Assembly: GCA_026120035.1 (NCBI GenBank)
Contig: JALRME010000007.1
Span: forward strand, 1,364,001-1,428,000
DNA: 64,000 nt
From: Coleophoma eucalyptorum
Taxonomy: Eukaryota; Ascomycota; Leotiomycetes; Helotiales; Dermateaceae
Direction of reading: 5' to 3'
Positions 1 through 64,000 of the stretch are shown piece after piece; within the stretch, counting starts at the first letter, position 1, and each line of letters opens with the position of its first letter. The translations under genes were made by a program, and so were the position numbers. The notes beneath the pieces were generated by a model. It did not search any database and had not been told where the DNA came from. It was given only the letters and a program-made list of their open reading frames with translations.

Positions 1-372
1 GATTACAACATTATACAGCATAAACGAGGAATTTGGTTCATTCTCCTACTAACCGTCTCATTTCTAGCCACGGCACTCGAGCAAGTCTCTCATATGCCGG
101 GAACAGGCATTCTGGAGCGCTTCTATCTACTCCTCCGCGAACCTGGTGCGTTCTCTGATGTAGTCGACTTCAGCACATCGAATCATCTTTACTTCCAGCG
201 GATGGATGACAAAAAATTCACCGACAAAAAAACCATTCTGAAATTCTTGAGAGATGCGTCTATTGCCATGATCCTCAGTAGCAATCCTGGCATCGATGAC
301 TGGATTGCGGAAGCTCAATTAGATATGTCTGTTGGTGGCTGGAAGTGGGTCAATACAACAACGTCTGGCTAG
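1..372 (+). CDS. 3' end of an unrecognised membrane protein (partial, N-terminus outside the window)
   Basis: Reading frame 1 is open from the first base of the window to a TAG at 370-372, which gives at least 123 residues. An internal ATG lies at 94, but the open frame upstream contains a clear hydrophobic segment (about residues 11-29, GIWFILLLTVSFLATAL). The gene therefore very probably starts to the left of the window. The last ~90 residues are soluble and end in a Trp/Thr-rich tail (GGWKWVNTTTSG). I do not recognise a family. It may be the C-terminal part of a multi-pass or single-pass fungal membrane protein whose other segments lie outside. The unbroken frame and the hydrophobic stretch support real coding sequence. 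No function is offered. Confidence 0.45.
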   Translation, partial: DYNIIQHKRGIWFILLLTVSFLATALEQVSHMPGTGILERFYLLLREPGAFSDVVDFSTSNHLYFQRMDDKKFTDKKTILKFLRDASIAMILSSNPGIDDWIAEAQLDMSVGGWKWVNTTTSG

Positions 373-1123
373 TTCAGATTGGAGCTTGAATTAAAGTATT
401 TATGGTATCGTGGTACTGTCATGTCATTTATCGTAATTGAGAATTATGCGGGTCTTAAAGGTATCTTGCTAGCCCAAAAAGGCGTATGGGGGGGGGGTAT
501 TTGGCTAATAGTGGGAGCATCTCTGGGTGAGGCTAAAATTATATTCCTGAGACTGGATAAAAGAGAGGGAAAGGGCGTGTACTACCAAATAGTGTGACTG
601 AGATAAATCCGAAGAGTAATAACAGTATCAATTTAGGAATGGCAAAGTCATCTCATTGCTTCAGGCAGGAAACTACCACAGAGACATGGACGTTTATTAC
701 AAATAGCAACAGATGCTTTCGGTGGCGTTACCACCAAAGATAATAATTATGCTGGAGGTATGATGCAATACAATGATCCATTCAGAAAAACGAAGGTCGT
801 CCGTCCCAGGGCAACTACATCTCCTATCCCCGAAGGCGGGTTTTCTTTCGGTCGCTTACGTTGCAGCGCCGGCAGGCGACAGTGGCCGCTGATTGGTCAA
901 TTCCAGTACAGGATTAATAACGCATTGTTGGAGTTGCGGAGAAGAATCAGGTTTCCACCACCTGTTGCAAGTGTCAACTAATCAACCCTTCACCTTGCTT
1001 TTACCAAACTTACGAGTAATGGAAATGGCTGATTTGAGAGAACTCGAACAGTCAGCCGTCTGCTGCGGCGGCGGATGAACTGGTGATCCTGTTTGACTCA
1101 TTCCTTGGGCGAATGGGTCTGTC
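373..1123. other. Intergenic region with a G10 run
   Basis: No convincing coding sequence. A run of ten G lies at about 488-497. Short open frames at 760-1078 have no recognisable content. The right end holds the promoter of the next gene. Confidence 0.5.
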
Positions 1124-1130
1124 TATAAAT
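1124..1130 (+). promoter_or_regulatory. TATA-like box of the PEP-mutase-like gene
   Basis: The sequence TATAAAT lies about 130 bp upstream of the Kozak-type ATG at 1258. The in-frame ATG at 1129 begins inside this box, which argues against it as the translation start. Confidence 0.5.
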
Positions 1131-1257
1131 GCAGACGTCCGGGCTTGCTGCTGGGATAAATCCATCAACTGCTCAACCTCACTCAGAACCCATTCCAATC
1201 CACCGAGACATCGATCATAATCTCAATCACAATCACAAAGATAAAGAACGCCCCACC

Positions 1258-2034
1258 ATGGCATCCCAAAACACCCTCGCAGCCACCCTCCGCCAGCTTC
1301 ACATCCCCGGCCAGCCCATCCTCCTAACCAACGTCTACGACGCCGTGACAGCACGCGCCGTCGCCGACCTAGCCGGAACCAAAGCCCTCGCCACCGCCAG
1401 CTACGCCGTTGCCCAAGCGGCCGGTCTCGCTGACGAGGAGTTGACCTTCGAAGCCAACCTCGCCGGCGTGCGAAGCGTCGCCAGGGTCGCTAAGGAACAC
1501 AACCTCCCCCTCACTGCCGACTGGCAAGACGGGTACGGCGACCGGCTCGAGGAGGGCATTGAGAAGCTCCTCGAGCTCGGCGTCGTGGGCATCAACCTCG
1601 AGGACTGCGACAAGGACACGCAGAAGCTGATACCCATTGAGCAAGCAGCGGAGCGCGTGAGGCGCGTGCTCGCGACGGCAGCGAAGCACGGCGTGCCAGA
1701 TTTCGTAGTCAACGCCCGGAGTGATGCCTTGATTGTGAATGAAGGCATTGACGAGGCTATCCGGCGTGGGAAAGCCTATCTGGCGGCTGGTGCTACGACG
1801 ACTTTCATCTGGGGCGGAGGGAAGCGTGGCGGGATCAGTAGCGACGAGGTCCGGCAGCTGGTGCAGGCGTTCGAGGGGAGGCTGAACGTTTCCATGAAGC
1901 TGGCACCGGGGAACTTGAGTGCAAAACAGCTGCAGGAGATGGGCGTTGCGAGGATTAGTATTGGTCCTGCGTTGCAGTTTGTTGGTGCTAAAGCCTTTGC
2001 GGAGGAGGCAGAGAAAGTGTTGTCGAGCAGATAG
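1258..2034 (+). CDS. PEP mutase / isocitrate lyase superfamily enzyme
   Basis: A single-exon gene of 258 residues. It matches the PEP-mutase/isocitrate-lyase family, a TIM-barrel fold with Mg2+ at the active site that makes or breaks C-C or C-P bonds of 2-oxo acids. Family-type features in order are an N-terminal LLTNVYDAVTARA segment, the metal-site region ADWQDGYGD (about residues 89-97), GINLEDCDK (about 116-124), VNARSDAL (about 155-162), and a C-terminal MKLAPG...ISIGPAL segment. The Cys of the classical isocitrate-lyase KKCGH motif is absent, so it is not the glyoxylate-cycle enzyme. The start is taken at 1258 (CCACCATGG context) rather than at 1129, because the earlier ATG sits in a TATA-like box. 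The exact substrate cannot be read from sequence (oxaloacetate, 2-methylisocitrate and phosphonopyruvate are known for relatives). The coding sequence is visibly more GC-rich than its flanks. Confidence 0.88.
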   Translation: MASQNTLAATLRQLHIPGQPILLTNVYDAVTARAVADLAGTKALATASYAVAQAAGLADEELTFEANLAGVRSVARVAKEHNLPLTADWQDGYGDRLEEGIEKLLELGVVGINLEDCDKDTQKLIPIEQAAERVRRVLATAAKHGVPDFVVNARSDALIVNEGIDEAIRRGKAYLAAGATTTFIWGGGKRGGISSDEVRQLVQAFEGRLNVSMKLAPGNLSAKQLQEMGVARISIGPALQFVGAKAFAEEAEKVLSSR

Positions 2035-3182
2035 GATGGGATTGTTGGATTGTAAACTTATCTGCTTCTACTCAAAAATTTCACTTTGTCTAGAATAAGA
2101 ATCTGCTTTGACTAATTTCAAATGAAGCTTTCTTCTGGATAGGTGCTATATATAAGAACTGACTTAGTGCTACTTGCCATTGGCTTTCGTACCTAATTTA
2201 TATGTGGCTAGGGGATGTGGTGTGGTGCAGTTAGGTTTCTCCTTGCTTCGTACATCCCCTGCCCCCCGCCTAAACCTGGAACTGTGATTGTACTATTGAT
2301 TACCTGTTTGGTACCACTAGGAACTCCGGAATAGGATCATAATCAAGGGAAAATATTGATAAGGTCTAGTTCCGGTAAAGAAAGCACTTTTTTGTTAACA
2401 GGGCTATAACCCCAAGTGATAGAAGGTCCTTTTTGTCCCCGAAAGTAGTATAATGACGAAAAGAGCAACTTATCCTAATCCTATAGAAAAGCAAAAATAA
2501 GCCTCTTATTTATGTCAATGTTCCATCCTGTGTAATCATAATAAATGGAAACGCGCAACTTCCCAGCCTTTGCATCGCAACTTCATCTAGGCAAGTTATC
2601 TAAATAAGCTAGGCAGGTGGCCGATACATCTCAATTGAAGTTACAGCAGTAGAGGTTAATCATCATAGAAGTCACGAACCACACAACAGATGCTTATCTT
2701 CCAATTTATACAAGGCGAGACTCTTTACACATTGTCTCCATTTTATTCTTCTAGATTTCTACCTAGATACAACTCGACAACTTTTCTCCTACAAGATCTC
2801 TCGCCTTACATATAATACCTCTTAACGAATCGTTCAAATTTTCTCCAATATTAGTTCCCAAAGTCATACAATAATATTTCTCTTCCTCTCTGCTTCTCAT
2901 CATTTTCCATCTCGAGCGACTACTAATATAAGATAGGTAAGGAAGGGTATCAATCTAGCTATTATATGCGTTTGTGTCTGTACTTGCGTTTGTGTACGCG
3001 CCTTGTGAATATATGAGCCATGCACTGCAGACAGGAAAGACAGATATGAACAAGAAACATAGCAACAAGAAAGCAAACATGAACAGACATAGGAAAAGTA
3101 TACAAAGGAAAGGAGGGACTATAATTTATCCACAATCATCCACATTCACCCACCACGCTGGTTGACCTCATCTTCAGATCAA
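2035..3182. other. Intergenic region between convergent genes
   Basis: This is 3' flanking sequence of the PEP-mutase-like gene (plus) and of the large coiled-coil gene (minus). It is AT-rich with scattered poly-pyrimidine stretches at 2760-2920. A 63-codon open frame at 2974-3165 is lysine-rich and unsupported. Confidence 0.5.
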
Positions 3183-6100
3183 TCAGCGATAGTCTACCAC
3201 ACTGTCATCATCCTCATCGACATCGAATCCAAAATCCGAACCACTGGCTGCGGTTGCATCCATGTCATAGCTACTCTTTCGCATCATAGGTGGTGTAGCA
3301 GGGGGACCACGCTTAGGTGAACCACGCATCGGCATCTTGCCCTGTTGACGTGGTGTCATGCTCTTAGGGCGATTCGCGAGTTGCTCGGCACTGAAACGTT
3401 GACCGGTGCGGCGAAAGGCTGTTGGCTGACTGCCTGGAGGAGAGCGAGCCGATGCTGGGGGTGTGAGAAGGCCGGAGAGGAACCCTTGGGAGCCTGGCGT
3501 ATTCCTTGCTGGCGTTGCACTGCTCCCTGCTACTTCGGAGACTGAGTCGCGGTTCTTGCGCCAGTTACCCCATGCCGCTGCAAGAGGACCCACAGCTTGA
3601 GCTACCCTTGGAGATGCGGCTAAGCTAGCTGCAATATTGGGTAGGTTGATGGCTGATCCACCATTCATCGCTCTCTCACGCTCTTGCTCCTCCATTTGAA
3701 GGTTGGCATTGAGTCTAATAGCAGCGTCCTTGACAGTCTCAGGATCAAAGTCGTCGTTTGAAAGTGTCTTGACGATATCTTGCAAGTCACCCTTGCGGAC
3801 AGCGAGAAGCTCACGGAGCCACATAATCTCGTCATCCCGCTTGGTGATCTTGTTGGGGGCGTCCGGATCCACAGTGGATAGCTTCTGCTCCAAGTCTTCA
3901 ATCTTCTTCTCACGATCTTGTAATTGCTCTTGAAGAACCATAATGGACTCGCGGAGAGCTTGAGGTGAGATTTTCTCCGGAAGCTCAAGACGTGGGTCGC
4001 GAGCTGGCTTAGGCACTTCGGGTTGTACTGGGGCAGCAGAGGCAGCAGTCTGGTATGATCCACCCCCGACTGATGACCGCTCTGATCTGGCAGCATTGGC
4101 CGCTGCATGCGCAGCGGCCTTGGCAACTTCCAGCTTCTCCTCCAAGTGTTGAACACGATCCTGGAGATGGTCATTCTTGGCGGAGGAGAGAGTCAGCCGC
4201 TCGAGCAGATGTTGTTCAGATCTCTGGGCATCTTCAACAGCGTTACTGAGCTGGCGTTCGTGTTGAGTGTGGATATCCTCAACCTCGTTCGCATGCTTGT
4301 TTGTAAGATCCTCAAGGATAGAGATCTTGGAAGAATTGACTTCCTCCAACAACATCTCGTACTTAGCCTTCATTGTATCGGCGTCGAGTTTGACCTGGTC
4401 AACTTCGACACGGGACCTAGCTAATTGTGTCTCCAGATCGTCCCGAACAACATTGACTTGGTTATTTGCAGCCTCGATCTCGGCTTGCATGTAGTACTTG
4501 GTCCGTTGCACCTCGCTCAATCCAGATTCACGAGCTTCTTCGTACTCGCGTTTGAATTTCATAGCATCCTTCTGAGCAATGTGGTTCTCTTGTCGAAGTT
4601 CACTGACGAGCAACTCCAACTTCTTACACTCGCTGACAGCTCGCATTCCGTCTCTTTCTCCGGCCTCCAGTCTTTCAATCTCCATCTCAAGCCTTTCTCT
4701 CGTTCTGGCCTCGGCTTGCAGTTTAGCATCAAGAACCTCTTGGCGGGCAACGAGTTCAGCCTCTCTCTTGGCACGTCTGGCGTTCTCTTCGGAAATGTTA
4801 CGGGCAGCATTGGCCATATCCTCCTGCAAACCCATTAACTTCCCTCTCATTCCTTCTCGGACTCGGATACTTTCCTCCATCTGAGTCCTCAAAGTCTCGA
4901 TTGTACGTCTGAGATCCCTGTTGGTCTCGTTGGCTTGTTCAGCATCGTCGCTGTGTCTCTTGGCGGCTTCGAGAGCGCGCTCAGCCTCGATCTGCCAGCG
5001 TTGAACTTTCTCGTTGGCATCGTGAAGATCATCCTCGGCATGAGCAAGTCGGCTGTGGAGATCGGATTGGGTCTTGAGGGAATGTTCTTGAGCGGCTTCA
5101 AGGTGGACGTTACGCATGGTGACTTCGACCCGTGTATCTTCCGCATCTCTTACCTTCTGATCTCGCTCCTCAGATATGACTCGAATCTTGTCATCCCTCT
5201 CATCAAGGGCTTCACGAAGACGAATCTCTTCCTCGGATGAGATGCGCAATAATCTTTGAACCTCTGCAAGACGGTCCTCGGCAGCTCTGCGTTCCTTAAT
5301 CTGATCCTCAATTTTAAGATCTGCTCTACGCAGGATCTCCTCGAGGTCCGATATTCTGGCCTTGTCTTCGGTGGCCTTGGCTACAGCCAACTCGTCCACT
5401 GGAGGTTGTTGGGGCATTCGGGCTTCAACAGCTTGCTCGACAACATTTCGTAGGTCTTCGCCACGAAGGTCAAGGCGAAGAGACGCGCCGAAAGACTCTT
5501 TCATCTCCTCCAAGACCTTTAGCACATTGGTGTTATTCTCTAGTGCCACAGATGGAGCAGCAGATGATTGCGGTCTCGAAGAAAACTGGTGGCCAGCAAG
5601 AGCCTCGTTAACGATGGCACGAATTTTCTCCATTTTCCTGTCCCTTCTTGGACTCATAGATCTTCGTGGTGGGAATTCATCGTCTTCATCATCGGCATCG
5701 CTAGGTAGCTCTCCTGACAAGCTTCGGGCATCACGTCGTCTAGAAGGAGCCCGGTTGGCCATCATCTCGAGCGACATTTGAATACCCTCGAGCGCCTTCT
5801 CAAGTGGATCAAGGCGCTCTTCAAGGATACCACCAACAATTTCATTGACATGGCTGTCAAAGAAACCCGCACGAGGTTGCAGCTTGGCTTCCTCAGCTTC
5901 GCTAATAACATCATCCCAGTCGCTTGGAGCAGCACTTCCAGTTGTGTTGAGATGATGTATCGGAGAATCGAATGTCAGACCCGTTGCAGATTCACCGACA
6001 AAGACATCATCCCGAGCACGTGCAAAAACGTTTGCACCCATATCCGGCAGCGCACGGAATCTCGCGGGACTTGGGCTTGGAGCATCGCTCCGCATGAGAT

Positions 6101-9100
6101 TCTGGGGCGCGAGACGAATGGGGGATGAATCAGCTAGATCCTGAACAGGGAGTAGTCTATTAGGACTTGACTGTTGCCATCTTGGACTGCTCTCAACATG
6201 ACGTGAAGCATTCTCGTTCTCGACTTCATTCAACTGTCGCATCACAGCATCAATCTCCTCAAAGGTAGGCTCATGTTTGGGGGTTGCTTCCCGAGTATAT
6301 TTAGGTGGGCTTGCAGGACCGGGCAGACTGTCTTGGAATTGGGAGATCTCCTCTGGTTCCAATTGAACCTCTGGAGATTCTGCTCTTGTTGGCGTTGGAC
6401 TCTTGGCATATCGAGAAGAAGATAGTCCGGCGCTGGGAACAAAGACTGGAGCTTCAGGCAGAGGCTTTGGTGGTTCTGTTGCGAAGGTGAAAGCACCAGG
6501 ACGGAATTCAAAAGGCTTAGCAGTCGCAGAAAGCGAGCTGGTATTCTTCCTGTGTGCCTTGGGATGCTCTGCCCTAGGTTCCTCTGGTGCAAACTTGGCT
6601 TGTTCTGGAGATGCTGGAAATCCGTAAGGCTGGAGACCCCCTGAATATCTCTTGGATGTAAAAGGCCTGGCAGCGTTGAAGTCCTCTGCTTGCTTTTGCT
6701 GGTGGAACTCGAAAGGCACGAAATCTTTGACTTCTTCGGACCCTTCGTTGAATGGTTCTGGCTTAGGAAATTGGAGACTTGTGTCGGGAAGTGTCTCATC
6801 CTCGCTAGGAACTGGTTCGGAATTCTCCTTGTTTGCTTGGCTAAGTACAGCAGGCTGGAATTCCTTCGGCGGAGACTGGCCCCGTAAGGTCTCCCCAAGA
6901 GGCATGCTAGGCTCAGCGAAAAGAGGAACGGAGTCTCCATCATCTTTTCCACCACGTGCTCTCTTGATTCTGCCTTCTCCTTGAGTAATGCGACCATCTT
7001 TGCCTTCCATAACCTCGTCGTCTTCCTTAGGTCCGCTATCTGGCCGGACGATTGTGATAGCCTTAGACTTTTTGGAAGGCTTGACTATACCAATGTGACT
7101 GAGATCAATGTTACCAAAGATAGAACCTGGAGCAGGAGCTTCGTTGCCACTTCCGATAGAATCAGAGAAGTTGCCACCGTAAGGATTGAAAGCTGGTGCA
7201 TCAGCTCTGAAGGATGGTCCAGAAGTGGAGAAGTTAAATTCGCTATGACCAGGAGTGAAAGCTGGGGCCTCAACATTGATCCTACTTCCGGTGGAGCGAT
7301 GGCTAAAATGACTTGAGGTAGCAGACAATGGGACAGCAGGTGCAAAGCTTGATGCGGATGGCGAGAAAGTGGCGCCGGTGAACGAGAACTGCCCAGGTGT
7401 GAATGTAGACTTTGAGGGTTCGAATTTGAACTCCTTAGCCTCGACATTGAGCGTCGACATGGAAGGTTTAGAACCATGCCTGGAACGTAGTGGTTTACTT
7501 CCTTGACTATCAGCATCAACCCATGGGTTACTTGCTGTAGAGAAGTTTCTATCGTGGCTGCTATATCCGCTCATCGGAACAGGTGTGCCCATATTACTTA
7601 GATTTGTGTCCACATCAGAGAAACCCATGAGATTATCGGCAGATTTCAACCCTTGCAATAAGTCCTTGCTGGCCGCATCGCTTGAAGATCCATCGCCATC
7701 TTGGTATGGCTGCTGAGAAAGTGAGTGGCCTCGGCTGTGAGGTTGTGGATGGTGCAAAATAGGACCATTTGAATCATCCGCAAAGCGAGACGAGGCAAGT
7801 CCACCAGCATTTTCGACTGATGACTTGTTGCGCATATGGCTTGACTCTTGACCATCACGATCTGAGTGTGGGCTATAATCTTCATGCTCAAGTTGACGCT
7901 GGAATTGTTCCTCCAAATGATACTCAGCATCGTCAATCTCTTTCTGCAAGCTTGCACTAGAATTATGTCCATTAACTCTTGCCTCAGGTGTCTTTGAGGG
8001 GCTCTTTGCCAATTGTGTAGCCTCTTCGTCATCAGCCTCGCGAAGTTCTTGTAAACGTGGAGATGGGTTTGCAGAAGAACGCATTTGAATCTGCTGCTGG
8101 CTGAGTTGAGTTTGTAGCTGTTGCTGTCGCTGTTGCAGTTGAGCAAGGGTATCACCAGGGAAATAGCCCTCCTGGAATGGTGAGCTTGGACTGATCATCG
8201 CACCAAGATTTTGCAGGTTTGGCGATCCGCCTCGAGCAAAGCTAATGCTTTGGCTGAGCATATGTCCAGGGGAGAAGCTAGGGGACTGTTGTCCAAATTC
8301 AAAAGGCGATCCGAAAGGATGAGCGCCACTCGAGAAAGATACTGAAGCTCTTGGGTTGAATTTGGCATGCGAGAATGATTGCATGGATGCTGGAGATGCA
8401 ATGGAGCCGTTAAGAGAACTTTGGCTTGCCGGTATACCAATACCAGGAAGTAATGGCGGTGAAAATGGATTGTTTCCACGACTGCTGGCCGCAGATGACG
8501 TTGGAATAGGAGGGGAGAATGGAAGCTGAGGATATTGGGTTGACATCCGTCGACTGATAGGAGGAGGCGGTGGAATAGCTGGTTCCTCATCACCAACAGT
8601 TACTCCCAAAGCTCTAAGCTTTGCTTCACTGAGCTCGCGGACGTAGGCGTCCCATTCTGTTATTGTCAGTAATACTCCAATATCTCATGCTGCCAGATGG
8701 GAAGCTTACCACTCTTGTCAGGAATGCTGACTCTGAAAGATCTCTGTGCTCGTTCCTGCAGCACATCCTCCGCATTAGGCCAAACGCTACGACTTTGGCC
8801 CTCATAGCCAACTTCTGTATCTTGATCATGGGAAATATTAAAGCCGGTCGTATCATAACCCAACTGTTCCCAGTCTTTCAACATAGCTACCACATCCTTT
8901 TCTCGCATCGGACTTGGCGCCTTGCCTCGCTTTCCACGTTCTTCATCTAAAGGTAATAATACCATTATGTTCTTGCCCTTCCATGGCACTTTCTTCTTCA
9001 ACCTCGGAGGAACAGGTGCGGGAGATAATGTGGGTACTGGTGGATTAAAGGGGTCTGGCATAGCCGCTGCTCGCCATTCTGGAGGATTATCTTTAGGTGG

Positions 9101-9946
9101 AGGTGGAGGGGGACGCTGGTTGTCCCTCAAGGGTGAACTCATTAGTTCCATTTCTGCGCCGTCGAGCTCCATCCTGGGAATAGGAGCCTGCGAATAATCG
9201 GACTGCTTTAGGGTTTCTGTACTCGACTTCTTCTTCAGTAATCCACTCAAGGCCTGAATTCGATCAAAACGGGCCTGTTCGCTCTTTCCAAGAAAGCTCT
9301 TTAATGTAGGTGTTCGTGGATCTGTCTCCTGCATCGAATCCAAGTTTTCTCCTGAGATTGATCCGCTCAACGAAGAGTGCTCACTTTCTCCAGGATCGTC
9401 ACTCAACCAATTATGGCCTTCTGTCGATTCGCCGACGGTATGTTGACGAATCCAATCTTCTGTGAGTCCCTGGGCAGGTCTACGAGCTCGAGCTGCCAAG
9501 ACCGCTGCGCTGACACCGTGGTGTGATGATGAATCCCCAAAATCACTGTGTGATCGTGGAGCTGGTACGGGTCGGAGGTACGGGGTGTGGAACTCGAGGT
9601 GTCGAATAGGAGAATCGACCGAGGGGTCGCTGCTTAGAGATCGACTAGGGCTTCGAGTTCGTGCACGCTGACTACCAGTGGGTTGTTGATATGGAGATCC
9701 CCAACTCGCTGTGTAGTATTGGCTGCCAACTTCTGACCTGGGTGGTGTCCTCAGAAGGTCAGACCGCCCGTTGAAGCTTGGAGGTGGTAGAGGAGGCAGC
9801 ACAGGGGAGGAACCGACGTCGTCGGCAGTCGACGAGGTCGAGAATGCGGGCGACCGTGGCGATTGAGGGTCTTGTCGGTGGGATCCGTCCTGTGCGGTAG
9901 CAGCAGGAGGAGGGGAGGAGGGAGGCAGTGAAGACGTGATGGTGAT
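3183..9946 (-). CDS. Very large disordered and coiled-coil protein (5' end unresolved)
   Basis: Two exons are certain: 9946-8710 and 8656-3183 (intron 8709-8657, GTAAGC...TACTGAC...CAG). Together they encode about 2236 residues. The first ~360 residues are Pro/Ser-rich and end in a conserved-looking block (VPWKGKNIMVLLP, about 310-322; DWEQLGYDT). A long low-complexity region follows, with Gln-rich stretches and a repeated phenylalanine motif (DAPAFxP-like, FxPGxFxF). Residues ~1480-1935 form a long heptad-rich coiled coil, and a shorter coil (about 1965-2010) follows. The C-terminus is basic and Pro-rich and closes with an acidic DDDSVVDYR tail. The layout suggests a cytoskeletal, cell-cortex or spindle-pole scaffold, but I cannot name it. 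The frame opens after a TAG at 9949-9947 with no ATG, so a 5' exon must exist. One candidate is ATG at 10069 with exon 10069-10025. Confidence 0.82.
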
Positions 9947-10024
9947 CTAGATATTTACTGTAGGGGGCCAGACGAGTTAGCACATCTCGGCATTCTGGGG
10001 GGACACGGCAATGCAGAATCCCAC

Positions 10025-10069
10025 AACCCACAGCAAAGAGATTGGATGAGATGGAAATTGAGATTGCAT
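10025..10069 (-). other. Candidate first exon of the coiled-coil gene
   Basis: The second exon has no start codon after its upstream stop. ATG at 10069 opens 15 codons followed by a possible GTGGGA donor at 10024. A TGCTAAC branch-like site and a TCTAG acceptor lie just before 9946, and the join would be in phase. The donor is weak, so other 5' structures are possible. Confidence 0.25.
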
Positions 10070-11282
10070 ACCGCGACGAGACCAGCAACAGACGAAAGAA
10101 GCGTCTGTAACTGACTGTCTCTGATGGATAACCCTTCCTACGTCGAACCTGACACTCGTTTGATATACCTCCGCGCTCGCTGGTCGGGAGAGAAGAGCAA
10201 GAAAGCAGGAACTGGGCTTTCTTCCGTCTCGTTCGAGTCGAGCAATTAGCTAATGCAATAAAAATCGAGAGCGCGACGGAGGAGAGACGCGTTGAGTGTT
10301 GTTTGTTGTAGTCGGGCGAAGTGGTCGATCAATAATAAATATTATTATGGGATCCCGGTCGAGTCGGTTGCTCAACAAAGCACCACCTGGCAGGACAGGA
10401 CAGGACGCAGATACAGACGCAAAAGGATATAGAGGTGCGCACTAGAGTCAAGGAAATAAGATGATCAAAGGAGCGACAGCATAGTAATAATAGCAAGAAC
10501 ACAGCGAGAGATGGTTGGGGACATCTGGATATGGATGGATTGCGCGTAGGGAGGAGACGATAGGACGGAGGCGATGATGGGCGGATGAAAAGTAGATAGT
10601 ACAGGATTGTGATAGAGCGACGTTGAGGGAACGACGGAAGACACGCAGCACGTAGCACGCAGCCCGCACGAGAACCAAATCCGCAAAAGGCAACACGCGC
10701 AGGATTGGAAGCGCCTGCTCGAATCAAATTTCGCAGAGGTGAAGTGTGCATAGCATGATGAATTGAACAATTACCTTTTACCCCATTTCACAAGTGGAGC
10801 ATAAAATTGCATTTCCATAGCACTACCGCGTATTGGACCCCTGTGAGATTGACTTCTAGCCTCATTTTACGCATTTAGCCACGGCAGGGTCGAAGGAAAT
10901 TCGAATGCGGGAGACTTTCGTCTTTCCTTGTTAATCTCCATACCTGAAGAGAGCTGGGAGATGATTTCGCCTCGCCGCTCGCTTCCCAGCTACGACGGTG
11001 TACGGTCGGCAGCTCGTACCGCCCGTCTCTCTCCTTTTCCAGGTTCAGGAATAGGTCATCATATTCCACCTGACTATCGTCCGCTCAGACAACGGCGGCG
11101 TCTAATAGTGTCCCTCTCAACAATGGACCGCTTGCCAGTGCGGGCAATGAGTTTTGTAGAAATGCTGTAGCCAAGTGCGGTGCTCGTTGGACATTGTAAG
11201 TATCTTCTGAAACTCGCCCTGCTTCAAACCTTAACAGCTCTCCAGCTTTAAGCTCCAATAATTCCAAGCTCCCGTCTGGAGA

Positions 11283-11438
11283 AGCTTAAGCTCTTGAAAC
11301 AACCAGCCGAGCAATGCATTTATATCTTGCTCGGCATCCACCAGCCTCACGTCTTTCATCTATGTTTTATGTGCTTGTATGCCCCCTCAAGTTCCGCATC
11401 CGGGAAAGCTTAAGCTCTCGGAACACCCTAGCCAGAGC
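11283..11438. repeat. Imperfect direct repeat of about 32 bp with palindromic core
   Basis: The palindrome AGCTTAAGCT occurs at 11283-11292 and 11407-11416. In both copies it continues with similar sequence (CTCTTGAAACAACCAGCC against CTCTCGGAACACCCTAGCC). The copies are 124 bp apart. Confidence 0.6.
11306..11335. repeat. Perfect 9-bp inverted repeat (hairpin)
   Basis: GCCGAGCAA at 11306-11314 and its exact reverse complement TTGCTCGGC at 11327-11335 flank a 12-nt AT-rich loop. A degenerate left arm (GCCGAACAA) recurs near 11440, just after the second copy of the direct repeat. Confidence 0.65.
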
Positions 11439-11740
11439 CAGCAGCCGAACAAAGCTATACATAACTTCGATGTCTCTTTGCGACGAACCTTTATATCATT
11501 TGATCTACCTAGATACCCAACATAGTTTGGCAAAGGAACGCCTCTCTCCATCTTCATATCAACCTTCGGAATAAAAACTAGAAACTACGAACAAGAGGGA
11601 ATCTTCTAAAACCGATAGACAGGCTGAAGTTCAGTATCAAACGAGCTGCAACAAGTTCGGCAATCAATCGAACCAACAGTTCCAAAATATCATTCACCAG
11701 CAGAGCATGATCAACTCTCAATCGCCAGTCCACTGCTGCC

Positions 11741-12836
11741 CTAACAGGTCGTCTCGTACTTCGAGCTTCTATCCGAATTCCACGCGCCCCAATGCGTCTC
11801 ATCAGCCACTGAACCATCCTGACCAACACTGACTGGCTTCCAAGGCTCATCAAATGCCTCAAAGAAGAACACATTGACACCCCAGGCCAGGATACCACAG
11901 ATAGCTTTATCCCAATAGGTCTTTGCAGAAGCAATGCCCGGGACAGCGTTCTGGTAGGTGGAGCCTGCAGAAGGCCAGCCAGTCTCACCAACCCAGAGTT
12001 CTGGGGGGGAGGAGGAGCCCGCGACGGATTGGATATGGCCAAAGGCTTGCATGATGTCGTCGAAGAAGGAGGCCGTGGCGTTACCAATGGTCTGGCCTTG
12101 CCAGTAGGAGAAAGCATTGCAGAGGCTAAGTTGACGCGTTAGTATATCATATTCTCCACCATACCAGATCGTGAAGGCCACTCAAACCCGCCAAGTCAGG
12201 GAAGAGAAAACTCACAGAATATCAGCACCACCCGTAATTAGTGCATCAGCCGTTCCATCCATGAACTTATTCCAAGAATCTGCCGTGCCGACCTTGAAAT
12301 CCGAGCCGACAGCACTCTTGGTATCCTTGATTTTCTCTAAGAGCGTCTCGCCAGTAAAGTTACCACGGTACAGAGTCTCTGAGCCGACGGTGATGGCGTA
12401 GACTTGGTCTTTGTACTGGGGTGCATACTCCACAACGGCAGCTTTGTCTGCAGCGTATGAAGTGTCGGTATCAGGCCTAACCGGTAGCAAAACCAAATAT
12501 AATCAGCACTGAATCCAATTCCCTCCATCTCGTTTCTCTTTCCCCCATCTCTCTAAACTGTTCATGATAAACTCACCAAATACCCAAGATAACCTGCCCG
12601 CCTGTCTTCTTCGCTGCCGGAAGGATCCACTTCGCAGTATCGCAGTCGGACGCAGCGTAGACGCGTACAACTTTGCTGCCAGAGTCGGTGTTGATGGCGC
12701 TGAAGTCGGCTTCCCAGTCTGGTTGGAATTTGCAGGTGCCGTCGGCCTTCTTGTCGCCGAGCGCGAAGCCTAATGTTCCCGCGGCCGTGGCGAGGGAGGG
12801 TGCCAGGGCGAGGAGGGGGAGAATGGGGAGTTGCAT
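11741..12836 (-). CDS. GH17 beta-1,3-glucanase (secreted, Bgl2-like)
   Basis: Three exons (12836-12577, 12476-12216, 12125-11741) give 301 residues, the usual size for fungal cell-wall GH17 enzymes of the Bgl2/Scw type. These hydrolyse or transglycosylate beta-1,3-glucan during wall remodelling. An N-terminal signal peptide (MQLPILPLLALAPSLATAAG) directs secretion. The two family signatures are present: the acid/base Glu in VGSETLYRG (E120) and the nucleophile Glu in WVGETGWPS (E221). NAFSYWQGQ is also typical. The introns are 100 and 90 nt with GTGAGT donors and TTAG acceptors. The C-terminus ends at SSKYETTC with no hydrophobic GPI tail, so a soluble wall or periplasmic enzyme is expected. 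Confidence 0.93.
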
Positions 12837-13589
12837 GTTTGCGGTTCGGTGTTTGTGCTTGTGAGCGTGGTTGGTTTAAAGAGCGTGATCAGGTAAACAG
12901 AGCTGGACAGAGGTCTCTGAATAATGGTAGGTAAGGTGTAAAAAGAGTGAATATCCTCAAAAGAGGCTGAGGGGAAAGGAATGGATAGCCAAACGAATCT
13001 GACTTGGAAATTGATTACGCAAAGACACGCACACAGCGAGATCAGAAAAGTGAGGTTGTTGATTGAAGGATCACGAACGGAACATCGAAAGGGGAACCCT
13101 TCCGTGAGGTTTGCCCAATCTCCAAGGCTTGCGCTAGACCCCAGTTGGAGCGCGTTCTTGGCGGGGTTTTCAAGGGAACGGTGGTAGCGTGGAAAGGTTA
13201 AATTACGAGGGGAGATCTCGTTTCATCTCACCCGTTCATCTCGAAGCCATCTGTGAGTTCTGATATTTTGGATCTTGATTGCTCCTTGCTTAGCTTTCTA
13301 TCTTTACAAATATTTAGAGAACCTGAAGACAATAAAACAGGAAAACATCGCTGCAGATACAAGTCTTAAAGCACAGAAAACGATGGGGTCCATAAATACA
13401 TCCAACTCACCACGAGTCGGCTAGCAACAAGCTTAATCTAAGCTTGATACCTTATTCTCCAAACAAAATGCAAGGCGCGAAACATATTTTCGCCATTCAT
13501 TAACAACACTTTCCTCAATAACCTCCGTTTCTGTCTCTGTTCGCATTTCCCATCATATCAATCATGACATTTCGCTTGAAGAGCCGCAT
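12837..13589. other. Intergenic region (GH17 promoter; 3' flank of PQ-loop gene)
   Basis: About 750 bp. I see no coding sequence. A 68-codon plus-strand frame at 12981-13187 is basic and unsupported. Confidence 0.5.
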
Positions 13590-14903
13590 CTACTCTATAG
13601 CAGAATCCGAGTCCTTGCCGCCATTATAAGCGTGGAATTGCACAAAGATGATGCAATCCTCAAAGATAGTACCAATGGACCCAATTAGCCATGGCAAGTT
13701 AGTAAGGATATACTCTCGGTCTTGCGAATGGAAAAGGATTTGTGCTCCATAGGTAGTATTGCCCATCATTGAGAGCATGAAGAAGAGTGGTGCAAGACCT
13801 GGAGAATATGTTAGTATAGCTATTGAAACCGCAGAAAATAGAAACATACCCTCTACGGATCGATCTTTGTGATTCTTCAAAATCTGGGGAATCCGTGCTC
13901 TACCAAATATTAGCTTCCATGTCACGAAGAAATCATACACACTACGTACCCCAGATAGCAGATGGCACTGAAATAGCCTAACACTTCTGCGCCAAAAGCG
14001 ACCTCCGTTGTTTGAGGCATATCTCCATGCTCAGGTGTCGGCGTCCAGACTTTAGTCTGATATGCAATTCCCCAGCCAACGACACCCAAAGCAATGACAC
14101 CCAAAATAGACATGGCGTTATTGAACCAGGTTCGTGCTGTCGAGGTCTGCTCTTCCTCGATCTTGTTCAGCGATCCAGCAATGCTTCGGCCACTCAAAGC
14201 AGATGTTCTTCGATGAGAACCAGGAAGACCAGTGTTGTCGCTACTTCTGCGGCGTGATAATAGAGGCTCATGCTCTGAGCCTGTTGAAATAACGGATGCC
14301 TGGCGCTGAGCCTTTTTGGCATTCTTGTTGTTGTAGTACAGGCATTGCGAGATGAGAACGAAGTCCGCTATGCAGAAATAGATGGCGAGAGCAATGACGG
14401 TAGGGACGAGACCAGCCCATAAAGCACCTTTGAAAGACCAGTCAGTACAGTGCACGTGACCCATGGAACTGGAAGGATGGATGGGTGGGCGGCAATGTGA
14501 TGAAAAAGTAGAAGAAAAAGGCAGATTCCTAACCAACTAGATTGGACCATGCCCCAAAATTCCAGGCCTATATGGCGGGAAAAGAAAAAGAGGTAAAGTC
14601 AGAAAAGGGCTCTACTGGTTGACTATACACACCTGCCAGATTGGTGATATCACCAAGGAGCCATACAAATAGGAAGATGAGTGAGATGCCATCGGCGCTG
14701 TCGTTTTGGTAGTTCTCAATGAGTTGGGGGATCTGGAAGTGGTCTGGTCAGGAGTGTGTCATTATACTGTCCAGGTACACAAGACTCACCAATAGACACA
14801 CCCATGTTGCAAGACTGATGCTGCCAAAGATTCCTGATAAGGCTTCCTTTGTTGTGAGATCCTGCGATAAGAAGAAGGGCAACAGTGCGACGGTCGAAGC
14901 CAT
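13590..14903 (-). CDS. PQ-loop repeat membrane transporter (Ypq/vacuolar cationic amino-acid type)
   Basis: Five exons (14903-14790, 14732-14633, 14427-13950, 13899-13850, 13798-13590) give 316 residues. Two PQ-loop motifs are visible, each spanning a splice site: LLIPQLIENY near residues 37-46, and RIPQILKNH about residues 232-240. About seven membrane segments (for example DGISLIFLFVWLLGDITNLAG, LVPTVIALAIYFCIADFVL) and a hydrophilic Ser/Arg-rich central loop match the Ypq1/Stm1/PQLC2 family. Known members export basic amino acids from the vacuole or lysosome. Intron 2 (205 nt) is long for this locus; alternative splicing there cannot be excluded. The start is the first ATG of the open frame, followed directly by family-like sequence. 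Confidence 0.88.
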
Positions 14904-15968
14904 GATTGCGTGAAGATGTATGGAACAATATCCAGATCCTAGAAGAAGATCGATTGAAGATGCTTTGTACGGCGGCTCATGCAGTGGTCTGAGTCGGAGT
15001 CCCGTGGGTGGTGGTTGCGTGACCTGTTTGTCTGACTCCGTATCTGAGATGTTTTGCTTGCAATATGAAGGCGTTGATAGGTCGATGCTAACAATTTTTT
15101 GTCAAGCGAAAGATAAGGGATTTCTTTGTCAAAGGTGCATCGTCCCGGATGCGTCAGTGTGTGTTATTTCTTTACTGTTTTGGGCGTAGCTCAGATCGAC
15201 TTCATGGGGAACAGCGGATGTCTCGGATTAACTTGTTCCCGCGCTTGAAACTGGGACTGAAGCTGGTGCTATTCCCATCTTCTTTCTATGTCAAAGTCTG
15301 TCCTTTCACAACTAAATACTAGGTTACCAGTACGAGCAGACCCAGACCAACTCAGAAATGAGCACCTCTATCACCTCCCACCTATCCCTCCTATCTTTTG
15401 TTATTTGCGCGCCGTCATTCTGTCCTTGAGCCATAACCCCACCAAGATCCACCCCCTCACTCCAGTCTTGAACTCAATACTGGCAAAGCCAAGTCGCTTC
15501 CTTGCCCTTTGATTCTCATATCAGCCTTTCCAGAACCCAGACAGCTAACAACCACCTATAGTGGTCCGCGACGACCAGCTCTAAGCTTCAAACCTATCCT
15601 CGACCTGTGTTCCCTCGTTGCAATGCAACATATTCTGTTGTAAAGCGAAGTGAGCTGGAAATTTATTACTAGACTACTTGCTCTGGAGCAATCATACGAG
15701 CTTATATCACAACATTTTGCACAATCGACTCTTCGGACTAGGGAGGAAAATTCTGTTCAAGTTACTGTGAGATATTCAAAGATTCTGGGCCCGCATGACC
15801 GCTGGTCGAGGGCAGGTACATGAATAAAGGTATGCTAGCCTGATATCTTCAACACGGCGTACCTCCTGCCTTAAAAGAACCGTACCGTGATGCACAAAGA
15901 AAGTACACAGCAAGCCCATGAGGGAACCAGCCCAGAATAAGCCAGCTTGTGCCAACATGAAGAATCCA
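14904..15968. other. Intergenic region
   Basis: Upstream of the PQ-loop gene and downstream of the Rieske-less oxygenase. Short open frames exist (for example 15288-15512) but show no family features. No RNA gene was recognised. Confidence 0.45.
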
Positions 15969-17107
15969 TTATGCAACAGCAGCAACCTCAACAGCAACAG
16001 CACCCTTCTTCTCATCCACTCGATTAGCTACCGAATCTCCCACCATCTTCCTCTCCTTATATTCTTTCTCCAGCCCATACTGCCTATAAACCGCCTCTCG
16101 AACCTTCCCCTGATAAAACGCAACCCCGTTCTCCTTAACGGGGTTCAGGATACCTTCCCCATAAACTCCCCGCTCCAAATTCCACTGCGCCTTCTCGCAG
16201 AGCTCGAAATCTTCCATAGCGACCTGGCGCACGAACTTGTAATACTCTTCAAACTCGGCCTCGGTGCCGTTGTGGTAATAGTCGAATTCCATGCGAGCTA
16301 GACCAGGGACTGTAGCAGAGGGGAGGGTCCGGAAGGAGGACATGCCGCCGCCATAGACGTTAAGGGTGCAGATTGGGAAGAAGTAGAGGAACAGTCCGTC
16401 GTTAGGTTTGGTGGGGTTGGCAACGTGTTGACTGAAATTGAGATGGTTCGTAACTGAGTAGAAGGTCGGTGGGTAAAATTTGCTGAACGTTGGATGGGTG
16501 TACTGGCAATGAAGGCACTCTTGGTATCCATCGATCCTATGTCATGTCAGTTGTGTTAGTTTGAGGAGGTGATGATGGCAAGCACATAGTTTTCCAGTTG
16601 AATCGCCCTTCGTATGATATACTTCTTCGGTGTGGAAGTTTGGTGAAGTCGACTTTATTGGTTAAGTCTTCGAGCCCAGCGAAGAATTCTTCGAAGTCAG
16701 GCGCATCAAGTGATAGAGTAGCAAAGAGGAGGCCACTGGGAGTCAGATGATACTTGATCTCTCTCCCCTGAAGACAGGCTGTCAGTTCTTTGCTCATGTT
16801 TGCTGAAAAGACAAACCTTTTCTTCGGCATATACAATGATTCCTTCCATACTAACTCCGTTTGACTCTGGGCTTCGGTTCTCAACAACAAGCTTTACTTG
16901 TGCTATTTCGTACACCACTGGCTCAAATCGCTTCTCAAATCGCGTCACTGGTCCAAGGAGATGCCATGACTGGGTGCCATCAGAATAATTGGTGCTTTGG
17001 GCTTTCTAACCGATATTTACCTTGAGAAAGACAGCTCGCCTCTCTAATTGATAAAGCTCAGAGCTACAAAACCAAGAAGCGGGTAACGTTCTGGTGAGAG
17101 AATCCAT
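15969..17107 (-). CDS. Rieske-oxygenase catalytic subunit lacking the Rieske domain (mononuclear-iron half)
   Basis: Four exons (17107-17021, 16969-16817, 16767-16586, 16536-15969) give 329 residues. The start (SWFCSSELYQLERRAVF, residues 11-27) and the C-terminal two thirds match the aromatic-ring-hydroxylating/choline-monooxygenase alpha-subunit family. The mononuclear Fe motif is complete: NWKTMIDGYQECLHCQYTHP with His150 and His155, and acidic Glu147 at the inter-domain bridging position. A later carboxylate (MEDFELCEKAQ) is a plausible third ligand. The ~100-residue Rieske fold with CxH...CxxH that should lie between the N-terminal LERRA segment and the catalytic domain is missing. About 40 unrelated-looking residues replace it. 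The introns (about 49-51 nt) are too short to hide it. The gene is divergent from a complementary half at 17716. Substrate unknown. Confidence 0.82.
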
Positions 17108-17715
17108 GATAGCGACAAATCTAATTAAAAAGTAATAGATCTTCTGTCGGGTGTTCTGGCACAGCAAGCTGGAGATTCCTCAAGCTTATAGCTATGCTAT
17201 ACAAGCTAATTCTGATGCGAGGTTATTTAAACTTCCACAATACCAAGTCGGCTTCGGGAAGTGAACCGTACCCGAAAGGGTAATGCTATCCAGATGCATC
17301 TACCCCAGACGTCAGTCGTATAACATGATCCACATCCCCAACAAATGAGGAGAAAGATAGAAACAAACTCACTCAAGCTACGCCGTTGCCTTCCAAAAAA
17401 TCGTTTAGTCAGGTCGGCGCGAGCTTTGTGCATCTTAGCATCACCCCATCTTGGTAGTACTGGGCAGCTATACATCGGGATGCAGGATTGTAACGCTACC
17501 AGCCGGGGGATATACAAACCCATTTCGGATGTTTATTATTGCGTAAAAAGGCTTGTTGATAAGTAACTATGCCATAGGCAGCTTCCATCCAGGCTCATTT
17601 TGGTATCCAATTCCTCTGGCATATTTGGTGGCTGGAAGTATACTAATAAGAGTAGCTTTCCCACGTCACTGGAGTTAGAGTCTCAACCTTGAATCACTTC
17701 ACGAATCTCCTGAAA
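17108..17715. promoter_or_regulatory. Shared divergent promoter of the two Rieske-oxygenase halves
   Basis: This 608-bp gap separates the two start codons of the head-to-head pair. It contains no supported coding sequence and must carry both promoters, so coordinate expression is likely. No specific operator was recognised. Confidence 0.5.
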
Positions 17716-19142
17716 ATGGAAACAATCAACGTCTCAGTTACTGCAATTGCACTTGCTGTGGTATTGATATCTGTCTACGTCTACCCCACATTACATCTCC
17801 ATGATGTTTACCAGAGCATCACAACATGGTACGCGAAGAGAAACAAGCAATTGTATGTGCGCGAGTTTGCAGAGTCAGACGAGTCTATTCTCAACGAAGT
17901 CTCTCAATTTTCGTTGAAGTGGTGGACCGACAACGATATATTTCAGCTAGAAAGACGAGCTCTATTTAGCAAGGTATGTCTACCTCATGACCAGAGGATC
18001 AAAACTAGCTAGCTGATAGATGTAGACATGGCATTTCATAGCCCATGCATCCCGCTTTCGCAAGCCCGGGGATTATCGCACTTATGAGATCGCAGGTTTC
18101 TCCTTCATCCTTATCCTTGGGAAAGACCAGAAGATCAGAGCTTTTCACAACATCTGTCGCCATCGAGCATACACCATCACTAAGAAAGAAAGTGGTAGTT
18201 CCACTGTCTTGGGTTGTAGGTATCATGGTTGGAGTTACAACACGAAGGGTGAGTTAGTGAAAGCACCCGAATTTGACAAGGTGGAGGGCTTTCAAAAGGA
18301 GATGAATAGCCTGTGGGAAATTCGGAGTATGGTAAAAGAGTCCATGGTTTTTGTGAATCTTGATGCGGGTCACGAGGTCGGTAATCTCGAGCTGGCAGCC
18401 GACGAGCTGAAAGCGAGGAATACGGCGGGACTGGACTGGACCTCCAGTTGGAAATTTGATGCTGTTTTGAATTGGAAGCTGGCAGGTACGTGATCCATAA
18501 CGTGTAGATGAGTAATACTGATGCTGCTTAGCTGGAGAGTTCTCCTTGGAAAGACTGCAGGATTCTCAGAATAGCTGGCAGTGGATGTTGGGAAGAAGCA
18601 CTGAAACTAGAGAATTGAAGTTGTCTTATTCAGCCAGTATTTGGATTCCCCATGGCCTCCTACTGACTGTGAGACTCCTTCCTCAGTCGCCATCAGCGAC
18701 AACCATTGAATGTGACCTTCATGCCAAAATAACCCACAGCGCCAAGTTTTCAAAACTCCAAAAGCAGCTGAAGGAGGATATTCAAGCAGAGATTGGACGG
18801 CTAGAGATCAAGCAGCGAGACCTGTTTGTGGGCAGTAATGATTTTGCAGTTGGTGAGCAACAGGTTCCCGAGATTCTTGTTACGTTAAAAATTGACCGGT
18901 ACCAGCCCCGCAGGAAATGATCAGTCAACTTTTGAGAGCGCATCTCGAATCCGAGAGACAACTTGGTCAGGAGATCGAGCCTGCTGCCAGGAAACAAGGA
19001 TTTTCAATCGAAGGAAAAGCCGATGATGATCGTAAGTGATGCCCTGCGGTTATGGCTTGATACTTATGAATCCATAGTCTGTGCTGAGCTCGAGAGTAAT
19101 CTGACTTGTAAGGCCAATAATAATGGCCTGCTGGACTGGTGA
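17716..19142 (+). CDS. Rieske [2Fe-2S] oxygenase-like protein lacking the mononuclear-iron segment
   Basis: Five exons (17716-17973, 18026-18485, 18532-18852, 18906-19031, 19078-19142) give 409 residues. A membrane anchor (about residues 5-27) precedes the LERRALFSKTWH segment. A complete Rieske cluster follows: Cys130-x-His132 (CRHR) and Cys150-x2-His153 (CRYHGW), 17 residues apart as in the family. The chain continues through FVNLDAG to NWKL. The next segment should carry the iron ligands (ECxHCxxxHP), but the sequence jumps to AAGEFSLERLQ, then resumes SRPBCC-like sequence (ASIWIPHG, TTIECDLH). The mononuclear iron site is therefore absent. The last two splices are chosen on good donors (GTGAGC, GTAAGT) and restore a plausible tail ending LLDW; without them the frame stops at 18920. 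The gene is divergent from the complementary half at 15969-17107. Confidence 0.8.
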
Positions 19143-20123
19143 GCTATGATGATCAGGTCTGTCGTCCAAGTCTTTTTGGGTATTTAGATACATGCGATGA
19201 GTGGTCGGCGTCGCTAGAAATAAGAAATGAGAGAATGCTAGATGAATATCTTGTTTGTGATGCCTAAACTGCTTTTTCTTTCTTTCTTTCTTTCTTTCTT
19301 TCTTTTGCAAAGAACATTGAAGCGGTTTGGGCAGCGTTTGGTAGCGCCTCCAAATCACTTGATAGATATTATCGTATTAGCTTGTGTTTGCTATGGTCTA
19401 CTCTAGCATATCATCATGACTGTAGAGGTTTTATATTTGAAAACGAATTAGATTTTCTACTTAGTCTACTGACCCCGCTTCTTTCATTACTTATGGTTTG
19501 CGTTCACAAAGTTAGCTGCATATCTATGTTATTGATAATGTGTTTTTGGAAATACCACTGTCGTAGTTAGACCGCCACACGACGATTAGCAACGTCTAAA
19601 GCTCAGCATTACCTAATACCACGAGGGTTTATTCATCTACTGGTGAGATTAGTACCAGGAGGGAATGGCTATGCTTAAGTTTCTATTACGCTTGTACAAT
19701 TCCAAATCGAGGATCAAGTGACCCTGTGATAACTCTGTGCGTTGGAGGCTAATGGTGGAATGAGGGGAAGGAAGAACTTTGTCCGCTTCAGGAAATCATT
19801 CGGAACTACCCCGGATTTCTGGAGATCATTGCCGTTGATCGTTTCTTCATTCCTGTCATTCTCTATGCTTAATCTGCCCAGGCCTCTCTGGCGACTACTT
19901 TGCTAGTAGATCTATAGGAAGCCGAGCTATTTCTCGATAGTGACGTTGCTATACTCTGCCAGGATTTTCTTTCCATAAATCCCATCTTCGATAATGTATA
20001 AACTGTAGCATATGGGCCGTATTCCATAGTGTACATTTGGCGATGCAATAACTGTTGAGAAATTTCTTGGTAGCTAGAACGTCACATTTTACGAAAAAGT
20101 TCTTGGCGGAATTGAATTGTAGC
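19143..20123. other. Intergenic region with a TTTC microsatellite
   Basis: No gene is supported. A (TTTC)n tract of about eight units lies at 19274-19306. Confidence 0.5.
19274..19306. repeat. TTTC microsatellite
   Basis: Tandem TTTC units, about eight copies, downstream of the Rieske gene. Confidence 0.85.
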
Positions 20124-20280
20124 AAACGCCTCAATTACCAGTCCCTCGGTTACATCTTCCGGGGCCGCTGCAGCATCAACAGGCAATCTTGCATCTGCAA
20201 ACTTCGTATACGTTGGGTTGATCATCGGCGCCCTCGGGGCTTTTGTTATGTATGGGCTTTTAGTTCAAGAAATATTTTAA
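20124..20280 (+). pseudogene. Orphan exon resembling the GPI-anchor tail of a secreted wall protein
   Basis: After a TGTAG acceptor-like site at 20119-20123 there is an open stretch ending in TAA at 20278-20280. It reads as Ser/Ala/Thr-rich sequence (SVTSSGAAAASTGN), then a hydrophobic stretch (FVYVGLIIGALGAFVMYGLL) and a short end. This is the layout of a GPI-attachment signal, as at the C-terminus of many fungal wall and CFEM-type proteins. No matching upstream exons with a signal peptide or Cys-rich domain can be found in the preceding kilobase. It is therefore either a decayed remnant or the last exon of a gene I could not reconstruct. Confidence 0.35.
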
Positions 20281-20882
20281 TGATGGTTGGACCTCCTCGA
20301 ATCTACGCTCTCATTGTATATTAATTTCTGACCAATATAGAGGCGAAAATCAAAGAGATCGATTTCGCGTTGATAACACGACCTGCATGTAATTCAGATA
20401 ATCATATCTGATCAGCTCCGGCGAGTCCTGCATGCTCCCCACCCTCGCTATCAACTTCCATGGGTAATGGGCATTCCGCAGGCTCGAGAAGATGTGTGGC
20501 TTTTCAACCCCAGAACACGATAAGAGGCAAAAAGATAAGAGACCTAGCATCCCGCCGTCAGCACGAACCTTTCCTTCGTCAAAATGGGGAAAAATTATGA
20601 GTGTGTTATCTCGGATCCAATCATGCAAGGAGCATAAGCTTCCATGCCCCGGCTGTTCATGATGTTCTCCGCGTGTAAATGCTTGTCTCGTTCTAGCGTT
20701 ATCTCAAGATAGCTTCGTGTCATCCAACTTGTGTGTCTTGCTGATACAACCTGTCCCACGTTCTACTACAGAAAGCTGGTCATCTGCATTGGGCCGTTAT
20801 TTATATAGGCTCCTCCGCCCAGAATCTTGGTCTTTTATAACCACATTTATTTACTAAAAGTAGTAGTTGAACACTGCACATA
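20281..20882 (+). promoter_or_regulatory. Upstream region of the permease gene
   Basis: A TTTATATA box near 20799-20807 lies about 75 bp before the start codon, followed by AT-rich leader. No coding sequence is supported. Confidence 0.4.
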
Positions 20883-22816
20883 ATGGAGAAGAAGGTGGAC
20901 CTTGAGAATGTTATAGAGCCGACCGTTTCGCGGACGGTTGGCTCGTCCGAGTCGCTGGGTGGGGGCAAGAAGACGGAGATGACCCAGGATGAGTTCCAAC
21001 TTGCAACTCTGGGTTACAAGCAGGAGTTTTTCAGAAGTTTGGGCTTGTTTGAGAACTGGTACTAATGCTTCCATCTCGCAGCGAGAAAACCAGAAAAGGC
21101 TAACTATATCGCAGGGCGGCTACTTTCACGGTATGAGCCATCTCATTTTATCTCCGGCCAATCCCAACCTCTCTGCAAGCTTGATAAGTGCCAGCGAATT
21201 TATGCCTTCTGCTATCTAGTCTATGAACTTCGTATCCGGAATTCCTGTCCTCTTCGGTTGGGTCATGTATAGTGGTGGGCCAACCGCTGCTTTTTCCAAT
21301 TGGACAATGGTCGGCGGGTTATCTTTCATCGTCAGCATGTCAATGGCTGAGATCGCCGCTGCTTTGCCAACTGCTGGTGGTATCTACTATTGGTCGTTCA
21401 AGCTAGGTGGTGCTGAATGGGGGTGAGTCGCTTGTTATGTATGTGACATGATATGATCTATTTCACTGACTCTTGGCACAGTCCTTTCCTTGCTTGGATG
21501 ACCGGTTGGTGGAATTTCTGCGGTTGGTAAGTGTCTAACTCTTATTTTGTTTTACTGATAGCTGTTTTACTGCTTGAAGCTGGTCTGACTTGGATAGGGT
21601 ATCTGTTGTCCCTGGTGTTCAGCAAGGGGCCACAAACTTTCTCATTTCAGCCCTCGAAATCAACTATCCCAATGCAACCGTTCTGTCCCAAGGCTGGTTC
21701 GCATGGCTACTCACATCAATAGGCATGTTATTCGCCATGGTTCCGAACGTCATTTCCCAGAAGATCCTAAAGCTATACTTCCGCTTCGCCGTCATTATCT
21801 TCCACGTTCTCCTGGTCATGTATTACATCTGGTTTCCCATTGCTGCACACCAGAAGGCCGGATTCCAAACACGGGAAGGTGTATTCAACCACTTTTACAA
21901 CGGCATTAATTTTGGTGATGAGAAACAGGCAAGCGACGCTTACTGCTGGATCATCTCTATTCTTTTTGGAGCTTGGGTCTTCTATGGCTATGATGCTAGT
22001 GTTCATATCTGCGAGGAGACCGAGAATGCTAGTGTCATTGTTGCCAAAGGAATGGTGTATTCCACAGCCTCAGCATGGATTGTATCTATTCCAACACTCA
22101 TCTTAATTCTCTTCTGCATGCAAGACTTCGATGGCGTTGTCAATGGAACTTACGCAAACAACTGGGCCGAATACCTAGTCCAACTCATCGGTCCTAACGG
22201 TGCCATAGCTATCCTTGCGCTACTATGGGTCGACTCAACTTGTGCCACTGCATCATGCTTCATGTCCGCGCAGAGAGTAACCTATGCCATTTCACGAGAT
22301 AACATCCTGCCAGGATCAAAATACTTCAAGATTCTTTCCAAGGACCGCAAAATGCCCGTCAACGCCGCCATTCTCGTCTGCGCCCTCTCCATCGCCATCA
22401 CTACTGCCGTAATCGGGTCGACAGTTGCATTCTCCGCCATTACGGCCACGGCAACAATCGCCACCAATGTCTCATATCTCATCCCAATCATCGCGCGGCA
22501 CACCGTTGGCCGCAAGACTTTTGAGCCTGCGAAGTGGAATCTGGGAAAATGGTCATTGCCCTGTGCGGTCGTGTCCGCCCTCTATATATCTCTCCTCTTC
22601 ATTGTCCTGCTGCTTCCGCAAGTGTATCCAGTTACGGCCCAGACGCTGAACTACGCACCCATCATGATTGGAGCCATTACGATTATTAGTGTTGCGGGAT
22701 GGTGGTTGCCATTTGGAGTCGGTGGCAGGGCCTGGTTTAAGGGCCCGCAACGCACTATTAGCGAGGAGGAGGTTGCGGGTGCTATAGTTACAGGGTTGGA
22801 CGATGGACAGTTGTAA
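20883..22816 (+). CDS. APC-superfamily permease (GABA/choline/amino-acid type)
   Basis: Five exons (20883-21058, 21115-21130, 21220-21422, 21482-21526, 21598-22816) give 552 residues, normal for fungal Uga4/Hnm1/Bat-type permeases of the plasma membrane. The N-terminal cytosolic block (LATLGYKQEFFRSLGLFENW) is a family hallmark. About 12 membrane segments follow. AALPTAGGIYYWS (helix 3 region), YGYDASVHICEET and FMSAQRVTYAISRDN are typical. Exon 2 is only 16 nt and encodes AATFT; the AATFTSMNFVSG continuity confirms it. Substrates of relatives include GABA, choline, polyamines and amino acids, and sequence alone does not decide. It lies next to a choline-monooxygenase-like pair, so a quaternary amine or amino acid is a reasonable guess only. 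Confidence 0.92.
20916..20944 (+). repeat. Near-perfect inverted repeat in the 5' coding region of the permease
   Basis: GAGCCGACCGT (20916-20926) and ACGGTTGGCTC (20934-20944) pair at 10 of 11 positions with a 7-nt loop. The repeat starts 33 nt after the A of the ATG. An mRNA hairpin here could affect translation, or it may be chance in a codon-biased stretch. Confidence 0.5.
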
Positions 22817-23156
22817 AATTGAGAGGAGATGTATTGAAAGAGAATTGATGAAACATTTCTGCCCTTGAAAATGGAATCAGGCCACTCGCTGTTAGTGAAA
22901 AAGGCCTCCTATAGTTTTAGGAAGACGGAATTTAGAGCTTGATCAAGCTTATCAGGCAACGTGCAGAAAAGTAGTAGACTCTAGTGCCATTGTTGCATAG
23001 TTTGTGTCTCGAACATAAGTTCAAGGCGGATCATGTCTATGAATACGTGCGGATAGCGAGCAGCTCCAATAAATCCAGATAGTTTGTTTGTAGATGATGC
23101 TGCGACCTACCACATTTCTAACAACTTTATCTAACCCACACCCACTTCTCTAGAGT
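22817..23156. other. Intergenic region between convergent genes
   Basis: 3' flanks of the permease and the Ser/Thr-rich protein. Nothing else seen. Confidence 0.5.
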
Positions 23157-24233
23157 TTAGAGCCATGCTAGCTGGAAAAGCCGCTGGTGAATCGCAGAAA
23201 AGTGCGAGAATAGTGGGGTAATGGGCCTACTCAAAGTACCAGAGGACTTAAAGCTGGCGCTAGAGGGTGTTGGGATTGTGCTGGAAGATGAAGACACCAG
23301 GCCGGGGGATGGATTTGTGGTGTCGGTAGATGTAGCGGTTGTACTTGCTGTTGTGGGGATTCCAGTTAATGCCGGTTGTGTGTTCACACCAGTGATAGCG
23401 GCTGCAGTGCCGTCAAAAGCATATGCAAACACAATAGTTCCATCCTGACCCGCAGACGTATAGTCAGTCGTCACTAGTGCAGTCCTGTCGTATCTTGTAA
23501 TGTCCATCAATACATCTGGCCATACATCCAAAGTACAGATAGCTCCCAAACCAGGACGCTCTGCATGAAAAGTATTTGGCGCGTATAAGCCATATCGACT
23601 AGGAATTTTAGTGTTGGCCTATGCAAGCTAATGATACTATGGAATCACATACCCTGGACAACAGATGATGTATGTAGCATTCAAGTTGAATGTCTCCCAA
23701 TATTTAGGGCAAATCAAGGCCTGAAAGGGGGGCAGCGATGTGCCGGAAGCACTGGCAATAAGACTTGAGTAAAATTGGCTTGGATAACAAGATGTCAATG
23801 TTGCAGATGGCACTGGGTGAATAATGTTCTGCCAGAGTTCGGCATCCGGCGCTATCTGGGTAACCGAGTCTGTTGACATGCAATCGGAAGGTTGTGTAAA
23901 GACCGTAGTGATAACCATATTGTCTGATTCTTGCCTTGTATTCATCGAACTGGTTAAAGTGCTTGAACTAGTTATCGACGGCAATAGAATAGAAGTGAAC
24001 GTTGATGTTGCTGAACTAGAAGTCGGCAGTATTAAAGTAGACGATGGCACTGTCGAACTAGCAGATATCGAAGTGGTGGAAGGAATCGGACAAACTTGAC
24101 CAATCTTACACAACCCGATTGTTGAAAAAGGAGTCGATGGATTATCACTTTCTGGGTGATTCTGACTTAGCGCAGTTGGGAGTAGCCCAGTGGCGAGTAT
24201 AGAAAGTATAGAAAGCACTGAGCGACAAGCCAT
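23157..24233 (-). CDS. Ser/Thr-rich secreted or cell-surface protein, unknown function
   Basis: Two exons. Exon 1 starts with ATG at 24233 and ends near 23653-23648; exon 2 starts near 23558 and ends at 23157. The product has about 330 residues. A signal peptide (first ~23 residues, ending LPTALSQ) is followed by a Ser/Thr-rich stalk (about 50-95) suited to O-glycosylation. A Cys-containing domain with DCMSTD, LTSCYPS, ALICPKYW and YIICCPG follows. Exon 2 reads AICTLDVWPDV, then a second Ser/Thr-rich stretch and a weakly hydrophobic end. The layout fits a fungal wall-associated protein. The splice pair is uncertain: the best donor (GTATGT at 23652) gives a short alternative frame, whereas the weaker GTGATT donor joins in phase to the longer exon 2. 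Confidence 0.65.
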
Positions 24234-25491
24234 CGTAAGGGAATATCGAGTTGTCCTTTAGTAGTATATCGATATACTTCCTAGCAATTTAAAAGGTAGA
24301 TAGCCCAAAATTGGCATACAAAAATTTCAATGATGGTTTAAATGAAGCGCATCGGCAGCCCTATGAAGTATCTATACCATGGCCGTTTGATTTTTGCATC
24401 GGCCAGATACGAGGATCACCTGCCTAGAACCTGGGCGAACCTCGGATATCACGCCGTGTGAAAAGATATATGCCATAGATATGCAGTCTTTAGAGCCCCG
24501 ATCTCTTTAGTAGTCTGATTTCTTATTATAGATGGATTTATCCGTCTTCTTCATATGGCTGACCCTGAGCTTCCGAGATTTGTCAAGTGACACGAAGTTA
24601 TGTGGAACAGATATCGAGATCTTGCTGAAAAAAACATCAATAGGAGCGACAGTGGAGACATAAAATTCATACTATAGCAATGGCCATAAAGACTGTAGAG
24701 TTATATGAAGCGGCACAGTAATATTGGAATGTCTCTGTACTAGACATGGGTGTATTGCTCAAAAAGGAGATGTTTCCGGGAACAAGATTAAGCTTAGAGG
24801 CGCATCCGGATTAAGCATGCCAGTCTGGAAAGCTTGATAAAGCTCGAGCCGAGATTTTGAGTCATTGATCAAGGCGATAAGAAACCCCTTGCACAAACAT
24901 TCGGGGGTTGCTACAGATCATCCTATATCAACCTTGGTTTGCAAGATCAAATGTGCAAATATTCGCTACAAAAAACGAGCTGGTCGACACGGTTAATCAA
25001 GCGAGCGGCGCAGAACTGTACCTGTGCCTGTGCCTATACCTGTGTCCAGGTTGCTGGGAATGGACATGGGACGGGTACCTGCGTTGATGCACTCTGAGCT
25101 TTCTGCAGTGTCGAGAACCTATATCGAGATGAGTTCAACCTCTGATATCAAAACATTAGGTAGGCAGGCGTTCGGTTTCTATTTGTGGTTGAAGGACAGG
25201 AATCTCGATAGCTGTACAATGTATACCAAATTGTTAGCTGTTTAACAGTTCCTTTTTCATGTATCACTGCACAATTGTAGCTAAGACATCGCCTTCCGCG
25301 TACAGGGTCTGGAACTAATGTGAAAGAGGCTTGTCCAGAGCACGTTGTCTGCATAAAGGTCAAGACTTCGTCAATATTTTACAACTAGTACTCGATATTT
25401 AAAACGCTAACATAATCTCTTTCACTCGCGCCCTTGCATATGTACGGGGCCTAACAGTCTCCTAAATCATTTCTTGACAGTTAAAGACCTC
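24234..25491. other. Intergenic region, about 1.25 kb
   Basis: Upstream of the Ser/Thr-rich gene and downstream of the RAI1-like-family gene. A 73-codon plus-strand frame at 25024 is unsupported. Confidence 0.45.
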
Positions 25492-26879
25492 TCAAGCAGT
25501 AGACAAACCCCAGAACCTCTTTCGGTTCTCTTTGGATACAGCCTTCCCAGAACATAGCGCTGGGACCATCTTGAGGGATGAAGACTGTTCTCGTCTGTCA
25601 TAGTAAAGTGATAACATGCCATACTCAGTCGCCTTTGTAAAGTTCTTAATCTCTTCAATTAAAGCCAGAAAAAGTCGAAGATGGTTTTGTTGGTCCCATT
25701 CAAAATCAGCGAATAAGCTTGCCACGTCGGATGTATGAGTTTTATATATGATGCCATTATTGTGTAATCCTAGCATCGCTTTCTCGGTTTGAGATAGCCA
25801 GCATCGTTCAATGCTAGGCATGGTAATGGCCTTTGAAGTGATTGCTCTCAAATTCAAGTCAACAATGTACGAGCTAGGTACGGCGTGACCCCTGTGAGAG
25901 ATCATGACTCCATCTGTACTTGTGAAATCAGCTAAGGTTTCCTTAGGAGCTACACTCTCTTTCATAGTCCGTTCGCTAACTGAAAATGAAGTGTTTGGCT
26001 TTTCAGAATCGGAATTGATATTAGCACCAAGAATTGCCGGCAGCTTTTCTGGCAAATATGCTTCAGCATTGAAGCCAACCATCCACTTCGTACCTGCAAT
26101 ACTGTACTCCATGATACGATGGTGTGACTCACTACCACACACTTCCCCTTCAAAATTCGTAAACCTATTTTGAAACTCTTTTGAAAAATCAAAAGTGGGC
26201 GGGGAATGACGAGCAATAAATATGTTTTCCTCGTTCTCCCATCGCGTGAGGAAAATTGTACGGCCTACAAGCTCAGCGTCGATACGCCAAACTCCTTCGC
26301 CCTCCCACATCGTACCATCCACAAATGACGACAAGAGGTGGAGAGTTAATCGATCTGCAACGAGTGAGATTGGGTCGAATGAATATTTAGGCTGCATGAG
26401 GCGAAGAGCTTGAAACATGGGAGCTAGAGGCGACACCGAAGATCGTGGTGGTTTAGTTTTGGGACGGTTTAATCGAAATTCTTCATGAATGCTAACCGGC
26501 AATATCTTGTCGTTCCAGACGGCTGGTGCACCTACCAATGTGTTAATTAAATAGCCCAAGCAAGACTAAGTTCAGTTAGTTTACCTGGGATAAGAATGTG
26601 TGGATATGATGAATTCATCCAATTGTAAGATGCAAGAAAGTTGCAGTCTTTAATATGAACCGGTATATTATCAAATTTAAGGTCTTCAACCGATAATAGT
26701 TTGTCTGCCTTGGCAGACGATACTGTGGGCTTCTGTCCTTGGCTACCGGTACTGTTGTTGGCACTATTGCGAATTTCAGGACGCTCACGCCAGTTTGAAG
26801 ATTTCATGGGAAAGTTTTGCTCGTTATTGAGATATCGGTTTTGTCGCTGATCGTCATCGCTTTTGCTGCAAGCTTCCAT
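25492..26879 (-). CDS. Conserved fungal protein of the RAI1-like / 'geranylgeranyl pyrophosphate synthetase'-labelled family
   Basis: Two exons (26879-26585, 26531-25492) give 444 residues. The central part has the marks of a fungal family often labelled geranylgeranyl pyrophosphate synthetase although it lacks prenyl-synthase DDxxD motifs. These marks are ASYNWM...PHILIPGAPAVW (about 84-104), FDPISLVADRLTLHLL, IDAELVGRTIFLTRWE and SESHHRIMEYSIAG. The family shows some resemblance to the RAI1/DXO decapping-nuclease fold. The N-terminal 70 residues are polar and disordered. I have no evidence for a particular substrate, and the prenyl-synthase label is most likely a legacy annotation error. 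The splice is well supported: CCCAG/GTAAAC donor and TTGGTAG acceptor, in phase. Confidence 0.7.
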
Positions 26880-27664
26880 ATTCCCAGAACTCGCAAGCCA
26901 ACCAGATAAGTGTATGGCTCAAGTTAGACTTATGTTAAAATAATGGGTAACGACGATTGTTGAAAGATAATATGGCATTTATGTTCTGATCGGTGATACC
27001 TCAAAAGCCCGACGGCACTGATGTTGTGGCCCCTTGCTGCTTTCCTGGTTTAGGAAGGGCCATTGTCCGAAAGTGCTTGCCACAGCACAAAACATACCCC
27101 GGCGATTGTTGAGAGAGGCATTTATGCTACTAGGAGAAACCGTGGAGCAGTTTAGACCGTTAGATTCAATGTTTCGGAAACAAATATCATTCGTAAGATT
27201 TAAAACTTAGCCAAATCCTACATTTTTCAGATTGTCTCGGCTGTTTGTCTTAGGCCACCTCTCCTCACAGCGGTAACTTTCCTGTTCCAATATAAACATG
27301 TGGAGCCATCTCGCAACTACCAAGAAATGAGTATCACGAGGGGGGAAAATTCTCAGTAAAAGCTTGAGATTCAATGATACATAACAACAGCTTAGACCAA
27401 GAGCAGTGGCACAATCTAGCTTTAGAACCAAGGGAGTAGTTGATGCTTAAAGAAGTGAAACCTCAACTTAGAAATTTGCTTGGTTTCTGTTAAATAGTCA
27501 TTATATAATATATATTTGGCAAAGATCAGTATGTTAAAGTATGTCTTTTTCTTGTGCCAGAAGTGTCGTCGAAAATCGTGGGAATTGAATGACGCGCAGC
27601 TCTCAGACATGAGCGAGCATCCAACCGCCTTTATTTCTTCCAAGCAAAAGCCGCCTCTAACAAT
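26880..27664. other. Intergenic region, about 0.8 kb
   Basis: AT-rich. Short frames on both strands show no recognisable content. Confidence 0.5.
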
Positions 27665-30600
27665 TTATGCATATTCGTCTATAACACTTTTTACTTCCTT
27701 AAAAATTCCGAACGGCTTGAAGTCCAGATCATATCCAAAAGCTCTTGGGCCCACAATGTCAATAGCGCGCTGTGAACTGGTCCACAAAGGATGCGCAGCG
27801 GCGACTAAGACCATGACTTTCAAGCCATATCTATATTCGGGAACGCCAACACTTTCACCCGTGAGTGTGTCCAGTACCATGATGAGGTCTGGCACTGTTG
27901 CAAGTATCTGTCTTTGGTCAGCCTAAAGTTTCTCTTGCCAGTGGACAGAATTCTCTACCTTCTTCTCACCAGAAGCGTAGTGTGCTTCAATGACCAAGTT
28001 CTCGTTCTTGAACGGAATCTCTATTCGCTCAGGCCCGTCATCCTCCTTTTCTCCAGATTCCATCTCATATCCTTTCAATCTCTCGATAACTAAATTGCCG
28101 TAGCTATGTCCCTTGTAAAGCGTCTGTCCCACAGCTACAATCTTACCTGAAAAGACTTTACTGGCGCTTTCACTACCTCCAAATTCGCGAATAATATCGT
28201 CAGCAACGGACGAGACCCTCCCTTCGGATTGAGCTCTTGCCACTGCTCGGCCGATTCTCCACGAAAGAGAGTGTGTGTTAGGAACCCCGAATTTCTTGAG
28301 TTCTGTGCCGGTCAGAGGACGAGAGACGCCGCCTGCTGCCGAGCTATTTTATATCAGATGGAGTTGCAAGATTTCAGTTCATATTTTACTTACCCCATTG
28401 TAACCACTGCAGCTCTAAGAACATTGTCAACAGCGAACGGGTCCTTTGCTGTCGTCATGATAATATTCGTGCCATTTCCATCTGACAGAGCGACAGGAAG
28501 AAGCTCATTGATATTCTGTGCACAAACGTAAGGTGTGATTTTCTCAAAGGAGGGAAAAGCGCGACCTAGTATGTGTTAATTCAACCATTATCATGATGTT
28601 CTTGTTTGACTTACCCATCAAGTCGCCATCAACGCAAGGCACGTTGTAGTATTTTGAGGAAGCCCAAAGCAAAGGCTCCAATCCGTTTCCCCCGCCAATT
28701 TCCACCGCAAGCATAGCACTGTATTTGATATTTAGATGCTTCTCCATTGTTTCCAATGCATGTTTGACTAGGAGACCACCAGGTCTCTCAACACCAACAG
28801 CGGGACTTCCCACACCTGAGAGGGGGGGACAGATGGCATCCGAGGCAAGATCTGTTATGCTAATTAGAGACATTGTCTCTCCTGATCTCAAAGCTTCTCG
28901 TGCCTCTAGATATTTTGTGTAGGAGCTACCACCTCCTGCACAACCGAGTATATAGCACCCAATAGAGATGAATAGTAGATCAGTCTCGGACAAGTGCCAG
29001 ATTCGATCCTTATCGACGTGTGGTTTATATATCTCAAAATCGATAACGTCCTCCGCGGTCACATTGTCATCGACATGTTCCTTGACCTCATAGTGAGCTT
29101 CTTCTTCAACATATACTCCATCTGAGTCGTCCAATCCCGAGAACTTCTCATGGTCAATTGGCCCAGAGACTTTGACAGAAACTTTGCATTTAGCATCAAT
29201 GTAAGGTAGTCCGGCAACCACCTCTTCCAGAACCCTGATCGCACCCTCCCTCGCTCCCTTCTGCACTGCCTGAGAAATTGCTCTTGCCCTGACTTCGACA
29301 AGTGTTTCCTCTTTCTTCTCGGTATCGACGATTACCTCAACAGCAGCGCCTATCTCAGCAACGGCGGCACCAATTGCATTCGCGACACCTGCATGGAAGG
29401 GTCTTTCGATCTTCGCCACGCCTTCAAGTTCGGAAGGGCAGAGAAATGCGCCACCACCCACAAGGATGACATGGCATGGTTCCGGTGACGTCTTCATCCT
29501 ATCGACACAGTCACCGAGCATTGTCTTTATCTTTTTTTTCGCAGTGGAGACAGTGTCTGCATCAATTTCTGGCTTTACGTGCCCAATACCCCCCTCCCCA
29601 GCGGCGACCAGAATATCAGTTGCAGTGAGAGTATCGCCAGCAAAGGACAAAGACTTCTGTGTCAGTGCTTGGCCAACACTCTCAGGCCCAATCTTAATTG
29701 TACCATTTGCTAGGGTAGAGATGATGGAACCACCACCAAATCCAGTGCTTTCGACTTGGGGCATTGCAAAGTTAACTCGCACCCCTCCGATCTCTGAGAA
29801 TGCACTCGCAAGTCGAGGATAGCCACTTGGCAGCAAACATCCCACCTCAGTTGTTGTACCGCCAATGTCGATGACATATCGGGATGTGCCTGCATCTGAT
29901 GAACTTGACAGGAAAGCTGCGCCGCGGATTGAGTTTGTTGGGCCAGAGGAAAAAATTTGGACAGGATATCGAATTGCTTCTGATGCTGAGAGCAGTTGTC
30001 CCGAGTTTGAAGTAAGATAGAGCGGGCAAGTGAGATTCAAACGCTTCATTGCTCGCTTGAAGCCGGTGATTGTCCGTTTTGCGAAGTGGAAGATGGAGGC
30101 ATTGAGGATGGAAGCGTTTTCTCGTGCGAGAATACCAGTGCCAGCAACTATATCAAGATCAGCAAAGATACGTCTCTAGCTCCTTAGGTTCGAAAAATTA
30201 CTTTCACGGGAACAAACGATGTTTGTGTCCTTGCCAAGTGCTTCTATCAAGATATCGCGGACCTGGTATTCTTGACGCTCATCCTCATCGCTTGGCGAGT
30301 AGATGCCGACAATTACAACATTTCTCAGTCCCTTCTCTTTGATAATCTTGGATTGCGTCAGAATCTCATCCCTGTTAATTTTATCGATCAGACTTCCATC
30401 GACTTGGATGCCACCTGACACAAAAGCCGAGTGACCATTCATGACTATGAGAGTGCCCACGTCAGCAAGGCTCTGATTTGCACCTTTGGCGACCACTTAC
30501 TCCGTTTCAAAGATGCTGGGAAATCTATGAACGGTGGCGTTGAAGCCGTGAAATCATTCGATGCAAGGCGTAATACAGCCACGGGCTCGATTCGGGATGC

Positions 30601-30952
30601 ATCTCGTTCTACCACAGCATTGATGAAGTGCTGCCGCCCGTGAGTTAGTAGACATGCTTGGAACTGAAATATCTAAATTCATTCTTACAGTCGTGCCGAT
30701 CATAAGTGAGGCAATTTGAGCCTGTGGGATCGCTGTATTCTGTAATAAGACATTGATAGCATCCTCAATACCGACTGTGACGTCGGTACTGGTCGTTGCT
30801 TTGTGCGATGCGACTACAGCCTCCGAACCTGTCTTAGTGAGGTCGAGAAGGACTGCATCAGTATTTGTACCTGAGTTTGTCAGCTGATACTTATTTGACA
30901 GATTTTGTAATGGGTTACCGCCGACATCGACTCCGATGATGTATTGACCCAT
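27665..30952 (-). CDS. Hydantoinase/oxoprolinase A (HyuA) fused to a DUF917 domain
   Basis: Eight exons (30952-30919, 30870-30689, 30630-30501, 30444-30202, 30147-28615, 28565-28394, 28343-27959, 27907-27665) give 973 residues. The N-terminal half is an ASKHA-type hydantoinase/oxoprolinase A subunit. It has the first phosphate loop at the start (GVDVGGTNTDAVLLD), NGHSAFVSGGIQVDG, SREIAGTGILAREN, and a second loop DIGGTTTEVG. It ends in LVGGGAFLCPS. ATP-dependent opening of hydantoin or 5-oxoproline-like rings is the family reaction. The C-terminal ~350 residues are DUF917: DLLFISIGCYILGCAGGGSSY, EIGGGNGLEPLLWAS, VDGDLMGRAFP, and LATVPDLIMVLD. No HyuB-type subunit is fused or adjacent. The last intron (27958-27908) removes a stop otherwise read at 27923. 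Confidence 0.9.
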
Positions 30953-32071
30953 CGTGTTTGTTCGGGTTGATGATATGGTTGTGGTCCGCCCCAGCGGATC
31001 TTTCTTTCTCGAGTGAATACGAATAACTTCAACTTGGCGTATTTAATTAGCCACTGTTATACCATCAGGTTTTCGCAGTGTTGTGCACACACTTGAGGGT
31101 CTCTCGATCACTAATCCTCTCAGCCTGTATGCAATAGCCAAGATAATACTAGTGGTCTTGGAATCCCGAGCGCCGATAAAAGGCGTAATCATCTCACTCT
31201 TTCTTAGTCACTAGCCAAACAGCCGTAGTCCCCTCCCCCAAACACAACAGCCTAGAGCGGGCATCGGAGAAGGAGGCGCCTTCCACTCTCGAATCGGCTT
31301 CCGGCGCGCATAGAGAAAGAACCCTTGTCCACACGCACGGCACTAAAGCATGCTTGTGCAGCGGATCAGATAACTATAATACAGCGTAGTGCGGTACAGT
31401 GTGCACACCCCGGGACCCACACAATAGAAGATAAGCTATCGGATGGAAAAGTTATGCTATCGCTCCGCCATCGCTTAACTTTTTACCTAGCACACTAGGG
31501 ACTCCCTACTTCTCTGCAAGAGGGTCTAGATGCACCATAGTGAAACGTATTGTTGTGTGGCTTCTCGACCACGCAATAAACAATAAACTTTAGAGCCCTT
31601 AACAGCGATCTACGGGCTGTGCTGGGGTATAATTAAATCGGAGATTGCGGCTCTGACAAGAAATTTACCCTTTAGCTTAACAATAGTTGCGCAAAATTAT
31701 GCTGGATTAGAGACATCGAATGACGTTCATTTTTTACTTCTCTTTTGCTATCGTAGCTATCCTACCTTGGCGACTTAGGACAGCCTTTCACTTTCGTAGG
31801 CTTTTGGACGGAGATTCGAGCTCCCTACAAGCTGGGCAGAGATCCGTGATCAAAGTTGTCGAAGCGCGCATCGAGCTCGTGTGGGTGAGTTCTGTGAAGT
31901 TTGCATTGAATAATGATAAGTATTTCAAGTACAATGAGACAGAATAGTAGCTTGCCAGATACACATGTCTATTACTTGTATCTCATAAATGGTTTAACAT
32001 AACAGTTTCTAAAACTTTTGCAACTAGCCTAAATATTACTACTTTTCTCATCTCCCTGATGAGAAACGCTC
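30953..32071. other. Intergenic region with one ATCWGATAA site
   Basis: Promoter of the HyuA-DUF917 gene and 3' flank of the ABC transporter. An exact ATCAGATAA lies at 31365-31373. A 75-codon frame at 31720 is unsupported. Confidence 0.45.
31365..31373 (+). promoter_or_regulatory. GATA-type site ATCAGATAA upstream of the HyuA-DUF917 gene
   Basis: An exact match to ATCWGATAA, the extended site known for SreA/Urbs1-type iron-responsive GATA repressors of fungi. It lies 413 bp upstream of the start codon. A single 9-mer carries limited weight. Confidence 0.35.
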
Positions 32072-35000
32072 TCACTGCCCGTCAACGGCCTGGTGCAATG
32101 CATTCAATCTATAGCTCTCACTCCTGTTTACCAACTCCTCATGCCTCCCAGAGTCGACACAGACACCATCCTCAATCAAGAAGATGACATCCGCTTTCCT
32201 GATCGTATACAAGCGATGTGCGATCGCAATGACTGTGATGCCCCTCGCCGCCTTTTCTAATCCATCCTGTAAGAGTGACTCACTTTCTGCGTCTAGCGCA
32301 CTCGTACTTTCATCAAGGAGGAGTAATTGCGGTTTTCGAATCAGGGCACGCGCGATGGCGAGACGCTGTTTTTGTCCCCCAGATAACTGGCTCCCATTAG
32401 GACCGATGTTTGTTTCGTAGCCATCGGGGAGGGAGATGATTGTATTGTGGATGTTAGCGATCTTGCATGCAGCGATGATTTCACCGTCCGTAGGCTCGAC
32501 ATCAGGTCGTGCTCCTAGTGCCACGTTGAACCGGACTGTGCCTTCAAAGAGGACACTCTCCTGAGGGACGAGAGCAATCTTGTCTCTGAAGCTCACGCCC
32601 TCGCGTTTTGCTATGTCGACTCCGTCGATTAGGATACTGCCGCTACAGGGAGTATACATCCGCTCTAGTAGTGATATAATTGTAGATTTACCTGCACCTG
32701 AAGGGCCGACAAGTGCGCAGAACTGCCCTGGAGAGATAGAGAGGTCCATCCCATGTAAAATCTCAACGTCTGGACGAGCTGGGTATGCGAACCTGACGTT
32801 CTGAAATCGTACGCTAGCACCATTCGTAGCTTCAGAGTGCTTTTCTTTCGCCTCACCAGTAGCTTCGATATCCATGTCCTCAGATTTGGCTCGAGGCTGT
32901 AATGGATCTGAGAGTTTCTTGGTGGATCCAATGGATAGGACATCCAGGATTCGGTTGACAGATGCACTTGCACGAGAGACATCCGGAGCAAGTGTGAACA
33001 TTTGGCCCCAAAGTTGTGCACTGACTAGTAAAGCCATCAGAACAATGAAAAACTGAGTCTGTGAATAGTCGCCTGCGATGATACGATTTGCACCCCACCA
33101 ATAAGCCAAGGCATAGAGAAAATTTGGTAAGCCATATGCAATGGATAACCATAGGTTGGCATACGCGCTGCGTTCCAGCATTTCTTTGGTAGGACCTCTC
33201 AAAGAACGGCGATATGTTCCCAGGACTTCTTCCTCGAGTGACAACGATGCAACGGTCTTAATACTGTTTACTGCTTCAACAGTGATACCGATCGATTTTG
33301 TGAAGGCTGATTCGTGTCGTTCTGCAAATCTTGAGAGCGTCATCAAGTGCATATAGCCTGCTCCAAGCATCAAAGGAACGACCGAAAGGCAGACGAGCGC
33401 AATCTTCCATGCAATGATGTGAGTAAGGATAATTGCTGCTACAAGGTTGACGAGAATCGACATAATTGTTCCAACGGTTGAGCCAGTCAAACCAGCCAAT
33501 GCATTGCCATCTTTGGTGATGAATGAAAGCAAAACAGAAGGTGTCCGACCCTCAGATTGATGCCATGCAAGATCCTGCTGAAGCAGGGAACGAAATGAAA
33601 GAATCCTGACTTTATGCAGTACCTTCTCAGCAACATATCCGAATGTTGACCATGAAATCAGATTAGCAAAGAATTCAATAATTGCTAGTACGAAGAACAT
33701 AAGTCCCCAGAAGTTTCCCGAGGATTTTATTGATGAAACTTCGTTACATGGAGACAGGTCGCCAAGCGTATTTCCAAATATGACAGCGCAGGCAGAGTAG
33801 GATCCACCACAGACGATAGCACTGATGAATGCAACAAGAAGCTGCAACGGATATGGTCGGAATACAGGACTGATTGACTTGAGCATGGAGCCCATAGATC
33901 GCTTTGGTCCGAGTTCAACATCCTCTACTGTCGAATCTGCCGTTTTATTATCCGCTTCCTTCTCAGAATTGTCCTGTAAACTATGGGTAGATTCGGGAGT
34001 ATGGGTGGTTTCAGACTTCGCCTTTGCATCCTCAAGACTATCGTCTGTGACAAAAGATTTAGTCGATACTAGATCCTCAACGCCACGGCTGTTGACATTT
34101 TGCAGACGAACTAGATCGGCATAAGCGCCATCCTTAGCAAGAAGATCTGTATGAGTGCCCTCTTCTAAAATGCGGCCATCTCGCATAACGATGATATTAT
34201 CCGTATTTTTGATAGTAGAGAGACGATGCGCGATAGTGATGAGTGTTCTTCCAGCTGCAGCTTTCTCAATTGCGTTTTGTACACGCATCTCGCTCGCAGA
34301 ATCAAGTGAAGCCGTCGCTTCATCGAGGATCAAGATACGAGGGTCTCGCACGAGCGCTCGCGCTACAGAAATACGCTGCTTCTGGCCTCCACTGATAAGA
34401 TTGCCACTTGCACCAACGAGTGTTCCGAATCCATCTTGGAGACGATTGATGAAATTAACAGCATCGGAGATATTCGCTGCGTGTGTTACAAGCTGGATAA
34501 TCTCAACAACTTCTTGTCCGTGTGCCTCGGCGGCTTGCATTAAAGTCTTGCCTTCGCGAACGGCGAGTGCAACCTTCTCCAGTGTTGGTCCAAGTAAAAT
34601 GGAATTTAAGTGAGAATGTGCTGCAGAGTTCACAAGACCTTGTGCGATATTCTCGAGGATTGATCGATCTAGCAAGGATGGCTCTTGCTGGACGAGACTG
34701 ATAGAACTTCGCAGAGACCTGACATTGAGATCCTTCACATCATGGCCGTCCAACAAGACAGCTCCCCCAGTAACGTCATATAGTCTCGTTACAAGACCAG
34801 CAATTGTAGATTTGCCACTTCCACTCAAACCCACAATCGCAGTATGTTTTCCGGCAGGGCACACAAGAGATATGTTATCAAGAACTGTCTTATCGGGCCG
34901 AGATGGATAAGTGAAGAAGACATTTCTCAATTCGACATTGCCTTCAACTTGTGGCAGTACTTGTCCGGACTCAGATTTTCCGTCGATTACCGGTCTGCTT

Positions 35001-36265
35001 TCGATATCCTTCTCCAACTTTGCAAACGCCGCAGCAGCGGAGCCGAAAACTTGAAGAAACGGAGCAGTCTGACTCAAAATAAGTGAAGCTATGTAAAAGA
35101 TTAGCCAAAAAAGTACCCCTGCAATCAAGGACTGGCCTACCATCTAAGAGAATAAAAATGACCGTATATGTCGTTCCCACAGTGGTACCTTCAACAGCAT
35201 TCGGATTCGCAACCGCGTTCGCGATCGTCTTGCTCCCCTGCCAGTACGCAAGCGCATTTCCTGAGTAGGCAATGAAATACAACATTCCAGATTGAATGGC
35301 AATAGCAACAGACTTCTTGATACCATCTCGTTTGGCATCGCTCAATTTGAGTGCAAATTTTGCTTCCAGGCGCGCATTGGCTGAGAAGGCCTGGACGACC
35401 GTAGTATTGGTCAGGGCTTCGAGTGCAATAGATGATGCGGCGCCAACATTGTCGAGTACTTGGCTGGAATACTTCTGGATATAGTGTCCGCCAACCAAAG
35501 ACATGAAGAGCAAAGCCGGAGCTAGTGATACCAGCATACCGCCGAGTTTAGCATCTTTGATAAATGCGACAACATAGGCTGTGACGAAGAAGGAAAGGCT
35601 GTTTAGGACAATGCCGACTTTTTCTGAGGTACCTTGTTGGATGGTGCTGATGTCGCCAGTCAATCTCGAGGAGACTTCACCGGCTGGTAACTGGTCAAAG
35701 AACAGAGCCTCCTGACGCAGCAGACTCTGAAAGTAACGATCTCTCAATCTCTGTGCAAGTCTTTCTCCCCCCAGCGACCAGCAGAAAGTAGTGATGTAGA
35801 CCAAGCAAAAGTATGCAATTCCGATGTAAACAACTTTGAGGACTTTGTCATTAACTTCAGCCTGATACTCTGCTCCAGGGACGGCGTTGCAAGTCGCAGA
35901 GTTGAGATTGTCCACCAGCTGTCCGAACAGAATACCCATCAGTGGGAACGGTATGCCAGAAGCTATGGCCGACAAAACCCCACCTACTAGGAGGAGTATA
36001 TCGAAAGGTTTTGGATCTGCATACACCAGCAGGCGGAGATATCCTGTTATACCGCCAAAGAACTGATGAAGAATACATCAGCAATGTTTCTCTCAAACCA
36101 GTCTCTCTTGACATGAGAAGTACTTGCCTTGGTTCCTTTTCCTTTTTGTTTGACCTCTCCATCCATTTCCATAGGCTGATCCATTGCGTTGGAGACATTG
36201 ACAGCGTCATTTTCAGACAATGCTGATGCAGTTGCAGTCCCGTTGGACTCGGTAGAAGCTGTCAT
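32072..36265 (-). CDS. Full-size ABC multidrug transporter (ABCB/MDR type)
   Basis: Three exons (36265-36124, 36043-35141, 35088-32072) give 1353 residues in the layout TMD1-NBD1-TMD2-NBD2, the normal size for fungal P-glycoprotein-like exporters. NBD1 has Walker A GLSGSGKST, signature ISGGQKQR and Walker B ILILDEATASLD. NBD2 has GPSGAGKST, LSGGQKQR and LLLLDESTSALD. Both ATP sites therefore look active. A polar N-terminal tail and a charged linker between NBD1 and TMD2 (Ser/Thr/Asp/Glu-rich) are typical. The start is the ATG at 36265; the open frame extends 20 codons further up without an ATG. It is divergent from the NRPS and probably exports its product or gives self-resistance. It would sit in the plasma or vacuolar membrane. 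Confidence 0.93.
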
Positions 36266-36674
36266 GGATTCGCACTTTTTGCACCGATATTCAGGCAAGG
36301 ACTTGAAATATGAAGTCCCGATCAACTTGGAAATTGGTGGGCAAAGAACACAACATCCAGTTCAGTCACGATCAAAGACAAAGTGAATGAACAGATCGAT
36401 TGAGTACTGCTCGAAAGAATAATTTCTTCTTCCAAGCATGCGGGCAGCAGCCACCAAGAGACCCCGGACATGTTAAGCCCGTTTGCCGCCGTCTGTCAGA
36501 ACCCGAAAAATCGAGCCATCTCTGGAAAATGACAAAATATGCATTTTTCGGTCTTGACTAAGTTAGCATACTCCGTTCCTCGTGCTATGGATGCAGTATG
36601 CATGCCTCTGCCGTGCCACGAAAATGTGGCGGCTTGGCTGGACATGGGTGCCGCAAGCCACTGGACTCATAATC

Positions 36675-36683
36675 TTATCAGAT
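36675..36683 (-). promoter_or_regulatory. Iron-type GATA site (first copy)
   Basis: TTATCAGAT, which is ATCTGATAA on the minus strand, is an exact ATCWGATAA match. It lies inside the 12-mer CTTATCAGATCG that recurs 654 bp downstream. It is 410 bp upstream of the ABC transporter ATG. Confidence 0.45.
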
Positions 36684-37328
36684 CGTACACACCTGGAGAA
36701 TTGGAGAGAGGGGTCACATCATCCCTACCACCTATGCAACCATGACTCCACCACTCCAAGGGGGAGAAAAGTAGAATGCAAATCGTCGGCCTTCTGGAAT
36801 GGACCTCTCTCTTAGCTCATTGAAAAGCAAGAGACCTGATCTGATACCGCCGACGAATTGATACACGACTGTGCAGTGCTGTGCTGTACATCAAGAGCCG
36901 AGCTACGGCATCTAATCTAATCTAATCACCTGTAATGCCAAGTCGAGGCGACAACAGCCAGACGGACTGTACTTTGACGAGAAAGCCACGCGAAGAGAAC
37001 GCCAAGGGTGCAATGGCTTTTAGCTTCTCGAATTAGCTGCCGATGCCGGACCAAATCAGAAGTTGTCAAATGAGCTCGCAATGAAACCCTCTTGCGTCGA
37101 AGAAGGACCCGAGGCTTGACAGTTTAAGCAGTTGCTTCTGTTGCTCGGTGGCGTTTATGCCCGTCCAGACCCCACCTTTGCTAAAGGTCAGGATAAATTC
37201 CGTATGATGAGGGAGAAAATGAGTGGATGTCGGCGTCTTTCATTCAGCCAGCAAAGTTAAGACAAAGGCTAATTCGTCTGTTGTTTTGTCAAATCGCTGA
37301 TCCACAAATTAATAAGCTTAGAATAAAC

Positions 37329-37337
37329 TTATCAGAT
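37329..37337 (-). promoter_or_regulatory. Iron-type GATA site (second copy)
   Basis: A second TTATCAGAT inside an identical CTTATCAGATCG context, about 510 bp upstream of the NRPS start codon. Confidence 0.45.
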
Positions 37338-37841
37338 CGATTTTCCTGCCAGAACGGGTATACATCCGAAGTCACCTGGCTGCATAGAATCTGCAGAACC
37401 GAATCCGAGCTGCCGTTCTCAGATTATGTGCGTTAAGGTTGATCAGGGCTTCATGTGAAATGGCATCCTTGTCAGCTGCCCCATGGAGACAGGGTGGTGG
37501 CGGAGGAAATTGAGACCGATTGTATTTTGTTCGGAGTGGCAGCAACTTGCGCCATTACCGTACCATTGATAGATCATTGCGTGTCTAGTGGACACGCCAA
37601 TAATGAGGCGTTTCGAGGCCGGCCGGCTTCACACCATGAGAGGATTTGCCGTACCAACTAACCTGTGATGGGCGAAAGTAAAACGCAGGGAATGACCGGA
37701 AGTGCTATGCAAGGCTTGTGTACAGTTAGTGGTGCTGTAATATTACCACTTGCGTTATTATGCTCGTGAAAGAGCGAGAAATAAAACCTGGACAGAATAT
37801 CAGACTCTTGACTGCATATCTTCTCAAGGAAACTTGCCACA

Positions 37842-40800
37842 ATGGGAGAAGATCATAGCAATTCTGACAATATGACGGTGCAGGAATCCAATGCAGACCC
37901 CGTTCAAATTGAAAGCACTGCAGTACCGACAAAAGAGGGGGAAATTAGCAACGATGATATGATTATTCCCAACAAAGCTCAAGAGATCGAGCATCCTAAG
38001 GAAGAGCTATGTTCAGGAAGCACAACCGCCAGTGAACTCGGCTCAGCAAATCACGACTTTGATTCAGACACCGCCCACTCACCCAGTTCACCGATATCAA
38101 CCTCTTCAAGTACAGGGCTGAAGCCAGCCGTCGAACTGGATATAGCATCGACAGAGAGCACATCTATTGTGCCAGCGGTCTTACTTCTTGCATCTTGGGC
38201 GATACTCATCAACCGACGAGGGCCACAACAAAATGGCACAAGCGGTTTTATTTCATGGTCAAGTTCCACAGCTAGCGCTGGAACAGAGGTGAACCTCAGT
38301 GCCTTCATCAAACCAGAGACTGCATCAGTCCAGCAGATACTGGAACTGGCAAGTGAAGAATATGGAGCAGGCGCAGCTATTGAGGGCGATTGGATATCGT
38401 TACGAGGCTTTTACCCAGGCACAGAATCAGAACGCGAGGTAAGTTGGACTGCAGCTTTGTAGGATGACCATAGCTGACTTTCAACAAAAGTGGTCAATAA
38501 GTATAGAAACAGCAGCATTAGACAGCCATTTGGATCTCCGATTATCGAAAACCACAAATGTAACAACTTATATGCAAGAAGTCTACTTGGCTGCATTTGC
38601 AGATATATACAACTCTATTAAGGACAACCAAAGTCAAACCATAACATACGCGACGAATGTGGGCCCTCTCGAACTGTCGAAAATATGGGACTTGAACAGG
38701 ACGGTTCCACCAACTATAAGCGAATGCATGCACGACATCATCTCAAACTTCGCGAAGCAGAACCATGATCGGCCGGCTGTAGTATCCTGGGATGGAGAGT
38801 TGACATATGGGGAAGTCGAAGAATTATCAACAAAAGTGGCTATGAAATTGGTTGGACTTGGAATTGGGGCCGGCAGCATTGTGCCACTCTGCTTTGAAAA
38901 GTCAAGATGGACAGTTGTCGCTCTCCTAGGCTTGATGAAAGCTGGCGGTGCTTTCGTTCTCACTGATCCGCACCAGCCCGAAGGGCGGCTTCAGGTCATT
39001 GCCAACGAAGTAGAGGCCAAAGTTATCTTAACTTCCGTTCAACAAGCCGAACTTGGAAGAAGGGTTGCACCTCAGGCAGAAATAGTTACCATTGGACCGG
39101 ATCTACAGCAAAATAATGATATAGTCCCTGTGGCCTTGCCGGAAGTGTCTCCGTCATCAATGCTTTACATAATTTTCACATCTGGGAGCACAGGAAAGCC
39201 GAAAGGTGTAGCTATCTCGCATGTTAACTACACAAGCGGTGCTTTACCAAGAGCCGATGCTGTGGGTTACAGGCCACATTCGCGAGTGCTGGACTTTGCT
39301 TCTTATGCATTCGATGTCAGCATCGACTGCATGCTTGCCACGTTGTCCCAGGGGGGCTGCATATGTGTGCCATCAGACGAAGCACGGATCAATAATTTGA
39401 GTGGAGCAATCCGAGACATGAATGTTAACATGGCTCATATGACTCCATCTGTTGCGCGTGTACTGGAACCTGACGTTGTCGCTTCGTTAGACGTGCTGGG
39501 ACTTGGTGGAGAATATGTGTCAGCGGGCGATGCTACAACCTGGGGTGAGAAGTGCAAGGTTATAATCGCGTATGGCCCATCGGAATGTACCGTCGGCTGT
39601 ACGATAAACAACGATGTTGGCGTTGGGAGAGAATATACGACTATAGGCAAAGGTGTTGGAGGAGCTACCTGGATAGTCGATCCTGATGATCACAACAAAT
39701 TAACAGAAATAGACGGCATCGGCGAACTCCTGATTGAAGGGCCCATTGTCGGCTTGGGCTATCTTAATGAACCGGAGAAAACGTCAGATGTGTTTATAGA
39801 GGATCCAAAGTGGCTAACAGCTGGGTGTTATAAGCAACCAGGAAGAACAGGTCGACTCTACAAGACGGGCGATCTTGTCCGATATGATACAAATGGCTCT
39901 GGCTGTATTCTATTTGTTGGCCGAAAGGATAGACAAGTCAAGTTGAGAGGTCAACGTGTAGAATTGGCGGAGGTTGAGCATCATCTTAGAAGCAGACTGC
40001 CGTCTGGTATATCTCTTGCTGCAGAAGTCATCACTCCAGTAGGAAAGGGAAGCGAACCCACCCTAGTTGCGTTTCTGGCAGAGCAAAAAGAACAGCAGGT
40101 CAATTCTGAGGGTGATGAGCCATCATTCTCTCCGGAACTTCAGGTCCAGCTTAAAGAATTAGACAGCATTTTGGCCAAAGAGATCCCAATCTATATGGTG
40201 CCGACAGCATATATTCCATTGGGAGAGATACCTCTCTTAGTCTCATGCAAGACAGATCGGAAACGGCTGCACGAAATTGGAGCTGCAATGACCAAACAGC
40301 AACTGGCTAGTTTCAGAGTACAAGTGGCGGAGAAGTTAGAACCAAAGACAGAGATGGAGCGAAAGCTCCATCAGTTATGGGTCCAAATGTTCGGCACCGA
40401 TCTTGAAATTGGCGTGAATGACAACTTCTTTGCTGTTGGAGGAGACTCCTTGAAGGCAATGAAGTTGGTAGCACTTGCAAGAGAAGAGAATATCTCACTG
40501 AATGTTGCTAATGTCTTTACATACCCAATATTGTCCGACATGGCATTAGTTTCCGGTTCTCTCAGCGAAGAAGTCAAGATTGATGTACCTGAGTTTTCGC
40601 TGCTCGGGAACAATTGGGCTAAGGAGACCGCTAGACAAGAGACAGCAAAACTTTGTAATCTGGAAGCATCCTCGATCGAGGATATGTATCCATGTACACC
40701 ACTACAAGAAGCACTGATGGCTCTTTCAGCAAAAGTCAGCGAGGCATACGTTGCTCAACGAGTCGTTGAGCTGCCAGACCTGTTGACTTCGAAGCGACTC

Positions 40801-43800
40801 CAAGCAGCTTTCGCCATTGTCGCCGCAGACTCTGCTATCTTACGCACACAGATAGTACAGGTACCAGGACATGGGCTGATGCAGGTTGTAACGAAAGATC
40901 AAGAACCATGGTCAGAAGTCGATGATTTAGAAAGATATCTAGAAAAGGATCGTCGCCAGGGCATGGGACTTGGCAATAACCTTGCCCGATTCGCCATTGT
41001 GAACGATAAAAATACTACTAAGATCAGCATCGTACTAACCATTCACCATGCCGTATATGATGGCTGGTCAATGCCGTTGATCGTGGATAGAGTGAATAAA
41101 GCATATCGCGGATTGAAGCTGGATGAAGTCACACCATTTAAGGCTTTTATCAAATATCTCCACATGCAACACCGCCAGGTCTCCGAGACGTATTGGACTT
41201 CCAACCTTCAGGGTGCGACAGGTCCTCAGTTCCCCTCGCTGCCGTATGTTGGCTATCAAGCACGAGCAGACTCTCTACTGGAGATCAATATCCCAATCAA
41301 ACAAATCTCGACTAGTACGACTTTGGCAACCGCTGTGCGAGGAGCTTGGGCTCTTGTGGCATCTCAATACACAGGTTCGAATGATGTTGTTTTTGGCGAG
41401 ACATTGACCGGACGTAACGCCCCAATTACTGGCGTGGAGAGTATCGAAGGGCCCATGATTACTACCGTGCCAGTTCGTGTTCAAGTGAACAGAACAGCCA
41501 GGACTTCCGACTATCTCCAAAATATCCACAACCAGACAGTTGCTCGGATTGAACATGAGCACTTTGGTCTTCAACATATAAGGCGTCTTAGTCCAGATGC
41601 TCGCGAAGCATGTGAGCTGAAGACGGGATTGGTTTTGCATCCAAATGCTGAGCTAGAAGAGCAAGTATCTGAGGAAAACCCTGCAAACGGCTTTATGCCT
41701 GCAGGTGATGCGGAGGCGGCCCAGGAAGCATTGAAGTTCAATTCATACGCTCTCATGCTCGTTTGCTCACTTGGTCCCGCGGGAGTCTTCGTTATGGCAA
41801 GCTTTGACTCAAACACCGTCAGTGTGCCTCAGATGAAGAGTGTCCTAGAACAATTGGAGCGGGCTTTGCAGCAGATTTGCCAAGCAGATAAGAAGATCGG
41901 AGACATCGAGATTCTGAGAGAGCAGGATTTGGACTCATTGTGGAATTTAAGCACATGTGGTGCTGAAAGTTTGCGCAATACAAAATCGGATACCCCCCTC
42001 CAAGATCAAGACTTTGCAGACACCACTGCCACATGGATTGTTGATCCTAGAGACCCACAGAGCCTACTTCCACTTTATGCGGCCGGTGAGCTTCTAGTCG
42101 AATGCCCATCAGAAAAGATTGGTCTTAGCATCCAAGGCGCCTCATGGCTTGCTGCTGGATCCACCACAGTGCCTGGGCGGGACGGCCGCCTATATCAGAC
42201 CGGTCAACTGGCTAGATATGACAGCGACGGGAAAATTGTTCTTCTAGGGTCAAAAGAAAGACAGAGTCTGCCAGCTGAGGCCTTACAACATACTGAGTTG
42301 AAGAAGAAGCTTCCAGCTTCAACCCCAAGACAGCTGAAGCTGAGGCAATTATGGAGTCAAGTAATCGGCACCGAAGAGGAAGAGATAGGTCTGAATGACA
42401 GCTTCTTCGAGCTCGGAGGTGACTCTATCAGTGCCATGAAGCTGGTATCTGAAGCACGACTCGAAGGCTTCACGATAAATATGGCTCAAGTCTTCAGCGA
42501 ACGACGCTTGTATGACATGGCAAACATCTTGGAAGAGACTAAACAGTCGACGGTAGCTATAGAGGCTTACAAGCCATTCTCATTACTGGATTCGACTCAG
42601 TCTGATGTCTTCATCTCCGAGATTCAAGCATCACTCGCAAACCCTACATGGAACGTTCAGGATATCTTGCCGGCAAGACCTCTTCAGACTATTGCAGTCA
42701 CAGGCACGACTCAGTTACCCCGATACTCTGCACGATATGAGCTCTTCTACTTGGACGGAAAGATTGACCGTGAACGTCTCCTGGAGAGCTGTCAAGAGCT
42801 CGTATCACGCAATGAGATTCTGCGGACCGTCTTTGTCAAGCACGGTGGGAAGTGTTTCGGGGTCGTCACCGAGAACATTCCCGTACCTACTTCCATTTAC
42901 GAAATTGACGGAGATCTCGAAAGCTTCGCGCAGAAGCTATGCGATCTTGATGTTCAAACAAGAATGCCTCTCGGATCAGCCTTTGTGAAGTTTATGCTTG
43001 TACAAGGAGAAGGTGAACGAAGTTGCCTTATTATGAAGATTTCCCACGCTCAGTATGACGAAATCTGTCTTCCACCATTGCTGCACCAGCTGTCTGCACT
43101 TTATGAAGGGAAGAGTGTCCAAGCGTCAGTTCCATTCTCCTTGTACGTGGACCATGTCATTCGAGAGAATATTCCAGCAGGGAAGGACTACTGGCGTGAG
43201 CTCCTCCAAGGATCATCTATGACAGTGCTACGACCAACCGAGGAATTGAAGTCTACGAAGGCTGTATTCATTCAGAAGACGGTAGATATCTCGAGTCGTT
43301 CCAGAGATATCACCATCGCAACTCTTCCTACAGCTGCTTGGGCGATTTGCCTCGCGAGACGTCTGTCCCTCAAGGATGTGGTATTTGGAGAAGTTGTCAG
43401 TGGACGAAATATCGACTTCCCAAATGCCAACTCTGTGATGGGACCATGTTGGCAATACATTCCAACTCGAGTCAAGTTTGAGGAAGGTTGGACTGCTCGT
43501 GACCTCCTGAACTATATTCAGCATCAGCACATCGCTAGTACGCGCTTTGAAGGCATGGGCTTGCAAGAAATTGTCGAAAATTGTACAGATTGGCCAGAGA
43601 CTGTCGATTGGTTTGATTCAGTCGTTCATCAAGATGTCGAGCACGTCGAGAATCTTGCTTTCATGACTGCTAATAGTAAGATGGAGACGATTTACCCGCA
43701 TCTTGAGCCATTGCGGGAATGGAAGGTTCAAGCATTCCCCCAAGGCGATACCATCATGATGGAAATCGTTGCTCGGGAGTCGTGGCTAGAAACTGCAGAG

Positions 43801-43878
43801 TCGTTGCTGGAGGATATTTGCAGTATCATGACACAGCTGGTAACTAGGCCAGATTCTGTTATTCTCGAAGGATTTTGA
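37842..43878 (+). CDS. Nonribosomal peptide synthetase, halfC-A-T-C-(vestigial A)-T-C
   Basis: Two exons (37842-38438, 38491-43878; 52-nt intron with GTAAGT donor) give 1994 residues. The N-terminus is Ser/Glu-rich and then matches only the C-terminal lobe of a condensation domain (LLLASWAILINRR), without an HHxxxDG lobe. A complete adenylation domain follows: FTSGSTGKPKG (from 428), ASYAFDVS, IAYGPSECT (about 558-566), and SCKTDRK at the A10 position. Carrier domain 1 has GGDS with Ser852. C1 has an intact HHAVYDG (H1051/H1052). Residues ~1376-1457 keep only late adenylation pieces (WIVDP, RLYQTGQLARYDS) and lack A3 and A10. Carrier domain 2 has GGDS with Ser1511. The terminal C domain has SHAQYDE (H1718). 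One A domain would have to load both carriers. SidE (fumarylalanine) and iterative A-T-C-T-C siderophore synthetases are the nearest layouts I know. Substrate unknown. Confidence 0.93.
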
Positions 43879-44450
43879 GCAATCTTGTTTGTCGCATTAT
43901 TAGTTATATAGTATACCAGCATTAGAATTTTGTGTTACAAACTCCTATTTATCGTCCAGTATTCATATCCATTTATGTGTACCCACTTATAAATTATAAT
44001 AAGGTTGTGGATATCCTTGCCCACGGCCATGAATATATGGTTGCGCCGTGTTTGCCCACCCTTGACACTTTTTCGTGCTTGCCCTCAATTGTAGCAAGGC
44101 AAGTAGAGAATTATGATCAAAGGTCTCAGAGAATAGGTTAATTCTATGGTACTGAATACTAAAAGAGGAAGACTTGTACCGATTTTCCTTACACCCCAAG
44201 CAACAGGTTATTTAGCCTTCCATATTAAGTGCGCTCATGTGAGTTTTACTTTACACACTATTGACATTGAATTTACTTTCATATCTTCTATATAGAGGCA
44301 GTGGCTGCCAGAATTTACATGAACTTCATATACCTCTAAATGTGCACCAGATTGTTATGTATACAAACAACTTTTAAGACGGAAGGAGCTAAACTCAATC
44401 ACATTCCCTCGATCGGTAGCTTAAGTTATTAGGCCACAGACGAGTATATC
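43879..44450. other. Intergenic region between convergent genes
   Basis: 3' flanks of the NRPS and the M20 peptidase, AT-rich. No gene seen. Confidence 0.55.
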
Positions 44451-46305
44451 TTAAGCCGCTTCACCGTTCAATATGATCTGCGTATAGAACTTGATTCCCT
44501 CAACGTGCTCCTTCATACCCACATGCTCATCCACAGTATGGGCATTGGCACGTCCTTCGTCTCTGGTTGGGCTGAAGCGATAGATGTTCTTGCTCAAATT
44601 CCAATAATACTTAGTATCAGTATTTCCAGTCATGATACTAGGGGCAACAATTATGTCCTCTCCAAGAACTTGCTTGATGGTGCCAGTGAAGATTCTGTAC
44701 GCATCCGTGTCATATGGGCTGACTGGCGAGGGTTCGAGTGGTCCACCGAAATCTTCAAGGACAATCTGACCGGTGGATGTCGATGATGTGTTTCCTGATA
44801 TTGATCCCCACGCGTTCAATGAGAAGGAGAATCTAGAGAGGATTTTCTCCTCAAGTACAGTTTGCATATTGGCTCGAACGTCAGCAATGTGGCTTTCGAC
44901 AGCGATGCGGTGGTTCACGACGGCATACACCTTCTCGGGCAACGCATTGATCTTGACCCCCCCAGAAACCAAATCGGTAGCCTGGGAAGTTTGCATGAGA
45001 TATCTATTCTTGATATCATCCTTTGCAAGATACTCTGCAAGTGCCTTTGCTTCCGACTTGCTCGTCAATGACTTTTGGATAGATTTTCTGAGCTCTTTTG
45101 GAATCGATGGTCCGTACTCCGCAGCACATTGCAAAGTCGTGAAGTAGGGGTTTGCGGGTGTAAGCTCTGGGGAATAGGGCGTGTCTTCAATAGCAGCGAC
45201 AATTCGTGAGAGGATTCCAATTCCAGTGTGATCTGGTGGAACAGATGAGTGGCCTCCCTCAGTCTCAACTGTAATCTTAATGTCCGTATAGCCTGTTAAA
45301 TATTAGCATTCTTCCAGCTACAACATGAAGGAAAGAGGCTTACCTTTCTCTCCTAGTCCCGGTAGTGCGAACGTGGTTCCATACATCTCTTTGATTCCAA
45401 GGCCACCTTCATCAATAATTAATTCAATTGAGTCCTTTCCGAGTTTGTCCTCAATTTCCTTCGCAATATAGGCGGCGCCGTGGAAACCACTGATTTCCTC
45501 GTCAAATCCAAAAGCAGCCATGATTGTTCTCTCTGGAACAAAATCCTTTTCCAGCAGGGTTTCAAGTGTGCCCAATACCCCAAGCAAGTTGTTCTTGCAG
45601 TCTGAGGCCCCTCGTCCCCATACAAATCTGCCATCATAGTGGGCAGAATATGGAGGGTATGTCCATCGCGATTCGGTTACAGCCAACACCGGTACCACGT
45701 CTTGGTGTGCCATGAAAAGATAAGGTTTCAGGGATGTATCTTTTCCTGGCCAATTGATAAGGAGACCATAAGTGTTTGGCTTGGTGACCTCGAGTTTTGA
45801 GAAGCTGCCTTGGTTAGCAAAGATTTATTTATCGTACCAATTGGGAGACCTACATAAGAGGGAATGTCTTCTCCAGATATTCATGAAATTCCTTGAAGAT
45901 TTCCCATCTTTCGTCCTGGCCAACCTCACCCAGATCATCGAAGCTCTCGGTGGGGATTTGGACTGCGCCTTGCAGCCTCTTCAAACTCCTATCAAAGAAG
46001 TCATCGCTGTCAATTTCAAGCATAACCTTCTGTTGAAGCTCCGTCTGTGCAACGCCCAAAGGCTTAAGGGCAGGAAACTGTGGACAAGCTGATTTCGTGT
46101 TGGCGGCCTCCAATTTCACCTCCCCACTCTTGAAGCTATGGGTGGCAAGAGCAGCGACACCAGCGATAGCGAAAAGCCCAGGGATTGACCATTGCCAGAG
46201 CTTCCTACGGTTCAGCTTCTGCTTGGTAGGTTGAGGTGCTGCCTCCCCCTGGGGAAGCAAGGTGTAATTGCGAGCTGGGTACTTCATCTTCTGCTGTTTG
46301 AGCAT
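44451..46305 (-). CDS. M20 family metallopeptidase (carboxypeptidase S-like, membrane-anchored)
   Basis: Three exons (46305-45854, 45804-45344, 45292-44451) give 584 residues, as in the fungal vacuolar carboxypeptidase S/Gly-X carboxypeptidase group. A basic N-tail and one membrane segment (LWQWSIPGLFAIAGVAALA, about residues 37-55) form a signal anchor. Zinc-site motifs of the M20 fold are present: MAHQDVVPV (His), GRGASDCKNN (Asp), FGFDEEISG (Glu pair, about 270), DEGG, ETEGGHSSVPPDH in the dimerisation part, and a late NAHTVDEHV His. All catalytic positions look intact. The start is the ATG at 46305; the in-frame codon further up is TTG. It lies next to the NRPS with convergent orientation, so it may trim or hydrolyse a peptide product, or may simply serve peptide nutrition. 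Confidence 0.92.
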
Positions 46306-47751
46306 CTTGATGGGTGGTAGTTGTAAACAAGATAAATACTGATGCAAGAATGGAACAAGAATGGAGCTCTGGGACGGAGCTCTGGCATGACATCGGAAGC
46401 TACCCCGCTTCGGCGACCTTGACCGTGACTTGCCCGTAGGAATGCAGGCTGGGTTGCTGCATCTTTTCCGAGCTGATAAGATATGCTACAACGGTGTATA
46501 ACTGTGACGGGATTAAAGTAGTTATCTACCACGTCAAATTCCGTGCCGATACAAAGGACTGTACGATGTATACCCCAATACACCTACGCTACGCCCTTCG
46601 TTCTAGTTGCGATAAGCCCGGTGCAGCGATAAGGGATAAGGGATACGAGACCAACCACGCCCGGCATCACCCGCGAAAAGAAAATATAGACATGTGAAAA
46701 CCCGAAAAAGAGAGAAGTGCAACAAAACAGAAGAGATTAAGGGGCGCAACGTGTAAGGAAGGGGTAAGTCCGTCACTGCAATGCATTAAACGTAGTTCGT
46801 ACCATTTGAAGCCCTACAACTGTGGTAATGCCAGGTTCTCATGACATGTGCAATATCTACGCCATCAATGCTACACCATCAATGCTCCTTTCCAAGGTCC
46901 GCAAAAGAGTACAAGTTATGGGGATCGACACGATGGCGTTCTGCTCGCAGCAATAGGCGCAGCTTCCTTAAGCCCCCTTCACAGCATTTGACAAGGCCTC
47001 GCCGTATAAAAAACTCTAATCACAACTGCCCAGGCACCTCTGTATGAAGTATAGATTAATTCAGTAATTGCGTGAAAAGCCGTAAACTTGACGGGTTTTT
47101 TAACAGGGTAAATTCTATCCAAGAAACTTCTATAGTCTTATTTGAAGAAGAATCCGAAGAATGGGTTTTATCTCGTCTCAACACAATTTGATTGTTATTA
47201 TTAGGGAGGTAACTTACCTTCTACTTTCCATACTAATTTTGGCCAGGTGATTATATCCAATAGTCTTTTTTTAACCTCAGAGTAACCTATCACTTTCATA
47301 TGGGATACCTTTGACAGTAAACAAAAGTTTAATTCAGTCACAGTGCGTGAGTCCGTTCTTCTAACTGCCGCAATCAACCATTTGGCACCCCGCTACCATG
47401 GTAGCGAATCTGGGGTAGTGATTGATGTCGGTTGATGTATTGGAATTTCAGCCACAATCTCAGCCCTGAATTTCCACTGAGCACACTTGTCATTTTGCGG
47501 CAACGACTGTGGCCCGGACTTGTCTTGGTATCTGTTCGACGTTAGACTGCCATTCATGCGTTTCAGTGCGAGCTGTCAGACTGTGGAGATGGGGTGACAG
47601 GAATAGGGGAAGGCATGTCTGAAGAAGTGATATATTGTCTGCTCTTCTCCAATCTGATGAAGTATGATCTTGGATCATTCTCATTCATTCGATCAATTCA
47701 ACTACATTTCTTCCCTCCATATTTCTTTCTCGCCCAATCTTTCATTTCACA
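46306..47751. other. Intergenic region with a 16-bp palindrome
   Basis: Divergent promoters of the M20 peptidase and the PLAC8 gene. No supported coding sequence. The palindrome at 47391-47406 is listed separately. Confidence 0.5.
47391..47406. repeat. Perfect 16-bp palindrome CGCTACCATGGTAGCG
   Basis: Exact self-complement, with an outer CCCC/GGGG pairing across short mismatched flanks. It lies about 345 bp upstream of the PLAC8 start and could be a dimeric-regulator site or a hairpin. Confidence 0.7.
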
Positions 47752-48423
47752 ATGGCTTCCACCGATTTTCAACAGAGTCCTCCAGCCCAACAGCATGATG
47801 ATATCCAGGATTGGACAAATCGCCTCAAGGGCGCTGTAGCCCAACCTGCAACTGTCACCGGCCCCCATACGGGTACTAATAAATGGCAAGCAGCCTTCTT
47901 CGGTTGCTTCAATCCTATCGATACCTGTAAGTCACAGCTGGAATTTCTCGGCTATAAAGTCTAACGATACGAGGCTGTATTACCTGTTGCTGCCCATGTG
48001 TTACATTTGGCAAGACTCATCATCGTCTTCGAAAAGACCCGAACTTGAACGGGTATTCACCTGTCAATGCTTCAGTAAGTGATATCCTCCAGCAGTCTAT
48101 AAAGCATGTCAAAAATTACCAGATCCTAATACACATCTTTATAGTGCCTCGGTTGGTGGGTTTCCAGTTATTTCTGTCTCAGCTGGGCGCCTCAGATTCT
48201 CCAACGCAGAGATATCCAAGAGCGGAACAATCTTGAGGGAGATTTCGTCAAGGATTGTTTGAAGGTCTGGTGTTGCGCCTGTTGCGATCTAATTCAACAG
48301 GAGAAGGAAGCAGAATATCATGCTCTCCATGGCAATGGACGAAACTCCATGGAGAATAAGCAACCCGAGCTGAAGGACGAGATGCAGATGCCAGCTGGGG
48401 ATATTACACCATCTATGGCCTGA
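47752..48423 (+). CDS. PLAC8 family cysteine-rich protein
   Basis: Three exons (47752-47926, 47974-48074, 48145-48423) give 184 residues. The PLAC8 marks appear only after splicing: FFGCFNPIDTC, CITCCCPCVTFGKTHHRLRKDP (positions about 55-82), SCLGWW, and a second Cys group VWCCACCDLIQQEKE. PLAC8 proteins are small membrane-associated proteins linked in fungi and plants to metal (cadmium, zinc) tolerance and cell-size control. The function of this one is not evident. All three exon junctions conserve family sequence, so the model is firm. The acidic/Met-rich tail after the domain is not characteristic. Confidence 0.9.
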
Positions 48424-48961
48424 ATCCGATTGGTCACGGAAGATTGACTAGGAGTTTGAGATTTGTTTTCCGATCAAGGGACGCCTTTTCTTGCAATATT
48501 GACAATACCATTATTTTATGCATTTATCAATTGCTAAGACCATATACGAAGCCTTGACCTAATCAAAAAATATCAGCCTCTCACGGAACAAATAATTAGA
48601 CAATCCAGACGTCCAAGCATTTCTTCCTAATATAGTAATTACTCACTACCGCATCATCTTTGAACATACTCACCAGAATGATGTTTAAAGTAGTCTGGTA
48701 GTGGATAATACTTTGGAATTTGATTCTTGCGCATATGTCACACTGATCAGTTTATCAATCATCCAGAATCTTTCTAGGCGGCAATCACATCAACCGTAAA
48801 GGCTTGCCAAAATCCAGTGGTTTTATATAACAAAGTTTAACCAAAAGATTATAACTAAAGTTAGCCCCGAAATTGATACAACCTACGTACTAATTAAGAT
48901 GAAGTGAATAGAAATATCAATAATCTGCTCTTGTATGATTTTGCCATCCCCATGGATGGTG
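48424..48961. other. Intergenic region between convergent genes
   Basis: AT-rich 3' flanks of the PLAC8 and HET genes. No gene seen. Confidence 0.5.
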
Positions 48962-51225
48962 CTACACCACATTGATTACAAACTTGAAGCTTCCCTGGTC
49001 TTGTGTAGACAAGCTCGTATTACTTTCTACCTCCCTACGATCCACATTTGTTTCTTTGTAGTCAAATGTCGCCATTTCTTCGCGTCCTACACGACGGCAG
49101 CCCGCCATTTTTCCTATAGGAGGCTGTTCATCTTCATAGAATAACATTTCCGGTTCAATGTGGTTTTTCTGTTGTTCTTGCGTGAGAGTATACGCTTTTG
49201 GTGGGCTGTACCTATCCATAACATCTGTAACTTCTGAACTCTCCTCTAGCAAAAACAGACCAATTCTTTCGTATTGGGAGCTTGAGCCAGGAACCTTTCT
49301 TAAGAGAAGACCTTCATGTGTAGTAAGTGGTGCCAGATATAGCAGGCCATAGTCCACTTCCCAAAAGTCAAACCTAGCAGAGAAGTAATATTTTTTGCCG
49401 TTGATAACATAATGCGGATAGAGATTCAGCTGATCATATCGCCACTCCATCAAAAAGGCACATTTAAGTCGTAACATTGCATGCTCTATCTGTCCGAATG
49501 GATCCGAACATAGCAAAGACACGAAATCTTCATAGCCAGAACGCGGCGTGCCACGGCTGGATGGGTATGTTACATGTCCATTGGAAGATAACCAGGACCA
49601 ACTAGGCAGATTCGACTCGCATCTTCCTAGCCTTGGTTGAACGGCAATCCAGCACAAGTCGAGGATAAGAGTCTTACTCCACATCCCAACTATGTATCGA
49701 TCCTCCGTTTGGGTGTGTATTGCTCGCGCAATTCCAGATAGCGCGGGAAGTTTATCTTTAGGATATGTGAGCTTGCTAGCGGAATATAGGCTTATTATCG
49801 CTGGCCAAATTCCTATTTTGATAGGCCTTCTACCGTTGAAGACATGGTGCTCTGGGTTTGGGGGACCAATATGAAGCGGGATATCGTTAGGATAGAGTTC
49901 ACAGGCCGTAGTTTCATTGCATTCCCAGAACATCTGGGTCGAGGTGAAGTGGACCGTCCTCCGGGCAAGTATTCGCTCTTGCAAGACCCAGCCTCGGGTA
50001 GCCAATGGTTCTTGGAGGATGTGCCGGATGTGGAAAGCGTAAGGAAGGCATTCAAAAGGGACCAGAACGTTATGCAGAGTTGCTGGTACCCGGCATCTCC
50101 ATCGTTCGTCCCGTGCTGCAAAGCATCCATGGGTGCCATCTTCGGCATGAGAGGCAGCAATATTCAGCACCGAATTTTCGTATATACCACCCATCTTAGC
50201 CGACTCCACTCTCCAATCATCGACATCATCGTCGACACCTTGGATAATGCATAGAGAATCAATCCAGATATAATCGACTTTTAATGCTCGAGCGATGGAT
50301 ACCGCATCTTTGAATGTCCGGGATAACATTTCAGCTGGTACCTCGGCCTTGAAGTTGTCAATATTTTCAGACGTCAGCTTCGGCACATCAGCCCCTCCCC
50401 AACAGTGACTTAAGGAAACATAATCTGGTCGGAATTGTACATCTGAATAGTCGCAAAGTGCAATCTTCCCATCTTTTACTGAGAGCAGGCGGCTTGGCAG
50501 CGAATGCTCCAGGACCGTATTGCAAGAGCTGTGATCGTGTTGACATCTTTTTAGCCATTGCTGCAGCACTGATGTCATTTGAGCAGGAGATGGGATTTCT
50601 TTGCAATTGGTATCAACTAAATCACGATCATTAGCAACAAAAAAGGCACGCATTGTCACGAGATTTTGCTGAACCCACAATTACTGAAGCCGGTTGAAGT
50701 CATCTGGACGATCAGATGATTATATTCCAAGTTTTTCAGGTCTGCTGGCAAAGCTTGACCACTCACGAATTGGAAATCGAGATATAGCCACCAAACCTCG
50801 ACATCTTCTGGCCTGGTAGATTGCACATCTCGGTGCGAAGGAGCTTCTGTTATTTTGGCCCAACCCTCAATATCATAGCCACATCGGAAAGCCTCCTTGG
50901 TGATCCCTTCTACAAATCGTCTCTCTGATTTCGTGTATGACCTCAAAAATTGTGTGCAGAGGCTGCATCCAGAGTCGGATGATGCGCGTAACTCAAGGGG
51001 ATTTCTATGATGTGGGAGACTATCCGAGGTCCAGGGACGAACATCTTCCTCCATGCTCGCAAAAGCATGATCCAAAACATACGTGCAATGAGAGCAAAGC
51101 GTTGAAAACCCCTGCGCTTTTTTGCAACGAAATTGAGCCTTAAATTCCTCGGGGTAAATATTTGGCTGCGCCTCATCCAAAGTCCAGTTCTCCGGATGGA
51201 GATCTCTTTTGGGTGCCCCTTCCAT
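48962..51225 (-). CDS. HET-domain (heterokaryon incompatibility) protein
   Basis: Two exons (51225-50685, 50616-48962) give 731 residues. The HET domain is in the middle: YVSLSHCWGG, then FKDAVSIARAL, YIWIDSLCIIQ, DWRVESAKMGGIYENSVLNIAAS, followed by RGWVLQERILARRTVHFTSTQMFWEC. HET domains are related to TIR domains, and many act in allorecognition or programmed cell death. The N-terminal ~180 residues contain paired cysteines (LCSHC, GCSLCTQF) as in many HET proteins. The C-terminal half has no recognised repeat domain. The intron (50684-50617) has a GTAATT donor, a TGCTAATGA branch and a TTTAG acceptor. An ATCAGATAA-type site lies 76 bp upstream of the ATG. Confidence 0.92.
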
Positions 51226-51712
51226 CTTGGAAGTTGGTATTAAGTGACCCTTTTCTTCAATCTACACGATCAATGAATGCAACAACGGTCAAAAAGGCAT
51301 TTATCTGATGTCAGAATCTGAGCGCCCATGAGGCTCTTATCGTCAGCCCATTACCTGCCCCAAATCCTTTGTTTCTGCCTGCTCAGCCTGTTGAGCCTGC
51401 TTACCGCCGCCGACCCTTGTTTCTTGCATTCGCCCCGGAGCCGTGTACCAATAAAATAATGGCGGATTCGTGGTCACATGGTTTGAGGGAGCCTCTACGC
51501 TTATAGGATGGATTATCTCAAAATACCAGGACAAGAAATGCTATATCGGCTGTAGAAGCTTGTCATTGCATCTATGTGGCGGTTCTCTACTATGCTTTAT
51601 GCTCATCATCTCCGAACTTGGCCTTACTCGTTAACATCCATATTTGATCGTTTTTCTGACTTAATCATAGGTTGTGTCATTTCATCATAGGATAATTTAT
51701 TCATGAAGCGCT
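51226..51712. other. Intergenic region; HET upstream and hydrolase 3' flank
   Basis: Contains an exact TTATCTGAT (ATCAGATAA on the minus strand) at 51301-51309. No gene seen. Confidence 0.45.
51301..51309 (-). promoter_or_regulatory. GATA-type site upstream of the HET gene
   Basis: Exact ATCWGATAA match, 76 bp upstream of the HET start codon and in the same orientation as the gene. Confidence 0.35.
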
Positions 51713-53428
51713 TTAGAGGTCGTTTGGATCAAAATCAACATGTCCACCCACGAAATCCCCTGATTTAATACTCGCCCGACCCAAAACCTCCTGCGTGACT
51801 TGATTGGCAGCTGCGTTGACAAACATCATCTGCGCATGATCCAAATCACCAAACCAGACAAGCCTCATCTTTCCATCCTCCGAATTCCATGAAGTACGTT
51901 GTTCTGGATTGCGCATCGTGTTCTGGTACCACGTACAACCTGGACTGCTATCCCAATCGGGGAATTCTGGACAGGTCAGGTAACCGGCTACGATTTGGGC
52001 CGGTACAATGAGATCCTGTCCCGAGAGTATGACGGTTACGTTTCGTTTCGTGTAGCTGTTGTCTCCTGGCTTATCAGAGGGTCTGTAGACTAGGTCTTCT
52101 TTCCAGATCATATTCTGGTACCAGAAAAAGTGGCGCGCGAGAGTGTATGCCACGTCCATCTCCTGCGATGCGAAATAATTCAATTCGATCTCGTTGGCCG
52201 TGCTGGGAATGCGACGAGTCTATACATCGTAAGCTAATTGAATTGGGAATCAAAGGTGGAAGATCTTACAAAGTTATAAGCTACGTCAGGGAAAACCAGC
52301 AGCAGGGTGATTGGATCCATGAGGACAAGTGATGAGATTCGCGATGCGATTCCATTATGCTTGAGAAGCTGGCTTGTTAAGACTGAGCCGTAACTAGCAA
52401 AGGTTAGCTTCTCATAGAGCAAGTGAAAAGTAGACATACGAATGGGAAGCTAGAGAGAAATCATCGAATCCATGGTAATCCAGAATCTTCTCCATTTCAA
52501 GACAGAAATTCTCCGCACTCAGTACATGCGGAGTCATCCTTGAGCTGATAGGCAGAACCTCAATGGCAATAATTGCTGGAGTTCCGTCATCTGGTTCTCC
52601 TGGTCTTGCATTAGGGTCCGTAAGTTGGCTCAGTAACTTGAAATAAGGGCCAACACCAACGCCAATTCCATGAAGAAAAACAATTGGTCGCTTGTATTTT
52701 GAGGTTCCTGGTCGAAACCAGTACGTCAAACTCGCACTGGGTGACTTGGACTTTGTAATGAGAACTTGCGGGCGAAGAGGAAAGGTTTTGAAGAAGTTAG
52801 CTCGGGATGAGCGGTGGAACTGGTATCCCTTGAAGATCATGAAAAGATGTGTCGTCATGTCGACAAAGAAGATTCCGATATATAGTAACAATGGTCGATG
52901 TAGCATATAGACAGGATCTACTGTCAGTCGCAAGCACTTCGCCGAACCAAGGCCAGGCTCCAATTTCCAGCCCGTTTGGTCCTGAAAGTAGTGCAAGGCA
53001 TCTTCCAGTTCCTCTTCTTCTCCCTCAACCCCTACTTCACGGTTCATGAAAGCCCATCTATAAAACTGCTTTAAGTTCTCCTGCTTGATGTCTGCAATTT
53101 CCGCCCCATTGAACCACTTGCTGAGAAACCCTTGTGGATTTGCGACCAGCCTGATGCATCGTTGGAATAATAGCTTCCTTTCATGGCGGGGCAGAGGTTT
53201 GGGATGGACTGCTGGTTGTTGTAGGTAGTATTTTCGGGGCAGGAAGACAAAGAGGTAGAATAGGACTTCTATTAGTGGATAGGCGGAGGCATATTTGCTA
53301 GGTTGGTCTTGATAAGGAAGGAGAAGAACAATTATAATAAATAAAAATGAGAGCGGGGTAATGCTCCGCAGTATGATAGTGGCGGAGCGTATGAATATCA
53401 GGTTTCCAATTGAACGGCCAATAATCAT
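51713..53428 (-). CDS. Membrane-associated alpha/beta hydrolase
   Basis: Three exons (53428-52440, 52393-52270, 52219-51713) give 539 residues. The N-terminus carries hydrophobic segments (LSFLFIIIVLLLPY; LIEVLFYLFVFLP) and another lies near residues 180-200. This suggests membrane attachment. The C-terminal half is an alpha/beta hydrolase fold. It has the oxyanion loop FLHGIGVGVGPY (about 250-261), nucleophile Ser in ASHSYGS (the splice falls in this Ser codon), a strand with LVLMDP, and the His in GDLDHAQMM. The catalytic triad therefore looks complete. The gene runs in the same direction as the HET protein and the P450. Whether it belongs to the NRPS locus is unknown. The substrate (ester, lipid or peptide) cannot be inferred. 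Confidence 0.88.
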
Positions 53429-54110
53429 GGTGCTGATTTGCTGCCTGGAAGCGCAGATCGATCAATGTATGATTCTTAAGAGGCACAGCGCTGACACCAA
53501 GCCAAAAATGAAGACTTGAATGCGCACAATGACATTATAAGAAAATGGTTAGCATTGGAAAACCATCAAAACGAACAGCCGGAATCTAGAGGGCAAGGGG
53601 CGCTTTGGCATTGCGCTGGTTCGCATCGGTAGATATGTGGTGTTTTGTATCGCCTGTCATGTTTATGGCTTTCGCATAGCATGCTATTGGTGCACCCAGT
53701 TTGTGACCGGACCCCGACCCGACCAACTATGTACAAGGGTGGTCCCCGACTCCATCGCGCGAGACACCGGTTAACGAGCAACTCCATCAGCGAGGGGAAG
53801 ACCGTAGAGATACTGGATTGATCTCACCAATCCGCGGACTGCAAATGGATCGGTTACAGCAATATCTGCACTAATTCTTGAAGTGCCGCTTCATGATTCA
53901 GATGGTCAAAGGTGCTCGTAAAATCCGATGCTCCCCCACAACGTTCGCTTACAGCCCGGCGGAATTGTCGTGAGCACTGACTGACAAGCGGGAATTGAAC
54001 TGCATGCGCGATTCATTGGTCTATTATTGAGTAGTACTCATAAAAGTATTCATTCGTCTATAAAGTGGTATTTTTAGAAATTTGCACAGATGTCATGCTT
54101 TGTCACTCGA
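53429..54110. other. Intergenic region
   Basis: Hydrolase promoter and P450 3' flank. No gene seen. Confidence 0.5.
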
Positions 54111-55794
54111 TTAGACTTCGCTATGTTTCTTGAAATCGATCAAGCAAATGTGTTCCTATCATGTGTCAACGCGGGAGCAGCAAGTTTGTTGAAGAGGTAA
54201 GACTTACCTTCATCTTTGGCATTGTCTCATCAGCGAAGACTTCGAAACGACTTGTTATTCCTGGCGTTGTATCTTCAAAGCCAACCTGGATTCCAGTCCT
54301 GTAGGTTCTATATATTGCTGCCGTCAGGGATGTCATCTCAGCCATTGCCAAACTATCAGCTGTCAGTGGGTTTAATCGTGTTAACGAGGTTCTGGGGACA
54401 CACTGAAGACCAATACACATCCGACCGCCGCTTGAGAAGGCCCAGAACCATTTCTTCATTTCTGCAACCTCTTTTGCATCGCCAAACCAACGTTCTGGAT
54501 TGAACACCAAAGGATCTTTGAACACATCTCCATTGCGGTGCAGCGAGAATGGTGACATGCTGACAATCGTGTTTGCTGGAACCTTGTAGCCATCGATTAT
54601 CGTGTCAACTGGCAAACTCCTTGGTTCAGCTGGTGGCAAAGGAGAATAGAGTCTGAGCGTCTCTTTGATTACAGCATCCAAGTATGGCAGTTTGTCTGTA
54701 GCCTCCACGGTCGGGACGCCTCGGGTGTCCAGACTGGACGAATCCAAGCTCTTGACCTCTGCAATTAGCTTCTCTTGGAATGTAGAGGCTTGTGGCAGCG
54801 AAAGCGCCCAGATCAGAAACATCAGGGTGTCACTGGTTGTATCGACCCCAGCTAGAAAATGATCTGCTGCTTCTGAAGCAATATCCATGTCGTCGAGTCC
54901 ATTCGCTACTTGTGAGACATGGTACTTCCATAGCTTACCAATAATCGAAGAAGCATCTGCATTTGATTTGTTACTTGTTGCGGCGTGCGAGAATTGATTC
55001 CAGGCCTCTAGTGCATGTCGGCGAATTCCTGTGTATACGACTGGTTTCTTCTGTGGCAACAATCCAAGCTTCGCAACTGCTTTCTCCAGCAGTCCCGTTC
55101 TTGTCATGAGCCATTTGGTGTACCTTGGAAAATGCACAGCGAACCACGAGAGTTTCCGCCGGGATGGATCCAGTACATCGCGAATAAGTTCTCGGTCCGC
55201 AATAGAGCCTCTAAGTGCTTTGGTGCCTCCAAAATCTTTGCCATAGAGGAAGTGGGTGATATTATCGAGGGAGTAGTAGTGTAGACTAGAAAAGATTTCA
55301 CTAGTGGTTGCTGGATCTTTTTCGAGGAGCTGCATATACTCCCATACCCTGTCTTCAACACCTTCTGCCGAGAACTTGAGAATGCTAGATTTGGAATATG
55401 CGTGATTCAAAAGCTTTTTCCTTTCCCCATGAGCTTTTGGGGACTCAAAGGTAAAGAGATTTTGCTTTCCATACACGTCAAACATGCGGTAAAATGATGT
55501 TCTTTGGAACCCGCTACCAGCACCGAAGATAGTTTTCAAAGCAGACAGACTATTGAATGCCAGCTCGTTGGGTCCAACTCGAACCACAGGTCCATATTGT
55601 TTGTGGAGTTCATCTATCTTCTTGGTCCGGCTACCTCTCCAATCCTCCAAGGCTAATCGCCATCTGCTGAGGGCAAAATCGGTTGGTCCTGGTACGTGTT
55701 TAAGAGCCAAGAACGGTGATATTACGAATGAATGAAGGGCGAGGAAAGTCAGGACTCCAAGGCCCAGCCAGATTGGATTGATGGCATCCAACAT
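54111..55794 (-). CDS. Cytochrome P450 monooxygenase
   Basis: Three exons (55794-54404, 54352-54208, 54155-54111) give 526 residues, the usual size of a microsomal fungal P450. An N-terminal membrane anchor (residues ~5-27) is followed by the PGP-type hinge HVPGPTDF. The I-helix is AGVDTTSDT. ExxR reads KETLRLY, the PERF-type motif is FNPERW, and the heme loop is FSSGGRMCIG with its Cys. The second exon restores the usual sequence after the heme loop (CIGLHLAMAEM). An open frame reads through a GTAAGT donor to a stop at 54166. I prefer the splice to 54155, which gives the more typical C-terminus EHICLIDFKKH. The catalysed oxidation is unknown. Confidence 0.92.
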
Positions 55795-55978
55795 GGTGAC
55801 TTGAAGTTGGCACAAGATGACGAGAATGATGAATACTTTGAGGACATCCTCATACTGGTGTGCATTATATATACAGCTCTAGGTGGATGGGAAAGGGTGG
55901 GATGGAGTTGTCGGGCAGTAGAGCGACAACATATGCTGGTAGCTATGTTAGGAATAGCGTATCGGCCGGAGCGATGGC

Positions 55979-56479
55979 ATGCATTATGTCAGCATCCAGC
56001 AGCTCTCACTTCCCCAGATTCTCGCTGGCTCGTACTCATACGTAGTAATCGCTTCTTTATGTATGGTCGCAGGAGTAGCATACGCTGTCAGATCCTCCAC
56101 TGAGAGTATAAGGCGCAGGATGGTCAGGAAAATACTCAATTCAGTGGAGATGCACCGATTTCAATCTTCAATCACACCATTCTTGAGACGGCCTTTCAAT
56201 CGCTCTATCGTACCCACCACCCACGTAGGCGCCGATAAGATATTATCATACGAGTTTTATCGAAATATGCTGTTTCAACAGTCTAACATGTGTGGAGTCG
56301 AGATTGAAGATCATTTTAAAGCCGATTTTGTTATACACGCCGAAGGCTCGCGAAATCCATGCATGGCACTTCTGTTATTCCTAGACTGGTTACCACCCAA
56401 AATTTATCGTGAATCACCACCACAATATAGCTCTGGTCTAAAAGGCTTGAAAATTTCAGAAAGACTGGACATTAGATGA
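55979..56479 (+). CDS. Unassigned open frame of 166 codons
   Basis: An uninterrupted frame from ATG to TGA in an otherwise stop-rich region. It has a weak hydrophobic stretch near the start (YSYVVIASLCMVAGVAYAV) and a second one near residues 125-135. I recognise no family, and codon use does not look strongly coding. It lies about 185 bp upstream of the P450 start and is divergent from it. It may be spurious. Confidence 0.15.
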   Translation: MHYVSIQQLSLPQILAGSYSYVVIASLCMVAGVAYAVRSSTESIRRRMVRKILNSVEMHRFQSSITPFLRRPFNRSIVPTTHVGADKILSYEFYRNMLFQQSNMCGVEIEDHFKADFVIHAEGSRNPCMALLLFLDWLPPKIYRESPPQYSSGLKGLKISERLDIR

Positions 56480-57043
56480 AGAGAAATTACTTCTCAGACC
56501 AGCAGCAACGTTCATTCCATATACTCCTGATGCACAATGAAAGCGAAATCTCTCAAATTGCTCAGATAGCTCTTAAGACAATTCTCGCCACTGCCAATAA
56601 TACCGGGCTGTGGTCGTTGCATTGCGCCAAAGGTTTTGAGATGAGATTCAAGCCGAAGGGCTAGAACATCCGGAGGAGAATCTGCCACATATTTATGATT
56701 TTGCAATTATTCGTGGTACCATTCTGTTATTTTGATGCCATATGGAGACAACAGCAGCTGATTCATTGTATTGCCAGAAACTCTATGGTTGTAAGTCGTA
56801 GTGTACCTTAGTCACATCATACCGAAAGGCAGATGCTTTTAGTGGGGGCTAAAACGCAAGAGTTCATACCTACTGAACGATAACTTCAGTAGTGGTAATT
56901 TTCAGGTTTTATCTCAAGCCGGATTATGTCCATTCAAGGGCGTAGAACATACAGTTGTTGACAATCTCTAGTACCTATACCCCGACTTTCGACTCGAAGA
57001 ACACAATCGTCTCTGTTCGGTCCGTCCGCCAGGCAGTTTATTG

Positions 57044-57056
57044 CCCCCCCCCCCCC
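57044..57056. repeat. Homopolymer run C13
   Basis: Thirteen consecutive C in an AT-rich intergenic region. The length is prone to sequencing error. Confidence 0.8.
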
Positions 57057-58333
57057 GCTTCTTTTATAATGTCCTGTAAGTCGCTATGACGAAAGAATAA
57101 TTGTTCATGACCACCAAGCTTATCTCATCAAAGTCCAAGTGTTCCTCTCGATGATTATAGGAGGTTTGACGCTAGCATAGTTCTAGAGCCGTTTCTTTAA
57201 GTTACTTTCTTGACTCGCCCCAATCAAAAATGGAAATTCGAAAGCTCTTCCCCCTCAATTGTTCGGCATTTGATTTTCAAAAAACACATTTCGAACACGG
57301 TCAAAATTTAGAGTTTACTATACCTTGAATTCTAATGTGTCAAATTATTCAGGAATTCCTGCCTTTGAGCATGAACAAAAAGCTGAAATGACAATTTGCT
57401 TCCAGTCTTAAGCATAGAGGTTTCTTCATTTGAGCCTCCATGCTACGCGAAGCGAGGAGACCGGGACCATCCAATAATTCTCACTTTGCCCAGAGTTCCC
57501 GGCCCTCAATCTTCCCACAAGAGACGGGGTTGCGATCTCAAAGATTGGCCCGTAACAAAATGAATCTGATCACCGTTAGAAGGGGGTCGAAATAACAGGC
57601 CAAAAGTTCCGAAGCCGAAGCGAGGGTCCGCAAGATTACAAGAGACTCTTTTCTAGCGTTAATTGGATCGATATCGAGATCTGACGATTGCACGCCATGG
57701 CTCTCAGCCTTATTACTCGAAATATACCTCAGTTTCAGAGTTCAAAGCTCGTCACACGGTCATTGGCTCAAAAGTCAGACGATCTGTCGCATCGCATCGA
57801 TTTCCAAAAGAAATCGGACTTTCAAGTCCGTGCAACTGGGGTTACCGTTGTTCATCACACTATGTTGCATCACGACCAAGGGGCCTTTCCAATTTTCTAG
57901 ATGTTTAACCTTGTTCCATACTATACCAGTTAGAAGACGACTTAGGTGTCCCCTATAAACAAGGGTTTATAGCTCTGTAACGGCATGGTTCAAGGCTGTA
58001 CAGGCCACCCACCACGTCACAAGCGAGCAATCGTCAGTCCCAAATCGTCCCTTTGCTTCTCTGCTTTAAATTTTTAGCTGTGATGTGGCAAGCATCTGCT
58101 AGAGGTGACGATGTCGATCGGATTTCTTAGATCCTGCTAATCCTCCTAGATCAACCCAGATCCACAAACTCTGATCTGTACTTTAACACGATGGACAGCA
58201 CCAGAGCTACGTCAGGGTATCTCAGACCTCCTATCTCCTTGTGATCTACTGTCCTCCACGCGACATCAAGATATATCAGATCGCAATTCTTGTGGTTGTT
58301 TGTCTAATTTCATGATCGGAATCAACCGCTGCA

Positions 58334-59569
58334 ATGAAAACCTCAAAGATGTCTGAAAAGATAGTTTCTACCGCAAAAGCTGGGCCACGGATTATCCGAG
58401 TGACTGCCTTGATCCCATTACTTTTCTCCCTGGCCGCCTTTGTCCTTACGCTCTTGACGGTCATATCTGGTACCAAACCTGGCATGTTGGAAGGAGCGCA
58501 CTCAATGGCAGTACGTAAACCCGCACTGTACATCGGATGCATATACTGATCTTTCGTAGCTAAACACAACCCATCTGGGCGAGAATATTATCCAATTTTC
58601 TGTAGCTTCCAACGGCTCAAGCTCAAGTTCGGATCCCATCAGCAGCTTCTTCTCCGGTATACTGGATGGTATCACAAGTGGTGTAGATGGTGCTTTGAAC
58701 GCTGCGGAGGCCAGTGCCGTCTCCAGCGTCATCAGTTCACTCGGCATCAGCGAATATTACACATTCCATCTTCGAACTATTTGCGAGGGTAGTCTCTCAG
58801 ACCCATCCAGTGCCAATGCCAAATTCAACATCTCCAAATGCTCAAGTTATGAGGATACGACGGCTGGTATGTCACAAAGTCTTCCGCATTCTATTTGAAC
58901 TATGAATATTGACCTGTCCCAGGACTTGAAAAACTAGTCAATATCATTCCCTCTTCCACCACAGTCGGCCTGACAAACGTGACGGTGCCTCTTCTTTCTA
59001 CCGTCTCTTCGGCGGCAGGATTTCTCAGTAACCTCTCCCAAGACCTAAGCACTGCAACATTCGCCTTCTTCATAATCAGCCTCGTGGGAGCGTTCTTTAC
59101 CATCCCAGCATCAGCTCTCGCAGCGATCCGACCTTCATCGCCACTATTAATGTGGACGAGCTTCATTTCCTCAGGCTTTGCAATGACATTCCAATTAGTC
59201 GGTGCCATCATTGTGACCGCCTTTGCAGGAGTCTCGTCGGTGGTTGTAGAAAAGTTCGGCGACGGCGTTGGACTATATGCCACGATGGGTATGCAGCTCC
59301 AGATTTTCGTGTGGGTATCATTCGGACTCCTGCTCATCAGCTTTTCCTACTGGTTCGCCGTCTGGTTCGTGGAGTTCAGACAGAGGAGCTACAAGGCCCG
59401 ACGCCGCACCTCCTACGAGATCGGGAACTGGAAGGGCATTTTCGCAGAGGTCCTCAGTGATTTCCGACTGCCGAAAGAGGATGACTCGACTGCCATGACC
59501 ACAGCGCTCGCACCGAAGACGTCGAAGCCTTCGAAGCCTGTGCATAGAAATAGCTATGGTGTCATATAA
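58334..59569 (+). CDS. SUR7/PalI family membrane protein
   Basis: Three exons (58334-58510, 58560-58866, 58923-59569) give 376 residues. The layout is typical of SUR7/PalI proteins (eisosome or pH-signalling-associated plasma-membrane proteins). One N-terminal membrane helix (VTALIPLLFSLAAFVLTLLTVI, ~23-44) is followed by a large extracytoplasmic loop with ICEGS and ISKCSS cysteines. Three further helices lie near residues 208-323 (FAFFIISLVGAFFTIPA, GFAMTFQLVGAIIVTAFA, FVWVSFGLLLISFSYWFAV). A basic cytosolic tail completes it. Both introns join in phase with clean consensus. Which of the fungal SUR7-like subgroups it belongs to is not clear. Confidence 0.85.
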
Positions 59570-59913
59570 TGAGCGATGTGGATTTTGTAATGACTTATGA
59601 ATTGAAAATGTGGGACATGATAATGAATGAAAAGTTAAGGGGTCTCTTTGTATATACTAGTATGGGAAATTGATCATGACTTTTAACACATCTCCGATTT
59701 TCGAACAATATAGCAGTATGAAAACCTTTTCTTATTTATCATCGTCTGTGTGTAAGACCGATGTTAATTGGACACTTATCTGTGATCAAGCTTCGTCGGA
59801 AAGTGCAATGAGTGACATGGATAATAGATAAACTTCTACTTTCTTAATCATTAAACACTAAATGGAAAAATAATTTTCAACATCTATACAATCCACTTAA
59901 CCACTTCATTTCT
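59570..59913. other. Intergenic region between convergent genes
   Basis: 3' flanks of the SUR7-like and OPT genes, AT-rich. No gene seen. Confidence 0.5.
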
Positions 59914-62523
59914 CTAATGCCAGGTTCCGTTCGCAGGACCGAAGTATCCGACATCAGGAAGTTGCAACCACGGAAGCTCGTTTCCATCCGCTGTGTTGAG
60001 GTATACTGTATTACCCCACCAATCAGGGAAGACACCCCCTGGGTATGTGATGCAGAAGAAAATAACAATAGCTGAGAGCGCGATGCCAGTATCTAGGGCG
60101 GCAGCCAGGACATAGTTGTATTTTGCTGTACAGAATTTAGCCAAGTTCATACAAGACAGGTAAATTCTGTTTTGGGAAGGATTGTACTTACACCACCACG
60201 CGAAGAACTTGCTCTTGATCCAGTGGTTGAAAATGATATTCACGAGTGCCCAACTGCTGTAGTTGATACCAGTAGCAGGAGGAACATTGTAAGTGCCCAC
60301 AAAGATCAGCGGCCAGTGAATCATACGGACCCATTCGCGCTTCGATCCGTCAGACTTCTTCCAGTATTTCCAGATAGCCCATGTGATGACTGGCATAACT
60401 GCGCCAAGCCAGAAGAAGTGCAGTAAGCCAGAGTAGATCTTGCCGACGGAGTAGACCCGCGCCGGTCCTATTGCTCCCCAGATGATTGATGAAGAGAAAA
60501 CTGTTCGCCCGTTGGGACAAGTGAAACCACTTGCTTGATCTGAGCTACAGATATCTTTGACATTTCCAAGCATCCATAGAGTCACACCTGTTTGAGTCAA
60601 CGCTCCAAGGATCTGTATTCTTGTTAGACCGGCTGTAGCCATGGGAGATGCATATACTTACGGTTGCACTACCTTGAGCAAAAAACAAGGTGCGTGGTGC
60701 TATCTTCATGTAGTGACCGAGCTTCATGTCTGCAGCAAAGTACAGTCCCTGTCCAACAACATCGGTGGATAGAATCTTGAATATCATATCTAAGGAAGAA
60801 TTAGACTGGCGTCTTTGAGCTTTGGAGGAATTCTTACTCGCTAGCGGACGACCCTGAAACATGTAACCACCAATAAACTCGGAGAGTACATTCAGTTGAT
60901 TGGCATTCACGTTAGTAATACCTTGGATAATTCCACAAGGAACCATGTAAATTGCTGGAATAATCGATGCGAGTAGGATCGCCCACCACGGGAGAGTGGT
61001 GTCATAACCTACTACCATTCCGATGGACATTCCCATGACGACAACGGTAATGGCTGCAAACCAATACCAAGGAACTCCTTTATACATGCGCATCAATCGT
61101 GCATGGATATCGAGCTTTGTCTTGCCTTTCAATGCATCCATAATCTGAGTTCCATGCCAAAGATAGATATGCACAGGCACCGCTGTAAGTGAAGCAAAGG
61201 AGAGACCATAGACGAAAGCAAATGTAGCTGGAAGGAAAGCCGGTGAGTAAGCCTCGTACTTCGTAATGTCAAGCTCGTGGTTGGCGTTGAGAACGCTGGA
61301 AACATTGTAAACTCCTGCATATCGGTCATATAAGTCGGCCGTGCAAATTGGAAGGTAGGCAGTAAACCAGGTGTTAGAGTAGTAGAGACCCGGTGTCACA
61401 ATCCAGAAGAAGACGGCGAATCCTGCAAATACATTCATGGCAGCCCATGAAGGCGACAGGAGTGGATTGGTATTGTAGGCGATTTGTGACCAATCAAAAG
61501 TGATCGGGGAAAGTCCCAGGCCAGACACCATGCCAAAAAGATGGTTAACAATCAGATTATTCGGAGCAATCCAGCAAACCCATGTGAAGTATGAAAGAGA
61601 AACAAACATCAATCCGGGGAAAAAGTACCTGCTGTATTTAATAAAACAAATCAGATTATGTGGGTGAGGCCAGGCTTACCAGACACCTGCTCCAACCATC
61701 ACATAGTTGAAGAAACGAAGTCTGCTTATCTTCCACTTATTGGCTACCGCATTTGCACGAGAATGTAGAGTGGTTAGTAGAGCGCAGTTGGACAAGACTG
61801 AAGGCCAAATGATAGCAGCAGGCTCAACAAGCCAAGGTGATGCCATTCCGGCAATACCAAAGCCCATAAGCTGACAGCATAGCACGATCATCACAGAGAA
61901 GCCAGGCTTAAGATCGAAATTGTAGAACGCTTTTCCTGCCTGGATGATGTTTGTTGCATCGGCTGATCCCATTCCAAAACTGACGTTGCTCATGATAGTA
62001 ACCAATGTATGTTCCTTGATATTGAAGTGGCGATCCGGATTCAGACAGAACTTGCCCAGCGGTCCAAGGCTGACTGTATATATTGGAATCGTCTTCGCCA
62101 AAAAAACACCGAATGGATACGCTAACAATTCTGCTACCAAAGCCACAATGTGTACAGACGGGTAGCGCAGGGCAAAGAATTGATTTACCCCAGATCCGAT
62201 CATAGTGAAGAAGATTCCCAGAATCCACATTCGAAGCGTATTGACGGGAATTGCCTGGTCGTCGACGTCTGGGACAACTGCCCGGACTTGATTCCCAATC
62301 AGTAAAGATCTTTAATATTCCTTCATGAAAACCTACCTTCAGGAAATGGAGAGTGTGCCGCATCATAGTCTTCTTCTCCTTTATCCTCAATAATCAGATT
62401 GAGATCAACCTCCAATTCGGTCAAGTGGCCATGCTCCAAGCCACTTTCTGTAGTATTAATAACTTCCGTCCCTGTCTTTTCATCAACCACCTTGGGTGAT
62501 GTTTTATATGGGGGAGGCTCCAT
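59914..62523 (-). CDS. OPT family oligopeptide transporter
   Basis: Six exons (62523-62337, 62286-61680, 61628-60838, 60789-60662, 60612-60192, 60125-59914) give 781 residues, normal for proton-coupled small-oligopeptide transporters of the OPT family (Opt1/Isp4 type). An acidic N-tail is followed by the family start VPVNTLRMWILG-like block. About 12-14 membrane segments follow, with DRHFNIKEH, SPITFDWSQIAYNTNPL, HGTQIMDAL, TDVVGQGLYFAADMKLGHYMKI and WWSKYNYVLAAALD, all typical. OPT members import tetra- to hexapeptides, glutathione or metal chelates. All splice joins keep phase and family sequence. Its nearness to the NRPS/M20 locus may be chance. Confidence 0.93.
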
Positions 62524-64000
62524 GTCTGCTATTCAGCGATGACTGATCAGGTAGGAAGGAACACGAGCGCAAAACAAAAAAAAAAGAGAGAGCAGAGAGA
62601 AGTAGTATATACTTTATCCTCCCCTTGCCCGTGGGTAGATCAGGCCTACCGCCACTGTAGACACATAGAAAAAGTCAATCTGCGAAAAGGATTTGATAGG
62701 AGATACAGACGATAAGGACCAGAATATGGTTTTACGGCATACTATGCTCAATGTAACAATGCGGGCCACATTCTAGTGGACCAGCCCCTACGGCGTCTTC
62801 CCTTATCAGCAGAAATACTGATGGATGAAGTAAAAGATCCGGGGAACAAACTACCTGCAAGGCGATGAAAGGACCGGGGCGGTCGATCTTGGCATGGAAC
62901 TGTAGTGACATTTCCACTTACCGATATGTTCAACTGCATATGCATATATGAGAGATACGTCCCATTGTGCAGCACACACATCCTGATACGATATTGTTCG
63001 ATCGTCGATCTCTGTACTTGAGGGCTGTTTAATAATACTTCATCCACCAGTCCTGTCTTCCGTTTCGATAATATGGAAGAGTACTGCGTGATCTTGTCCG
63101 AGAAACTCAACTGAGGATTGTTGATATGTCACGTTGTCCACCAATGAAAAGCGGCCGCAGTAGAACCAGGGGACCTTATCGGATGTTCAACCCCATTCTT
63201 GCAAGGGAAATTTCGGACAAACTACTGCGGTACGCAAGCAACCCAGCCCCAGCCGGCGCGGCTCCTCCATCGCATTGAACTTTCGGAGGATGTCTTCATA
63301 CTTTCTATGCGGTCTAGATGCAGCGAGGTACCTGCGTATCAATGGGAAGGACTGTTGTGAGGGAACGATGTTATAAGTGGACGGCACCTTGTCGCGCATT
63401 CTCCATCGACTCGGAGGCCCCCGCCGTCCGATTTAGTAGAAATGGTTTGAACACATTTCTTGCTCGCAGAGGTTCCTGCTTCTGCTCGTAGAGCAGCCAC
63501 ATCCTCCACTGTCTGATATTTCTTCGGCTGTTGTCCTCTAGCACCAGCGGCAATCCCGTGCCTGCAACCCCCCCGGCAGTCTTCAAGTCCGCGCACTGTT
63601 GCCGGCATTTACCTTGGATCGATTATTTTACGGGGTTTATTTAATTTTGCCACCTTGTGCCCCAAGCCGCAACAGGAGTTTGGGCCAGCCACCCAAACAT
63701 CAGTGGCAAGGAACTTTTGTTGTTGTGGACGTCCAGGAGTATGATTCTAATAGACAAACATGCAACGCCTTCTAAACATAAATGTCGCACGCAGGTATTA
63801 CGAGAGGCGGATAACGGTTCAAATGATTAGATGAGCGAAGTACGAGGTATCAATTTCAGACTCGAGCAGACGCGAGCATGAATCTATTTACTCTTTGCGG
63901 TGCACTATTCTCGAAGAGGAAGGCGTCTACTGATGTTACAACCGCCCTGGGTTTTCTCTAGCAACTCCTCGCTTTGTTCTTACGATTTCTCTTCGCACTT
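62524..64000. other. Right end of the window, no supported gene
   Basis: OPT promoter with an A-rich run at 62570-62586. Short minus-strand frames at 62732-63608 overlap each other and show no family features. The final 150 bp contain an ATG (63880) with 27 codons only. Confidence 0.4.

Follow-up and report, generated by a model that had tools for sequence, protein, structure and literature searches.

A divergent fungal gene pair with complementary cofactor sites: a probable heteromeric Rieske oxygenase in ascomycetes

Background

Two divergently transcribed genes of the fungus Coleophoma eucalyptorum appear to divide between them a single Rieske oxygenase. The product of gene A retains the Rieske cluster site, the product of gene B the mononuclear-iron site, and each lacks the site kept by the other. 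Four lines of sequence evidence, namely invariant complementary sites, linkage in two orientations, a common intron and an iron-sulfur delivery signal confined to the cluster half, support the view that one oxygenase function is split over A and B, as the original prediction for this locus had proposed. We consider it quite probable that the two proteins depend on each other as subunits of a single heteromeric enzyme, a membrane-associated member of the quaternary-ammonium group of Rieske oxygenases. It also seems likely that such an obligate heteromeric enzyme occurs widely in ascomycetes, having arisen by duplication and opposite loss of cofactor sites, so that each subunit retains the full fold and would be dead alone.

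The pair would thus represent a widespread and apparently uncharacterised fungal enzyme, whose halves are labelled in databases as "choline monooxygenase" or "hypothetical protein". A and B merit joint annotation and joint expression.

Sequence material and analysis

The window, that is, the whole stretch of DNA analysed, comprises 64,000 nucleotides and comes from an assembly of 45.3 Mb in 101 contigs. Among the matches listed, the closest protein relatives are found in Coleophoma cylindrospora (Helotiales). Gene models were built from open frames and splice sites; they contain GT-AG introns of 46-53 bp and agree with the C. cylindrospora proteins. Homolog searches covered the best 120 of 448 matches for A, the best 120 of 342 for B and the best 120 of 2269 in a further search that listed A proteins, and 309 listed homologs were scanned for motifs. 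The window protein is counted among the rows of each family alignment (107 for A, 121 for B), and 14 run-on models are excluded from the 107. Two enzymes of Group V, the quaternary-ammonium Rieske oxygenases, served for comparison: the carnitine monooxygenase CntA and the stachydrine demethylase Stc2. Coordinates are collected in Table 1.

Table 1. Features of the A/B locus, in positions of the window
Feature	Position	Strand	Basis
Gene A, Rieske-cluster half, 409 aa	17716-19142	+	gene model; PF00355; Coleophoma cylindrospora match
Exons of gene A	17716-17973, 18026-18485, 18532-18852, 18906-19031, 19078-19142	+	open frames and splice sites
N-terminal hydrophobic segment of A, residues 4-22, probable membrane anchor	17725-17781	+	Kyte-Doolittle
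Intron 1 of A, 52 bp, phase 0, between FSK and TW	17974-18025	+	
Rieske cluster ligands C130, H132, C150, H153 of A	18155-18226	+	conservation; CntA alignment
C-terminal L-D-W of A, CIA targeting (TCR) signal	19131-19139	+	motif match
Spacer between divergent start codons, 608 bp, possible shared promoter region	17108-17715	.	
Gene B, mononuclear-iron half, 329 aa	15969-17107	-	gene model; PF00848; Coleophoma cylindrospora match
Exons of gene B	17107-17021, 16969-16817, 16767-16586, 16536-15969	-	open frames and splice sites
Intron 1 of B, 51 bp, phase 0, between FLK and SW	16970-17020	-	
Iron-ligand segment of B, residues 143-155 (DGYQECLHCQYTH): Y145, E147, C148, H150, C151, H155	16494-16532	-	
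Permease open frame (stop to stop), possible substrate importer	21578-22813	+	PF13520 / TIGR00907

Results

Two genes with complementary cofactor sites

Gene A is interrupted by four short GT-AG introns and gene B by three, and the modelled frames of both are intact. The only Pfam family to pass its cut-off in A is PF00355 (Rieske; E 2.1e-16), and no flavin or plant-type ferredoxin reductase domain does so there; in B the sole family is PF00848 (Ring_hydroxyl_A; E 2.9e-20). Among the matches listed, annotated C. cylindrospora proteins show 89% identity to A over 100% of the query and 95% identity to B over 92% of the query. The start codons had been described as facing each other across 608 bp; this spacing is correct, but the genes are transcribed apart, A from the plus and B from the minus strand, and their start codons lie back to back.

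That A carries an intact Rieske cluster without iron ligands is borne out by its motifs and by its whole family. Cluster ligands C130, H132, C150 and H153 do not vary in any of the 107 A rows and align gap-free to positions 106, 108, 126 and 129 of the CntA chain, which we take to be native C86, H88, C106 and H109, given a 20-residue tag offset. The cluster motif is present in 168 of the 170 listed single A homologs, the two exceptions being P0267, a model without the second ligand motif, and P0283, a fragment. The iron motif expected just after NWK is absent from the single A homologs (0/107 and 0/64 listed). Iron motifs in the A proteins P0264, P0275 and P0293 lie more than 120 residues beyond NWK and were dismissed as chance occurrences.

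Two further residues of A, H359 and E363 (18941-18955), are invariant despite the lost iron site, in 98/98 and 97/97 of the rows having a residue there, and perhaps take part in a subunit or reductase contact. In the A. niger models P0071 and P0094 an Mpv17/PMP22-type domain (PF04117) is joined to A, probably because a neighbouring gene has been merged into the model.

The iron motif noticed earlier in B belongs to a complete iron site. According to the CntA alignment it consists of the ligands H150, H155 and D250 together with the bridging glutamate E147, and none of the four varies in the 121 B rows. B residues E147, H150 and H155 are aligned to E205, H208 and H213 of CntA at the 20-residue tag offset; CntA residue numbers other than E205, Y203 and C206/C209 are presumed here, and they fit the chain positions with that offset. 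C148 and C151 are likewise invariant (121/121), and residue 145 is tyrosine in 103 rows and phenylalanine in 18. The Rieske cluster motif is absent from all listed B homologs (0/120).

The extent of the losses proves smaller than first described. The pair had been described as a case of reciprocal domain loss, with the whole Rieske domain missing from B. In the predicted model of a B ortholog, however, the flanking Rieske strands are retained and only the cluster-binding insert, corresponding to roughly residues 130-180 of A as read off the alignment, is gone; the predicted model of a distant A homolog keeps the full oxygenase-alpha fold, from which only the iron-ligand segment is absent. Both predicted folds span almost the entire CntA chain. 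By these models, it is the cofactor sites, not whole domains, that have been lost from A and B.

The same complementary pattern recurs in 120/120 listed B and 168/170 listed single A homologs, and its occurrence in the window is therefore not a matter of chance. Nor is it a matter of decay, since the iron and bridging residues of B and the cluster ligands of A are invariant in their families. Pseudogene decay had been named beforehand as a finding that would speak against the pair; it was looked for, and none was seen. A and B, modelled from open frames and splice sites, might still be thought of as decaying remnants, or as genes whose missed exons restore the lost sites; with frames and splice sites intact and the pattern repeated in all these homologs, this explanation is extremely improbable.

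Membrane anchor and iron-sulfur delivery signal

The N-terminal hydrophobic segment of A has a mean Kyte-Doolittle value of 2.35 over 19 residues. A hydrophobic N-terminus (mean at least 1.6) is found in 130 of the 137 listed A homologs whose N-terminus is long enough, and a comparable segment occurs anywhere in B in 2 of 120 listed homologs. Judging by this segment, A is probably anchored in a membrane and faces the cytosol.

The opposite end of A carries a second signal. In the account of Marquez et al., clients are guided to the cytosolic Fe-S targeting complex by a C-terminal [LIM]-[DES]-[WF] tripeptide, and Neverland and choline monooxygenase are named as [2Fe-2S] proteins bearing this TCR signal (PMC10623007). 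The LDW terminus of the window protein fits the consensus [LIM]-[DES]-[WF]-COO- given there (PMC10623007). The strict motif ends 89 of 170 listed A-type proteins, with tryptophan or phenylalanine as the last residue in 140 of 170; the corresponding figures for listed B proteins are 0/120 and 3/120. An LAW terminus, which lies beyond the strict motif, occurs in 30 of 106 listed A homologs.

Linkage of A and B across ascomycetes

Among the matches listed, A lies on the same contig as B in 32 cases, contig identity being judged by proxy, from the equal listed size of the contigs carrying them. A 33rd row, P0053, was discarded as a coincidence, its size being equal to that of a Calycina contig from another source. 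The contigs carrying the pair include ones of 4.7, 11.6, 14.1 and 22.7 kb. Gene numbers are consecutive in 5 of 5 pairs with both tags visible (A/B tags: A. niger 003061/003062, Rasamsonia 5421/5422, Polytolypa 06584/06583, Oleoguttula 004149/004150, Claussenomyces 000108/000107).

Seventeen database models run B and A together, with B leading in all 17. In 14 of them an A-like hydrophobic anchor (19-residue mean at least 1.5) lies between the halves, and in the run-on model P0033 the start methionine of A is discernible. For these reasons a natural B-A fusion was rejected as proof of a complex, and the run-on models, probably adjacent tandem genes joined by gene prediction, were counted as evidence of adjacency only. 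A and B are arranged in tandem at the run-on loci and divergently in the window, so their pairing has outlasted rearrangement.

For 88 of the 120 listed B proteins no size-matched A contig was found among the best 120 matches per search. Among the matches listed, B occurs without A in the Helotiales-type fungi Acephala, Tricladium, Halenospora, Amylocarpus and a member of Mollisiaceae. Fusarium presents the reverse case, with A proteins and no B among the matches listed (best 120 per search).

The Fusarium proteins would suit an arrangement in which A is a membrane-anchored Rieske electron carrier that serves one or several oxygenases, perhaps the two-domain ones of this genome, through transient contact, B being its main but non-exclusive client. 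A alone contains a full electron-carrier site, and the loci C10, C17 and C23 of the same genome match both the Rieske and the catalytic family. Yet the predicted A homolog has a whole oxygenase-alpha fold and no small ferredoxin fold, the linkage of A is specific to B, and two-domain oxygenases, which own a cluster, presumably would not need A. We regard a general carrier role as rather unlikely.

A second alternative concerns the nature of B. The superfamily of its catalytic domain, SRPBCC, also contains non-oxygenase binding proteins, and several B homologs are named "Bet v1-like" by their sources. B could then have given up Rieske chemistry, as a protein that binds mononuclear iron or some ligand and has no cluster, and A could be an independent Rieske protein linked to it through a common pathway. 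Such a B would nevertheless have to keep the iron triad and the bridging glutamate, described as the electron-entry residue (PMC7948474), invariant in 121 of 121 rows, and complementary loss in its linked neighbour would need a coincidence; we hold this to be very unlikely. A split oxygenase remains the reading we prefer for both proteins.

Shared origin of A and B

The first introns of A (FSK|TW) and B (FLK|SW) occupy an identical alignment column in an identical phase. At this site no intron interrupts the genome's four other Rieske oxygenase loci compared (C10, C17, C23 and C28), of which C28 has a stop codon there. This common intron suggests that A and B descend by duplication from an intron-bearing oxygenase gene, each copy having then lost one cofactor site, reciprocally; one intron is not a proof of such a history. 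The second introns near NWK were rejected as shared, because their positions in A and B are 2 bases apart.

C28 (C28:408154-409324) is a further Rieske oxygenase copy with internal stops in six-frame searches; it may be a pseudogene, or the stops may lie partly in introns.

Likely substrate

Two active-site features of B, the matches to a glycine betaine monooxygenase model and a neighbouring permease frame make choline, a betaine or some other quaternary or methylated amine the likely substrate, a proposal that we make with modest confidence. B possesses a Cys-X-X-Cys pair by the iron and an aromatic residue at the position of CntA Y203, both traits of Group V. According to published accounts, Cys-X-X-Cys beside the iron occurs in some Group V enzymes and the aromatic Y203 in CntA (PMC10952381, PMC7948474). 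Both proteins match the curated model for glycine betaine monooxygenase, A over positions 27-167 and B over 157-224, with scores far under the cut-off. The permease frame, about 2.4 kb beyond A, scores 199 bits against the TIGR00907 cut-off of 598 when scanned as a single open frame; choline and GABA carriers belong to this amino-acid permease family (TIGR00907/PF13520). Fungal "CMO-like" proteins are described as biochemically uncharacterised (PMC6157903).

Other genes of the window

About 20 kb from the oxygenase pair, a nonribosomal peptide synthetase frame with AMP-binding, condensation and carrier domains occupies 38443-43875 (+), and near it an ABC transporter with two membrane and two ATPase stretches extends over two frames (32075-36077, -). 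A single frame at 28547-30175 (-) combines hydantoinase/oxoprolinase and S-Me-THD-like domains. A cytochrome P450 is located at 54169-55878 (-) and a protein with a HET (heterokaryon incompatibility) domain at 48965-50680 (-). The 1833-codon frame (stop to stop) at 3186-8684 (-) has no Pfam match at E 1e-4.

Discussion

A proposed heteromeric oxygenase

If A and B form one enzyme, A would gain its [2Fe-2S] cluster from the cytosolic CIA machinery through the C-terminal LDW, and a putative reductase would pass electrons to it. The cluster tip of A would dock on B in the manner of a CntA subunit on its neighbour, with electrons running from H132/H153 of A through E147 of B to the B iron held by H150, H155 and D250. 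This iron would then activate O2 on a substrate bound in B. Since the cluster resides only in A and the iron only in B, productive contacts should be limited to those from A to B. Alternating subunits within a trimer, as first imagined, have to be given up, because A and B cannot take turns around a head-to-tail ring with three members. Compatible assemblies would be a heterodimer, a larger complex, or a pseudo-trimer in which few of the interfaces are productive. AlphaFold2 applied to a B-A run-on model, with 14 paired rows in the alignment, gave a pTM of 0.53, which lends no support to a defined A:B interface and leaves the relative placement unsure.

Electron transfer between neighbouring subunits, of the CntA type, in principle permits the two sites to be separated, and A and B look like a case in which evolution has done so. 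If true, the pair would be a clean example of duplicates preserved by complementary loss within an active site and a naturally complementing pair that evolution has fixed, the cluster copy alone retaining its signal for Fe-S delivery. It would also provide a one-way system, every interface being either productive or silent, for studies of electron transfer between subunits that do not require mutants to be mixed.

Comparison with known systems

The Group V enzymes CntA and Stc2 (PDB 6y9c, 6y9d, 3vca, 4qup) have in common with A and B the ligands, the bridging glutamate, the Cys-X-X-Cys pair and the aromatic residue. In CntA, as reported, cluster and iron are 44 angstroms apart within a chain and 12.2 angstroms apart between subunits, with E205 bridging them, and E205 mutants have no activity (PMC7948474). 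Both sites of CntA are present in every chain of a homotrimer by the same account (PMC7948474), whereas A and B carry a single site per chain. The traits of an alpha subunit are found across the pair, the Rieske site in A and the 2-His-1-carboxylate iron with its acidic bridge in B, and what a canonical alpha subunit holds on one polypeptide is here divided between two.

Fungal enzymes offer two partial parallels. The salicylate 5-hydroxylase ChnagG is a characterised Rieske oxygenase that holds both domains in a single protein and by report acts alone (PMC12130555), unlike the divided A and B. TlxI and TlxJ form a heterodimer of similar non-heme iron oxygenases, one of which is thought to be defective and to support the other (PMC13311259); they are, however, alpha-ketoglutarate oxygenases, which have no Rieske cluster and do not divide their cofactors reciprocally. 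Among the papers listed in searches of an open-access library, none describes a split Rieske oxygenase from a fungus.

Bacterial N-demethylases come closer. NdmA and NdmB assemble into an alpha3-alpha'3 heterohexamer and, like A and B, bring two oxygenase-alpha paralogs into one complex (PMC10380055), but each of these subunits keeps both sites. By our comparison, the nearest precedent for the A/B split is NdmC/NdmD/NdmE. The 7-methylxanthine N7-demethylase NdmCDE is reported as a 3:3:3 complex in which NdmD supplies the cluster that NdmC lacks (PMC10380055). In the fungal pair, B lacks the cluster site and the linked protein A has it, so that A may supply B. NdmD, however, combines a reductase with an added Rieske domain, and the helper NdmE belongs to the GST family, whereas A is a fungal protein with an oxygenase-alpha fold and a dead iron site. 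As the pair has neither both sites on one chain, like a canonical alpha subunit, nor the reductase domain of the NdmC/NdmD type, A and B are best called a new heteromeric variant of Rieske oxygenases.
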